DNA of 64,000 nucleotides. Origin: Tethya wilhelma (Eukaryota > Porifera > Demospongiae > Tethyida > Tethyidae). Both the position numbers and the translations under genes were made by a program. The stretch spans positions 6,826,511-6,890,510 of the forward strand of contig CAXIPT010000003.1 of assembly GCA_964030475.1 (NCBI GenBank), in the 5' to 3' direction. Positions 1 to 64,000 of the stretch are shown piece after piece (the first letter of the stretch is position 1; every line of letters begins with the position of its first letter). Below the pieces are notes generated by a model that had not been told where the DNA came from, made no database searches, and was given only the letters and a program-made list of their open reading frames with translations.

Positions 1-2
1 CT

Positions 3-230
3 GATGGAACAGAGGAGTGGACTCCTGTCAAGAAGTCGAGAAGATGTAAGTCTCCACTCCAGGCTACCTCAGACTCTAGTAGTGACTCTGAGCTTGATGT
101 CTCGTGCTCTCGTATGGTGCAGTATAATGAATGCAATGGAACTCCTGGAATCACAATTTATCGTAGGAATGCTAAATGGGAACCCATTACACCAGGCCCA
201 GTTGCTTCACGTACACGTAGCAAGACTTAG
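3..230 (+). CDS. 3' end of a retroposon-like ORF (partial, paralogue of 39791-40562)
   Basis: The frame beginning with GAT at base 3 is open to TAG at 228-230 and gives about 75 residues. They align well with the C-terminal part of the ORF at 40047-40562: both have a W-x-P-V block, a Ser/Asp-rich stretch, the motif SCSRxVQY and a C-terminus VASRTRSKT. About 140 bases after the stop in this copy, and 100 in the other, comes ACTGTAAAGCAAT or the near-identical ACTGTAAAGCATT followed by (TAA)n. The ORF, its 3' UTR and a simple-repeat tail are thus duplicated together, as expected of a retroposed family. The 5' part lies outside the window. Function unknown; a gag- or ORF1-like protein is my inference from layout and basic composition. 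Confidence 0.6.
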   Translation, partial: DGTEEWTPVKKSRRCKSPLQATSDSSSDSELDVSCSRMVQYNECNGTPGITIYRRNAKWEPITPGPVASRTRSKT

Positions 231-377
231 CAACCATTGCTTTTTGTTTGTTTGTCCAGGCTGCCTGTTTAATCAGGTTGACCTTCAGTACGCCTGTCTA
301 GTTAACTGACACTCAGAATACACTCATTGTTTCTCAATGTCTTAACTATTGTCGTATTACCATGTGTACTGTAAAGC

Positions 378-413
<36 letters not shown>
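378..413 (+). repeat. (TAA)n tract ending the retroposon-like copy
   Basis: About twelve TAA/AAT units directly follow the ACTGTAAAGCA motif. The same motif and tract recur at 40643-40692 downstream of the paralogous ORF, so I read it as a tail of the element rather than a chance microsatellite. Confidence 0.7.
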
Positions 414-415
<2 letters not shown>

Positions 416-420
416 CGTAC

Positions 421-660
421 GTTAGGAGAACAAAAATGGCACTATGGTGGCTTCCCACTAGCGCTCTCTACGAGTGCTGAGGAAACTTTTTGCGAGTTTT
501 ACGCCTTGCATTCAGTTGGTAAACTGTCAGTGAGAGCCTCTGACTAACTTAATTTGAAGGTTTAATTTTGTTTGACTAGATTTTTATAATGACCAAAATT
601 TTATATTGTGTCTATGGGACAGTCGGCCCATTCCTACTATACGTACTACTGTACGTATGA
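421..660 (+). repeat. left arm of a long inverted repeat (pairs with 4430-4675)
   Basis: Reverse-complementing 4430-4675 gives a sequence that aligns over about 240 bases, with shared blocks GGCTTCCC-CTAGCGC, TTGTGTCTATGGGAC and CGGCCCATTCCTACTATACG. Identity is highest at the inner ends and lower in the middle. The arms enclose the SRCR exons and a LINE fragment. No clear target duplication was found, so the pair may be long TIRs of one element or two separate copies in opposite orientation. Confidence 0.7.
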
Positions 661-1125
661 TATCATTACCATACTTTAATTTATGGGGTCACACTGTACA
701 CTTCTCCTACACTATAAGAGTGACATTTTACAGTAATTGCACTGTAATCGAACATTCTTTTTCACAATTAATGACCTTTTACTCATGCAGCCGCTATGAA
801 CTTGATGCATGCACGTGTAAATCTACACACGAGGCAATTTCCCTGCACTCAGTGTACTGCTACTACTATATACACAGCTATAGAAAATTTTGAGTAATAA
901 AAATTTTCATGAAAGGCAATAGTGCAAAACCGTTCCTGATTTAGTTTGGAAGGTCAAGTAGCTACACCATACATAATATTAATTGCGATAAGATTCCAAA
1001 ATTTTCACAAGTAACATTTTGTGTACTGCTGGTGAAAGTTTATACTCTGAAAATTTCCACTATGCATGCACAAAATTTACTAGACTATACCAATGTGAAT
1101 AATTATTGTGCGCAAAAATTTGCAG

Positions 1126-1301
1126 TTACGTCTACATGTCACAATTGATGGTACAGAGACTATTTCTACCTTTACTCAATCTACAGGGCTACCAATAACA
1201 ACAGAGGGCCAAGAAGACAAGACTCCAGTCACAGCAGTAGCTGTAGCAGCTGTCCTGGGAGTGCTACTGGTGGCCACTCTAGTGGTTTTGATGATAGCTT
1301 G
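1126..1301 (+). pseudogene. juxtamembrane/transmembrane exon of an SRCR-type receptor, interrupted by a transposon
   Basis: After a plausible acceptor (TTTGCAG at 1119-1125) an open frame codes a Thr/Ser-rich stalk and then a hydrophobic helix of about 23 residues (AVAVAAVLGVLLVATLVVLM and flanks). Right after the helix, at 1302, the sequence turns into a TAGCCTCGT-type miniature transposon and the frame closes at 1350. The layout mirrors the intact transmembrane exon at 2035-2230, so this is probably the end of a neighbouring receptor copy, or an alternative membrane exon, damaged by the insertion. An upstream ectodomain exon was not recognised between 660 and 1125. Confidence 0.5.
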
Positions 1302-1367
1302 TAGCCTCGTTCCCAGGCTCCTCCTTCGCGAATATTTTCTTCGAAAATAAGGAAGGAGAGAGCCTGG
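1302..1367 (+). mobile_element. truncated TAGCCTCGT-family miniature element
   Basis: The first about 60 bases are the same as the complete 77-bp element at 9031-9107, including the inner CTTCGCGAATATTTTCTTCG hairpin. The right terminus (ending GAGGCTA in the complete copy) is missing and I find no 9-bp target duplication. It lies directly behind a transmembrane segment of a receptor-like exon. Confidence 0.7.
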
Positions 1368-1500
1368 TACCAGTAGTCACGTGAGTGACGTACTGTTTTA
1401 CGTAATTCAAGTTAGTTAGCAAGAGAAAGTTTCCTGGGAGCGACCGCGAACAGAACAGAACAAAAGAATGCTTGAAAAAAACTTACAACGTGTCAAACAG

Positions 1501-2621
1501 GAGCAATTCAGTTGGTCAATGGTAGTGGTGAAGGTGAAGGTCGTGTTGAGGTGTGCATTAACAACCAATGGAGCAGTGTCTGTGATCACTCATGGAGTGA
1601 AGCTGATGCCACTGTCACATGCAGACAGCTAGGCTACTCTGGCACAAGTGAGTCACTGACTCAGTGGAAATAAAACGTTTCCTTATTGAATGTAGCTACA
1701 TTGAAAAAACAATATTAATGGTTAGTGGCTCTCTATATAATATGGCTTATACTATAGATTCTTCAACAGCCTATTTTGGAAGAGGGGCGGAAACCATATA
1801 CTTGGGGAATTTTGAGTGCACAGGAAAGGAATCAAGACTACTCAGTTGTGGAGTAAGTGATGCAAGAGGCTGTGACCATTCTATGGATGTAGGGGTCATC
1901 TGTTCCTGGACCACTGAAAATGGTATACATGCACTATTATGTAGTCACACACACCACATCAGTACGTATTATAACATCAATGGTGTGGTTATTATTGTGA
2001 CTGTATGCATGCATGCATTATAATATTATTATAGATGCTGATGACATGGAGCCAACTCAGTCTACCAGATCATCAGAATCTTCAGAGAACAGTGCACGAT
2101 TATTTGTTCCTATTGTGTCTCTACTTGGAGCACTATTGTTAGTTGTTCTGATGGCTTTTACACTGACTTGCATCATTTTTTTCAAGCAGAACAGTACCAA
2201 TAGAAGAGATAACAAACACACAGAAGACACGTACGTCATCTCAATAATGCTTGCATTGCGTATTCTAGTTTAATTGCAGTTCTCGAATAACTGTGACACT
2301 GTATTACTCAGGTATGCAGATCAATGTGAGGGCAATATTCCAGGAGCAGGTTTGGTACAACAAGAAAGGAGGCCACATAGAAACACCCATGATCAAATTG
2401 ATACCTTTGAGAATGGCACTAGTGCTAACACAGCATTGTCTGAAAATCAGTTGCATCCTCAATGCCACAGCACAGAATATGTAATGACAGACAATGAATG
2501 TTACAAAACAGCAACACATCAAGATGACAATGAAAACAGAGACTATGATCTTACCCCAAACCCTAGCTACACAGTTGTATTGGAGCAGGAACTACAGAAT
2601 AGCATGTACGTAAATATCTAA
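1501..2621 (+). CDS. SRCR-domain type I transmembrane receptor (four exons seen, 5' end not found)
   Basis: Exons 1501-1647, 1758-1922, 2035-2230 and 2312-2621 join in frame at GT/AG boundaries (1+2 base phases at the first two junctions, 2+1 at the third). The first two code one scavenger receptor cysteine-rich domain: VEVCINNQWSSVCD, then TCRQLGYSGT, ECTGKESRLLSC and a closing VGVIC, with the regular cysteine spacing. Exon three gives a Ser-rich stalk and one membrane helix starting LFVPIVSLLGALLLVVLMAF. Exon four is a cytoplasmic tail of about 100 residues with many tyrosines: TEYVM, RDYDL, NPSY (an NPxY-type PTB site) and a terminal SMYVNI that fits the ITIM consensus. A possible donor (GTACGT) lies in the last codons, so the tail might extend by splicing. 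SRCR receptors act at the cell surface in recognition and aggregation; ligand unknown. No signal peptide exon was identified upstream. Confidence 0.8.
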
Positions 2622-2814
2622 CAAACTGACATGGAATAGCAAAGGGTGAATACTTATTTAAGCCATGGCTCAAGTGAATTGAAACTAATATTATTAATAT
2701 ATTGTTACTTTTAACTATTTAATGTTCAGGTAAATTTTGATACCAATTCCTCAAATCTATGATACAATCATGCATACTATAGTGAATTAAGCACCAGGGA
2801 AGTTGGCATGTCAT

Positions 2815-3933
2815 AAACAGGTGTCCCACAAGGCTCTGTCATTGGTCCACTATTATTCATTTTCTATGTGAATGATATCACATCTGTCAAACTCTCAAGT
2901 GGTACTCTTTCATTGTTTGCCGATGACTTACTATTATATCGTGTAATCAGGAGCCAATCTGACTTCCTGCTGCTCCAAACAGACGTAGACAACCTGTGTG
3001 ACTGGTCCAATCAGAACTTCCTACAGCTAAACAACACTATAAATGTAAATATATGATCATCTCAAGGAAGAGACACCCTATCTCACCTCTCCAACCACTT
3101 ACTGTACATGATGATCCCTTGGAAAGAGTCTTCTCATATAAATACCTTGGGATTTGGCTGACTCCCACTTTGAACTGGTCAAGTCATGTCACTGAGGTCT
3201 GTAAAAAAGCACGCTCTCAGCTTGGTATTATATATAGAAATTTCTACCTTCACTCAAACCCAGCCACTCTGCTCCAGTTATATATCTCCTATGCCAGACC
3301 CCACTTGGAGTATGCAGCACCAGTTTGGGACCCCCATCAGGTAGGCCTTATCCAGTCCCTTGGAGGCTGTGCAGAAATTTGCCCTGAGAATGTGCACCAA
3401 GAGTTGGCACCTTGACTACAATACTTTGTTGCAAACCTGCAATGTTCCATCACTATAGCAGACAGGAGACATCAACTAAAATTGTGCTTCATGTACCAAC
3501 TCCTGAATGGTAATGTAACCTTTCCTGATGCCCCTGTTGTTAGAAGACCACTGACCAATCACAATCTGAGGAATGCCAGCCCACATCTTCTCACTGAGCC
3601 AACCTTCCACTCCTCTGCATGCATACCAGTTCTCCTTCTTTCCCCACACTACATCTTTGTGGAATCACCTGCCTAATTCATTTTATGAAAGTGAGTCACT
3701 ACTTAGCTTTAAGCGCTGTCTTCGCTCTCTCTGAACTGTTAGCTGTGTGGACATGTTAGACTTGTTTTTGTTTTTGTTTTTGTTACTGTTAAATAGTCTT
3801 TGTCTTGTTTTTTTTCTCATTGTTTACCTATTCATGTCACTTGTATACCGGGGTGCATTCTTATGACTGTTAGCATTGTGCTATTTTCTGCATCCTTGCC
3901 CATGTGCAAAATTATTATATATATAAAAAAAAA
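2815..3933 (+). pseudogene. 5'-truncated non-LTR retrotransposon (CR1/L2-like reverse transcriptase C-terminus)
   Basis: Frames broken by stops and indels code the late part of a reverse transcriptase: GVPQGSVIGPLLFIFYVNDI, then the catalytic FADD box (2917-2940 region), then the KYLGIWL motif and the C-terminal KARSQLG and YARPHLEYAAPVWDP motifs typical of LINEs of the CR1/L2/Jockey groups. The frame changes near 3053 and 3350-3480, so it is dead. The 5' endonuclease and early RT are absent. The 3' end is an A/T-rich tail near 3910-3935. It lies between the SRCR gene and the right inverted-repeat arm. Confidence 0.85.
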
Positions 3934-4429
3934 AACTACTCTGTAGCTGAATGCTGTATTGCACAACCACACATCAAGACATGATGAAAATAAAATGTTT
4001 ATCATGCGGCATAAGAGTCAAATGTGACCTATGTTATGCAACTGTGTATGCATGCACAATAATGTTTTGTTTCAATTCAGCATAAGTGAATTGTCAGTAT
4101 CACCTTACACATCATGTCTTTACTGTCCTCAGTTTGCTAATGTAGTTAAAAGCTTTGTTCAATTTGCAAGTCTGTTTGAATCTATTGTAAATTAAGACAT
4201 TAATTTTTGAATGTTAATAAATTAAACACCTAAAAATTTAAATCGTATTTATTTATTATCATGGTGATTTTACTGAATTGGACAAGTAAATTTTAGTGGC
4301 GATAAAATTTAACCTACAGTATATACATACACTGAAAGGAATGAGGCTTCAAATGGGATGATTTATGAGGCTACATGCACAGTCTCATTTCAGAAACAAT
4401 GGGCTCCATTTTAGCTTACATTATAGTCA
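3934..4429. other. AT-rich non-coding stretch
   Basis: No open frame longer than chance, no splice-supported exon and no repeat I could match elsewhere in the window. It separates the LINE remnant from the right arm of the long inverted repeat. Confidence 0.5.
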
Positions 4430-4675
4430 ATATATCATACGTACGGTAGTACGTATAGTAGGAATGGGCCGAACGTCCCATAGACACAATACAAAATATT
4501 GATGCTTATAAAATCTCAAAGAAAGATAGCTAAGCCATCAAATATGTTTAGAGGCCTTCTTTGGACAGTATTCTAACTCTATAAATCAAGGAAACTCACA
4601 GAAACTCTCTACAGCACTCTGGAGAGTGCGCTAGCGGGAAGCCGTACCAATGCATTTTTGTTTTCCTGTTCCTGA
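4430..4675 (-). repeat. right arm of the long inverted repeat (pairs with 421-660)
   Basis: Inverted partner of 421-660. Its inner part (TAGGAATGGGCC, CCCATAGACACAATAC) also resembles the arms of the foldback element at 61330/63550 (AGGAATGGCACGG, CCCATTAGCGCAATAC), suggesting one broad family of long-TIR elements. Confidence 0.65.
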
Positions 4676-5205
4676 CTTACTTGAACACGATTTCCAGACA
4701 AACAAAAGGCATTGAGCCAACTTTGACAACATAGTGAGACTTCATTTTTCCTGTAGTACGCCCTTTTACATTCGTTTACTGGCAAAAAGGTAGCAAACAA
4801 AATCTGGGCAGCTCTGGCAACATTGGCACAAAATACTGTACTTTTTAAGGTAGGACGGGCGGATGCAAATGGGGGTACCTTTTTTTTGACACGAATGGGA
4901 AGGTCTTTGATGGGAGCTTCTCTTCTGGGCTTGTCAGGGCCTGTTCGACTCTCTAGCAAGAGCTATTCACTTTCGCGTTCCTTACCGGGAACTCCAAAAG
5001 CATCACGTGACAGCAGTGACTGGAACTTGTGAAGGCTAATGGTCGTCAGACTCGGATATCATTACTGCAATTTGAATGATGTAATGGCACATCAAACTGG
5101 CCGTCTTGCGCGCGCCCTGACTTGCACTTCACTGTGCACGTGTTGCTTGTGACGCATTTTGAGATCGTTGGCTAAACACGTGCCCGCGCCCGGCTCTGAG
5201 AGCGA

Positions 5206-5802
5206 TAGTCTCGTGCCCAGACCCCACCCTCGCACAAGCGCGAGGAAAAAGGGGTCTGGTACGCTACGTCCAAATTCTTGGTTCTTGCTGAGTCAGCATT
5301 CATGAAAACGTGCAAGCCAATCAGATTGCAGAATTCAAGGTGTCACATGATGTTCAATAGAAGTGCGCGTGATTGTCATACAGTGTCTAGCAAGACTTTA
5401 GTCCAGTTTTATTCAAAGATTTTTGCTTACTAACTTCACGCTTGTGGTGAATTTCCTTCTGCACCTCAGTGCCAGCACTGATTTCTGATTCAAGGTCGTT
5501 TTGTATAGTTTTCAAGTTCTCTGGATTGTCCGTGCCATAATTGTGTAGCTCAGACACACTAGTGGCATTTGTCACGAACAAAAGGACTATGAGATGGCAG
5601 CTAAGTATGCAGATCTTCTAACTTTTCATGACAAATACTGAAAATACACTCAGGGACTACCACGTGATGCGCGTAGTACAAAGCCATGCACGGTCACATG
5701 ATATATCTGTCTGATGCTGACTCAGCAGAACCAAGAAATTGGACGTAGCGTACCAGACTCTCTTTCTCCTTGGAGAATGGGTGGAGTATGGGGACGAGAC
5801 TA
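5206..5802 (+). mobile_element. miniature element with 9-bp target duplication (TAGTCTCGT termini)
   Basis: Termini TAGTCTCGT and ACGAGACTA are inverted; longer inner inverted blocks pair (CTGGTACGCTACGTCC near 5260 with GGACGTAGCGTACCAG near 5745). The 9-bp TGAGAGCGA is duplicated at 5197-5205 and 5803-5811. The paralogous repeat at about 38120 has a single uninterrupted TAAGAGCGATGATG, which is the empty site. Non-coding. The 9-bp duplication points to Mutator-like transposition. Confidence 0.9.
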
Positions 5803-5920
5803 TGAGAGCGATGATGTAATACCGCCCGCAGCGCTGAGACGTAGTCGACCGCGCCCATGGGCCCACTGCATGAACTGCGCACGTGCATACTAAATACGTC
5901 AACTTACGTCGAAGGGTACC

Positions 5921-5948
5921 CTCGGCGCGGCGCGGCGCGGCGCGGCAC
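5921..5948 (+). repeat. GGCGC pentanucleotide tandem repeat
   Basis: Four to five GGCGC units followed by GGCAC form a sharp GC island in an AT-rich window. The aligned position of the sister repeat near 38220 has no such tract, so it arose by local expansion. Confidence 0.8.
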
Positions 5949-6520
5949 GGCCTCATGCTCTTCAATTTAAATAACTAAGCGCGCACGTGCGCGATCTAAC
6001 TTTAATTTGCGCGATATGACATTAATCCTTGTTGAAATCTCTACACGTGGACAAGAAAGAGTGGCCTTCCTTTTTCAAGCTTATCAGGATATTTAGGTAT
6101 GAGAAGCCAAAGGGGACAATGTACAAATGGCATGTTTCAAGTTTTTGATCTTATATGACACTTTTTTCCTTGAAATCATGAGATTCTATATAGTATCACA
6201 TGTATTAAAGATGTTCTGCTTCACACAGCACATACAGACTCTGACTGAGCCCCACCAATTGACTGCTACTCTTCTGTGTACCTACATTTTCTATGGTGCC
6301 GACGGCCAGTGTTGTATCAGATATCCAGGTGCGTGTGTCTGCATGTGTTTAGCCTCCAAAAGCAATTCCATCTCGAAAGTTGTCGTTTTTGACGATTGCG
6401 TTCCTTTACTTAAGGTCCTGATGAGAATTTCCTGGTTTCATTGGATGGGATGTTTTCTCTTGGTGGAGATATACTAAACCAGCGGCAACAGAATCTCTTG
6501 GAGAATACCTGCAAGGTACA

Positions 6521-6544
6521 TGTGTGTGTGTGTGTGTGTGTGTG
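6521..6544 (+). repeat. (GT)n microsatellite
   Basis: Twelve TG units. No gene nearby. Confidence 0.9.
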
Positions 6545-6669
6545 TTTTATCATTGCTTAGCAACCAAAGTATTAATAGGCTAATTGGCTGTTACTGGCTG
6601 GGTGGAGGTGACAATAGAGTAGCTAGGGGTCAAAGGGGGTCAATTGTGAATACTCGAACTGTATTGAGT

Positions 6670-6821
6670 CAGAGGAGGTACGACACGAGTGCGCCTTTGC
6701 TGAGCTGGCAAGTCTGTTAATTGCATTCCAATCATGTGACCGCAATACTTCACAATGAGAATTGATCACGTGCACCAGTTTGCCAGCTCAGCAAAGGCGC
6801 ACTCGTGTCGTACCTCCTCTG
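6670..6821 (+). mobile_element. miniature element with 9-bp target duplication (CAGAGGAGGT termini)
   Basis: The outer about 43 bases of each end are near-perfect inverted repeats (CAGAGGAGGTACGACACGAG and complement). GTATTGAGT is duplicated at 6661-6669 and 6822-6830. Related ends occur at 42618-42895 and 49460-49728, each also with a 9-bp duplication. 152 bp, non-coding. Confidence 0.9.
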
Positions 6822-6858
6822 GTATTGAGTGCCACCCACTAAGGCTCATGCAATTATA

Positions 6859-6859
<1 letters not shown>

Positions 6860-6922
<63 letters not shown>
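6860..6922 (+). repeat. (GT)n microsatellite
   Basis: About thirty uninterrupted GT units. Confidence 0.95.
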
Positions 6923-6924
<2 letters not shown>

Positions 6925-7504
6925 ACCCACATGTGCAGCAGGAAATGAAAACGAAACAGCACACTGTCATCACTTTCACACAGCTGAGCTCTAGTATTTT
7001 TCTTCTTGTTTTGTAACATAGTAATAGTAATTGTAATTGTGAACCAGCCTAAAATAGCATCATATTAATTTTATGTAGCAGTCACTGTAGTTCCACAAGA
7101 GGATTTGTTTAATGAGTGTTCTATGCACTGGCTGTCTTTCTTTCTTCAGTTGCGTAGATTTTGGGTAGGCAGTGTGAAGTTCATTTCGAACACTTGCAGA
7201 TTTCTAATGGCCAGATACAAGGGGATGTGGTACTTTCTATATAGCTGTGTAGCTTAGGTTTGGGGGACATGATGGAATATTGTAAGACTGCATGAAGGGT
7301 TGCATTTAGACTAGCTGGTATTGTAATGTGTATGGCTCTTTGTTTAGTTTGACAGTACTAGTTCTTTGTTTGAGTCTGCCGAGGCTTGTGCACCTTGGTG
7401 CTTTCATTAATCCTCGGCACGTGCCGAGGATTATGGTGGTTGTTTTGTTTGTCTGTCCCATCGAAATCCCAAGAAAGGCTACCAATGGAATGAGTGATGT
7501 TACC

Positions 7505-7867
7505 ATAGTTGCCAACCGTCCCGATTCTGGCGGGACAGTCCCGCTTTTTTGACCTCTGTCCCGCCGTGTCCCGACTTGCTCCAAAAGCAAAGAAGTGTCC
7601 CGCTTTTTGAAAAAATACTACTTTTTGCCTCAAAATTAGAGCTTTTATCAACTCTAGGATGGCAAAATATGCCTCAAATCTATCTAAAAAGCTAAACTTT
7701 CAGCTTTCTGGAGCACTATTGCACACGCGCTACGCTAAGAAGCGAATTTGCACTTTGTACTATTGCAATAAAAGGGGTGTGTCATCACGTAAAAGGGGCA
7801 TGGCCTACAATTTTCGCGCCCGCAGTTTTAATGTCCCGCTCAGATTTTGTTGGAGGTTGGCAACTAT
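7505..7867 (+). mobile_element. hAT-like miniature element
   Basis: Ends ATAGTTGCCAACC and GGTTGGCAACTAT are perfect inverted repeats of 13 bases. The flanks ATGTTACC (7497-7504) and GTGTTACC (7868-7875) match at 7 of 8 positions, in keeping with the 8-bp duplications of hAT elements. The interior is rich in GTCCCG-type words and codes nothing evident. Confidence 0.75.
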
Positions 7868-7917
7868 GTGTTACCTAATGCTAGCCCCTTGATAATTGTG
7901 TTGACCTACAGATCTCC

Positions 7918-8750
7918 TAGCCTCGTACCCAGGCTCCTCCCTCCTCGAAAAATAAGGAGGGAGAGGGTCTGGGAGCTCACGTCACGCACGTGACCAAAAG
8001 GATAGAACCTAGGTAGAACCTACTTTAATGAGCGTGGGCATATCATGAGCAAGCGCTCGGACTGCCCACGCATTTTGCGCCCCAAGGTCGCCGTATTTTC
8101 AGAATTTTAGCTTTACTAAAGCAAAATGCTAAGTCTATGTACTAAAAGAGTCCCAACATACCGTATAGCCGGAAATATTGACGGTCAAAAAATTTGACGG
8201 TTTGCTCCGCAGAACGTAAAATAAAAATATTGACGAATTTAAATTTGACGATTTGCGCGTGCGCACAATACATTCATATACGGCGCCCAAAATATTGGCG
8301 GATTTAAATTTGACGCTTTGGACTTTGACCGTCAAACCGTCAAATTAAAATCCCCGTCAATATTTCCGGCTATACGGTAGAACAAAACAATTTTTTATGT
8401 GTCAGAACGTACCTGTGTCTTTATTTTTATGATTAGTCGATTGAACCGTATCCCACTCTAAAATAGTGCACTACTAGCACGTTAGTAGCTACTAATTTAC
8501 TAAATATACGCTAGTAAGCAAAAATACACTGTTGTTGAATGCTACAGCAGAGCCACTACCAACAAAATACCAGTTCAGTTTCTTTGCCGCTAAACTCGAG
8601 GGAAAATAATCTATAGATTAGCACGTGGATTGTGGTCAGTTTCGCCCACGCTCATTAATTTTAGGTGCACGTGCGTGACGTGAGCTCCCAGGCTCTCTCC
8701 TTCCTTTCCGTGAGTGAAAGGTTAAAGGAGAGAGTCTGGGTACGAGGCTA
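7918..8750 (+). mobile_element. 833-bp TAGCCTCGT-family element with 9-bp target duplication
   Basis: Ends TAGCCTCGTACCCAG and CTGGGTACGAGGCTA are perfect inverted repeats. CAGATCTCC is duplicated at 7909-7917 and 8751-8759. Internal blocks GAGCTCACGTCACGCACGTG (near 7972) and CACGTGCGTGACGTGAGCTC (near 8668) also pair. It contains a second nested element at 8161-8377. No transposase; mobilised in trans, probably by a Mutator-like enzyme. Confidence 0.9.
8161..8377 (+). mobile_element. TA-flanked MITE nested in the 833-bp element
   Basis: CCGTATAGCCGGAAATATTG at the left is exactly inverted at the right end, flanked by TA on both sides. Internal TTTGACGGTTT-type words repeat in both orientations. 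A degraded piece of the same family is at 12392-12442, just upstream of the Ulp1-like ORF. Tc1/mariner-like by its TA target; inference. Confidence 0.8.
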
Positions 8751-9030
8751 CAGATCTCCCACATCAGCAATACAGCAGCTTATAACTACATTGACTGAAC
8801 TTTTGAATAATCTGTCAGACCTCAGTATTCCCACCATTGTGCTAGGAGATTTTAATAACAACATATGACCAAGCACAGGTCTTTCCAGAATCATATCCAA
8901 TCATGACTTCACGCAGTTAGTGGCTAGCCCAACCACAGACAGAGGGACACTGATTGATCATGTTTATTGTAACAGGCCATGTGAGAGCATTGTAGTTGAA
9001 GTATTTGATACCTATTACATGTACAGCGAC

Positions 9031-9107
9031 TAGCCTCGTTCCCAGGCTCCTCCTTCGCGAATATTTTCTTCGAAAATAAGGAAGGAGAGAGCCTGGGAAC
9101 GAGGCTA
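9031..9107 (+). mobile_element. 77-bp minimal TAGCCTCGT element with 9-bp target duplication
   Basis: Almost entirely a hairpin: TAGCCTCGTTCCCAGGCTC pairs with the complement at the right end around a TTCTTCGAA core. TACAGCGAC is duplicated at 9022-9030 and 9108-9116. It is the smallest intact member here and shows what the family needs at its ends. Confidence 0.9.
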
Positions 9108-9116
9108 TACAGCGAC

Positions 9117-11100
9117 CACGACACAATATATTGCTTCACACCACTCACCAGATAAGCAACCATGATAATTATAGTAAGACCAGCTGGATTTATAATTATG
9201 TAACTGAGCCTGTGTATATGTAACACTGTAACCATTTAGCAAGGGATATAGTCTTGTACCCAGACCCAACCTGCTCTGCTTGTAAAACTTTGCTGGCCCA
9301 CACTGAGCGGCTACAGACATCCAGGGGCTTCAGCCTGATTTCCGCACTGCCAGGCTGAGTTATTTCAAGATGCCTAGCATGGAATAGACAAGGCTGTACA
9401 CCTAATCTGTTACTTATATACATGTACAATGTCATGATGCATGCCTATGTGAGTGTGCCGAGGCTTGTGCACCAATGGTGCTTTCATTTACTTAGAAAGT
9501 GGGAAATGAGGGTGAAAAACCACGTTGAGCTGTACTAGCAGTGGCTAGCAACTTCCCTCAAATAGTCTCGCTAGCGTGATGAGCTCCAAATGCTTGTTTT
9601 TTTTTTGCCAAAATTTCTCTCTTAGCAAAACGGAAGTGACGTTTTTAGGTTGTCTACGTCACACTTATGACACGGTTCGACCACTGTTCGACCTCACATG
9701 CCGTCATATACCAATTGTGAGGTACAGGTTGAGTAGCCTCGTACCAGGCCACACCCTCTTTAGTGTTACACATAGTGAATCGGGAGGGCCTGGTTGTTAC
9801 CTGAACCATACATCAATGAATTCTATAGGTGCACCATGTTTATAATTTTTAATAATCAGTTGTAAGTAATTTCTGACGTGATGTGTAAGTGGCCTCTGTT
9901 TACGTTTCTACAATCACTACTATAACATTAATTCGTTATTTGTATTCCAACATTCATTGTTTTACATAATTATGTAACTAACTGTACTATTATCAGTGCT
10001 TGACACTTGGCCTCAAGTAGTTATACTAACTTATGTCATCTGGACATCTGGATAAACTTCAAAGACTTCTGTCACAAACTGCTGAATCAGATGCTCATGT
10101 TTCTTTCTACTTCCAAATATTCATGAGCAGCCAGGGTCAAAGCTAACCATCTCCTTGCAACAACTCTATTCAGTAAACTGTACTTGATACTTCGCATATG
10201 AAACTCTCGAATTTATTGAACTACACCTGTCAACTTCATCAATGAACTTTGCCTTGCAATAAGAGTCGACCTGCCACCAGTCTGATTGTACTTCAAACAT
10301 GCAAGTCCTTCCAAGCAGTACCATGGAACAATCATCAAAATTATAGAACTACACCCGTCAACTCCATCGACAGTGAACTTTGCTGTACCTACAGTTAAAT
10401 ATCTACCTGCCACTACTTTGATTGTGCTTCAACATGCAAGTCCTCACAATGAGTACCAACAATCATCAATTGTCGAATTATGTAATCAAAATTCAAACTA
10501 TGTAAAGTTTCTGAACCAGCAATCTATCATTTTGAAGCTTATACTTCACATCAGTCTTATTTTGTAACGTTTTATGCTAACCGTAATAATCATTGTTATC
10601 ATTATTGCCATTGTGAAGTAAAATTAATAGTATTTATGCTATGCTATCTAGTTATTTCTGCTATGCATGCGCGTATATGTGTAGTACAATCGAATGCCTA
10701 AGTTCAGAACAAACTAAGATGAATCCACAACAATTAAAATGAAGGCACTGTAGGTGCACAAGCCTCGGCACATTAATGGTAAGACCATTGATGGTGGTCT
10801 TGGCTGGCGCAGTGCTGAATTGTATATGGTAAAGGACACTTGTTTGATTTTGTAAATTTCTGTATAATTTAGAGTGTGAAGTTTTGTTCTTTGGTGAATT
10901 TTTTTTTGCATGTACTCCTGGAAAATAGAATTACTAAGAGAGTCAAAACATGAAAATACTGATTTGTTGACCTTTTCTGTCATTTACTGTGTATTACTGT
11001 GTGCTTTAGTCCTGCCAAGATTTAATTTGCTAAATATGATTCATAATAATTACTGTTGATGCAATAAATAGATGTACTATTATAATATATACAAGTGATG
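9117..11100. other. non-coding repeat-rich region
   Basis: I see no supported gene. It holds a degraded TAGCCTCGTACCAGG end near 9733, repeat pieces with TGCCGAGGCTTGTGCACC (near 9457) and its reverse complement (near 10755), and a direct duplication of about 130 bp at 10215-10470 with shared words GAACTACACC, GTCAACT and AACATGCAAGTCCT. Open frames here are short and lack domain signatures. Confidence 0.5.
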
Positions 11101-11113
11101 AATTGTTACTGAA

Positions 11114-12328
11114 TTATGTTGAAGCATCATTGCTCTTGCAGCAATTTGGGCAATTCCAGAGAACATCTTCCTTTGCAAATACTACAGGTGGTATGTTTAC
11201 ACAATGTTCGTGATACCATTCCTTGCAGTGGTCGCATTCTGCCATCCGTTGTTCATCACTCTCTGGCTGCCTACATGTACAGAACAAGCTAACTTCCAAG
11301 TAGTCGGTAATTCCTTGGCTTTCACGTCGTCCTAGCGATGGAAACTGACTAAGAGAGGTGTTTCTAAGGCATAATTCTAGATGTTTCCGTATTAGTAAAT
11401 GGTCAAATGCAACAGTGGAAGGATCATTACCATCACACAACTCATAGGCTATAGCCACAGCAAGTACCCCACAGTCCCAGCTGTTCTCCTGTCGACTCAC
11501 ATCCACCATACTGATTGTCAAGGCTGGAAGTGAGATGAACGTCAGACCTGCTACTATGGGAACAATTGATGGCTGAACTTTTGTGTGCAAAGTATCGTAC
11601 ACATTCACCTTTCCCTTTTCAGTGCCAAGGTTAGAGACAACAGACCAATGGTTATTATTGACCAGAACAATTTGAAGAAAGGGTCCCCTGTGAACTTGGA
11701 ATCCATGCACTTGCTGTAGGGTGGGTGGCTGTAGGCCTTCAACGTGTGGAAACTTTTGTAGTAAGAGTTTCTGGCTTGCATTGATAACAGAGTCGTTGAG
11801 CCATTTGCCTGGCAGCACTGTGGTCATATCATTGTACGAGAGATTGTACAGGTGATTGTGTATTGTCTCCTGTTCCATGTCGTCATCTTCACCACTCGAC
11901 ACGTTCACAAATTCTGGTTGTATGACCTCAGGCAACAGGCAGCAACAGTTGACAGCATCCTTCTCTTCCAGCTCTTTTACTGACAGAGTGTTGCTTAATC
12001 TCCATTTGTCAAGTCTAATGGCATCTTTGTGTCTGCAGTGTTGGACTTGACTCATTGGGAATCGTTCAGACAGAGTTCCTCGTTTGCAAAAAAGGGTGTA
12101 CAGTCCATCGTTCATCTGTACAATTCGGCATTCAATGTGTTTGCCCTTCATCCTCTGCAGGTGAATAGCTATCTGATCGCCAAGTTTGAAAGGTTTAAAT
12201 AGTTGTTTCCCATATTTTTTCCGTGTATTCAGTGGACAGGTAATTCGATGAGCCTTTGTAGAGCCACATGTACACTGCTCGTCCTCATCACATAGCAGTT
12301 GTTCATCAAAAGTGTCTATGTCGAGCAT
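11114..12328 (-). CDS. Ulp1-family cysteine protease with C-terminal PHD finger (DNA-transposon accessory protein)
   Basis: 404 residues. Near the start a zinc-knuckle-like CTCGSTKAHRITCPLN (19-34). A Ulp1/C48 domain spans about 165-320: WLNDSVIN (176-183), the histidine in NNNHW (227), Asp245 in VYDTL and the Gln/Cys pair in QENSWDCG (Q280, C286), i.e. a complete His-Asp-Cys set. A PHD finger follows (350-396): CTC, CDHC, WYHEHC and CPNC. The family cleaves ubiquitin-like (SUMO-type) conjugates. Such proteases travel with several eukaryotic DNA transposons, and this one lies just downstream of, and on the same strand as, a transposase with the same zinc knuckle. The frame is open upstream of this Met as an acidic segment to a stop near 12395, preceded by a CACACACAG acceptor-like site, so an additional 5' exon, or splicing from the transposase transcript, is possible. 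No inactivating change seen. Confidence 0.85.
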   Translation of the reverse strand: MLDIDTFDEQLLCDEDEQCTCGSTKAHRITCPLNTRKKYGKQLFKPFKLGDQIAIHLQRMKGKHIECRIVQMNDGLYTLFCKRGTLSERFPMSQVQHCRHKDAIRLDKWRLSNTLSVKELEEKDAVNCCCLLPEVIQPEFVNVSSGEDDDMEQETIHNHLYNLSYNDMTTVLPGKWLNDSVINASQKLLLQKFPHVEGLQPPTLQQVHGFQVHRGPFLQIVLVNNNHWSVVSNLGTEKGKVNVYDTLHTKVQPSIVPIVAGLTFISLPALTISMVDVSRQENSWDCGVLAVAIAYELCDGNDPSTVAFDHLLIRKHLELCLRNTSLSQFPSLGRRESQGITDYLEVSLFCTCRQPESDEQRMAECDHCKEWYHEHCVNIPPVVFAKEDVLWNCPNCCKSNDAST

Positions 12329-12631
12329 CAGCTCACTGTCATAGTCATCACAGTGTCTGTCATCATCTTCGGATGAACTGTGTGTGTGTCAATATTGGCA
12401 GATTTAAATTTGACAATTTGTCTCTCAACCCATCAAATTAAAACTTCCAATTCATATGGTCATAATTATGGTATGGTGAAAGTGGTCTTATCTTCACAAG
12501 TGAACCCATGCAAGCTATAGCCTAAAATTAATGATAAGCATCTATTGTGGCTGCTTCTGGCTGTCTGTCAGCAGGGTTATTGGTACTGCTGTAAAGTTTT
12601 CCTAATAATTTTGATAATATATATATCTGCA

Positions 12632-15095
12632 CTAAATTTGATAAAGCCAGGTCAGTATGGTGCCTAGTCTTGAGAAGTAAGAGTGCATGGTAGGTTGAAA
12701 TGCTCTTGTTTTCCATTGGGAACTTTCACTACCCCCCAAATGCACAGCATGCATACTATGTATATTATGTGCAGCACACCTGTTCGAATTGTCTGAGCTT
12801 TCAAAAGTCTTGTTCTCCTCCCTGTTCAGTTGGCATCTTCTGGAGGATGTTTTACTGTCAGCCTTGGGACCACGCTTGCACAGTTGCTGTTTGGTACCCT
12901 TGGATCTTTGTTCTTCACCACCACTGTTTTTTGAGGAGCTGCATAGCGATTGGGCACTTGTGAAGACATCTGAATGCACATTACATTTAGCTATAGCTAT
13001 AGACATTAACTTTGTATTTTTGCCGAACAAATATGGTGTACCGTACCTGTCTGATTTCTTGTTCACATTTCTCTTGTTAAGAGGACAGTCTTTGGAGGAT
13101 GTTCTACTGTGCGTTGTGGAACCACACTTACAGGATCGATTGTTCTCCAATTTAGGATACTTGTCATTCGTTCCATAAGTGTCACGACCATGACTGCCGC
13201 TCCATTTCTTTCTTATTTCTTGCTCTTCTGTCCTCTCCTGTTTCTTTTGTATTCTTTTCCTCTTTGCTTTTTCTTCCTTGATTTTCTCTAGTTTTTTCCC
13301 TCTCTTTTCATTATACTTTTTTAGTGATTCCTCAATCCCACTAAACACAGGAAGTTTCATACGTTTGTACAGATCTGGAATCCAGTGATATTTTTCGTTT
13401 TCTCCTCCTTTCTTGCTGTGTTTGTAAGTGAGATTGGCTTGTAGCAAGCCAAGATCTGATGAGACGTTATAGTGGAGTCTCTCTAGATTGAGCTCTTTGC
13501 CTCTAAACCTGATTAGGACATTATGTGAGGCCTCCATCCAGTTTGAGTGTCCCCTCTTCAGCTCTGGGTGGACGATTGCATCAGCCATACTTGCCCTGTG
13601 TTCAATTTCCACTTTGTAGGCCAATTTGTGGAACGGACACGTGAGAATCTGACGGGTGTGATATTCCTTCCCAGGGCATTTTGGTGCGTTTCTATCCTCA
13701 CACTCGCCACAGCTGCAGACGATCTTCGAGTGAAATTTGCATTCTCCTCCTTCCCACTGATGTTCATCAATGGCGTGGTGGTATAGGTTGCGTAATCGCT
13801 GTGCAAACTCGGTGGCTGTCTCACTGTTGGATAAGATAAGCGAAAAATTGTTACGCGACTGCTGAATGAATGCCTCAGACAAACAGCCACAGGCAGGTGA
13901 ATGATTCTCCTCACAGTGACATTTGTTGCTTTGTGGGTCATTGACCTCAGGGAAATCCTTCTCCAGTCGTTTCTTCATAGTTTTGTTAAACTTTTTTTTC
14001 TTTGCATAATTTTGTAATTGTTTCAGGTGAGATCTTCCTGCGTGTCCACCGCACACCATAATTTGTGCTTCAGGGTAGACTGTCTTAATGGCTTTGCTTG
14101 AAGAGGAATCCTGATCTTGCCAGTTTATTTCAACGTTCATCCCCAATGATTTAGCTTCTTCAAATACCTTTTTTGCTGCATATCCTTCTGCACCTTTAGA
14201 TGTCCCTTGGTAGAGAGGCTCTTTGATAATTTTATCAGAACCTCTCATGCTAAGATGTTTTCGAAAGAGGAGAGCGCCAGAAAAATAATTTCGGACACTG
14301 AATGTAAAATTTTTACTAAAGTGGCCTCTGGTCAACCATGCACCATCAGCAGTTGTTACTGCACGGTTCCAAGAACCGAGGTCTTTTTGGTCCATCTCTT
14401 TCATCTCATTCATAGCCTCCTGGCACATTTCTTCAACCATTTCCTTTACGACAGGATACATCAGTTCAAGTGTCTCTTGGAACCGGTGGTTGTCATTGGT
14501 CATAATTCCAAGTGAGTGACGGAGTACTTTGACGTAGGTAGCATAGGTACATCCACTAATTATGAAAGCTACATGTAAGGCACGGCTGATCTCACTGCTT
14601 CGCCCATCCATTTGAGTGGTTTCAAAGACAATTTCGTAATCCTCGCATCCATCACAAACGTAGGTTATTCTTGCTGCCCCTCCGTAACCATTTATCTTCA
14701 CAAGTACCGCCACTAGCTTTCCTCTACAGCCGGGAGTGTTGCAGCCTCGATGGATATTTATCTGCTGGATGAAAGCATCCAACTGTTTGAAGTTCAGGAA
14801 GCAGAGTGTGTTTTGGGAAGCCTCCTGGCACTGTGATATATCCCTCGGTGTTAGGAAGTACTCTGAATCTTTGTCAGAGAATACAGTTGAGACAGGGGTA
14901 TCTAGCTGGGAAACCTGGAGGAGATATGATTTAACATAATACTGAATTTTCACTGGTATATGTTCTTTTTTTGGGGTACTATTTTACCTCATGGCATTTG
15001 AATGCTCTCCTGTCACGCAGGCAAAGTCTCTTACTCGGTGGAGGAGTAACGTCAGGAGTTGGAATCTCTTCTGACAGTGATAGTGTGTTAGATTC
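12632..15095 (-). CDS. Mutator-like/DDE-type DNA transposase (two exons seen)
   Basis: Main exon 12632-14914 plus an upstream exon 14988-15095; the splice (GAG|gtaaaa to ctccag|GTT) is phase 0. The upstream exon codes a Ser/Pro-rich acidic segment and KRLCLRDRR and has its own acceptor, so the true 5' end is further up. In residues counted from Met at 14953: paired cysteines CNTPGC (71-76) and CDGC (100-103); TTADGAWLTRGH with the first likely catalytic Asp (203); DQDSSSS (Asp282); CGGHAGRSH (301-309); cysteine-rich insertion 345-436; NWMEASHN with a likely Glu474; then a long Lys/Glu-rich coiled-coil segment (545-585) and two CxCGSxxH...CPLN knuckles, the second degenerate. This order of motifs resembles the Mutator-like transposase domain families of invertebrates; exact superfamily is uncertain. 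A 105-bp piece of its 3' part recurs at 38578-38686, showing the family is multicopy. Confidence 0.8.
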
Positions 15096-15325
15096 CTGTG
15101 TGTACAAGTAGTTTTGTCAGTGTTGGGTCATGCAACTTTTCTTCCTCTCCCTCCACCCCCACCCCTTTCCTATTTGTGCAGTTTCACACCCTTTAGTGCA
15201 GATTTTTGCAAGGTCTAATTAAATTTTGCAATTGTAGCAATCAATATGACATTGTCTGTAATCATTTGCTGTGGAAATTTAAATTCTAAGACTTGCATTA
15301 TAGTGCAAGCAAAAAAATTGGAACC

Positions 15326-15344
<19 letters not shown>

Positions 15345-15356
<12 letters not shown>

Positions 15357-15780
15357 GATGATGTGACCGATCAGTTGAGTCCTTGAAAAATGGAGGGATA
15401 TTCTGAGTATAAAAGTGCATGCCAATGCATTCATTCTGGCCGTACCTCTAGCCCTTGTTCAGATGACAAATACCACAAAAATTTGGACTATTGAACAATT
15501 CCTAACATATAATATTATGTTATTTATCCAGAATTGCCTTACATCTATATCCATAAGAATCACTTCGACACTTGTTTGCCAATGGTTGACTTTGTAATTT
15601 GTCCGACACTTGTTTGCCAATGGTTGACCTTGTAATTTGTCCGAAGTTCTTCAACCTTCCCCTCACTGCTCTCTAAATATGTTTTTGACTGACTGCATGG
15701 GCACTTTTATACCCAGAATATCCCTCCATTTTTCAAGGGTTGCACTCTGATTGGTCACATCTAAAGTGATCCTCCAAAAT
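15345..15780 (+). mobile_element. inverted-repeat MITE
   Basis: Left ATTTTGGATGATGTGACC, AAAAATGGAGGGATATTCTG and TATAAAAGTGC are inverted at the right as GCACTTTTATACCCAGAATA, TCCCTCCATTTTTCAAG and GGTCACATCTAAAGTGATCC. A tail repeats the TGATCCTCCAAAATCCCTCC unit two more times up to 15850. Inside, a 39-bp unit starting CGACACTTGTTTGCC is tandemly duplicated at 15567-15645. An (AT)n tract precedes it at 15327-15351. Confidence 0.8.
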
Positions 15781-16342
15781 CCCTCCAAAATTTTATTTTG
15801 CTTGCGTTTGATTGGTCAGCTCACAAGTGATCCTCCAAAATCCCTCCAAAACTTCCAGACTCCATGATGATCACATAATATTGTACTTGGCTAAACTATG
15901 TAGAAGCTTTGGTGAGTTCAGATTTCACTAGTCATTAGATTACTATTGTAGTGAGACTTTCGGCTATAGTGTCCACAAAAGTATTTTATTGACTTATCTA
16001 TAGAGGCTAGCAACTCCACTTTTTTGTGGGGAACCTGTGCATGCTCCAGTGTTATTGTTTCACTTTACATGTATGTGGGATTAGCAGTAATTATTGTTTC
16101 TTTGTAGCAAGTAGTAGTGGCGGCATGTATTTTGGTCATATCCCTACTGAGCTCAATGACATAGTAGACACAGGAATGAACTCGCTCAATCTGACCACTA
16201 TTCCCATCTTGTTTGCTCACTTTTTACGATTTTGCCATTCATTACATTTCTAATGTTTTTTTTTTTCACTTGTTTGTTCTATATTTTATTTCGAAATTAT
16301 TAATATCTGCGTGTATAGCACATACAGAGAATTATGGTACTC

Positions 16343-16379
<37 letters not shown>

Positions 16380-16837
16380 CTGTCTGTTACGGTATAAACT
16401 GAAGAAAGGCAGCTCCATGATCCAAAAAGAAAGTACTTACGTTCATGAATTGAATTATCTTAAGAATGGTTGTGTTGAATCTCGCAAAACACTGTAGTTT
16501 CTGAGATACTGCACCCATCAATCATGCCCCACGTATAATGTGCATTATCTAGAAATAGAGTTGAATGTGCTTCAAATGACAGAGCTCTGGCTCTCAGCCT
16601 CTGGATGTGATGTGCTTGGCTCAGGTGGCTTAGCTGCTTGCATAGGTAAGTAACTCAATTGATTGCAAGCTAAAATTCTGAGCTTACCAGTTAGTTGTGT
16701 CATTGTGTTTACCAGTGAAGCTCAGTACTAAGCTAGCTAAGCTGCATGGTCACTAATGGTTCAAGTACTGATATAACCTGATTAAGGTAGTCCATAGGTT
16801 TGCTCAATAGCACTGATCTGACAACAGCTCAGCATTC

Positions 16838-17100
16838 AGTGTGCCAAGGCTTGTGCTTTGTGCGTGCCGAGGCTTACGGTAGTCGTTTTGTCCATCTGTT
16901 CTTTCGAAATCTCAAGAAAGGCAGCTCTAGCGACAAAATTGATGATACTTACGTTCATAAATCTGAATGATCTTGTAAAAATATATTTTTGGCTGTCCAA
17001 AATGCTGTGGTTGCTGAGATTGAGATTTTGCGCTTCTTTGAGCACTTAGTTTCGAGACTACGCCTATTAATCTGGTGTGTGTTTTCTAGAATCAGACTCA
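16838..17100 (+). repeat. GTAGTCGTTTTGTC repeat family copy
   Basis: Contains the family order: TGCCGAGGCTT, GGTAGTCGTTTTGTC, CGAAATCTCAAGAAAGGCAG, TTACGTTCATAAATCTGAAT, CTGTCCAAAATGCTG, TTTGAGCACTTAG, TTCGAGACTACGCC and TCTAGAAT. The same order is seen at 18066-18365 and 37490-37720. Confidence 0.8.
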
Positions 17101-18065
17101 ATCAGTGTTGAAATTCAGATGCTTACTCTGCATGATGCTGCTCATGCTGCTGTTGCTGTTGGTCAGTGGACACTGGTGCATGGCAAGAGCAAGAGGAATT
17201 GACCTGCTTGCTATGTAAGCATATATAGATGAATTAGCAAGTATAAACTTTCAGTATGGTCTGCAGCTAGCTGAGCTGCATGGCTACTGATTATGGTAGT
17301 CTAGCTAGACCTTTGTGCTCAATAGCTGTCTAACAACAGCTGAGCATTCCAGTGCTTCATAGATAAATACTTATGAGTGGATGGTATAGCTTCTAAGCAT
17401 AGCTCATCTGTTTCACTTGCTACCGAGAAGCTGAGCCTCCTCAGTCCCGGCTCACTGAGATGTGTAGGAGTCCTGATGAGCAAGTATCGAAACCACTGCT
17501 TCATCACAGAGTTATGTGGCTTACATATAGCTAAGTATATGTTAGAACATGCCTACTAGGGCGTTATCGGAAATACATGAGGTAATATTGAGTAAACCCG
17601 AGGGTTTGGCAATATTACCGAGTGTATTTCAGATAATGCCCGTCAGTAGACATGTTCTAAAATGCTTGTATCCCAGCGCTTTGACTTGTCGCTAGTTTTT
17701 ACCACTTTTGAGCTGTTTGAGAGCAGTTTTGACTTGAGCAAGAGTTTTAGTCAACTTCAGGTTTATACACTAAAATTCACTCTTGAAACAGAGAAAAATA
17801 TTATCTACGAGGAAAAGCGACACTAACACTGTCTTCTTGAAGTCTTCTGAAGTTTCTTTGAAGCGCTGGAGTGTCTTTTCAGAGTCTTGAACAGCTCCCA
17901 GGGTAATATGAAGGGGAAAACCGAGGGAAATATACATATTGCCCTCGGTTTTCCCCTTGCTCACGTTTCTTCACGTTATACACCGTGAAAAAATGTGTTA
18001 ATACTATGGCTTCCCGGGATACAATATGATATATTCAGTCTTTTACATAGTGTATAAGTGCACTA

Positions 18066-18365
18066 GTGTGCCGAGGCTTGTGCACCATCGGTGCCTTCAT
18101 TAAGCCTTGGCGCGTGCGTAGCACGTGCAGAGGATTGTGGTAGTCGTTTTGTCTGTCTGTTCCATCGAAATCTCAAGAAGGGCAGCTCTATCGACAAACT
18201 TGATGGTACGCTCATAAATGTGACTGATCTTGTAGATGTATATTTTTTGCTGTCCAAAACACTGCAGTTGCAGAGATTTGAGATTTTGGTGCTTTTTTGA
18301 GCTCTTAGCTTCGAGGCCACGCCCATTGATTCGGTGTGTGTTATCTAGAATCCATGTTGGATGTT
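18066..18365 (+). repeat. GTAGTCGTTTTGTC repeat family copy
   Basis: Begins TGCCGAGGCTTGTGCACC, then a GGTGCCTTCATT block, GCACGTGCAGAGGATTGTGG, GTAGTCGTTTTGTCTGTCTG and the same body as the 16.8-kb copy, ending TTCGAGGCCACGCCC and TCTAGAAT. Non-coding. Confidence 0.8.
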
Positions 18366-19202
18366 GGCAGGACCTTTGTCTGCTGCTTTGCCAGACTGGA
18401 GGCAGCTTAGCTGCATGGCTGCTGTTGCTCAATAGTACTTGGTAAGACAGATAAGAATGATTGGCCTGATTTCTATGAAAGCATATATAGTTTGGCATGC
18501 CATGCATAATGATAGATTTTCAGTGTGGCCTATCAGCTCTGTACTGTGATGAATTGAGCTAAGCTGCAAATTATGCAAGCATAGATTATCTATGATGAGC
18601 TGAGTGACTGATTGTGTAGTTCAGGCATACTCAATAGCTATCTGACAATACCTAAGTATTCCATATCCAGTGCAGGACAATATATTCATCAGTGATAGTC
18701 CAAGGCTATGCAGGCTGCAGAGCAGGTAGTTCAATCTACAACTTGATCATATAGTCTGTGTCTTGTGCTCCTTCATCCCAGAGTTATATGGCTAATTATA
18801 ACTTGTGGGCCTTCATCCCCGGGTTCCCTTGATTTTGGAGCCTGGGGACTGGGCCCGGCTAAGTTTGACTCTTGATATACCCGCAGCATATACATGCATG
18901 TAGCTACATATGATAATCTATTTTATATCGTAACAACGTATGTGTGTTAAGTGTGTTACTAGTTGAGTGTGCCGAGGCTTTTGCACCATCGGTGCCTTCA
19001 TTAGTATTGGTAAGTATGTATGTCTTTATGGAACAAGATTAGCTGATGTTTGAATGTGGTTATCTTTCTATTGCAGTCCTCACTCCCCCAACATTGCTGC
19101 CGGACCCCACTTGGCACCACAACCATTGAACAATAGTGAGTTTTTATGTTGTACATGACATACATAGTATGCAATTCGTGCTTGAATGCATAGCATCTCA
19201 GT

Positions 19203-19209
19203 TTAATTT

Positions 19210-19245
<36 letters not shown>
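19203..19245 (+). repeat. (CT)n microsatellite at the edge of the duplicated 2A-gene block
   Basis: About twenty-one CT units ending exactly where the sequence shared with 45599-47359 starts. A longer (CT)n tract (45509-45582) precedes the second copy too. Confidence 0.9.
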
Positions 19246-19249
<4 letters not shown>

Positions 19250-21005
19250 ATGGATCCTGCATTATAACAGTGAGGATTTGACTTTATTTATTTATTATTA
19301 TTATTATTATTTTTGTTCTTATTTATTGTTATTATTATTATTATAATTATATTATTATTATTATTATTATTACTGATTATTGTTATTATTGTTATCATTG
19401 TTGTTATTAATTTATATAATATGTATTACTTTATAGCTCCATGGAAATATGTCAGTTTGTTCAACAGAATAATATTATAAGATAAGAATAATCATAATAA
19501 TTATAAGAACACTTCACTGCTCATGGATAATGATTGCATGATTCCTCGGGTCACCTTGCATAATACTCTGTGATGAACTTATTGAAGAAAAATTACATCA
19601 GTCGAACCAGAACGTATTACTCTCTGCTGCCCTGTATGTAAAACTGAGTGAGAGTTCAGATGATATCATTCCACCGCAAAAGTCACATCCAAGCTTGAAG
19701 ATCTGGGGCGAGTGGAGTTAATCTGCAGCTGTAGGTGTGCTTCCACTGTGCGGGCATCTCTCACCTTTCCCATACATGCTTCACAGGGACAAGACATACG
19801 ACGCTGTTTCTTTGCTGGAGGAGGTGTCACTATATTAATTTTAGATGTAAAAAGATAATTCATAATCATTGAAAGCACTACAAATATAAATGTAGCTTTC
19901 ACCATGCACAATAATTATGGAACAGGCTGAGCTCAACAGGCATAAAAAAGTAGTATCATAAGCAAATTAAATTGATAGTTGAGGCAATGTTTGAGCAATA
20001 GTAACCAACATTGTACCAGCTCATGTTGTAATTCAACCAGCTGTACATTCCTAGCTTGTACCTGAACAAGCATTTCAGCATATCATTACCTTAACGAACT
20101 ATTTCAAGTTGGTAACCTAACATGTTTTTATTCAGAGTAATTTGGGCCAGAATAAGAATTTTTTTTTAACCTCTGACTAGCTAAAGACCCATTACACTCT
20201 AAATTCTCAACGATTATTTAAATACACACTAATTAACTTGTTGTTTTAGTATTTATTCTGGGAAGCAAAGGGTACAAAGGGGTTGTATGTACTTCACGCA
20301 AGCACATTCAATATACAGCTTGCATGAGCTAAAGCAATCTATATACAATGGGGTTGGGGTGGAAGGAGGAGAGGGAAATAGCTATAGGGGTAGATCATGA
20401 CCATGAAAGCACAATCTATATACAATACAGTAAGCAGACAAGACTTAGGGAATACATGTGAGGTTAGCATCATAGTCTTACCAGGCCCTGGGTTAACTTC
20501 CACATCTCCACATAGCAGCAATGACATCAAACAGAGTGACTTGACCTAATAATAAATAAACACAATAATTATGAATTAGAGGCACATCATGCACTAGAAA
20601 ACATCTGTGAAAATAATTTAGACTCGCTGCATACTATAGCTAACAAGAGTACATGATAAGCTACATTATATATATGTACTCTTGATGCTAAATATGAGCT
20701 TGTGAACACTTACTGTAGTGAAGTGACATTTTGCTACCATAGCATCCATAAACTTTCTATTCTTCCATAGAGAATTGACATAGACATCCTTGTGGAGGCC
20801 AAAAGGGTTAACGTGAGATGTGAGCAAGTGAGAGTTGTACATTGATGTACGATATGAATCAGTAACACACTCATACACAACACCCATTTGAGTGCCATGA
20901 TTGTTATCACTTCAGAATAGCTCAATATCTGCAGTAAAGAAAGAAATTAATTCTACAAACCACACGTGATGAAGTCACAGATTTTCATTAATTTACTTAC
21001 CAAAT
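19245..21005. repeat. 1,761-bp duplicated block, copy 1 (copy 2 at 45599-47359)
   Basis: Every landmark compared lies at a constant offset of 26,354 bases and I noticed no mismatch on reading, including the (TTA)n tracts at 19270-19400. Copy 2 ends exactly at the N gap at 47360, while copy 1 continues into unique sequence. This is either a very recent duplication or the same DNA placed twice by the assembler. Confidence 0.9.
19666..20928 (-). CDS. spliced gene with internal 2A-like (StopGo) motif, function unknown
   Basis: Three exons join in frame: 20714-20928 (Met at 20887), 20482-20545 and 19666-19829 (phase 0, then 1+2). Exon 1 codes about 58 residues without a known domain. Exon 2 is only 21 codons and consists of a hydrophobic lead SLCLMSLLLC followed by GDVEVNPGP, a full match to the 2A consensus D-V-E-x-N-P-G-P. 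At such motifs the ribosome skips the Gly-Pro bond, giving two polypeptides. Exon 3 starts VTPPPAKKQRR (nuclear-signal-like), then CPCEACMGK and RTVEAHL, a Cys-x-Cys-x2-Cys plus R-HL arrangement reminiscent of the zinc motif at the front of some transposases, then a stop. A donor-like AAAG|GTGAGA lies within exon 3, so the 3' end is uncertain. 2A-like motifs are known in some non-LTR retrotransposons and in invertebrate immune-type genes. Host gene or mobile element cannot be decided here. Confidence 0.6.
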
Positions 21006-21015
21006 TACATAACAA

Positions 21016-21369
21016 TTAACAAGCTGGGTAATGCTTGACATTGAAACGACTTGTAAATGAACAAAGTTGAGACACAAATTCCAAGTTGCAGTCTAGCTTT
21101 AACTCATAAGCTACCTGATGAAGGTTCCACTTTATTTTATAAAAATAAACACCATCACTTGGTGTTGATATCAACTCTACACAATTATTCTCCTTGATCA
21201 TAAATCTTAACCTATAAACTTGCCCATTACCATTTGTGTCAGTTACATCTAACACTATAAGCAAGTAAAGGTGAGTTGGGTGAATTTCACACTGACATTT
21301 TAAAACTTTCAATACTTTGTTGAGGTGTCGTTTACACTTTCCATAAGAGCAACGCAAAGACAACAACAT
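21016..21369 (-). CDS. ORF of 117 codons upstream of the 2A-motif gene (unknown)
   Basis: Uninterrupted from Met at 21369, with no recognised domain. Mixed hydrophobic/charged beta-rich composition (TNGNGQVYRLRFMIK, GVYFYKIKWNLHQVAYELK) and an N-terminal pair of cysteines in a Lys-rich segment. The stop lies 11 bases before a good donor (TTTG|GTAAGTAA, near 21001), so either this is a separate small gene or an upstream ORF/5' exon of the 2A gene with a different splice. Only copy 1 of the duplication has it; copy 2 stops at a gap. Confidence 0.4.
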   Translation of the reverse strand: MLLSLRCSYGKCKRHLNKVLKVLKCQCEIHPTHLYLLIVLDVTDTNGNGQVYRLRFMIKENNCVELISTPSDGVYFYKIKWNLHQVAYELKLDCNLEFVSQLCSFTSRFNVKHYPAC

Positions 21370-22149
21370 GCCCGACTGATAACTGGCTAGCGCTAGTCAA
21401 GTAGCATTGACAATAATTCAAGTTTTGCGGACTGCGTTTGACACAAGAGTAGCCAACTTTCTAATTTTAGTTACACTCGCTAAATCTCACAATAATTATT
21501 ATTCACTTACCACAGACTTCAATTCACTGAGGCTTGTTCAAACTTGCAATAAATGTTGTCTTTGTCCATATTCGAAAACAAGCGGAACTGACGCTAGCAC
21601 TAACCACGCCCATTGTAAAGACGTACAAAACTATACAGCGCGCGCGTACTATGCGAATGCGTAACAACAGTTTCACCATAGATAATCTATGGTTTCACCT
21701 TGTGCTCGCTCGTTCTTTCACGAATACTCCTCTATCCTTTTATTGAAGAATCAGTAAGTAAAAATAATGTATCTAACATCAGATTCTGTTATTTGCTTTA
21801 CTTGACTTTCTGTGAATGCTGTGTCAGTGTGTTTGTAATTTGCCACAGTAATAACAGTTTTGTCACCTTGAAGCCCACTTTATGTTGGAGTCACTTCTCT
21901 CACGAATACTTCTCTATCACTATATTGAAGATTCCTATCTACTGAGTAAGTAAACGTATCTAGCAGCATACTTTTCAAGCATGATTACAGTCAATGCTGC
22001 TTTGTATTTTGACACCGCCATACAGCTGCAGTAGATCAAGATTTCCTTACTATATAGAACTGTGATAGAATGGAAGATTGTATCAGAGTTTGTGAGCCAC
22101 AGAGTAGAATATCAGTTTATATAGAAATTCAAATTTGAGCCCAATAGTA

Positions 22150-23850
22150 CCTGTGAGGACAGTGTCTCCAGTAGAATTGCATCATCATCTTCAATATCTA
22201 TAAGGATTCATTTTGTTATGTTCGAGTTAAAAATGGTACCCTTGTCCCACCAAGATCAGGATGGAGTGATAAAAAGTTTCATGTAATACTTCAAAATCAA
22301 GAAATTTCTCAGATCAACGATGAAGCTACCAGCAGTGATCATGTAGTGATTGACGACACTGACTGCTCACACCCAGGCAGGGTTATAAGCACACCAGTAG
22401 TACTATCAAGAATGGTAACAAACTTTTTTTTTGTCAAGTTTGTATGAATAATATTGATGTATCAAATAATGCTAAAGTTATAACATTGATTTAATTGTAC
22501 ATGTGTGGAACAACCAGAGTCCGGATCCAGTCATCTAAAGGAGAATACCACAATCCAGGGCAAGCAAGTGTGTGTATAACTATCAATGCTATTAAATTTT
22601 GTGACATTAATAGCTCCTTCAATGACAAAATTACCAATGAAGAAGACAGAACTCCGGAAGTATTTTACTACCTCAATTATTGCCAGAAATGCCCTTTCCG
22701 AGTGGAACAAACCCAATACAATAAAGCTTAAAAGCAACTAAACTTTATTTCACTACAAAGTGGCATGGAAGTCGCGGCTTTTCGAGATGCACTGGAACTA
22801 CAAGAGAAGAAGCACACCAGAATGCTATTATCAGGGGGGAAATTGTTTCAAGTCCAGAGGTATCAGCATACTACCGGAGCTTCACATTAGAAGATGGGGC
22901 TGTAGTGGTTCTTGACAGCAATCAGGCAGTGTGTCAATGATCTGAAGCGAGAGCGATCTTCGTGTTCTTCATTTAGTTCTTCGACAGAAATCAAAGTGGA
23001 GGAGGGTGATGATGTACAGTCAGATGAGGTATGTCATATAATTATCCCTATAATAGTTCAATGCAGTATAGTTGCAATTAAATTATTGTGAGTAACAACA
23101 TTTATCATTTTAGGATCAGAAAGAAAATACCAACCAGAATACACCTGCAAAGAATAATAAGCAAAATCATCTGAGTGTACGTGTGTGATGTGTGTAAGTG
23201 TATGTGTGTGTATGTAGTGTGTGTGTGTACGTATATAATGTGTGTGTGTGTGTGTGAGTGAATATGTGAGTGTGTGTATGTGTGTGTGTGTGTGTTCAGA
23301 TTGACAGATTCCAAGAAATGTCCAGGCAAATAAAAGGACAAAAAGGAATATGTCATCTAATGCTCAAGCTCCTCTCAAGTTGGTAAGTACTTAGTAATTA
23401 TTAGGATTTCATGGTCTGTTATGATTTTATTTTGTGTACGTACATCATGCATTCCACAGAAAAACACAACCAAATAAAATTTACCAAGTGACAATGAATT
23501 TGAGCCTGAAATAAGCGACTACGAGCAGCTCAATATTACTAGTAAAAAAGAAACCTTGCAAGGATGAAGGAACTGGGTTTGGTAAGTTGAATTTTTTCCG
23601 TGTTGATAGAAATACTTGCACTAAATCCTTTTCTGTATAGGTGTTAGATGATGACGATGTCATTGGCCTGTCATTCTTCCCGCCAATGATGGCAAGCAAG
23701 CTCACGACAAAATCAGTCCATTCTCTGGCTGAGGCCTTTGGCATTAAGTTTGCAAAGCGACAACCATTAGAACAACTGTTAACATCTCTTGGCAAAGATG
23801 CCTACAAGTTTGGCAAAGTATATAAAGCTGACAAAGCCCTCTTTTTATAG
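22150..23850 (+). pseudogene. decayed multi-exon coding fragments, unknown family
   Basis: Several exon-like open stretches on the plus strand: about 22200-22412 (ends RM before a GTAACA donor-like site), 22495-22731 with frame changes, 22830-23030 (an SAYYRSFTLEDGAVVVLDSN block broken by a TGA, then an acidic tail ending at GTATGTCA) and 23641-23850 (LGKDAYKFGKVY near its end). In-frame stops and shifts between and within pieces suggest a dead gene. I recognise no domain. It abuts a minus-strand transposase remnant, so it may belong to a mobile element. Confidence 0.35.
23166..23297 (+). repeat. imperfect (GT)n microsatellite
   Basis: Interrupted TG/GTA tract over about 130 bases. Confidence 0.85.
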
Positions 23851-24168
23851 ATCTAGTATGTATAGCATCCATGCATATGTAATTATGATGTAATCTTTAA
23901 TTTTAACTATGATGTAAATTATTATTTTTTTCCATTGAAATAATATAATTTTATTGCAACTATCGTAATAATTACTCTGTTTCATGTCCTTTTTTTACTT
24001 AAGGAATCCATCGATAATTATGTTTATAATGCACACATATGCGGGAACAGGGATTGATCATGCAACCGTTGTTTTAGCTGTATATCAGCCTCAAAATTTA
24101 TTATTATTTAGTAAGAAATTGAATGAGATTAACAGAAATAATTATTAATGTTTTCACAGTCAAATCGT

Positions 24169-24734
24169 TCAAGGAGTGGATCCCATGTGGGATAATATTT
24201 TATCTAACCATAAAAGAGGTCCGTTTATAGACAGTTCTATCCAGCACGGTGTGGACATGATGGACTGTGGATCCCAATTTTCGACGAAGCTGATTCGAAT
24301 TGTGCATGTTTTTATTAGCTGATAAACAGCGTCAAAGCCTTGACTAATGCTCTGGGTCAATTGGTGAGAAAAATTTTGATAGTCGAACACACACATGTGA
24401 CAGTCTTGTGGCATCTTCACCGTAGTACCAGAAAATCCGTTTGAAAGAATGAATATTGGTGCCTTAGACTTGCGCTCGGCATATATCTTTCCTCTTACCT
24501 TGAATATTAAAATACCTTTTCCAATACGTTTTCGTGTTTTGGTGATTGATTTGTTTCTGTAGCAATTAGAGAGTTCACCAATACTGAAATGATCTTCAGA
24601 ATTTGCGCCAGAGAATCCATCGATGGTGAAACTGGCCTTTGATGCGCTGAAGACATCAATGCGATTCTTTTCTTCATAATAGTATACTGAACACCAAGAG
24701 TGAGGTTCGGTATAAGGGATGGATTTGTAATTGT
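24169..24734 (-). CDS. Smad MH2 domain, terminal exon without SSxS motif
   Basis: After a (CA)n tract and acceptor CAGCAG near 24735 the exon codes about 188 residues that form a nearly complete MH2 domain: WCSVYYYE, ASFTIDGFSG, IGELSNCYRN, KRIGKGILI, IYAERKSKAPIFI, SISQGFDAVYQL, CTIRISFV, STPCWIELSINGP and LLWLDKILSHMGSTP, then TGA. These blocks match receptor-regulated Smads better than Smad4 or Smad6/7. R-Smads continue after MGSP with a tail ending SSxS, which the type I receptor phosphorylates; here the protein stops at MGSTP. The L3-loop region (NWDPQSIMSTP) and two other loops are several residues shorter than in typical R-Smads. MH2 mediates Smad oligomerisation and receptor binding. 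No MH1 exon was recognised upstream on this strand to 26.1 kb. No stop or frameshift inside, so it may be functional. Confidence 0.85.
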
Positions 24735-24736
24735 CT

Positions 24737-24783
24737 GCTGTGTGTGTGTGTGTGTGTGTGTATGTGTGTATGTGTGTGTACAT
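24737..24783 (+). repeat. (GT)n microsatellite forming the end of the MH2 intron
   Basis: On the minus strand this (CA)n tract directly precedes the acceptor of the Smad exon and acts as its only pyrimidine/purine alternating spacer; a classical polypyrimidine tract is lacking. Confidence 0.85.
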
Positions 24784-25189
24784 ATTTGTGAATTTCAATC
24801 ACCAACCCCACATAAACATGCACATACACAAGGCCACTACAAGTTCTACTTCCGTTTCTAGTCCGGATTTTCCCCAGTGGAAGCCATGTGGGCATGCAGG
24901 CAGTACATCTCCGCAACTTAGAAAATCTTTGGCTTATCGTTGCATCCATGTAGAATCCCACATGTTTTCAATTTGCTCTTCTGAAGCTGCAGCAACAGGA
25001 CCTAGTGTGAAATTCTCTTCTTTCAGTTACTATATAAAGTCTGTTCAAAAAGCTAGGTCAACGGTACCTTTACAGGTGCTAAAAGCTAGGCTTTAAATTC
25101 ATTGTTCTTCTCAGCTGCGGCTCTAAGATCACTCAAATTCTTGCATCGTTCAGCAACTTTTTCATACTCTGCATCTTGACTTTGTCACA

Positions 25190-26090
25190 TCAGCCTACAC
25201 TCTGCAGGCCCAAATTGAAGATGGACATCACACGTTCAACAGGATTTTTCCAAGAATGGCAAGAGGCAGTGCGGACAGCACACAAGTAGTCAAGATTGAA
25301 CTTTCTAAACAAGGCTATGAGAGCAACTTGGACAGAAAGATATGTGAGCCGATGATCTGGTCCACCATCTGTGTATAGCAGCAGTATAGGATTAACATTC
25401 CCACAACTCTCAAGGCAACTGGACAACTCAGTCACATGTCTGATGGGGGAAGAGGCTTCAAAAGCAGATTCTTTCAAAGCATAGAACACTTTTCCAGAGT
25501 ACCATATGAACCAGTGATCTCAGTAGGGATGTCGTTGACCAAAGTGACACTTGGTACCATGCTAAATTTTGTAAAAAAAACCATGGTCACCTACTTCAAA
25601 GGATGCCCCCAACCTTCATCAATACTCTCTTGCCTCGTTTCACTGCTGCAACAGGAAATCCTGGTTCTCCTATCTTTATTTTGTGCTTGTCATCTAGGCA
25701 AACCATGGTAGATAATGATCGATACTCAATGGCGAACTGGTGCACTGGAATATCGAAAAATTACTGATGCATAGTGCTCATCAGGATGAGCCTTTCGAAA
25801 TTGGCGTTGTTGTACCATGTACTTGATCTTCAGACGCCCATACAGTATGCTGCAGACCAGTTTTAGTTTTCTTAGACTTGGGCCAAAACTGCAACCTTAT
25901 AACCATTCGAGACTTGGAATAGGTGTACCATCAGGTACTCTGGCTTTAACATGTTCCTGAAAATCTCGAATGGAAATCGCCTTTGCAAGGTTGGTGACTG
26001 TAGTGTGTCTTCTATCGTCCACAGCAGTACCTACATCTTCGGTGATGTATTTGGCTGCATGCTTCTTCGCCCACTAATTAGTGTACGTGA
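25190..26090 (-). pseudogene. decayed DDE-type transposase
   Basis: On the minus strand, frames broken by several stops and shifts code in order: YITEDVGTAVDDRRHTTV (near 26050), VKARVPDGTPIPS, MVQQRQFRKAHPDEHYAS, CLDDKHKIKIGEPGFPVAA (D-D-K box near 25700), LVNDIPTEITGS, then an intact part (25190-25489) with LLYTDGGPDHRLTY and SCHSWKNPVERVMS. An Asp in the DDK box, the DGGPDH Asp and the Glu of NPVER would make a DDE triad; this assignment is mine. Related proteins are common in sponge and cnidarian genomes. Lies directly upstream of the Smad MH2 exon on the same strand, which could explain loss of the MH1 part by insertion. Confidence 0.6.
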
Positions 26091-26448
26091 TCGATTTTCC
26101 GACCTTTGACCCCTCTTTGCTAATGTTCACGAGTGCGGTCCAGCGATTTCGAGCGATTCAAAGAGCTGGTAGCTTGGTAATAAACGGTAGAAATGACAGC
26201 TAGCAATGTAAGAAGTGTCAGCCTGCTATTTTGTATGGGCTTGCTACTGACAAAGGCATCGTTTACAATAGAAATTTACTAATAATTGGTAATAATCTTA
26301 CTTCCGGTCAGCAAGAAGGGGGGGGGGGGGCTTGAGCCCCTCGAGCCCAATGCTAGCTACGCCCCTGGGCGGTGGATTGGAAAGAGGAGTACAACTTTTA
26401 GTGGCCTAACAACAATCATAATCTTGACACCCACAATAATATTATATG

Positions 26449-26450
<2 letters not shown>

Positions 26451-26484
<34 letters not shown>
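26451..26484 (+). repeat. (GT)n microsatellite in local repeat unit
   Basis: Followed by a 95-bp block (AGGGTGGTGGTACTTACAGA to GTAGTGCAAAACA) that is repeated after a second (GT)n at 27088-27178. Confidence 0.9.
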
Positions 26485-26486
<2 letters not shown>

Positions 26487-26698
26487 GGGTGGTGGTACTT
26501 ACAGAGAGGTGCAATTGAGCCAGTACTGAGAGAAGAAGTGGGAGAGACTGGGTGGTAGTGCAAAACAGCTAGAGATTATAAAATATAATTTTTTTGAAAG
26601 ATTGTGGTCAGGTCAAACAACAAAATTTTATACTCATAATTATAATTCAGTGGTATTTGAAAGTCTGATCTTTTCAAATACTTAACAAAATGCTTCTA

Positions 26699-26912
26699 AA
26701 GTCCATTTGCGTTCACTTTGCCGGTTCAAATTTCTTCATAACTAGGCTGTTATACATGCTATTGTGTTATTCTAGATACCATTCAACTGCAAATTTCATT
26801 TAGATTCTGTTAATGCCTTTTAAAATACTCTACACCTTACCAGTCAAAAGTTACAGCCTCCTATAAGTCAAACCACACTACTTCCGGGGGAAAAGTGAAC
26901 GCGAATAGACTT
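26699..26912 (+). mobile_element. MITE with TA target (AAGTCCATTTGCGTTCAC ends)
   Basis: Ends AAGTCCATTTGCGTTCAC and GTGAACGCGAATAGACTT are imperfect inverted repeats, flanked by TA at 26697-26698 and 26913-26914. The inner CTACACCTTACCAGTCAAAAGTTA block is shared with the MITEs at 36461, 40793 and 41985. Tc1/mariner-like by target. Confidence 0.8.
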
Positions 26913-26924
26913 TAGTGACTTGTA

Positions 26925-27053
26925 GACCTGTATATGCACTTTGATTACAAGCTACCCGGCCTACCTTTGGGTTTTATTGTTTGAAGGTTCTCATGATCAT
27001 GATCTTCTGCCAGAGGTGGTACAGGGACAAGTGGTGGAACTGTGTGTGTGTGN

Positions 27054-27089
<36 letters not shown>

Positions 27090-28035
27090 GAGTGGTTGTA
27101 CTTACAGAGAGGTGCAATTGAGCCAGTACTGAGAGAAGAAGTGGGAGAGACTGGGTGGTAGTGCAAAACAACTATAGAGGTTATAATTATAAGAACTAGT
27201 GACGATGTTGAACATCAAAGGGGCAAGCCGTTATCATTGCTATGTAGCAAACAATTACAGTTCATCAATAATTGATGTTACTTCAACTATACAACACACA
27301 TAAAAATGAAAGCTGAATATTAACCAGGTCTGATGTAGGACAAATGAACTAAAGTGTACTTGAAAATGTATACAGCATGACTGAGCAGCACAATTCAATT
27401 GCTAGTTGTTCAAAAACAGATAGAGAGGTGTATGTGCTAGTATAGGAGCCAGCAGTACTAGCTGTTGTTTTTCTTTGCTTTCCTCTACTCAGCTATGCTC
27501 CCTTTTGGTAGTTTTCAGCCCCTCTAATTGTGGTCTCTCTGGTCATTGCATGGCTCAGTTCCGAGTCTTTAACTAAAAGGGCACCAACTTGGCAAGTGTT
27601 TAAGTTTACTCTCTTTTCAGCTCAAGCAGTATATAGCTTTCTTTCTCAGTCACCACAGATCATGCATGATCACGATGAGCACGTGGACCTACGCGCATGC
27701 GCTGTAGATTGAGATGCACAGGCAATGATCGTCATAAACATAACCTACATTTAACCGGTGAAGAGGACGTACGCCAGACAAATATATAACATATAACAGA
27801 AAATTTCGCCGTTGACTACACTAGTGTGGGGCTCGCTCAGGCTCGTCCCAATAATTTTTTGAAAGATTGTGGTCAGATCAAACAACAAAATTTTATGCCT
27901 CTATAGCAACTTGTAGACCTGTATGCACTTTGATTACAAGCTACCCGGCCTACCTTTGGGTTTTGTTGTTTGAAAGTTCTCATGATCATGATCCTCTGCC
28001 AGAGGTGGTACAGGGACAAGTGGTGGAACTGTGAG
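26925..28035 (+). repeat. local duplication pair (26925-27046 and 27903-28035)
   Basis: Both copies share GACCTGTATATGCACTTTG/GACCTGTATGCACTTTG, CAAGCTACCCGGCCTACCTT, CATGATCATGAT and AGGGACAAGTGGTGGAACTG, then a (GT)n tract. A second shared block (TTTTTTGAAAGATTGTGGTC) is at 26588 and 27855. The N at 27053 lies in the first GT tract. No coding potential. Confidence 0.85.
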
Positions 28036-28531
28036 TGTGTGTGTGTGTCATTTAGAAATGATCAATAATTACTGATTTTCTCCAATTATAACAATGTGTA
28101 AGCCTACTCAGCCACCACATGTACACAGACCGTGGCAAAAAGTTGGCTGCATGAAACTATGCTGCATACAAGATGACCAAATAATAAGGAGACTATTATA
28201 AAATTTGTACTTGCTTTTCAACACTTTGTGGAAACCACAATCATGATTTAACATTATCTGCTACTACTGCCATTAGAATAAAAGGAGAGGGGATACTCAA
28301 TAGTACTGACTAGACACACCAACAATATTAAGGAAAGAGACATACAAGACCTGCAATGCATGTAGCTAGAACTACCATGCATTCTTTGACTGGGCCTGGA
28401 ATTGAGACATTGCTATTACTAGTGGGTGACTAACATTGGAACTTTTTGATTGAAAACAATAATACAACATTAATCTTAAAAACAGCATAACATAAATTTG
28501 GCTATATTATTATAAGCAAGGTTTTGTCTGA

Positions 28532-28581
<50 letters not shown>

Positions 28582-29150
28582 CAGAGGCACATGCAGTGCT
28601 ATAGTCTGAGACTAAGATAGGATGACAGGTACTACAAAAGAGAGTACTGATGTTTACTGCTTGATCCGTTATGCATGCACAGGCATATGTATTATATACT
28701 CACAAGGCATTTCGGCTTAGCTATAGAATAAGTACATGTGCATACATTCACAACGTGAATCTGATGTTATATAGATGTTATTACCAATTTCTGCCATCAG
28801 CTAGCAAAAAAACAACAACATTATCTGGCTAGCTAAGTTTTGTGTACAGTGACACTGTGAATTAGACTCCTAGTAACAAATGTTCTCCCCTCACCACGCT
28901 TTATTTGTGAAAGATTGGTTATCACGCATCTTCATCAGACATGGTTGCCATTGGTAAGCCTTGTCAGCAATCTCAAAACAGTTAGCCATCTTAGACAATG
29001 ATATTCAACATAGACATTTTGTTGCCTCTGATATGTGGTCACAAAAAATGTTTCACTAATTGTAGAGACAGAGACAGCCAGTCTAAACTGTTGGAAAACT
29101 GTCAGTAGGAGTGCCTTCTGACCAGGTACTCAAGCAATACTTTTTTTACA

Positions 29151-29200
<50 letters not shown>

Positions 29201-29860
29201 GCATGCACACACACATATATACACCGCACACGCAATGATACATGCCAGCTACATGATGAAGATGAATTTTGTTATAAGCTGCACTTTCAGTCCAAATAAG
29301 TCTGAAGTGCATAATTATGATGCTTTGTTTTCACTCCAATCCTGACAAATGACATTCGTCCCAAATTATCCCACATGCGCATTATTTCACTATTATATTA
29401 TACTGACACAAGTTGGAAGACCAAAAGTCTTAGTGTCCCAAATTACCCCGTTTTATACACCTTATGAGAAATACAACTGTGAAACACTGCCAAGCCATTG
29501 ATTGTAAAGCACACATGTATGTTGAAATGTCAACCAGCTCAGGCATATGCAAACGCTAGTCTAGCCCTTGACCCCGCCTGTTTCGCTGGCGAAACAGAAT
29601 AGTAACCACAAAAGAACAGACTGCATGCATGAGTCCAAATCCTAGCTATAGAAACGGCACCTTCACCGTCAATTACAACTTTTCAAAGAAAAGCCCTACA
29701 TTATCTAAACATAACAGAGTAGGCTAGCTACTACTGGATATGCAAATTATATATATGAACACTAACCAAATTATTCAACAAAGGCCTAAATGAAACAGCG
29801 ATGCGTAATCAGTTCCTGACAGTATCACCTATAACTGCATTGCCAACAACATAACATCAC
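28036..29860. other. mostly non-coding, possible introns of a minus-strand gene
   Basis: Contains (GT)n at 28535-28579 and (CT)n at 29157-29196. On the minus strand an open piece near 28990-28890 (MANCFEIADKAYQWQPCLMK) is short and lacks support. If the exon at 29865-29886 is real, this would be its transcribed region; I could not identify the following exons. Confidence 0.3.
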
Positions 29861-29864
29861 ATAC

Positions 29865-29886
29865 CTTTCTTCTTGGGCAGACTCAT
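29865..29886 (-). CDS. candidate first coding exon of an unidentified minus-strand gene
   Basis: ATG AGT CTG CCC AAG AAG AAA G is followed by a consensus-like donor GTATGTGATG. The short start peptide MSLPKKK with a phase-1 donor is plausible for a 5' exon but not specific. It lies about 300 bases downstream of the 3' end of the CXXC-POU gene. Downstream exons were not found, so confidence is low. Confidence 0.25.
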
Positions 29887-30183
29887 AATGACATTCTTCA
29901 GACTTCTCTATATGCGATTATGACGGCGATACGGCGGAGTAGCTAGTTTGATGACGCTAAATAGAGAGCGGTTACTTATATGAGCGTTGCTCGGGCATGC
30001 GCATGTGCGCATGGGCATGCATATGTGTTATTAGCGGTGTTACGTTTCGGTGATCTTTATAAACTTGCATGAACATATGAATGTAGTAGTGGTACAAATG
30101 GCATAATCATAATATTTATCATCAAAAGGAATTAAAGAAAGAGCATGATTTGAACATTGTAACATCAATATCAGTGCATCAAA

Positions 30184-31589
30184 TTAACTGTCCATTTTTC
30201 TTGCAGTCTTGAACTCTTTCCTTTCTTTCCTGACACATGATCCTTTCGAAGCTTGCTTCTTGTCTCGCTGCCGGCGATTACAGAACCACATGCGAACAAA
30301 ATCCTTCTCGATACGAAAGTGGTCTGCAATCTGCTGCAGTTCGTTTTGGTTAGGCTTCTTCTTCTTGTGAAATTCTCCTTCTAACAGGTCACATATTACA
30401 TCATCTAAAATACATCTTTTTTGTTTGCATTTTGGGCTTATACTTGTCATTAAATCTACGGTGATTTCTTTAATTTTCTCCTCACTCAAATTCAAAGCTT
30501 TCGATGAGTCCCTCAACCACTCCTCAATGCCTAATTTGATTAATCTTACCGTTTCTAGTGGTAGCTCACCAGCTTCAAATTTTACAAGTGTGTCTTGACT
30601 GAATGGAATACCATAGCGAATACACACTTGCTGCACGTCATCAGCTCGAATGTAGCCCAACGGCTTTGTTCGCTTGGATTTAAAAGTCGAAGCAAACTGT
30701 TTGTATTTTTCAGCTTCCTTGGCTTTTTCACTTGAAAACTCTGTTTCCACTTCGGAATCCACCGTCCGTTGGATGTCCGGGGCGTCGACATATCCCTCAG
30801 TAACAAGTGTGTAGGTCCTAGTGCTCATGAAGTTGGAACAGCTACGCCGTGCACAGTGCTGCTTCTTTTTTCCTGGTCCACCAAATTTTGGCATATCGAG
30901 GCAAAATGAGCAGGTGCCACAATCCTCCCGCAAACACCCCGTACATTGACCACAGCGACGCCTTCTCTTTTTCCCCATCAGTGCAGAGTAAACATGTGCA
31001 CGATGTGGAGGAGTAAGAGCTAGTAGATCTGTTGCTGGTGGCTGTATAGTATACCCTTCTTCTACTGCTGCAGCTGCGATTGGTAAAGGCATGTTTTGAT
31101 CAGTTGCCGAAAGTGGTTTTGATGAAGCTACTTCGAGTCTTGTCGTCACTTGATTGACTGGAATGGGTCGTACTATATTGGGCGAACCTCGGCCACTAAA
31201 CGCTGCTGAGCTGGGAATGCTTGGTGTCATATAATTTGATTGAGGTAGGACTTGCTGGAAAGGAAAATCATTCTGTTGACATCCCTGTCCTTGATGTCCA
31301 AGACCACCATACTGTGCTTGGTGGTGTAACTGTCGATGGTGAAGATGGTAGTTGCCGTCCTGCTGTAACATGACTGGTGGTTGAAGTTGATGAATTGGCG
31401 GAGCTTGAGTGTGTGTGGATGATGGTGATTGAATTGATTGCAGAGGAGGCATTGGAGGAGATAACGACAGGGGCGGTACGTTTGTGGCGAACTGATAAAA
31501 TGATTGATCGGGTGGGTCAAAGTTGAACTCCATTGCTGCTGAGTATGGAGGGACCGCTAATGTAGCTATTATCGAGTGGACAGTTGGAT
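30184..31589 (-). CDS. CXXC zinc finger - POU-specific - POU homeodomain fusion transcription factor
   Basis: From Met at 31533 there are 449 residues; the frame is open upstream to an acceptor (CATATAG, exon edge 31589), so a 5' exon may exist. Residues 1-185 are Pro/Gln/Ser-rich. 188-232 form a CXXC finger with all eight cysteines (RRCGQCTGCLREDCGTCSFC) and the DMPKFGG and KKKQHC signatures of the type that binds unmethylated CpG. 272-343 match a POU-specific domain (KYKQFASTFKSKRTKPLG, FSQDTLVKFEAGEL, LGIEEWL). 368-427 match a POU homeodomain with RMWFCNRRQRDKK, including the POU-typical Cys after WF. A basic tail ends the protein. The predicted role is a nuclear DNA-binding regulator reading both CpG context and an octamer-like site. 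Everything from 30184 to 31589 is one exon. A divergent POU gene lies upstream. Confidence 0.9.
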
Positions 31590-32847
31590 CTATATGAATA
31601 ATAAGTGATTCTACAATTATGAAAATGAAAATAAAATATGTGAATTACTTTAGCAAAGTAAGTCATACTCTCTGACTAGATACACCCACAGCCTGGTATA
31701 CTGAAGTTTGATGTTTTCAGCCCGAACTGTTAAACAGTACTGAGGTCTAGATCTGATGATACATGCTGTGCACAGTATACTGAGGTCTGATACATGCCGT
31801 GCGGCCCCAGCCGTGGTACGTAGTACATGTACATTATAATTGCATGCATCATGTGTGTACAAACTAACTATAGGCTCCAAAAGCTATGATCATAAGCCCA
31901 TAAGCGCACAACGGGTATGACAGTACAAGGACAGCACATGAGTATCAGCATACCAGGTTACTGCAAAAGACAAGTAATAAGCCATATGTACAGCCCTCAA
32001 ATTAATCAGTATATTATGTCTGTCACTGGAATTTTGGTCCTGAAATTTTTCGGTCCCCTGAACCATTTTTTCCAAAAAATTTGCTTGAATGTTTTGTCAC
32101 CCCTCGACCTCTGAAAACTGCCAAATCTATCATAATTAATTTTTGTACACGCAAAAATCATAACCATGTAATTCTCTTCGGTACAGATCTAGATGATCTT
32201 CAAAGGTGCTACTGTAAAATATCAATAATTTAGTATACCTTTTTCACGGTCCTAAAAGATCATTACATCAGGTTTTCACACAACAGACAGCTGCAATTCA
32301 CGGCGTACATTTCACAAGACAACAAGAAAACAATTATTTCTAACGATGTGTCTAGAGAGCCGGCAGTCCGTATACTTTCCTATTGCTTTTGTATTGCAGA
32401 GTTACGTAATATACAGTATCCGGATTCTGCCGGTGCTGTATTAAAGAACCGGCACCATTGACTGCAATATATTTAGCTTTAGTTTACGGAGCCGGTGCAG
32501 TAGACACAGCGTATTTCTAAACCTAGCTGTTCAATTTGTGCTCGTGCAGTAACCGCGAAAAGTTCTAATTAAACCATGAATATCATTAAAGCACATGCAC
32601 GTATAATGTACACTTGAACATACATATCAAGTGTCTGGTAATGTTAGAGGAGGGGTATAGAATTTCACATGCAGGCTACTTCTGTATATACCAAATGACC
32701 AAATTGTACCTGCTGATTCTACCAGGCTAATCAAGCGACCCTGATAGTGACATTACGGTAAGATAGTGAACAGTAGTGGATATTCATACGTTGTATCACG
32801 GGTATGAAGGTCATCCAGGCACACTAGCTGTTAATAAATTATTGTAG
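31590..32847. promoter_or_regulatory. shared intergenic region between divergent POU genes
   Basis: About 1.25 kb between the first seen exon of the CXXC-POU gene (minus) and the first candidate exon of the second POU gene (plus). No repeats of the families seen elsewhere were recognised and no long open frames. It probably holds both promoters and unseen 5' exons. I could not point to specific TATA or initiator elements. Confidence 0.35.
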
Positions 32848-32922
32848 GCTCAGACTCTGACCCTACATCCACCGATGATGATCACCACGAGGCATCTGAA
32901 TCAACTGATGAAGAGAGTAATG
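32848..32922 (+). CDS. candidate acidic exon upstream of the second POU gene
   Basis: Bounded by ATTGTAG and a weaker donor AATG|GTTTGT. The open frame codes SDSDPTSTDDDHHEASESTD and a few more acidic residues. Acidic Ser-rich segments are common in transcription factors, but phase continuity to the next exon (33553 region) could not be shown, so assignment to this gene is a guess. Confidence 0.3.
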
Positions 32923-33475
32923 GTTTGTTTTAATCAACATACAACTAGCAGTGATCATGAGAACCATGCATGCATGGCCACGTGAAAAAACCAAGACTGA
33001 CTGAGGAGTAATGAAAGGTAGCTATTATACATGTACATGTATATGGATCTACTGTAATTGTATGTAACAAGAGCTGCTGACACTAATACTGCAATTATGT
33101 TTCTTTTTTTCTTTATCCATGATCTCATGCACTAAGAATTCAAAATGATTGTTCAGGTCTAAATCATTCTATACCTGGATTGAGAACTTAATTAAACAAT
33201 TCTATGATCAGTAAAATTGTCATTATATAAATAATTTATAACATTATGTTGAGAGGGAAATAATTATTTCAAAATAACAAAACACAACAAAACTTGATTA
33301 AGAGTAATAACATGCAGTACTAAACGTGGAAGTCCTTAAACAAATTACAAACCATATATACTTATCGTTTCTTAGGTGTGGATGCCTTGACATGTTTTTA
33401 CCTACACGGAAAAATGGCAGAAAGGACAGCATATTGTGAGTGAACTTCTCAATCTTTTGTTATTTAACCCTCATG

Positions 33476-33538
33476 CACACACCCACCCACACCCACACCC
33501 ACACCCACACACACACTGCACACACACACACACACACA
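33476..33538 (+). repeat. (CA)n / (CCCACA)n tract before an exon
   Basis: ACACCC and CA units just upstream of the acceptor of the exon that begins near 33553. Confidence 0.85.
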
Positions 33539-33552
33539 CCTGATGCTCGTAG

Positions 33553-34748
33553 TGTTTCTTTCCTGCCCCAGTGCAGTGGTGTAGAGTCCTTGACCTCACA
33601 GAGACATTCTTCTCCTGAAGCTCACGTTTCTCCCAGCTCGAAGTGTTTCTCCCCTGTGCCTGCCCCGGATAGTGGTGAATCATTAGTCTCTCCTGTGGAA
33701 ACCTCTCTCGACATCACTTTGTGCCAACAGAATCCTGATGTTGTCATCCCAGTGTCGGATCTGAGCCCAGCTGATGTGGATTCTCCGGTGTTTTTTTATG
33801 AGGCAAATAACACCCTGCACTGCACGGTACCGGTGTCTGTGTGGATCGTCGATCGAGATGGTACCTTCAGTCGAAGGTAAGTGCTGTTCACTCTAGTGAT
33901 CTGAGCATAAATTTGCCTACAGTTTTGTTGCAATTTCTTCTAGTTCCAAGTTATCATAATTTCATCACTGTTCATCAAACTGATTCTTGTTCTGTTTTTT
34001 CTTCGGAAAGTCTGTTAGTACTGATATCTCTTGCATGCAGTGCTGCTGACCTACTTTTTTGCTTTTGGTGCTCTCTCTGATTGCAGGTCTGACTCTCTTC
34101 AGGCGCTAGCAACTAGTAGCTACTAACTGGTGTCCTTTTTTTGCCCTGCTGTTCTTCACACGTTTCTCTCTGATTTTTTTTCAACTTTTCTCAATGACAT
34201 GTGGAAACGTTCATTTCAAATATATACGGAAAATTTACGCGAAATTGACCTAGAGCTAAAGACTGCTTTGTCTGTCTGTGTCGTATGTCTTTCACGCATT
34301 TCAGCATCATGTCAATGGCAGCTAGCTCGCAGACACCGCGAGCTGCCATTGACACAACTAAAGGCTCTGTTGAAACTGACAAAGAACTAGAAACCATGAT
34401 GAATCCGGAGTACCACCAGCAAGCAGCAACAGTGAACTATACATCACCGCCCCTTCAGTTGCCGACACAAATAACGAGCCCTGCTCTATGTCGCATCCCT
34501 CCTATCTTCCCTCCTCTTTGGACCATTCCAACACCAATTGAAAGCAATGGGGACATGAGATCTCCGAACATATACCATTCTCCGATGGTGAGCAACTTCC
34601 CAACATCTCCAGCCGGCTACCATCCAGTCATCCAAAGTCCTCACGCTCACAGGACCATTCTGCAAGGCCAGCACCCAGATCCCTGTTTGCGCTCGCAAGA
34701 GGTGAAGAAGCTCGAAGAGTTTGCGCACACTTTCAAAATACGAAGAAT
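33553..34748 (+). CDS. second POU-family transcription factor, cut by an assembly gap inside the POU domain
   Basis: Exon 33553(or 33572)-33876 ends at CGAAG|GTAAGTG and joins in frame (2+1) to the exon starting at 34305 after CATTTCAG. The first exon is Ser/Pro-rich (SPSSKCFSPVPAP, ISVSDLSPAD-like blocks). The second exon gives about 148 residues rich in Pro/Ser/Tyr and ends KKLEEFAHTFKIRR, which is the conserved opening of a POU-specific domain (EEFAxxFKxRR). The next base is the N at 34749 and the sequence after it shows no POU coding, so the rest of the POU domain and the homeodomain lie in the gap or were misassembled. An alternative start is Met at 34309 within the second exon. Class (I, III, VI) cannot be decided from this fragment. 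Confidence 0.75.
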
Positions 34749-34749
34749 N
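34749..34749. other. assembly gap (single N) truncating a POU gene
   Basis: Coding similarity stops exactly here. Other single-N gaps: 27053, 35317, 41100, 47360, 55914; longer gap 61486-61742. Confidence 0.95.
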
Positions 34750-34999
34750 CTCTTAATTCAGTGTCTGTGATGCATGCCCATGGCCTGCCGTATATCCCTC
34801 ATGTAGTTGTGGAAATATCATAGATCTAGAAGTTCTTTAGTTGTATATGAACCTTAACACTTTTTTTCTTTTTTGCGTTTCCCATCATTCCACATTAAAG
34901 TTTTAAGCTAAAAACAAAAGTATGTATAGGTTTTTGGGAAGTTTTCATGTGGTGGGCTCACCATGTTTAATAGTGATAAAGATATATGTATATACCATA

Positions 35000-35317
35000 C
35001 CACATTAAGGTTACACAAGTAGTAAAAATTTCAAAAAAATAAGTAGTGTAGGAATGGGCAGTGCGGTAAAAAGTATTGGAACAAGGTGATGTCTCAATTT
35101 CGGCACATGACTACTTCATTTTAATCTTGATCCGGATCCTCAGTGTTGTAAATCCAATGAACTGTACAATAGTACCACAGCTTATTATTGCATTTTCAAT
35201 TTCAGTTCCTACTAATCAGTTGGCTAAGTAGTGGACTATATAGATTGCTGGCCAGGCAAAAGTTGGGTATAAAAAATGAAGTAGTCATGTGCCGAAATTG
35301 AGACATCACCTTGTTCN

Positions 35318-35412
<95 letters not shown>

Positions 35413-35795
35413 GGAATTTGGAATCTCAATTTCGGCACATGACTGCTTCATATTTTGTGCCCAAGTCTTGGCTGGTATTAATCTAATCCTGCAGGCTCTA
35501 CTTTATTCCACTTTTTAGCCAAATGAATCTAAATAAGATTGGCAAGAATTTGAACCATTAATGTGATAAAAGTTAATGTGATACTGATTAACTATTCAAG
35601 TACAGATCATTGTTTGAACCATTTACAACAGTAATAGCTATGCACAAGGGATAAAAAATGAAAATGAAGTAGTCATGTGCCGAAATTGAGACCATTCCTT
35701 GTTCCAATACTTTTTAATGCACAGCCCATTCCTACACTACTTATTTTTTTGAAATTTTTACTACTTGTTATAGTTACATGACCCTTAAGTGGGGG
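35000..35795 (+). mobile_element. long inverted-repeat element interrupted by a (GT)n tract
   Basis: About 110 bases near 35005-35125 (AGTAGTAAAAATTTC, TAGGAATGGGCAG, AAAAAGTATTGGAACAAGG, TCAATTTCGGCACATGACTA) are inverted at 35650-35790. The CTCAATTTCGGCACATGACT block recurs at 35290 (inverted) and 35428, so smaller copies are nested. N at 35317 and (GT)n at 35318-35410 lie inside. A related, more diverged element is at 53140-53470. Confidence 0.75.
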
Positions 35796-36137
35796 GGCAC
35801 TCGATGCATGGTCGACTTACGGGCATGCAACTATTTTGTTTATCATTGACCCCCGTGACCCCTAGCTACTCTATTGTCACCTCCACCCAGCCAGTAACCT
35901 TTAAAAAAACTTTGGTTGCTAGGCAATGGGAAACAAGTATGCTTGCTCTAAGTGTTTGTTGAGCCATCAATCTATGCAAGCGGTCTATACTCAGACATGT
36001 ATTATGTACATGTACTCAACTGTTGTCAACTCAAGCCCATGTCATTTTCCTCTTTTTTTCTATAAGGCAAGAGCCTATATCAGATGCTCAGACCCCATTT
36101 GTGTGTGGCAAAGTATTTTAAAATTCTGCTTATCTTT
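35318..36137 (+). repeat. 820-bp duplicated block, copy 1 (copy 2 at 41101-41931)
   Basis: Both copies start directly after an N with a long (GT)n tract followed by TTGGAATTTGGAATCTC and stay nearly identical up to CTGCTTATCTTTA. Copy 2 has a short extra palindromic insertion (GGTCGAGTGCCGCACACTTA region near 41594) relative to copy 1. No gene inside; the 60-140-codon frames present in both are not recognisable proteins. Confidence 0.85.
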
Positions 36138-36460
36138 ACTATTGTAGTGGGATAACCTGCAACCTCAACCTGCTCAGACACTGCATTTTTTTGTTTGTTG
36201 TTATTTTGTAGGCCTCGTAAGAAGCCCAGAAGCATTCAGTGACTTCATTGCTAATGCCCTAGTTCAGGACCAACAATGTACTCAATCAAGTGTGTCTTAT
36301 ATATTTCCAGGTTAATATAAATTTGTGATTAATGAACAGACACCAAGGTACCTAACCTTAGGTTGCATACTGGGTAAATTGCTCTATAATTATACCATGC
36401 AGTAATCATGAATCGTGAGCTTGAGGATACATAGTAAATCTACAACCAATGTGGTCACTA

Positions 36461-36693
36461 AAGTCCATCTGGTTTGAGAATGCCGGTAGAAAAACTTAAT
36501 AACTTTCTAAATATCCAACTGATTTCAAAATTTCAAGCACCATTGGAAAGCGCTCGATCTTCCCGTCCTTTTGGTTGCTTTTTCAGCTTTCTACACCTTA
36601 CCAATCAAAAGTTAGCTATTTTGCCCATAGAAAAAGTATGGTTATGAATCTCATTAATTCACTTCCGGCGGCATTCTCAAACCAGATCGACTT
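36461..36693 (+). mobile_element. MITE with TA target (AAGTCCATCTGGTTTGAGAA ends)
   Basis: AAGTCCATCTGGTTTGAGAATGCCGG is inverted at the right end with few mismatches; TA flanks both sides (36459-36460, 36694-36695). Partial copies are at 39626-39684, 40793-40953 and 41985-42174. Confidence 0.85.
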
Positions 36694-36989
36694 TAGTGAT
36701 GATCTGATTAGATATGTCTTTGTTTGCAAGATATTGCTACTGAACAATACATGATTTATGACTATAAACCAGATATTACGTACTGTCATGCGCATGCATA
36801 GGTAACTGAGTTTCTGTTAACAAAAATTTGCTTATGATATATACCAAAACAGCAAGCTTAAGAAGAGTATTGAGTGTTCTTGCTTACTATTTTTACCTAA
36901 GTAAGTCAGCAGCCCCCCAGCTCTTTCTGTCAAGAGAAACATTCATCTTTCAGTCAATTCTATATAACGCACACTAACAAATAGGCATG

Positions 36990-37250
36990 ATTAGCAGGTG
37001 TGGCCTCGAAGCTTATAGCGCTCAGAGAGGCTGAAAAGGTTCAAATCGCAGGAACTATATACAGGGTTGTTTTTTGTTGTTTTTTTTCTAATGCTACGTT
37101 TATTTTTTTTTTAGATAATCTCGATTATTTTACCTTGGTATGCTGCTTTGGAAGCCTGCAGCCGTTCTTTTGGAACAAACACACAGACAGACAGAGCTAG
37201 ACAAAATGACTACCATCTTGCTGCACATGTGCACCAAGGGTTAAATATAG
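36990..37250 (-). repeat. GTAGTCGTTTTGTCTG repeat family, inverted copy
   Basis: Reverse complement shows ACCCTTGGTGCACATGTGC, GGTAGTCATTTTGTC, GAGGCTT-like and AGGCCACACC words in the same order as the copy at 42335-42600. Confidence 0.65.
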
Positions 37251-37264
37251 GTAGCTAGTATTTT

Positions 37265-38520
37265 AAAGTATGACGGGAGGAAACAAACTGGGGGTATACC
37301 TTTTTTTAACACAAATGGGAAGGTCTTCTATTAGAGGTTATCTGCCTTGTTTTTCAGGGCCTGTTGGACTCTCCAGCAAGAGCTATTCACTTTCGCGTTC
37401 TTTCCCGGGAACCCAAAAAGCATCACATGGTAGCAGTGACTGCAGCTTGTGAAGGCTAATGGTCGTCAGACTCGGATATCATTACTGTAATTTTGGTAGT
37501 CGTTTTGTCTGTCTGTCTGTTCCATCGAAATCTCAAGAAAGGCAGCTCTAGCAACAAAATTAATGGTACTTACGTTCATAACTCTGAATGATCTTGTAAA
37601 CATATATTTTTTGCTTTCCAAACACTCTAGTTGCTGAGATTTGAGGCTTTTGTGCTTCTTTTAGCTCTTAGCTTCGAGGCCACACCTACTGATTTAGTGT
37701 GCGTTATCTAGAATTTGTGTTGAATAGAAGTGCAGAGATTCAGTCACGGCTGCTGTTGCTGTTAGTCATTGTTGTTTGGCAAGACGCACAGGAGTTGGCC
37801 TGCTTTCTATGTAAGCATATTGGGCATGCATAAATTTTTACATAATTGTAACTAATTGTTAGCAAATGCATCAGTGGTTCTAGCTATAATAATGATTATA
37901 ATCATACACTCTTTTACAGAATGTATGCATAATATTAAACTGTGCTGGCTAGTTGAGTGTGCTGTGGCTTATGCACCTTGGTGCTTTCATTTGAATGATG
38001 TAATGCCACACCCAACTGGCCGTCTTGCGCACCCCCTGACTTGCACTTCACTGTGCACGTGTTGCTTGTGACGCATTTTGAGATCGTTAACTAAACATGT
38101 GCCCGCGCCTGGCTCTAAGAGCGATGATGTAATACCAGGCGCTGAGACATACACTGTAGTCGACCGTGCCCACTGATATGTGGACTGCACGTGCATACTA
38201 AACACGTCAACTTACGTCAAAGCTTAAGGTACCTCCCAGATCCTAATGATATTAATAACTAAGTACTCAAGCTAAGCGTGCACATGTGCGCTCGAGCTAT
38301 AACTATAACTGCACCCACAATTGCGCAATATGACGTATTGCCAAAATAATTAATTATTAAACAACTCAGCAAGACGTACACCGTGAACAAGAAAGAGCGA
38401 CCTTTCTTTTTCAAGTTGAGAGAAGCCAAAGGAGACAATTTACAGGGTATGTTTGATCTTCTTTGGCACTTTTTTACTTGAAATCATGAGATTCTATATA
38501 AATTTAGCTAGCTAGCTATA
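37265..38520 (+). repeat. diverged segmental repeat, copy B (copy A at 4845-6200)
   Basis: Collinear with copy A. It lacks the 597-bp element of copy A (uninterrupted target at about 38118-38130) but carries a GTAGTCGTTTTGTCTG-family insertion between CATTACTGTAATTT (37490) and ATTTGAATGATGTAATG (37989). Confidence 0.8.
37492..37990 (+). mobile_element. GTAGTCGTTTTGTCTG-family insertion with a demonstrable empty site
   Basis: Copy A reads straight through CATTACTGCAATTTGAATGATG near 5062-5083, whereas here about 490 bases are inserted, beginning TGGTAGTCGTTTTGTC and ending CACCTTGGTGCTTTC. ATTT (or AT) may be the duplicated target. This fixes the boundaries of the family, of which pieces recur at 16.8, 18.1, 42.3 and 55.9 kb. 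Confidence 0.75.
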
Positions 38521-38577
38521 GTATCATTGGCCTATAACAATTTGTATTTCGTTTTCAATTTCTAAATTGGCCAGCCC

Positions 38578-38686
38578 TTTTGGTACCCTTGGATCTTTGT
38601 TCTTCACCACCACTGTTTTTTGAGGAGCTGCATAGTGATTGGGCACTTGTGAAGACATCTGAATGCACATTACGTTTAGCTATCTC
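38578..38686 (-). pseudogene. fragment of a second copy of the Mutator-like transposase
   Basis: Nearly identical to 12890-12997 over about 108 bases, coding (minus) part of the Ser/Lys-rich region near the C-terminus (SAQSLCSSSKNSGGEEQRSK). Flanks differ, so it is a stray fragment. Confidence 0.85.
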
Positions 38687-39089
38687 CCCAAAGTTATGAA
38701 CTTAAAGCTTCTGTCACTTTTCACTAGTAGTATTTTAAAAATGGACTCTTATTGTAGTTTATATGTCGGCCATTCCCTGTGGACAGACACTTGCCTACAT
38801 ACACATCCATCCATGTATGCATCCATATACATGGATGTGTATATAGGCAAGTATGTGTTTGTTATGGTGGCTGTCAATTAAATACCATTGTTAATCCCCA
38901 CCTTGTACTCTTGAAAAGGCTCATGTTTTCAATCCAAGTCATGTCTCTGTATATTGTCTACATGGCTATACCCACGCAAAAAGACTCCAGTTGAATATGC
39001 ACCAATACCCATCAATAGCCTCAATACCAAGTGAATATCTTATAAGAGATGGTATGTATCCATGTATTGTAAATCTGTCTTCTCCATCT

Positions 39090-39600
39090 CCATCCCTCTA
39101 TGTACAGTTTGAAAGAAGTTTGTGCCAAGTCCAGGAGAGCAGCAGAGAGCTTTAACTGGAGGCTCAGTTGGAGCAGCAAATTGCTCTTAAGAGTTCATAG
39201 ACTTGAGGAGGACTGCTCTTCAATTAGAGTACGATCTTGTACCCACACTCCCTGTGTGTCATGTAGTGTTATTGCAGTTTGTTTGCTCTTAGGACAAGTT
39301 GGAGGTGTAGCAGAATAAGACTTCAGGGTTCTCCCCAGGATGGTTGATCAGAGTGGTGCCAGAGAAAACATCAAAGCATTCTTGTGGCTTTAATGCAGAT
39401 CTTCATCTCTGACTGTTGAACAGACCAACTATGACTTAGAGAGAGGAGAGAGGAAGGCGGTGAGGATGTGTGCAGCTCTTGTATAGGGTGTGTGAAATGG
39501 ACTATCGATTGATGTGGTTCAACCTTTATTGTGTGTACAGGGCTATGATGTCATCCCTTGGGGATTTTGAAATGAAGTTAAATCATGTGAGTAGAAAGCT
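39090..39600 (+). pseudogene. possible decayed coiled-coil gene fragments
   Basis: TACAG-bounded stretches near 39108-39160 (ERSLCQVQESSREL, then a stop) and 39541-39588 (AMMSSLGDFEMKLNH before GTGAGTAG) look exon-like, with a QTNYDLERGERKAVRMCAAL block between (39420-39485) that ends in a stop. Glu/Gln/Leu-rich composition hints at a coiled coil. Weak. Confidence 0.25.
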
Positions 39601-39790
39601 AATGATTCAGTAGTTGTGTGTGAAGTCCATCTGGTTTGAGAAATGCTGGCAGAAAAAAATCGAATAACTTTCTTATTATCTAAAGGTCGGTATTTCCTGG
39701 TGTGTCACGTAAAAATTATTCATGCGCAGATAAGCAAGAGCACAACGTATCAAACGTAAATTTGGACAAGTCTTCTAAAAAAAATTAAAA

Positions 39791-40562
39791 ATGGCAGAAA
39801 GTTCCAGAATTAGAGTAGCTGTCCTCAAGAGCCATTGTGCCAGTCTAGAGGACCATGGTGTCCCTCTCTCTGTTTGTATCCAAATGGATCAACTTGGACT
39901 GAAGCTATTGGATGCTCAATGGACTGCTAGATTCTCAAAGGGTGGATTTTCTGTGTCTTTCTTTTGGCCAGCCCTGGGTAGCAGTAAACCAGTGAAGAAA
40001 TGTAAGCCCAGAAGTAAGAAGTCTAAGAAAAATACCCAACAAGAGAGTGCAACCTGACACACCTGAGAGCCCTGTCAGTGTATTGTCATCTCAGAGAGAA
40101 AGAACAGAGCCTGTTGACAAAGTTAAGATTCCAACAAATGCCCACCAGAGTCCATTATCCAAAATTGAAAAGCTAGCGACTCAAAATTCCTCCACTGACT
40201 GTTGTACTATCTCTCAGCAAACACCAAATCTGTCTCGGTGCAAGGATGTATCATTTGAGCAACGCGACAACACTCCTGGGGTGAAGTATCAAAAGCCAAA
40301 CTCACAAGATAGTAAATGGATACCAGTGGTTAGAAGGAAAAACAGACCCAGGCTGAAAGAAATCAAGAATTCTAGTGAAAATGATAGCAGTGATTCAGAA
40401 GTAGATATTTCTTGCTCTAGACTGGTACAATATGACACTCGCAATAGAGTACCCGGACTGCTGATCCATCGGAGAGGACCTCCTACCTGGACCCCAATCA
40501 AACCATCGAAGAGCATATCTCCAGTTGCCTCCAGGACTAGATCTAAAACTCAAACTACATAA
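39791..40562 (+). CDS. retroposon-like ORF, two frames (paralogue of 3-230)
   Basis: Frame 1 (39791-40057) starts MAESSRIRVAVLKSHCASLE and holds a compact block FSVSFFWPALGSSKP followed by a Lys-rich stretch. Frame 2 (about 40047-40562) continues at +1 with Ser/Pro/Thr-rich sequence, WIPVVRRKNRPRL, SCSRLVQYD and a C-terminus VASRTRSKTQTT. The two frames overlap by about ten bases, so either a one-base indel or a frameshift joins them. 3' UTR and (TAA)n tail (40666-40692) match the copy at the window start. A basic, low-complexity protein with a simple-repeat-tailed transcript suggests a gag/ORF1-like protein of a retroelement. No reverse transcriptase follows. Confidence 0.5.
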
Positions 40563-40659
40563 TCACTTGAATTTGACTATTAGTTTCATCTGTATGTTTT
40601 GTTCTGGCTGTCAGTTAACTCTGACAGACCATCAGTATACACTGTTGTGTACTGTAAAG

Positions 40660-40694
<35 letters not shown>

Positions 40695-40792
40695 TCTGTG
40701 TCAATGCGTTGCGTTGCATTGCGTTGCCAAAATATGAAATACTATTATGCAACGCAACACCGGATATTGTGAACCCGCCTTAACCTACAAAA

Positions 40793-40953
40793 TTTCAAGC
40801 ACCGTTGGAAAGTTCTTGTTCTTCCGTTCTTTTGGTTGCTTTTTTAGATTCCTACACCTTACCAGTCAAAAGTTAGCTATTTTGCCCCATGTGAAAAGTA
40901 TCATATGAATCTCATTGTTTCACCTCTTGCGGCCTTCTCAAACCAGATTAACT
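40793..40953 (+). mobile_element. partial AAGTCC-family MITE
   Basis: Shares AAAATTTCAAGCACCGTTGG, CTACACCTTACCAGTCAAAA and a right end TTCTCAAACCAGATTAACT with the element at 36461. The left TIR is missing. Confidence 0.75.
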
Positions 40954-41100
40954 AAAATTACCGTAAATAGTTGAAAAATTTTGTGGGAAATTTTTGGCTT
41001 GTTTTGCTGTCGGTTCATTAAATTTTCATGCAAATTTCCCAACGTTTGGTATAGGGATGATTATTGTTCACCCATTGTACAGTTTCCACAACCACACATN

Positions 41101-41195
<95 letters not shown>

Positions 41196-41931
41196 GGAAT
41201 TTGGAATCTCAATTTCGGCACATGACTACTTCATATTTTGTGCCCAAGTCTTGGCTGGTATTAATCTAATCCTGCAGGCTCTACTTTATTCCACTTTTTA
41301 GCCAAATGAATCTAAATAAGATTGGCAAGAATTTGAACCATTAATGTGATAAAAGTTAATGTGATACTGATTAACTATTCAAGTACAGATCATTGTTTGA
41401 ACCATTTACAACAGTAATAGCTATGCACAAGGGATAAAAAATGAAAATGAAGTAGTCATGTGCCGAAATTGAGACCATTCCTTGTTCCAATACTTTTTAA
41501 TGCACAGCCCATTCCTAGATTACTTATTTTTTATGAAATTTTTACTACTTGTTATAGTTACATGACCCTTAAGTGGGGGGCACTCGATGCATGGTCGAGT
41601 GCCGCACACTTAAGGGCATGCAACTATTTTGTTTATCATTGACCCCCCGTGACCCCTAGCTACTCTATTGTCACCTCCACCCAGCCAGTAACCTTTAAAA
41701 AAACTTTGGTTGCTAGGCAATGGGAAACAAGTATGCTTGCTCTAAGTGTTTGTTGAGCCATCAATCTATGCAAGCGGTCTATACTCAGACATGTATTATG
41801 TACATGTACTCAACTGTTGTCAACTCAAGCCCATGTCATTTTCCTCTTTTTTTCTATAAGGCAAGAGCCTATATCAGATGCTCAGACCCCATTTGTGTGT
41901 GGCAAAGTATTTTAAAATTCTGCTTATCTTT
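41101..41931 (+). repeat. 820-bp duplicated block, copy 2
   Basis: See 35318-36137. Starts right after N at 41100 with about 47 GT units. Confidence 0.85.
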
Positions 41932-41984
41932 ATGCCAAAATATAAAATACTATTATGTGACGCAATACCATTTTTTGTGGACCC

Positions 41985-42174
41985 GCCTTAATCGATTTCA
42001 AAATTTCAAGCACCATTGGAAAGTGCTCATTCTTCCTGTTCTTTTGTTGTTTTTTTTTAGATTTCTACACCTTACCAATCAAAAGTTAAGTACATTTTGT
42101 CCACAGGAAAAGTATTGCATGAATCTAATTATTTGACTTTGGCAGTATTAATTCTCAAACCAGATAGACTTTTG
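41985..42174 (+). mobile_element. partial AAGTCC-family MITE
   Basis: Body and right end (CTCAAACCAGATAGACTTTT) match 36461-36693; left end lost at the junction with the duplicated block. Confidence 0.7.
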
Positions 42175-42334
42175 TTGTGACTTCTTTGTAAAGTAACAGT
42201 TTTGAGTATAGTATTACTATGCACCCAGGCAGATCTCTTTGGGAGGCTTGTCAAGAGTCTTTCCTACATGTAGAGTTTTGCACATATAAATTTAGTGCAT
42301 GTAGTTTGTGCTAGTGTAAAGTTCATGTAATTAA

Positions 42335-42397
42335 CCCTTGGTGCGCATGCGCACCAAGGGTTACAGTAGTCGTTTTGTCTGTGTGTGTGTGTGTGTA

Positions 42398-42433
<36 letters not shown>

Positions 42434-42605
42434 TTCCAATTATATCTCAAGAACGACAAGTCCAGTGTTCAAAAGCGGCATACCAAGGTAAAATTATCTA
42501 AAAAAATTACACGAAGAATTCAACAAAACCTTGTAGTTCTTGAGATGTGAGGCTTTTCAGCCTCTTTGAGTGCTAAGCTTTGAGGCCACACCCATAATTT
42601 TTGGG
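42335..42605 (+). repeat. GTAGTCGTTTTGTCTG repeat family copy with (GT)n expansion
   Basis: Begins ACCCTTGGTGCGCATGCGCA (a palindrome), AGTAGTCGTTTTGTCTG, a (GT)n interior at 42378-42430, then CTCAAGAACGACAAG and GCTTTGAGGCCACACCCAT. Confidence 0.7.
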
Positions 42606-42617
42606 GACGAGCCTCAT

Positions 42618-42895
42618 CAGAGGAGGTCCGACATCTGTGGGTTAATTGCAGACCGTTTCTAAATTAACAGATCACGTGACTCGTATTTCCTGGTCTTGAA
42701 TTCAGATGCTGCTGCTTGGAAATAGGCTAGTTTTTGTGCTCTTTCTTGTTACTTTTCTAGATCAGTTCCTTAAAGGGTAAGACAAATCTTAGAAAATGGT
42801 TGAAGGCTTTAGATAGGTGCTAGTACAAGACCCGGAAATGACATCACGTGATCACAAGGACTAGCAATTAACCCGCAGATGTCGGACCTCCTCTG
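42618..42895 (+). mobile_element. CAGAGGAGGT-family element with 9-bp target duplication
   Basis: Ends CAGAGGAGGTCCGACATCTG and its complement; GAGCCTCAT is duplicated at 42609-42617 and 42896-42904. Inner ATCACGTGA and GTTAATTGC words also pair. 278 bp, non-coding. Confidence 0.9.
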
Positions 42896-42904
42896 GAGCC
42901 TCAT

Positions 42905-45511
42905 AACATAAATAGTAGAAGCTTAGCTACTGATATGAAATGGTCTGAGGTCCTTTTATAAAGCAACAAAAGCCTGTAGCTCCTGAGATCTAAGGGTTGT
43001 CAGCCTATCTGAGCGCTAAGCTTTGAGGCCACACCCATATCCATGCATACTGTTAAAATTCTGGGGCAAGCATGAGGGACAAGCCTGAGCGAGTCCCATA
43101 GCATAGCTAAATGAATGGCCTGAGATTTGCTTAACACAATAACACCAAGTACCTGGAATTATACATTATATTACGCACCAAGGGTTTTGTACCTTGGTGC
43201 ATTCATTATCTCTGTTGGATTGTTGTCATATTCACGACTGGATTCTTCTGCTTCTTGCTTGTATTCATCAAAACTGGATCAAAACTCACATTCAGGACTG
43301 AAATCTTCCGTTTCACACTTGGACCCATTGACGTCAACATCGCTGGACCGAGGCTCCTAAATGCCAGATAGATGTTTAGGTATATTTACATCTCCAAATT
43401 GTGGCATTACAGCCTTAATCATAACTTTGAGGGAGATTTTAGCTTTCTCTTGTTATTTGTTAGATCAGTCAACTTGGTCTTCTAAGAGTTTTTGCTTCTT
43501 GAGTGTTCTAACAAACTTCACAAACTGTGTGGATACTTACATCCTTATTGGGGCGAGCCTAAGCGAGCCCCATTGGAACGTGGAAACATTGAAGCAACCG
43601 TCACACCGTTGACCAAACCGGAAATAGCTAAGATACTCAAATTGAGCGAACAACTTCAAAAAATTAAAATACCTACTGTGCGCATGCGCATGAAGACTAC
43701 GGTATTTCCATTTGCACGTAATGGACCGCGTGGCATCAAAATTTTGTGAAATGAATCTCGAAGTTGAAGCAAAAGACACTCAGGTCTCGAGGACACTGAA
43801 AGAGCCAAGGGGCTGAGCTGTGAACTTGCTATAAAATGAGCTGTGGACGTACAGAAAAACTACAGAGGGAATTCTGCAATTTGGTTCCTGCTTTATAAAT
43901 ATTGGTCAACAAATGTCAAACTAGATCAGTGAACACACTTGCTTGCAGAGCGGTGTTTTTTTTTGTTTTTTGTTTTTGCCTTACATCAGTCTCGTTCCTA
44001 GGAGACTAGGCCCGACTCTCCGTAAGCCAGCTAGCAACCCTGCTGATGCTGATTAGTATGCTCAGGCTTGCCCCACGATGTTTCCATCTGACTAGTATAG
44101 GGAGAAGCTGGTATCTGAGTCAACACAACTGATATACTTGTTTTAGCCAGCCACTGTAGATCAAGGCCAGGGGTGGAAGAAATTGCATATACATGCTTGC
44201 AAATTTGCAACTACCATATAGCGGGAAATTTGCGAGGGGAAAAATTTCATGTTTTCATCTTGAACTGAAATTCGCAGGGAAATTTTTGTGCAGATAGTGA
44301 CTCAGGAACAACCAGAAGTAATATATTTTCATGCTGAGATCCATTCCAGCTCTTCTTTTTCCAATAAATTCTTGCTAGTAGCTCATTTTCAAGCTTCTGT
44401 AGACCTCCTTAGCTGCTTTCTAGCTTTAGTTGGCTGTACGTTGGCTTTTTACACATGCATGCGTGTGCTCCCGAAGCAGTGATTTTACGCATGATACACT
44501 GCATACTGTGCATAGCTAAATATGTGCCAGAATGTCAAATAAAAGGTGTTTTAGGTGAAAAATAAAAAAACTTCCAACAAAGGACAACCTCCGAATAGAG
44601 GACAAAAGCCATGCTCTGAAGTGTCCCTTGTTCGGAGGTTCGACTGTAGATGACTCTGATGATGAATTGAATTAACTTGAATGGGCTCCTACATAGCCCG
44701 TGTGGCATCAATGATCACAATTTAAAAACTATTAAAGAGTTTCATGATACTTTATACACAGTCATAGTGTAAATAATAGCTATGCTTATGTATATCTTGC
44801 CTGGGAACAGGGTCATTTAGTGGCCCGACAGACACGTTCACATGCAAATGTTTCTCTGCTCTAGCTCTTTTCATGTCTTTTCTCCTCGAGGCCTCAGCTG
44901 ATCACACCAATTTAAGGACAGTTTCGTGTAAACTGTGAGTCAGATCATCATACTATTGTGGCTGGGCTAGCGGGCATTTAACCTATCCACAAGTTGTAAC
45001 CACCAAACATGACAGAAGTGCTTACTATATTAACATTATAATTACTTTGTATTACCTAGTATCCACATGCAACATCTCTGACATCACAACTCTGGCCATG
45101 CTGGTCTTCTAAGAGATTTGCTATACTTTGACCATGAATATAGCCCTACCAGCAAGGTCTTGTCCAGTGGATATTGTATTGTACAGCTGTATTGACAAGC
45201 AGGAAACACTGAGCATGTGGCCAGGAAATGAACTGTTGGCATCAAGTTGTCCAAAAAGCTGAAGTTGACAAAAAAAATATATTTGCTACTTTTCCAACAA
45301 AGTATATAGCAAGTTATAACTAAGTAAAAACTATCTATCTGAGAGCTAAAAAAGCAATACCATAGGTCAAATGTCCCAAATTTCTCTTTGCTTGTAAGTA
45401 CAGTTACTATACTTAAACTGCAAACTGGAAGTAGGTAAATTAAAACTGAGGGCATAGCGTATCTTATCTACCCACTTCCATGCATATGACTTATGTTATC
45501 AATTATGTGAT

Positions 45512-45584
<73 letters not shown>

Positions 45585-45590
45585 AGCAAC
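42905..45590. other. non-coding region with repeat pieces
   Basis: Pieces of the GAGGCCACACCCAT family near 43035, ACGCACCAAGGGTT/ACCTTGGTGC near 43175-43200, GGGGCGAGCCTAAGCGAGCCCC near 43552, a foldback near 44575-44650 (CAACCTCCGAATAGAGGACA with TTCGGAGGTTCGACTG) and a long (CT)n tract at 45509-45582. Open frames at 43127-43780 and 45084-45455 carry no recognised domain and I do not support them as genes. Confidence 0.45.
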
Positions 45591-45598
45591 AAGTAAGG

Positions 45599-47359
45599 TG
45601 TGCATGGATCCTGCATTATAACAGTGAGGATTTGACTTTATTTATTTATTATTATTATTATTATTTTTGTTCTTATTTATTGTTATTATTATTATTATAA
45701 TTATATTATTATTATTATTATTATTACTGATTATTGTTATTATTGTTATCATTGTTGTTATTAATTTATATAATATGTATTACTTTATAGCTCCATGGAA
45801 ATATGTCAGTTTGTTCAACAGAATAATATTATAAGATAAGAATAATCATAATAATTATAAGAACACTTCACTGCTCATGGATAATGATTGCATGATTCCT
45901 CGGGTCACCTTGCATAATACTCTGTGATGAACTTATTGAAGAAAAATTACATCAGTCGAACCAGAACGTATTACTCTCTGCTGCCCTGTATGTAAAACTG
46001 AGTGAGAGTTCAGATGATATCATTCCACCGCAAAAGTCACATCCAAGCTTGAAGATCTGGGGCGAGTGGAGTTAATCTGCAGCTGTAGGTGTGCTTCCAC
46101 TGTGCGGGCATCTCTCACCTTTCCCATACATGCTTCACAGGGACAAGACATACGACGCTGTTTCTTTGCTGGAGGAGGTGTCACTATATTAATTTTAGAT
46201 GTAAAAAGATAATTCATAATCATTGAAAGCACTACAAATATAAATGTAGCTTTCACCATGCACAATAATTATGGAACAGGCTGAGCTCAACAGGCATAAA
46301 AAAGTAGTATCATAAGCAAATTAAATTGATAGTTGAGGCAATGTTTGAGCAATAGTAACCAACATTGTACCAGCTCATGTTGTAATTCAACCAGCTGTAC
46401 ATTCCTAGCTTGTACCTGAACAAGCATTTCAGCATATCATTACCTTAACGAACTATTTCAAGTTGGTAACCTAACATGTTTTTATTCAGAGTAATTTGGG
46501 CCAGAATAAGAATTTTTTTTTAACCTCTGACTAGCTAAAGACCCATTACACTCTAAATTCTCAACGATTATTTAAATACACACTAATTAACTTGTTGTTT
46601 TAGTATTTATTCTGGGAAGCAAAGGGTACAAAGGGGTTGTATGTACTTCACGCAAGCACATTCAATATACAGCTTGCATGAGCTAAAGCAATCTATATAC
46701 AATGGGGTTGGGGTGGAAGGAGGAGAGGGAAATAGCTATAGGGGTAGATCATGACCATGAAAGCACAATCTATATACAATACAGTAAGCAGACAAGACTT
46801 AGGGAATACATGTGAGGTTAGCATCATAGTCTTACCAGGCCCTGGGTTAACTTCCACATCTCCACATAGCAGCAATGACATCAAACAGAGTGACTTGACC
46901 TAATAATAAATAAACACAATAATTATGAATTAGAGGCACATCATGCACTAGAAAACATCTGTGAAAATAATTTAGACTCGCTGCATACTATAGCTAACAA
47001 GAGTACATGATAAGCTACATTATATATATGTACTCTTGATGCTAAATATGAGCTTGTGAACACTTACTGTAGTGAAGTGACATTTTGCTACCATAGCATC
47101 CATAAACTTTCTATTCTTCCATAGAGAATTGACATAGACATCCTTGTGGAGGCCAAAAGGGTTAACGTGAGATGTGAGCAAGTGAGAGTTGTACATTGAT
47201 GTACGATATGAATCAGTAACACACTCATACACAACACCCATTTGAGTGCCATGATTGTTATCACTTCAGAATAGCTCAATATCTGCAGTAAAGAAAGAAA
47301 TTAATTCTACAAACCACACGTGATGAAGTCACAGATTTTCATTAATTTACTTACCAAAT
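45599..47359. repeat. 1,761-bp duplicated block, copy 2
   Basis: Constant offset of +26,354 to 19245-21005; ends at the N at 47360. Confidence 0.9.
46020..47282 (-). CDS. second copy of the 2A-motif gene exons
   Basis: Exons 47068-47282, 46836-46899 and 46020-46183 are exact positional equivalents of the copy at 19666-20928, with the same splice phases and the GDVEVNPGP motif in the middle exon. The upstream 117-codon ORF is absent because the copy runs into a gap. Function and uncertainties as for copy 1; if the block is an assembly duplicate this is not a separate gene. Confidence 0.55.
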
Positions 47360-47360
47360 N

Positions 47361-48834
47361 GTCTTCACTATACTTACCGACTTTTTTGTGTGTGGTAAAT
47401 TTTTCTCTCTCGATTGCTGTATCTATTGTAAAATTATGTTGTCACAGTGCATGGTGTTCAAACTCTACACTTTGCTTGGCTTCAAGATTTTACTATTGAT
47501 ATTTTTATAGTCACTAACCTTTGTCCACTGGTTTGATGCAATTTCTGTACCAGGTCCTATTAATTGTTATAATTATAATAACGAAGAATTACATATTATA
47601 TTATCACCAGTGCCAAAACAGTATTGTACAAAGCATTACAAACAGCAGAATAACAGGGTAGTATAATAATAAAAATATTCCTTATTTTATGTGTGATTGA
47701 GTAATGCAATAGTTTTTGTATTTAGTATATAAAAGTATATACGTATGCATGCTTATAGTAATTATCCGTTTAGCTTGCAATACCCAAAAAAACCCCATTA
47801 ATTTTACTCTAGTTTTTTTAAGACTATAATTATTATTATGAATTGGCATGATTGGCGGAATTTAACCTGTCAATGCAGCATGTGTGTGTGTGTGTGTGTG
47901 TGTGTGTGCCTATTTCAGCTAGCTTAGTGTGCATGGTAACAACCACAGAAAGTGACTCAATAAATTATTCAACTCAATAATTATGCATGCAATGGGGCAT
48001 TTCATATAATTTATTGACCCATGCAATTGCAAGTACTAGCTTCGTAAATATTTAACATCTTTAGACCACATGGTGAAATGGTCATCCAGGAACCTCTTGA
48101 AATCAAAAGTTATAACTCATACGACTTTACTACTTTACAGTAACTCGTTATCAGGCTTGCACCTTCCCTATACAGCGTTGCTCGGCAGTAAATGTTAAAA
48201 CATACATGTAGTGTAGAATAAAAAAAGCTTATGAGAACAAGGCCTCACGCAATCATAATTTTTTTCATAAGGCTTAGCTTAGAAGCTTAGACCAACAGCT
48301 TACAGATGGCAAGGTAAAAGGAACACAACATTATGTGCAACTAGCTCTCTATATATGCCCGGTGGGTGCTGAGGTGGCTTTCTACCGATCTCCTGAAGCA
48401 AACAGTATTCAGTGCAGGTCAGTTGTAATTGTAGAGGTACAATGAATCTCATTCATTTTTTGAATACTTTTAGATACAGCTTCCCAAATAAATTAATCAA
48501 ACAGGAGGGGAGAATTCACCATTGCATAGAGACAATGCTAAGAATACATGTATACATTTACTCACACAAATTACGCATAAAGGAAAATAAAAAGCTCAAG
48601 TAAAGAAAGAGAATTAACAAAAATCAGTGTACAATCAGCTGCACGAACCTACAAATTCACAATCCCAACTGCATGTGCAACTATAATATATATATTCTAT
48701 ACTATATTATTTTCTACTATTTGCATAATTACACCCTATTCACAATGCTCTTGTTGCTAAAGATAAAACATTGGTTATACTCTAAGCAGCTCTTGAATCA
48801 AGAGTTTTGAAGCATTTGAGAAACGTTTCCAGAC
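47361..48834. other. AT-rich stretch without recognised genes
   Basis: Contains (GT)n at 47880-47907. Nothing else could be supported. Confidence 0.4.
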
Positions 48835-48882
48835 TCAGAAGAAGCCTTCCTGCATGGCCAGTTTGATCTCATCTTCAGCTTC
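48835..48882 (-). CDS. candidate terminal exon of an unidentified minus-strand gene
   Basis: After TTACTGTAG the frame codes EAEDEIKLAMQEGFF and a stop: a compact charged/hydrophobic C-terminus that looks like real coding sequence. A further open stretch upstream on the same strand (about 48930-49040, PPNKPLMGHYLVDNDETLHG) could be the previous exon, but I found no good donor. Protein not recognised. Confidence 0.35.
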   Translation of the reverse strand, partial: EAEDEIKLAMQEGFF

Positions 48883-49231
48883 CTACAGTAATACAAGTTG
48901 TACATGCAAAAAAATATTCACAAGCCACAAGACAGTAACTCATCTATATATAGGAGAAATGGAACCCCATGCAATGTCTCATCATTGTCCACCAGATAAT
49001 GACCCATTAGAGGTTTATTTGGAGGTATAACTTTCACAACATAATTCCATTATGGCATGTAGCACATTACATGCATATATGCACAGTGGTTGCTGTACAT
49101 GTAACAACATCTATAAGCCAATGCAACTGTTCATAGTACATGTGTGGTGAGCTCAATAGTGGATGTCATTCTGATCATCACACAAACTTTGTGGACACAT
49201 ATTAAACCATGTGAGCATGCATATGTTTACA

Positions 49232-49234
<3 letters not shown>

Positions 49235-49269
<35 letters not shown>

Positions 49270-49289
49270 ATTTTTTCTATTATATTAGC

Positions 49290-49336
<47 letters not shown>
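49235..49336 (+). repeat. (CA)n followed by (GA)n microsatellites
   Basis: (CA)n at 49235-49266 and (GA)n at 49292-49336. Confidence 0.9.
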
Positions 49337-49338
<2 letters not shown>

Positions 49339-49459
49339 CACATTATATATGTGCTAAATACAGGCAAAAATTAATGTTGTTTGCACCATACATACATAAC
49401 TTAGTGATCTACAAATGGTGTTGTTGGTATGAAAGTGGGCAGATATGAGGGGCCACAAC

Positions 49460-49728
49460 CAGAGAAGGTCTGACATCCACGGGCCATTGCAGGCTAATTG
49501 CATAATAAATAAAATCATGTGATGTTATTTCCTGGTTGCGTAGCTCACATTTTCTAAGATTGATCACAACTCAGCAGCAATTTGAAAAATTAACAGGAGA
49601 GAGAGGATTCCTAGCCTTTTCAAGGCATAAAAGCGGTAGCCTCGGAAAGCGCTTCAAATCAAGACCAGGAAATGTAATCACGAGACCTTTTAATTACGAA
49701 GTGGCCCGCGGATGTCGGACCTCCTCTG
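49460..49728 (+). mobile_element. CAGAGAAGGT-family element with 9-bp target duplication
   Basis: Ends CAGAGAAGGTCTGACATCC and GGATGTCGGACCTCCTCTG are imperfect inverted repeats. Flanks GGCCACAAC (49451-49459) and GGCAACAAC (49729-49737) match at 8 of 9. Third member of the family in this window. Confidence 0.85.
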
Positions 49729-50482
49729 GGCAACAACCTATACAGTCTGGCTGCTGGTGTACCCACAAAGAGCAGAATAAGGAAACAGATAACACAGAGC
49801 TGCAGTGCATTTCACTGCAAGTATGCCTATATATTTGTGCTTTAATTTGGTCCTCAATAAACTATACAAAAGTTCTGCAAGAATACAAGTTAAAAGAAAC
49901 GTTACCACGAGCAGGACAGAAAAGACAAAAACGAACAAAACTCTTGAAAAAACTCTAAGACTTGTACTAGGCTTGTTAAGCATTTTAAGCTAGAGAAGAT
50001 CAAAAATTAACCTTCTGTTCAGTATTTGTGATCGTCAGTTTGTCTACGTGTCTTGTTGAGGGCTGACTGAAAAATCTAAACTGACCTCTGAACTGATATG
50101 AGAGGCTAGTATTTATCTGCCATCGAATTGACATTTATTAGAGGTTACTAAGTGTTCTTGGTCTTCTTTAATCCCATCTTCATCCACTCGTAGTGTTCTT
50201 AAAAAAAAAAACAATGCTGAAGCTCTGAACTTGGTCATGTGAATGTCTTGTTGCCATCTTGTACCAGTAAACCACTAAGCTCATGTCCACTTTGGCATCC
50301 ACCTATACGTCACATACATGATATCTGATACCAGGCTCTCTCTCCCTCCTTGCTGACTGAGCAAAAAGAGATCGCTGACTTGGTATCGCTATGTTGCAAC
50401 CTCCTCTGCACAAGAACCACCTAGTCTGTCTGTCGGCCATACTCTATTCATTAACAAGAGTATACTAGGCAGATGCAGAGCA

Positions 50483-50971
50483 TCAATGGGGCAAGCCTGA
50501 GCAATCGAGATAGTTATTAGTGTATGAATTGTTAGCTAACGTTAATAAAATTTCGGGATTATATAGTTGTAAACGATACGCTAGTGTGTCTTTATCCATG
50601 CACACTGACTCTGGAGGAGAGGGTGTGTCTTCATCCATGCACACTGACTCTGGAGAAGAGGGTGTGCCGTCATCCATGCACCCTGACTCTGGAGGAGAGG
50701 GTGTGCCTTCATCCATGCACCCTGACTCTGGAGGAGAGGGTGTGCCTTCATCCATGCACAGTGACTCTGGAGAAGAGGGTGTGCCGTCATCCATGCACCC
50801 TGACTCTGGAGGAGAGGGTGTGTCTTCATCCCCATACAGCAAGTTGAGAGTCGGTTCGTCATTTCCTTGTTGCATTGAGAGGAGTCGTTGATCCTCTTGT
50901 TGTCTCTCACGAAGTCGTTTATTTCTTGCAATGCTTGTCAGACGTTGAAAATGGTGGGTTAAATAGTAAGT
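50483..50971 (-). CDS. exon with 13-residue coding minisatellite (unknown protein)
   Basis: After a TTCACAG acceptor (exon edge 50971) the frame runs to a stop at 50483. A basic helix-like start (TSIARNKRLRERQQEDQRLL) is followed by more than six copies of a 13-residue acidic unit DGTPSSPESxCMD, then a unique end. The 39-bp units are a multiple of three, so three other frames across both strands are also open over the array. The basic segment resembles the RRxRxRE repeats of proteins carried by some transposons; nearby palindromic arms code a similar KRLARRRELYRER. Function unknown. Confidence 0.4.
   Translation of the reverse strand, partial: TYYLTHHFQRLTSIARNKRLRERQQEDQRLLSMQQGNDEPTLNLLYGDEDTPSPPESGCMDDGTPSSPESLCMDEGTPSPPESGCMDEGTPSPPESGCMDDGTPSSPESVCMDEDTPSPPESVCMDKDTLAYRLQLYNPEILLTLANNSYTNNYLDCSGLPH
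50584..50833 (+). repeat. 39-bp minisatellite, about 6.4 units
   Basis: Unit GTGTGCCTTCATCCATGCAC... starts at 50584, 50623, 50662, 50701, 50740, 50779 and 50818 with a few substitutions alternating between units (GGAGGAGAG or GGAGAAGAG; ACACTG, ACCCTG or ACAGTG). Confidence 0.95.
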
Positions 50972-51063
50972 CTGTGAAGTATCTTACTCTGTAGCAAGCT
51001 ACAAAGGTTAATCCACAGGTAAACTCTCTCTTTCCAACATCAATGACAACCTTGTCCAAAGTT

Positions 51064-51650
51064 TTTCGTTCTCTGTACAGTTCTCTTCGCCGTGCAAGGC
51101 GTTTTTATTTTTTCTCTTCATTTATATCCATGATCGATCTGATCTGATCCGCTACAAAACTATTCTGTGAAGCAAAAAAAACTGAGACCATATAGTATCT
51201 ATCCTGAGACCGAATCACACATGCATGCTAGCTACATATATTGCGCAATTGATTTAAATATTGCAATACCACGTTCAAATTCGACTAATTCGATTATACG
51301 GAAAGTGTCCACCGTGTTCAAGCAAGCAAGCAAGCAGGAATTTTATCAGTTGCAAAGACTATGTGGGGCTAGCTCAGGCTCGCCCCAATAATTGGGGCGA
51401 GCCTGAGCGAGCCCCACATAGTCTTGTAAACGATAAAATTTCTGTCTGTCCACGGTGGACACTTTCCGTATATTCAAATTATTCGAACGCAGTGTTGTAA
51501 TATTGAAATCGATTGTGCATGCAATGATTTGCTAGGTCTGTTTAGCTTCAGCTTTAGATCATAGGTAATGAAGAAAACGCCTTGCACGGCAAAGAGAACT
51601 ATACAGAGAACGCATAGCTAGGGAAACGCCTGATGACAAAGAAAAGAGAC
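51064..51650. repeat. large palindrome (inverted duplication) centred at 51390
   Basis: Around the base at 51390 the arms CCCCAAT/ATTGGGG extend through GGCTCGCC, the AGACTATGTGG block, the CGGAAAGTGTCCACCGTG/CACGGTGGACACTTTCCG block and out to GTTCTCTTCGCCGTGCAAGG (51082) versus CCTTGCACGGCAAAGAGAAC (51572). Arms are about 300 and 250 bases and imperfect. The outer arms code KRLARxRELYRER reading away from the centre on each strand. Confidence 0.85.
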
Positions 51651-53139
51651 TTTCAAGGTATACTGAGAGAAAGTGATTCAGCTGAGCCGTCGACAGCAGT
51701 GATGCCCGAAGGAAACAACTCCTGAGAGAGACGCTCGTCTTGCCCAAGAAAGAGTCGGAGTCGATGCATAAACTTTGCTTTAAAATAGCACTCCACGATC
51801 CAACTAGCTCACTGCACGCTTGTGCACTCTGCTTGCACCATACATGCACCATAGGACTGGATCGTCACGAAAGAAAGCAAAACACTGACGTGTCAAAATC
51901 GAAATAATCGGATCGTCAAATTAGAAAACTACTTTTAGCTTTCACCCAGAAAATTTCAAGCCAATTTCTACCATAGATCTATCTATGCTTAGCATCGATG
52001 TACTGTCTTTCCAATCTCAGTAGTGTTGTGGTCTTACAAGCTCTATGCGCTCAGGCTCGCCCCATAGATGCTTGCATCTGTCTAGTAGTAAAGGGGAGAG
52101 TGTCAAACTGCCATAATTATAGTGTTGTGTTACAACTGTTTGATGGGTTCAAGACCTTTATAATGTTGCACTATGCCATGTCAGTTGTGGCTTCACACTT
52201 GTGCTTGGGTGGTCAGTCATGACACCATGCATTGTATGCATGAGCTTGTTAGTGAACGTGACCACTACATGTAATGATATTCATACTTCATGAATAGTAA
52301 TATTCTAGTAGTGAGTGACTGGGAGCGCGCAGCCATAGTAAGTGAGTTTATTCATGAGATCAGCTCAAAACTTGCATAATTTCAAACTCCTTTGACACTG
52401 AGCATCAAAATGGGACCTTACTTTGCACACAATCTACATGTGGTCAGATCTTGACCGTAACAGAGAGTTTTTCCCATCTAGGCTATACTTGATGCACCAC
52501 TTGTATTTTTGTATATGTAAGATATATACACCAGGTAGTTCAAACAGCAAGTTATTGCATCAAATTTTCTGCAGTAGTTTTGTAGATACGCCCCACAGCA
52601 CTATACGGGATTCGATCATGATCATGCTAGTCATCAGCTTCTGCCAAAGAATCCATTGTTCAACATCTATTGAACTTACTTCCTTTTTTCCATAACTTTT
52701 CCACCAATATTACATTATGAACACTCATATAACTGCACACAGTAAACATTTGCTGTATTAATAGGAATCCATTGATTCCAATGGCTCGGAAAATAGCAAG
52801 AATTAGGCAGCGGTGAGAAAAGGATAGACTAGGTTATATGCTGTGCTTGACAGCCATTGCTTCCTGCCCACAGGCCACATGTAAAAGAACAGTATGTCCT
52901 TATATGGACATACAAGTGTACCTATTTGTGGTGAACCACAGAATGTGTACACTATACATACACACAGTACAAGACTTATGATAATTATTGATTGACTATA
53001 GACAGCCTAATATTTCTACCAACCGCTTGCTGTTTGTGTTACCCCCACATGATCTAGATACCAGATTCCCTCTCTCCGCACTTAATTTTTGGTGGGTGTG
53101 GACTCACAGAGAGGGAGCCATGCACCTAAGTGCTCAAAA
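51651..53139. other. no recognised gene
   Basis: Short GCTCAGGCTCGCCCCATAG repeat piece near 52048 and a degraded miniature-element pair near 53065-53115 (GATTCCCTCTCTCCGCAC with AGAGAGGGAGCC). Nothing else supported. Confidence 0.4.
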
Positions 53140-53470
53140 AAGTCAATGACCAAGTAGTAAAAATTTTGTAAAAGTAAGCAGTGTAGGAATGGGCAGTGCT
53201 ATAAAAGCAATGAAACAAGGCAAGACCCGGAACTTTGGCACATGACTATATAAGCACTGTTTTGTTACAAAAAATAAAATGCGTTATGTTTTATGACATT
53301 TTTTTGTCTACAAGCGTGCAATATACGTATGTATACGGAGCTAGTAGCCAGAAATGATACATCGCGCGCGCTAGAAACAAAACAAAAATGTCACAAATGC
53401 TCATAAAACGTAACACATTTTATTTTAGTAACAAAACAGCGCTTATATAGTGACACGGTTCCTTTAATAC
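53140..53470 (+). mobile_element. inverted-repeat element related to the one at 35000
   Basis: Left half shares AGTAGTAAAAATTT, GTGTAGGAATGGGCAGTGC and GGCACATGACTA with the 35-kb element. AATGCGTTATGTTTTATGAC and GTCACAAATGCTCATAAAAC, and TATATAAGCACTGTTTTGTT and AACAAAACAGCGCTTATATA, are inner inverted repeats. Confidence 0.7.
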
Positions 53471-53829
53471 ATAAGCAATACTATATGACATACAATTATA
53501 CAATCATAGCCACTGGAATGCTCAGCTGTTGTCAGATGCTATTAAACAAGCCTATAGGCTACCTGAGTAACCATACAGCTTAGCTAGCTGTGGGACACAC
53601 TGAAAAATCAATACTTTTATATATGCTTACATAGAAAACAGGCCAACTCAGCATGCATACTGACTGAACACGCATGTGTATCAAAGACCATAAGTACTGA
53701 GACTTATAAAACAAGACCCAGCTAAAAGCCTAGCTGTGGCCCGCTAGCCTAAGGGGGTGGTTGGACGCTAAAGTAATTGACCTCATTGAGGAAGAAGGAG
53801 CTGTCGCTACTGAGATGGAACAGGCCGAT

Positions 53830-55265
53830 GGATACAGGGAGACCCTGCAGTTTGAAGTCCCTCGGTGTTAATTCTGAAAGTTATGGGACCTTGTTGTGCC
53901 CAGTATTGCTGAGCCGATTGCCCTCTGAGCTACAGCTCACCGTTAGCCGAAAGGTTTCTGAAGAAGACTGGAATCTGGACCAACTCCTGAAAGTGGTAGA
54001 AGAGGAGATAGTGGCCCGTGAGAGAGTTACGTGCAGCCTTGCACGGCTAGCAGGACATAGGGATGACAAACAACCAAAGACTGCAGCCGCTCTTGTATCG
54101 GACATAGGAAGAACAACCATAATATGCTGCTATTGCGACAAACTTCACTTCTCTACAAATTGCGATGTTGTCACTGATGTCGAAGCCCATAAGATGATTC
54201 TCCGTAAGAGTGGCAGATGCTTTTCCTGTCTGCGTAAGGGCCACTTGAAGGGTCTTCACGTGGTTTGGGATTGCAGATACTTGTGTGGTGTCGGCCTCCA
54301 CAGGTACGACAACGATTGGTGGTGTAACACTCGACTGCACAGCCAAGGTTGGCTGCTATCAACACCATTGAGACGACCAGCAGCCTTAATCCCAGTGCTC
54401 CTGAATTCAGTGTCATCCCTTCAAGCTCAACGCTCCACGTGGCCAATTGCCAATCGATCCTGCTACAGACAGCCTTTGCTCAGATCTGCAATCCAATCAA
54501 CCCCATCTGGATGCAATGAGTACTGATCATTTTGGATAATGGGAGCCAGAGGTCTTATTTGACGCAAAGAGTGAGAGAAGAGCTGGGCCTAAGCACTGTG
54601 TGGACTGAAAATCTGGCAGTAGCTGCATTCGGATCCAAGAGGGCGCAAGCAAGGCTGTGTGATGTCGTGATGACTACGATTGCGACCAAGTCAGGACCTA
54701 AGTTGGAGTTATTTGTAGTACCCCACATATGTGATGCCTTGACAGCCCAGCCTGCCACTGTCGCCTTCCAACAGTACAAGCACCTCTCTGGACTTGAGTT
54801 TGCGGACCAAGGTGATGAGAAGAAACCCTTAGAGATTGATTGACCTGCTCATTGGCTCAGATGCATATTGGAGAGGTTGTGAGGGGGACTGAAGGCCCTG
54901 TGGCTGTCAATACAAGGCTCGGGTGGGTAGCGGGGCCAAACAGTTGCTCTCGGAGGGTTCGGTCAATCTGAGGAAGTTCGTGATAAGTTCTCCGCGACTT
55001 CAAGCAAGGATTGATGAGAAAGAGTCTGAGTCAAGGCCTGCAACTAGTCAATGCCCGGTAACTGTGGAGTCATTCGACGAAATTTATGCTGAAACAACTA
55101 TGCTGATTGTAAAAGTCACTGTTCCTGGAGAGCACCGTGTACTGGGTGTCTACTGGGATGTTATGACTGATAGCTTGAAGTTCGATTTCAAGGAAATTGC
55201 CGTAGCTGCACGAAATGTAGTGCCAACCAAGAGGAGCATCATCACCAGGTCATACAGGTGACGAA
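53830..55265 (+). pseudogene. BEL/Pao LTR-retrotransposon, 3' gag to pol remnant (plus-strand block)
   Basis: On the plus strand: end of the gag-like domain (LLCPVLLSRLPSELQL, LLKVVEEEI), a first cysteine/histidine cluster (CCYCDKLHFSTNC, FSCLRKGHL near 54225-54250), then after a break the retropepsin region with LDNGSQRSYL (near 54530-54560) and an LEID box near 54830, and much later VLGVYWDVMTDSLKF and PTKRS (55140-55240), typical of the segment behind the BEL reverse transcriptase. Most of the RT core is missing, and stops and frame changes are many, so it is dead. BEL elements copy themselves through RNA and encode gag, protease, RT, RNase H and integrase. The 5' part of gag lies on the opposite strand just to the right. 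Confidence 0.85.
54243..54335 (-). pseudogene. micro-inverted zinc-knuckle segment inside the BEL remnant
   Basis: On the minus strand only, this 90-base piece codes CRTCGGRHHTSICNPKPRED, the usual second zinc-knuckle block of BEL gag, while the first block just before it and the protease just after it are on the plus strand. Confidence 0.75.
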
Positions 55266-55856
55266 GTTCTTTGACCCATTGTGAGGATGTGACGGAGCTT
55301 GCAGACAGGAGTGTATCCATGTGTTTCGTGATGATTCATTGTTTGTTGCCAAACCTTTCCTTCAAAATAGTCACAGCTCCTTGTAGTTCTCAGCGGTCAG
55401 AGTCAGTCCAGAAATGGATTCAAGTATAGCCTTCGCAACAAGGGAGCAAAGATAATTGAACTTGTCAATTTCAGAGAGAGCAGTGTTGCTATGAATGACT
55501 GAATCAAAGGCATCCTAAAACGTGGGCCACGTTGTAATATCACCCCTAAACGAACGAATAGTCAGTTTAGGAAGTCAGACTTGGGAAGTGGCGCTTGCTC
55601 GTGCTGTTGCGGGCGTAGCTATAGCTCCATCTGAGCTTCATCAACTTCTTCATCTTTGGCCAAATCCAAGATATCCTCATCCAACTGTCTGAGAGTACCC
55701 AGCTTCTCCTCGAGGCAGAGCTGGAGTTATAGCTACAAGTTCACTGATTTTTGAAGGGTCAGCTTCAAGCGCTGCTAGAGTTTCAGTGATCATTTTGGTA
55801 ATAGATATACAGCTACCACAGTGAATGCACTTTTTCTTGGCCAAAGCTTTGGCCAT
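55258..55856 (-). pseudogene. BEL/Pao gag N-terminal half (minus-strand block)
   Basis: From Met at 55856 the minus strand codes a Lys-rich start with CIHCGSC, then TETLAALEADPSKISEL, an acidic linker and, after a frame change, the gag-like domain of BEL elements (words ITTWPTFWDAFDS, SEIDKFNYLCSLV, LTAENY, HMDTLL). It ends at 55258, where the plus-strand pol block starts, i.e. the gag gene is split and its halves face each other. Frames are shifted at several points. Confidence 0.8.
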
Positions 55857-55914
55857 GATCGATCATGACCTAAAGGCTTAAGTCTAACGTTTGGGTTTGA
55901 TAAGGCTCGTCACN

Positions 55915-56065
55915 TCAAGGATGGCAGCTCCTGTTCTTATGAGTAGCATACAGGTGTACAAAATTACAGGTAGCACTTTACAAAAAAACCTGTAGTTCCT
56001 GAGATATGAGGCTTTTCAGTGTCTTTGAGTGCTAAATTTCGAGGCGCCACATTGATTACACCCAG
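55915..56065 (+). repeat. GAGGCTTTTCAG repeat family piece after a gap
   Basis: Words TCAAGGATGGCAGCTC, GTAGTTCCTGAGATATGAGG and TTGAGTGCTAAATTTCGAGG match the second half of the repeats at 42.5 and 42.98 kb. Follows the N at 55914. Confidence 0.65.
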
Positions 56066-58190
56066 CATGAATTTTTTTAAATCGACTGAAAGATAAACAT
56101 TTCCACTTGGGACTGCTGACTTACTTTCTAGGTAAATTTTCCAAGCAATAATACTATAATGTTTTCATTTTGCAGTATGAGAAGTTTTATCAAGTTTTCT
56201 TATAGTTGGTAAACAGTGTAGTCACAAAGGGTCAAGTGTCTTAGTAACTTGCCAGTATTTGAACAAGATCTTTGCTGTAAATATAGATAACAATTTTCTT
56301 ACAGCTAGTGACATGCAAGTTATTTTTATCTCATGCCATGATGGCACCAAAAGTATAGCACCTTTGGTGCCCTTCATTTTATATATCTCTCTGGTGTGTG
56401 GGTGGATGTGGGGATGTGGGGATGTGTGGGTGTGTGGGTGTGTGGGTATAAGAGTGTGGATGTCCACAATACTGGTTGAGTGTCCACTGTTTATCTATAT
56501 TACCATGTTTTCACCCCTACCATTCGACTCACATAGGCTCCAACTGCATGTCCCAGATTTGTAAACTTTGTCCCAGGCTCGGAAACACCCCACTCTAAAA
56601 TGTCCCGAATGTTGTCAGAAAAATCTGACATTAGCTCACCTTCGAAGCTACAAACTGTTCGTGGTTGCTTATAAGCTCTTTTAACATCCAGACACTTGCA
56701 CATAGCTGCACAGCAGTAATTTTTTGGCATGTTTAGAGTGTGGTCACCAAAAATTGTGGGTATAGCTTCTGCTTTGTCATTCGGTCCGAAAAACTTTTGG
56801 GAAAAGTTGGAGCCTATGGACTCAGCTGTGAAATTTTCTGTGGGCCAAATTAATTAGCCTAACAACTATTACATGGTCTAGGTGGCCAGGTACCTGGTAC
56901 CTTCAGCACACTCAACTACTCATCCTAAAAGAATTGTGTAACTAATAAATAATGTTCCTCCTACTACGGAAACTTGACAACAAAGGAGTTGGGTCCTAGG
57001 AAAAGCCCCTCCAGTTCATAGAGGGGAAGCTGAAATGGGAACCAAGAAAAATTCAAGTTTTGGTGGCGAGAACATAACAATTTCCTTGGACTGACTTTGA
57101 TCAAGAAGGAGTGAAGTTGAAGGGTTTCACTGAGACAAGACTGGTCACGAAATTTTCACTCATTCCATACCTTCTTCAAGGCCATTTCTTCATGGCCATT
57201 CCTCACACGTGTCCATTGAGAAAATGAATTTACAAGAAATAAGATTCACACACTTTGCTTCAATGTATTCAAATCTTCCAAATCTTCCTACTCTAGTACG
57301 TGCAGAAAGCTAACAGCTGATAATCCACTTCAACAGAACAAATTGCTCGGCTTATCAGGGTGGTAGCATGGCCACAAACACTATAGCTAGTATAATGTCT
57401 GGCTTGACAGACAGACAGTTAGCAAGCACTATCTATACTCTATTCAATGACGATACATCTAGACAGAACATTTTCACAGGCTCTTTGTATACAAGATATA
57501 CCACACAGGTTCAGCGGTGCTCGATTATGTGAGACAACCACTCCAAGCCTATGTAGCAACATTTTGAAATGGCCAGCTATAAACAAGAGTAGTGGATTTT
57601 ACCTTGCCTGTCAACCAAGTTAGGGACGTTTGATAACTCTTCAAGCAACGATAAAGGGCTGCTAGGATAGTGTTAGCGTTTAGTGAATAAAACTGGTTGT
57701 CTTTTCTTCTAGCTTCCAGCGTGAACGCCAATAGTCAACAACAGCAGTAGGGTAACATAACTTTGACATTTCAATTTTTACCTATTCATTAAATGTGTTC
57801 TTTCAGGTGTTTTTTGGAATCAAAGGCTTAGTTTTTTCGAGCTCAGCAGTTGTCAAAAGTTTGCATACTTTTTTTCTGCTCTGGATCTACAATCATATGA
57901 AGGAGAATTTGACAGGTTTGGCATTTGTTGTTTCTTTAGCAAGTTAGTTTTGGTGTTGAAAAGCATGCACCATACCAACTGATAAACTTGTAGATTTTTG
58001 AGGTGTATGTATTTCACATAGCTGAGGACTGTTCTAATGGACACTTTTGGCGTAGTCTACTCTTGGCCATTTTTGGATAGTTGAGTATTGTTCTTGCATT
58101 CTATTGAGCAAAGGTGGTGGTCCAAAGCAAGCAGTATACAATGTCTTTTGGAACAGGAATAGCTAGCAATTCACAAAAGAAGGCTCTCAG
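56066..58190. other. no recognised gene
   Basis: A GGGGATGTGG-type imperfect tandem at 56390-56460; otherwise open frames (e.g. 56500-56730 minus) are short and without domain signatures. Confidence 0.4.
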
Positions 58191-58194
58191 AGAT

Positions 58195-58393
58195 CCACAA
58201 CCATTCTTTCAGCAGCTTCTCTTCACAAATATATAATCAATGTGGATAGTTTACATAACAGCAGGCAGGATCTCCATGGGAGATAATCCCATTAGGAATA
58301 TACTGAGCATGCTCAGGGAATACAATACTTGTAAGGCTATCTGTATGTGAGAATAGAGGTACTTCTATCTGATCTCCTGGGAGATGTACAATA
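58195..58393 (+). repeat. dispersed repeat, copy 1 (copy 2 at 60612-60802)
   Basis: Shares CTTTCAGCAGCTTCTCTTCA, GGATAGTTTACAT, CAGGATCTCCATGG, AGGAATATACTGAGCATGCT and CTTCTATCTGATCTCCTGGG in order with 60612-60802. Confidence 0.85.
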
Positions 58394-58949
58394 AGTAGTA
58401 GTATTGTTTTATGGCTAATTTGTTGTTTATTGGTTTTGGATTGAGTCTATTATTGTGTTGTTCTTGTATGATTAAATATTTCCTTTTAACATTATGTAAT
58501 GCGTGTGATCCATAATACCTTCACACCGAGAAAATGCTGTAGGTGGTACCTATTGTGTCTCTAAGGCTACAGAACCAAGTGAGAAATAAGTGTTCTTGAA
58601 CGTATAAGTGGTAGCCATGAGGCCTAGCTAAAGTCTTTATAGAAAGAAGCTACCCTAAAATGCTATATGACTTTGGAGGCTGGTGGCTCAATTAGAAGCA
58701 ACCAACCATGCCAGAAGTGGAAGTCCCCTAGTGGCTGAGCAGAATGCCCCTATAGTTCAATGGCCTGAGCTGAATATTTGGGAATGATTTTTTTGAATAA
58801 TAGGGACAATTTTTTAGAAGTTGAATTATAGACTAAGAGTCGCTAAAATTTGAAAGTTCAATTGCACTAGTGTTACCACAGAAATGGACCACAAACCGGC
58901 CACAGTTAAATTAATCCTATATGTCTTGAGGGCCTCGAATCTCACTCAG

Positions 58950-59290
58950 AAACAAAAGGTTGACTGCAATCCACTACCAAAGAGGAAAAGAACTGCTCGT
59001 GGAGGTTCAAGTGAGCTCAAAACAGTTAATGCTCATAATCGATAGAGTTAGAGAGTTTCCAAGTGAGTGTTTAACTGTGCCAGGTAAACTTTTCTGTAAT
59101 GAAGAACTAAGTCTGAGAAGGAATATTGTGGCTAATCATAATATCAGTTCCAACAAACGTAAGTCCAACAAAGAAAAGTTATCTCGAAAAGAAGCCCATG
59201 AGAGATATTGCTGAATACCTATAAGCATATGATAGAAAAGAACATCCAGTAGGTGAAACACTCCCAATGTGTGACTAAAGTTTGTGAAAA
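58950..59290 (+). pseudogene. decayed zinc-finger fragment of a transposon-like protein
   Basis: The open frame 58960-59214 codes REFPSECL, GKLFCNEELSLRRNIVANH and SRKEAHERYC; a partial C2H2-like pattern (C, then H with one of the expected cysteines lost) followed by Lys-rich sequence. After a stop the frame continues as HPVGETLPMC-like sequence. BED-like or related fingers of this kind sit at the N-terminus of transposon proteins. Family uncertain. Confidence 0.4.
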
Positions 59291-60037
59291 CCTTCTTACG
59301 TGACGAGCCATTAATTGCAGAACATTAGCCAGGTTATGGTGAGTGTTATTGAAACTTGTCTAATTTATGAGAGCAGCTTTAGCTATAGCCTATATGATAT
59401 ACACAATGATCAAAAGTGTAGCCTGAGCTGGCTAGCTATGCATTATATGGCAACATGCATGACTAAGGAGGAGGGTCTAGCTTGATCGAAACTGTGTTGT
59501 AGATATGTTATTTGCTACCACATAGCCTAGATAATTGCTATGAGTGCTATATAGTTACTTATACTGCTTATTATTTTGCAGGCTGAACAGTGAAGTCGTC
59601 CATGTCGAGTACTTTGTAAGTCATACACACACATTGTCAATGCAATTGATCTGATCACTGTGAATGCTATTCATAAGTATAATTAGCTAGAGGATGTAAT
59701 ATGTTCTTGGACACCATATGATCTGTTTGTTTAAGAAAAATCTGCAAGTAGGTATTAGTTACTGCGAAGGGTAGCTACTAACGAACACTCTACATAGCCA
59801 CTGAGGCTCCAAGTCGCAATAAGTGGAAACCTCAATTCTCAATGCGGAGCACATTTCCGGACGGCATGCATTTACGTTGACCTCTGTATATTCCCGGACA
59901 CTCAATTTCCTTTCCACATGCCTCTCTCTGTCGGCTAAAACGTAGGTTGTTTTTCAAATTTGTTTGGGTTTTATGTATCTGACGCTAGTTTAGATACCTA
60001 TACTTCATTCTATAGACTCTAATTCAATGGATTTACG

Positions 60038-60612
60038 ATGGAGTCATTATTTAGACCAAAGAAGTTTAAAGTTTGGAAAGATGAAGCGATGAAAAAAGCA
60101 TATTATATGAGGCTGTCTTGAGAGGAGAGTGTTAAAGAGTGCCTCTGTTAAGTATGATGTGCCTAACATGACCGTCTAGTTGGCAAAGTGGCGTTAGGTG
60201 CACGAAGTGGCCCTGATAGGTATTTGACTGATGAAGAAGAACGTCTGGTAAAGTTTCTAATTAAGTGTGTGAAAATAGGCTATGCTTAATTCAAGAAACA
60301 AGTTCTGTCTATTATCTCAGCCATTTTGGCCCGAAAAGCTGGCCACCATCCTAATTTAACAATTCGTTATGCCGAGCAGCTAACGTATGCACGTGCAATG
60401 GCTACAAACAGAGGTTATTGATGAGTACTTCGACCTTTTGGAAGAAACTCTTAGAAGAAACAAACTTCACGATAAATCAAACCAGATTTTCAACTGTGAT
60501 GAAAGTGGTTTCCCTTTAGACCATGAAGGTAGATTAATAGCAGTCAAAGGTTGGAAGCATTTTTGGGTGACTTCCCCGAACAATAAAGATAGAATCACAA
60601 TCTTAGCATGTG
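60038..60612 (+). pseudogene. pogo/Jerky-like transposase remnant (Tc1/mariner superfamily)
   Basis: Starts MESLFRPKKFKVWKDEAMKK and runs with several stops through a helix-turn-helix-like region, ARKAGHHPNLTIRYAEQL, and then an intact piece with IFNCDESGFPL (the first catalytic Asp box of DDE_1 transposases) and VTSPNNKDRITILACV. It breaks off at 60612 where a dispersed repeat begins, so the second Asp and the last catalytic residue are missing. Confidence 0.75.
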
Positions 60613-60802
60613 TCTTTCAGCAGCTTCTCTTCACAAATATATGGATAGTTTACATCAGGATCTCCATGGCATAATTTGATTAATATGAGGTAATCCAATT
60701 AGGAATATACTGAGCATGCTCATGGAATACAATACTTGTAAAGCTATCTGTATGTGAGAATAGAGGTACTTCTATCTGATCTCCTGGGAGGTGTACAATA
60801 TA
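60612..60802 (+). repeat. dispersed repeat, copy 2
   Basis: See 58195-58393. Its left edge cuts the pogo-like remnant. Confidence 0.8.
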
Positions 60803-61485
60803 GACCAGCGCCAGTATGTGTCTCCACGCTTTTCAAATACTGCCAACACTCATGAAAAGCTCTAGCGTTACTCTTCGCTAGTTTGCTAGCTACTTTTTTC
60901 CCTAACTGTACTGGTTTTCAATGCTAAATCTACGTGTTCTCGATCACAAACATGTGGACAATTAATATGCGATTCTCCGTAACTGTGCGAAATAGTTACA
61001 TTCCGATGATGTATTTCAACCAATCAGATTGAGTTTTTGATTTTTGGGCCCGGAATTCAAAAAAAATGGCGCCGTAATTACTTCCGTGCGACTGCACCTT
61101 TAACAAGCAAGCCACAGCCAAGCAATGGCTTATATTCTCTGTTGCTAGGCATGCTGTTCAGCAAGATTGTGTACCATTATAATTTTACCTCAAAATTTTG
61201 TTGTCAACATCAATCCATATGCAGTGCAACAATAATGTCAAGTTGAGCAAAATTTTGACTTAGAGGAGTATTGAACAGTTTATTACTATTTCTTATTTTT
61301 ACTTATTCTTTGTGTGACTATTCCCAGTACGGTAGTACTGCATGGGTACACAGGAATGGCACGGATGGCCCATTAGCGCAATACAAATATTCACGCGAAT
61401 AACTCTGCAAAAACTGAGCGCTTAGCACTAAAAGGCTTCTAAAGCTACTATTTAGCTCTTTCTCTTTCTAATGAGCCCAAAAACA

Positions 61486-61742
61486 NNNNNNNNNNNNNNN
61501 NNNNNNNNNNNNNNNNNNNNNNNNNNNNNNNNNNNNNNNNNNNNNNNNNNNNNNNNNNNNNNNNNNNNNNNNNNNNNNNNNNNNNNNNNNNNNNNNNNNN
61601 NNNNNNNNNNNNNNNNNNNNNNNNNNNNNNNNNNNNNNNNNNNNNNNNNNNNNNNNNNNNNNNNNNNNNNNNNNNNNNNNNNNNNNNNNNNNNNNNNNNN
61701 NNNNNNNNNNNNNNNNNNNNNNNNNNNNNNNNNNNNNNNNNN
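61486..61742. other. assembly gap, 257 N
   Basis: Run of N inside the left arm of the foldback element. Confidence 1.
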
Positions 61743-62049
61743 CATTAGCTTCTAGAAAATTCGAATTGACGACCCTTTCCACACACAAAAGTGTGCGTTA
61801 TTTGGAATTAAATGCACTGAAGTTGCCTGGAACTATTTTGTGATACCTGGTTGCTCTTCTTAAGAGATGAATCAGGACTTTGATTATCATAACATTATAG
61901 AAAGACAAGTAAATCTTACGATACAGCTTCTGCCTCAGATGTGTGTTTCACTTCAGGCTACCAGCTCAGCACAGTGAGTCTGGCTTGCAAGACTATAGCG
62001 CAGTAGCTAATTTGTAGAAACTTGGAAAAATGAGAACAAAGAAGTAAAA

Positions 62050-62285
62050 AAAAACATTGGAAATGTAACAGGAATGGCCGCTAAATCGTAAAAAGAACCC
62101 AAACAAGATGGAATGGCTGTTAGAGTGTGTAAGGAATTCTTCCTATGGGCAAAATGAGAGACTCAATAAGTCCATACAGGAAGAATTCTGCACACACTCT
62201 AACAGCCATTCCATCTTGTTTGGGTTCTTTTTACGATTTAGCGGCCATTCCTGTGTCTCATTACATTTCCAATGTTTACTTGTGT
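62050..62285 (+). mobile_element. palindromic MITE
   Basis: AGGAATGGCCGCTAAATCG, AAAAAGAACCCAAACAAGA and TGGAATGGCTGTTAGAGTG are inverted on the right around a loop containing CTCAATAAGTCC. Confidence 0.85.
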
Positions 62286-62569
62286 ATTCACTATCTAAAT
62301 TATATATAATTATATATTTGCTAAAGTACAGTAGACCACATTGCTTTGATGTGTGACCACAATGAGTAATAGTGTCAGTAAACACTTAGCTGAATTAGTA
62401 GTGATTTTTGGTATTTTTCATGCAATTGTTTTGATATGAATACATTTCAGAGCATAAAATTCTAAATAGAGCACACCCTGTGTTTGTTTACTCAATCAGG
62501 TCCACAATTAGTTATGAGGACATGATGATGCATGGTTCTGCAATAAACTTGGCTTCTTTATGTTGTACA

Positions 62570-62820
62570 AGTTAAAAAAAACCATTGGAAATGTATGAAT
62601 GGTTAAATCGTAAAAAGAAAGCAAACAAGATGGAATGGCTGTTTGAGTGTGTGCAAATTCTTCCTGTGTGGGCTGCATGTAGTACCGTGACTCTCTTTCC
62701 ATGTTGAGTCCCTCATGTTGCCCATAGGAATAATTCTTTACACACTCAAACAGCCATTCCATCTTGTTTGCTTTCTTTTTACGATTTATGTGTCAACACA
62801 TTTCCAATTTTTTTTTTTTT
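62570..62820 (+). mobile_element. palindromic MITE, sister of the 62050 copy
   Basis: Same outer words (CATTGGAAATGT, AAATCGTAAAAAGAA, CAAGATGGAATGGCTGTTTG) inverted on both sides, with a longer loop. Lies about 285 bases from its sister in the same foldback element. Confidence 0.85.
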
Positions 62821-63556
62821 TAACTTGTTTGTTCTCATTTTTTCATATTTCTACCAATCATTATTATTTGAGTTTGCGTGTGTATGGTAGTTACTTGTAC
62901 ACTACCCTCACGGACAATATAGTTTAATTATATAATTTTTGATAAAAGTACTGAAAGCATCTCAGGAGCTGATTTATTGGCTTTTCTCATCTTCTTATAG
63001 TCACAACTGCATATAAGTGTAACAAAGTATTCACCTCGTAAATATTGAAGACTGAAATGGGTTCAGCACAACCAGGAAGCAGCGAATACTTGAATTCCAA
63101 ATAACGCACACTTGTCTATCTGGAAAAGGGTCGTCATCAAGTAGCTTATGAATTATGCATGAGTTTAGAAATTAATGGCTGAGAAGGCGCTTTTTGCCTT
63201 GTATCTAGCGACTCAATGAGAGACATGAAAAAACGATACCAAAAGGACCTGAAGACAAAGAAACCACATCTATTCGTTAAAGAATCAGCTTCTGAAAGTG
63301 AGTACTTTTTGAGAAAAGTCGTATCAAGATAGAAGAAGATGGAGAAAATTATGGGTTTGGCATATTTTAGTTCGGTACTTTAGTGATGGTTTTAGGCCAT
63401 GTTTTTGGGGTTGTTAGAAAGAGAATGAGCTAAGAAGTAGCTTTAGAAGCCTTTTTGTGTCAGGCGCTCATTTTTTGCAGAGTTATTAGCGTGAATATTT
63501 GTATTGCGCTAATGGGCCATCCGTGCCATTCCTATGTACCCATGCAGTACTGGAAA

Positions 63557-64000
63557 TGAGAATCAACTGTAAGCTGCATGAACACTCAAGCTCAGATGAT
63601 TGACTCTTGCATTGTTTCTATATACAGTTACCATGCGATGAAGGTATTTTCCGGCCATTCACTTTTATTGTTTTGGAGACACTAAAAATCCGAAGATTTT
63701 CAACAGATTTCCATTTTTTTTTCATTTTTTAAGTGAAAAATTGCTCTCAATTTTTCATATTCCGCTTTTTTTGTTTCTGGAAGCACGATAAAATCTGAAA
63801 AGTTACAAGAGATTTTCATATTTCACTTTATCTGGATGCTTATAACAAGATTCCCATTATTTTGTTTGAAGAGATATATCTACATGTGGGTATTATTATA
63901 ATAGAGTGTGGGGTGCCTGATTCAGTAATATTTAAAAAAAATGTTTCACATGACTGGTCATGTGACTCTAGAGACTATTGCCACATGGGTGGGTGGGAAC
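63557..64000. other. no recognised feature at the window end
   Basis: AT-rich sequence with homopolymer T runs; no supported ORF or repeat match. Confidence 0.4.

Follow-up and report, generated by a model that had tools for sequence, protein, structure and literature searches.

POU factors work at regulatory DNA, and other proteins set the methylation state of that DNA. In the POU class homeobox proteins (Oct-1/POU2, POU3, and Pit-1), a POU-specific domain is followed by a linker and by a homeodomain with the WFCNRRQ helix. CXXC fingers such as those of KMT2A/KMT2B, KDM2B, and CFP1, on the other hand, belong to chromatin enzymes or their partners, not to POU factors. A gene of the window (i.e., the whole stretch of 64,000 nucleotides analyzed here) presents the domains of both groups: its predicted protein has the domain order and the helix of the POU class, and it differs from that class by an added CXXC finger, a weak POU-specific domain, and altered residues at what we take to be DNA-contact positions. 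We read the locus, with a probability of roughly 0.6, as a real chimeric protein-coding gene of one lineage, in which a duplicated POU gene would have captured a CXXC finger and kept its frame, encoding a putative regulator.

On the minus strand, the frame is free of stops over 31644..30187 and ends with the stop codon at 30184-30186. Translation from the first ATG in frame, at 31533, gives a protein of 449 aa plus stop (Table 1). An earlier note, based on the letters alone, had placed the gene at 30184..31589. This span is indeed open throughout, but the predicted coding sequence starts at the ATG in 31533, and no in-frame ATG is present in 31534-31589 on the minus strand. The eight CXXC cysteines, KFGG, KKKQHC, and WFCNRRQ that the note had seen in one uninterrupted frame are all present in the translation.

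Table 1. Features of the CXXC-POU-homeodomain locus (positions in the window; aa, residues of the predicted protein)
Feature	Position	Strand	Basis
CXXC-POU-homeodomain coding sequence, 449 aa + stop, single unbroken frame	30184..31533	-	Open reading frame, motifs, Pfam
Putative captured cassette of 59 aa (aa 182-240), standing where the C8 paralogue has 29 aa	30814..30990	-	Sequence comparison
Part of the cassette 93.7% identical to the C13 gene	30849-30990	-	DNA alignment
zf-CXXC finger, aa 188-232	30838..30972	-	Pfam
POU-specific domain, aa 274-343	30505..30714	-	Pfam, structure model
POU homeodomain, aa 370-426; R5, C50, N51, and R53 kept	30256..30426	-	Pfam, residue comparison, structure model
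Proline-/glutamine-rich N-terminal region, common to the C8 paralogue, shorter here via in-frame deletions	30991..31533	-	Alignment
Upstream flank, patchy likeness to the flank of the C8 paralogue	31534..32215	-	DNA alignment
Downstream flank resembling that of the C8 paralogue, beyond a 428-bp gap that removes the paralogue's C-terminus	30042..30167	-	DNA alignment

The surroundings of the gene hold several other elements. The POU1/Pit-1-type gene at C13:76,194 has a partial copy at 34249-34748 on the plus strand, 2.7 kb from the chimera and on the opposite strand. On the minus strand, 24172-24798 encodes a Smad-type MH2 domain (E 4.9e-37), while 11117-12388 is a 424-aa open frame with a PHD finger at its end; the remainder of this frame, which has no profile match, presumably resembles the Ulp1-type protease of a mobile element. 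The 783-aa open frame at 12635-14983 (minus strand) has no Pfam match and is possibly derived from a mobile element. Single Ns that look like joins are present at 27053, 34749, 35317, 41100, 47360, and 55914, and a longer N run spans 61486-61742. A small piece between two single Ns, C2:15765163-15766518, overlaps the window at 34648-34748 (100%) and 47361-47941 (99.8%); thus, it probably belongs in the window, and the order of the pieces in 34749-47360 is doubtful.

The single protein with CXXC finger, POU domain, and POU homeodomain that the note had proposed, with profile searches as the check, was borne out by Pfam: zf-CXXC scored 55.4 bits (E 6e-15, cut-off 26.5), the homeodomain 48.4 bits (E 8.4e-13, cut-off 22.9), and the POU-specific domain 31.9 bits (E 1.2e-7), a narrow margin of about 5 bits over its cut-off of 27. 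The homeodomain has the POU-type residues C50, N51, and R53, and the top PDB sequence match of the POU-homeodomain part is Oct-1 (80.6 bits). The finger, with its eight cysteines, matches PDB sequences including KMT2B, KMT2A, and KDM2B, with CFP1 also among the similar fingers; KFGG and the KKQ loop are as in KMT2A and KMT2B. In the AlphaFold model, both POU domains form confident helices (pLDDT 78-94 for the POU-specific blocks and 90-97 for the homeodomain, except for its first block at 67), whereas the finger, modeled from 10 sequences, has low confidence (pLDDT 51.4). When the POU-homeodomain model was used in a structure search, all 30 matches at E <= 0.001 were POU proteins; TM values against the matched POU chains were 0.42-0.55, and the relative placement of the two domains is not predicted.

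Elsewhere in this genome, apparently that of a sponge (124.6 Mb over 204 contigs), a 645-aa open frame at C8:145,267-146,952 matches the window protein on both sides of the finger and lacks a CXXC domain. Identity between the two proteins is 75% over aa 240-447, 77% over aa 85-183, and 66% over aa 1-70, and the paralogue has N-terminal segments absent from the window gene. At the DNA level, the POU-homeodomain parts are 85% identical (489/572 columns), and similarity reaches past the gene into both flanks, which favors a duplication of DNA and argues against a retrocopy. The POU-specific score of the paralogue is 52.5 bits, against 31.9 in the window protein. Its PDB scores (Oct-1 107.2 bits, POU3F1 96.4, Pit-1 91.5) lean only weakly to Oct-1.

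The window protein was then searched against 5.8 billion proteins, with 120 of the 364 matches listed. The top four (P0002-P0005, from ENA) have N-terminal motifs and the POU-homeodomain part in common with it, and no CXXC domain was found in them even at E up to 10. A search seeded with the C8 paralogue gave eight proteins, P0002-P0005 and P0122-P0125, none of which has domains beyond POU and homeodomain (domains from precomputed Pfam, except for P0125, for which a separate profile search was run). These proteins and the C8 paralogue form a divergent POU family, apparently of sponges, in the same POU-homeodomain clade as the window gene; the shared N-terminal motifs are clearest in the C8 paralogue and P0002-P0005. 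All nine lack the CXXC domain. In eight of them, P0003 being the exception, the protein ends in or close to a conserved ITVEVP tail, which is lost in the window gene. The earlier note gave the CXXC and POU pair as not known in vertebrates and left other invertebrates undecided: no second protein with both was found among the 120 matches listed, nor among the seven obtained once longer candidates were admitted. Since the searches depend on shared five-residue words and take their domain calls from precomputed Pfam, they could overlook a distant case. A partial likeness is seen in P0007 (ENA; a candidate gene model), in which the end of a homeodomain stands beside two CXXC fingers. Differently from the window protein, its homeodomain match is partial (profile positions 37-57) and just below cut-off, it precedes the fingers, and no POU-specific domain is present. 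Among the open-licence PMC papers listed, none on a CXXC-POU protein was found either. The sole CXXC passage of PMC4901127 deals with plant HD-ZIP proteins, and CXXC does not occur in PMC4245813. Among the matches listed, the combination appears new within the POU class.

In the POU-homeodomain tree (19 rows), the window gene is sister to the C8 paralogue (97/95), followed by P0002-P0005 (100/100) and then P0122-P0125 (100/100), with branch lengths of 0.24 for the window gene and 0.017 for the paralogue. Since the nine other members of the clade have no finger and the window gene is nested among them, the finger was most likely gained by the window gene rather than lost elsewhere.

A likely source of the finger is represented in the same genome by a CXXC-only gene at C13:904,198-904,980, which agrees with the window gene at 133/142 bp (94%, from TACTC to GTGCAC). 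A 191-bp finger query matched the genome at two places only, the window gene and this one. The cassette is in frame at both edges. Of its aligned finger residues, 37/42 are identical in the C13 gene and 34 in P0006; the C13 gene, P0006, and P0008 have no POU or homeodomain match, unlike the window protein. The cassette ends with RSCSNFMSTRT, which is absent from the C13 copy of the assembly, where a CT array takes its place, and is found in P0006 and, up to one residue, in P0008; thus, the C13 gene represents the donor without being its exact image. From about 904972, it stands where the end of the C13 finger, eighth cysteine included, would be, by true loss or assembly error. Genome-wide, 34 zf-CXXC matches were found, all above cut-off and some with an internal stop, so the CXXC family is apparently expanded in this genome.

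The finger tree has 22 rows, 16 of which stand for these 34 matches; the remaining matches were identical to another row, missed by the regular expression, or not fetched, and P0126-P0129 were left out as long branches. In this tree, drawn open, the C13 gene groups with P0006, P0008, P0019, P0036, and P0085 (84/98), while the window finger falls outside in a position that is not settled; a sister relation between the two fingers was not supported. Synonymous changes are fewer in the finger (3/31 sites against the C13 gene) than in the rest of the gene (72/246 sites against the C8 paralogue; p 0.019), which is consistent with a capture that postdates the duplication; constraint or gene conversion may likewise account for it.

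The POU half appears altered: its fast evolution, the lost arginines around the homeodomain arm, and the lost C-terminal tail argue for this. Positions 1-6 of the homeodomain are CKQKRC in the window gene versus RERKRR, with R5 kept, and the arginine losses are mostly C-to-T or G-to-A changes. In the POU-specific domain, SQTTISRF of Oct-1 corresponds to SQDTLVKF in the window protein and SQDTLVQF in the C8 paralogue; since the paralogue has it too, the first change (T to D) is old in the family. We assume that it falls on T45, as a change common to the CXXC-less family, and we take the changed residues of the arm and of the POU-specific domain to be DNA contacts. Directly after the homeodomain, an 8-bp frameshift and the 428-bp gap remove the family's tail, and upstream the ATG of the paralogue (MAVP...) is TTA in the window gene. 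Over residues 389-430, the window gene and the paralogue diverge at 4/126 bases, and a single synonymous change falls on 23 sites (p 0.0035), a near-identity that may come from gene conversion or hint at constraint.

To what extent the frame is kept can be read from the indels that separate the window gene from the C8 paralogue. Those located before the homeodomain ends measure 12, 183, 30, 216, 12, 3, 6, 6, and 3 bp, all nine multiples of three, versus 4/14 in the upstream flank and 0/6 past the homeodomain (9/9 versus 4/20; Fisher p 7e-5). Leaving out a 16-bp upstream gap due to trimming, the comparison is 9/9 versus 4/19 (p 1e-4). The coding end is our choice, and the 8-bp and 428-bp gaps start in the paralogue's coding frame; if they are counted as coding, the ratio becomes 9/11 versus 4/17 (p 0.006). 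Seven of the nine indels were assigned by eye to the window branch on the basis of outgroups, and all seven are in frame (p 5e-4).

Pairwise omega between the window gene and the paralogue is 0.41 over 365 codons (2dlnL 22.9 versus omega 1), a value pulled down because it mixes the tightly kept paralogue with the window branch. Taken alone, the POU domain has omega 0.245 (2dlnL 11.4), while omega is not significantly below 1 in the homeodomain (2dlnL 0.53), the N-terminus (3.28), and the finger (0.48). In neutral simulations of 365 codons (2000 runs each), 9.7, 1.45, 0.25, and 0% of the runs had no stop at 0.05, 0.1, 0.14, and 0.2 substitutions per site, respectively; half the ML dS is 0.14 and half the NG86 dS is 0.19. 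Judged by the count of amino-acid changes, neutrality fits at 0.1 substitutions per site (P 0.37 for the core, 0.90 for all) and is borderline at 0.14 (0.018 and 0.066). Changes specific to the fusion exceed those specific to the paralogue by 26 to 2 with P0002 as outgroup (p 3e-6), and by 23:2, 14:4, and 15:2 with P0004, P0125, and P0122. Of the positions invariant in eight relatives, the window gene changes 7/57, and P0003 (9/59) and P0125 (10/60) change more. On the whole, selection has probably maintained the frame over a large part of its history, with a constraint weaker than in the paralogue.

Other readings of the locus share part of this evidence. The gene could be functional with the finger as its main DNA reader, the POU-homeodomain part decaying and being of little use, or serving as a weak DNA clamp or as a competitor of the paralogue. 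The fall in the POU-specific score, the long branch, and the altered homeodomain arm next to a finger that holds its eight cysteines and KKQ are as expected from this, but the low omega of the POU domain, the near-identity of residues 389-430, with its hint of constraint or gene conversion, and the in-frame indels up to the homeodomain end speak against it, and we consider this reading unlikely. Rather unlikely, too, is a duplicate on its way to becoming a pseudogene and still open by chance. The gene is a single copy from a single genome, it evolves fast, it has lost the upstream ATG and the C-terminus, its arginine losses have the C-to-T or G-to-A form stated above, and the homeodomain, N-terminus, and finger are each compatible with omega 1. 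Against this, 9/9 indels preserve the frame, the finger sits in frame with all its cysteines, and a frame without stops has a low chance under neutrality at >= 0.1 substitutions per site, although that chance is 0.097 at 0.05.

An ancestral CXXC-POU gene, the finger of which was lost in the other family members, would explain why finger and POU-homeodomain part share one unbroken frame and why the finger tree does not set the fusion beside the C13 gene. It is very improbable, given that all nine relatives share other parts of the protein and not the finger, that the window gene is nested inside them, and that a separate gene matches the DNA of the finger at 94% identity. The assembly itself contains join-like single Ns and at least one small piece likely misplaced, so an artefactual fusion of a POU with a CXXC gene was also considered; we regard it as scarcely credible. 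The gene lies inside the N-free 27054-34748, and therefore no N-marked scaffold join crosses it; its parts differ by 6% from the C13 gene and by about 15% from the C8 paralogue, which means that these two genes were not misjoined to give it; and the flanks of the paralogue are matched on either side of the finger.

The preferred reading, a derived chimera seen in a single genome where both likely source genes appear to be still represented, can be laid out in steps. In the well-supported initial one, a POU-homeodomain gene would have been duplicated as DNA with parts of its flanks, the locus on C8 being the intact relative. A piece of 59 aa like that of the C13 gene would then have replaced, in frame, 29 aa just before the POU domain; the replacement is well supported, and its timing, apparently later than the duplication, is less so. 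Subsequently, as the comparisons support, the frame from N-terminus to homeodomain would have been kept during quick sequence change, and the old C-terminus lost via frameshift and deletion. The product would most likely act in the nucleus as a DNA-binding regulator, its finger contributing an affinity for unmethylated CpG on top of the binding by the POU-homeodomain part, about 40 residues away on the chain. It is plausible that CpG reading and octamer-like binding are coupled in this one putative regulator. The window has a CpG o/e of 0.48 and a TpG/CpA excess of 1.33, as would be expected under germline methylation; in a CpG-depleted genome, the finger could steer the protein to CpG-rich unmethylated elements. 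With the family's C-terminal tail gone, the protein may act as an altered variant of its paralogue or as a competitor to it.

One possibility, to which we give a little less than even odds, is a POU factor that directly reads the methylation state, the captured CXXC finger limiting the POU-homeodomain part to unmethylated CpG-rich elements. Such wiring is unseen in the other POU proteins listed, and it would be so young that the genome still contains relatives of both source genes. By carrying a CpG finger itself, such a factor would bring the methylation and POU layers together. Its birth would be largely traceable in one genome, from a duplication to the capture of a new domain inside the reading frame, in a host that appears to be an early-branching animal.
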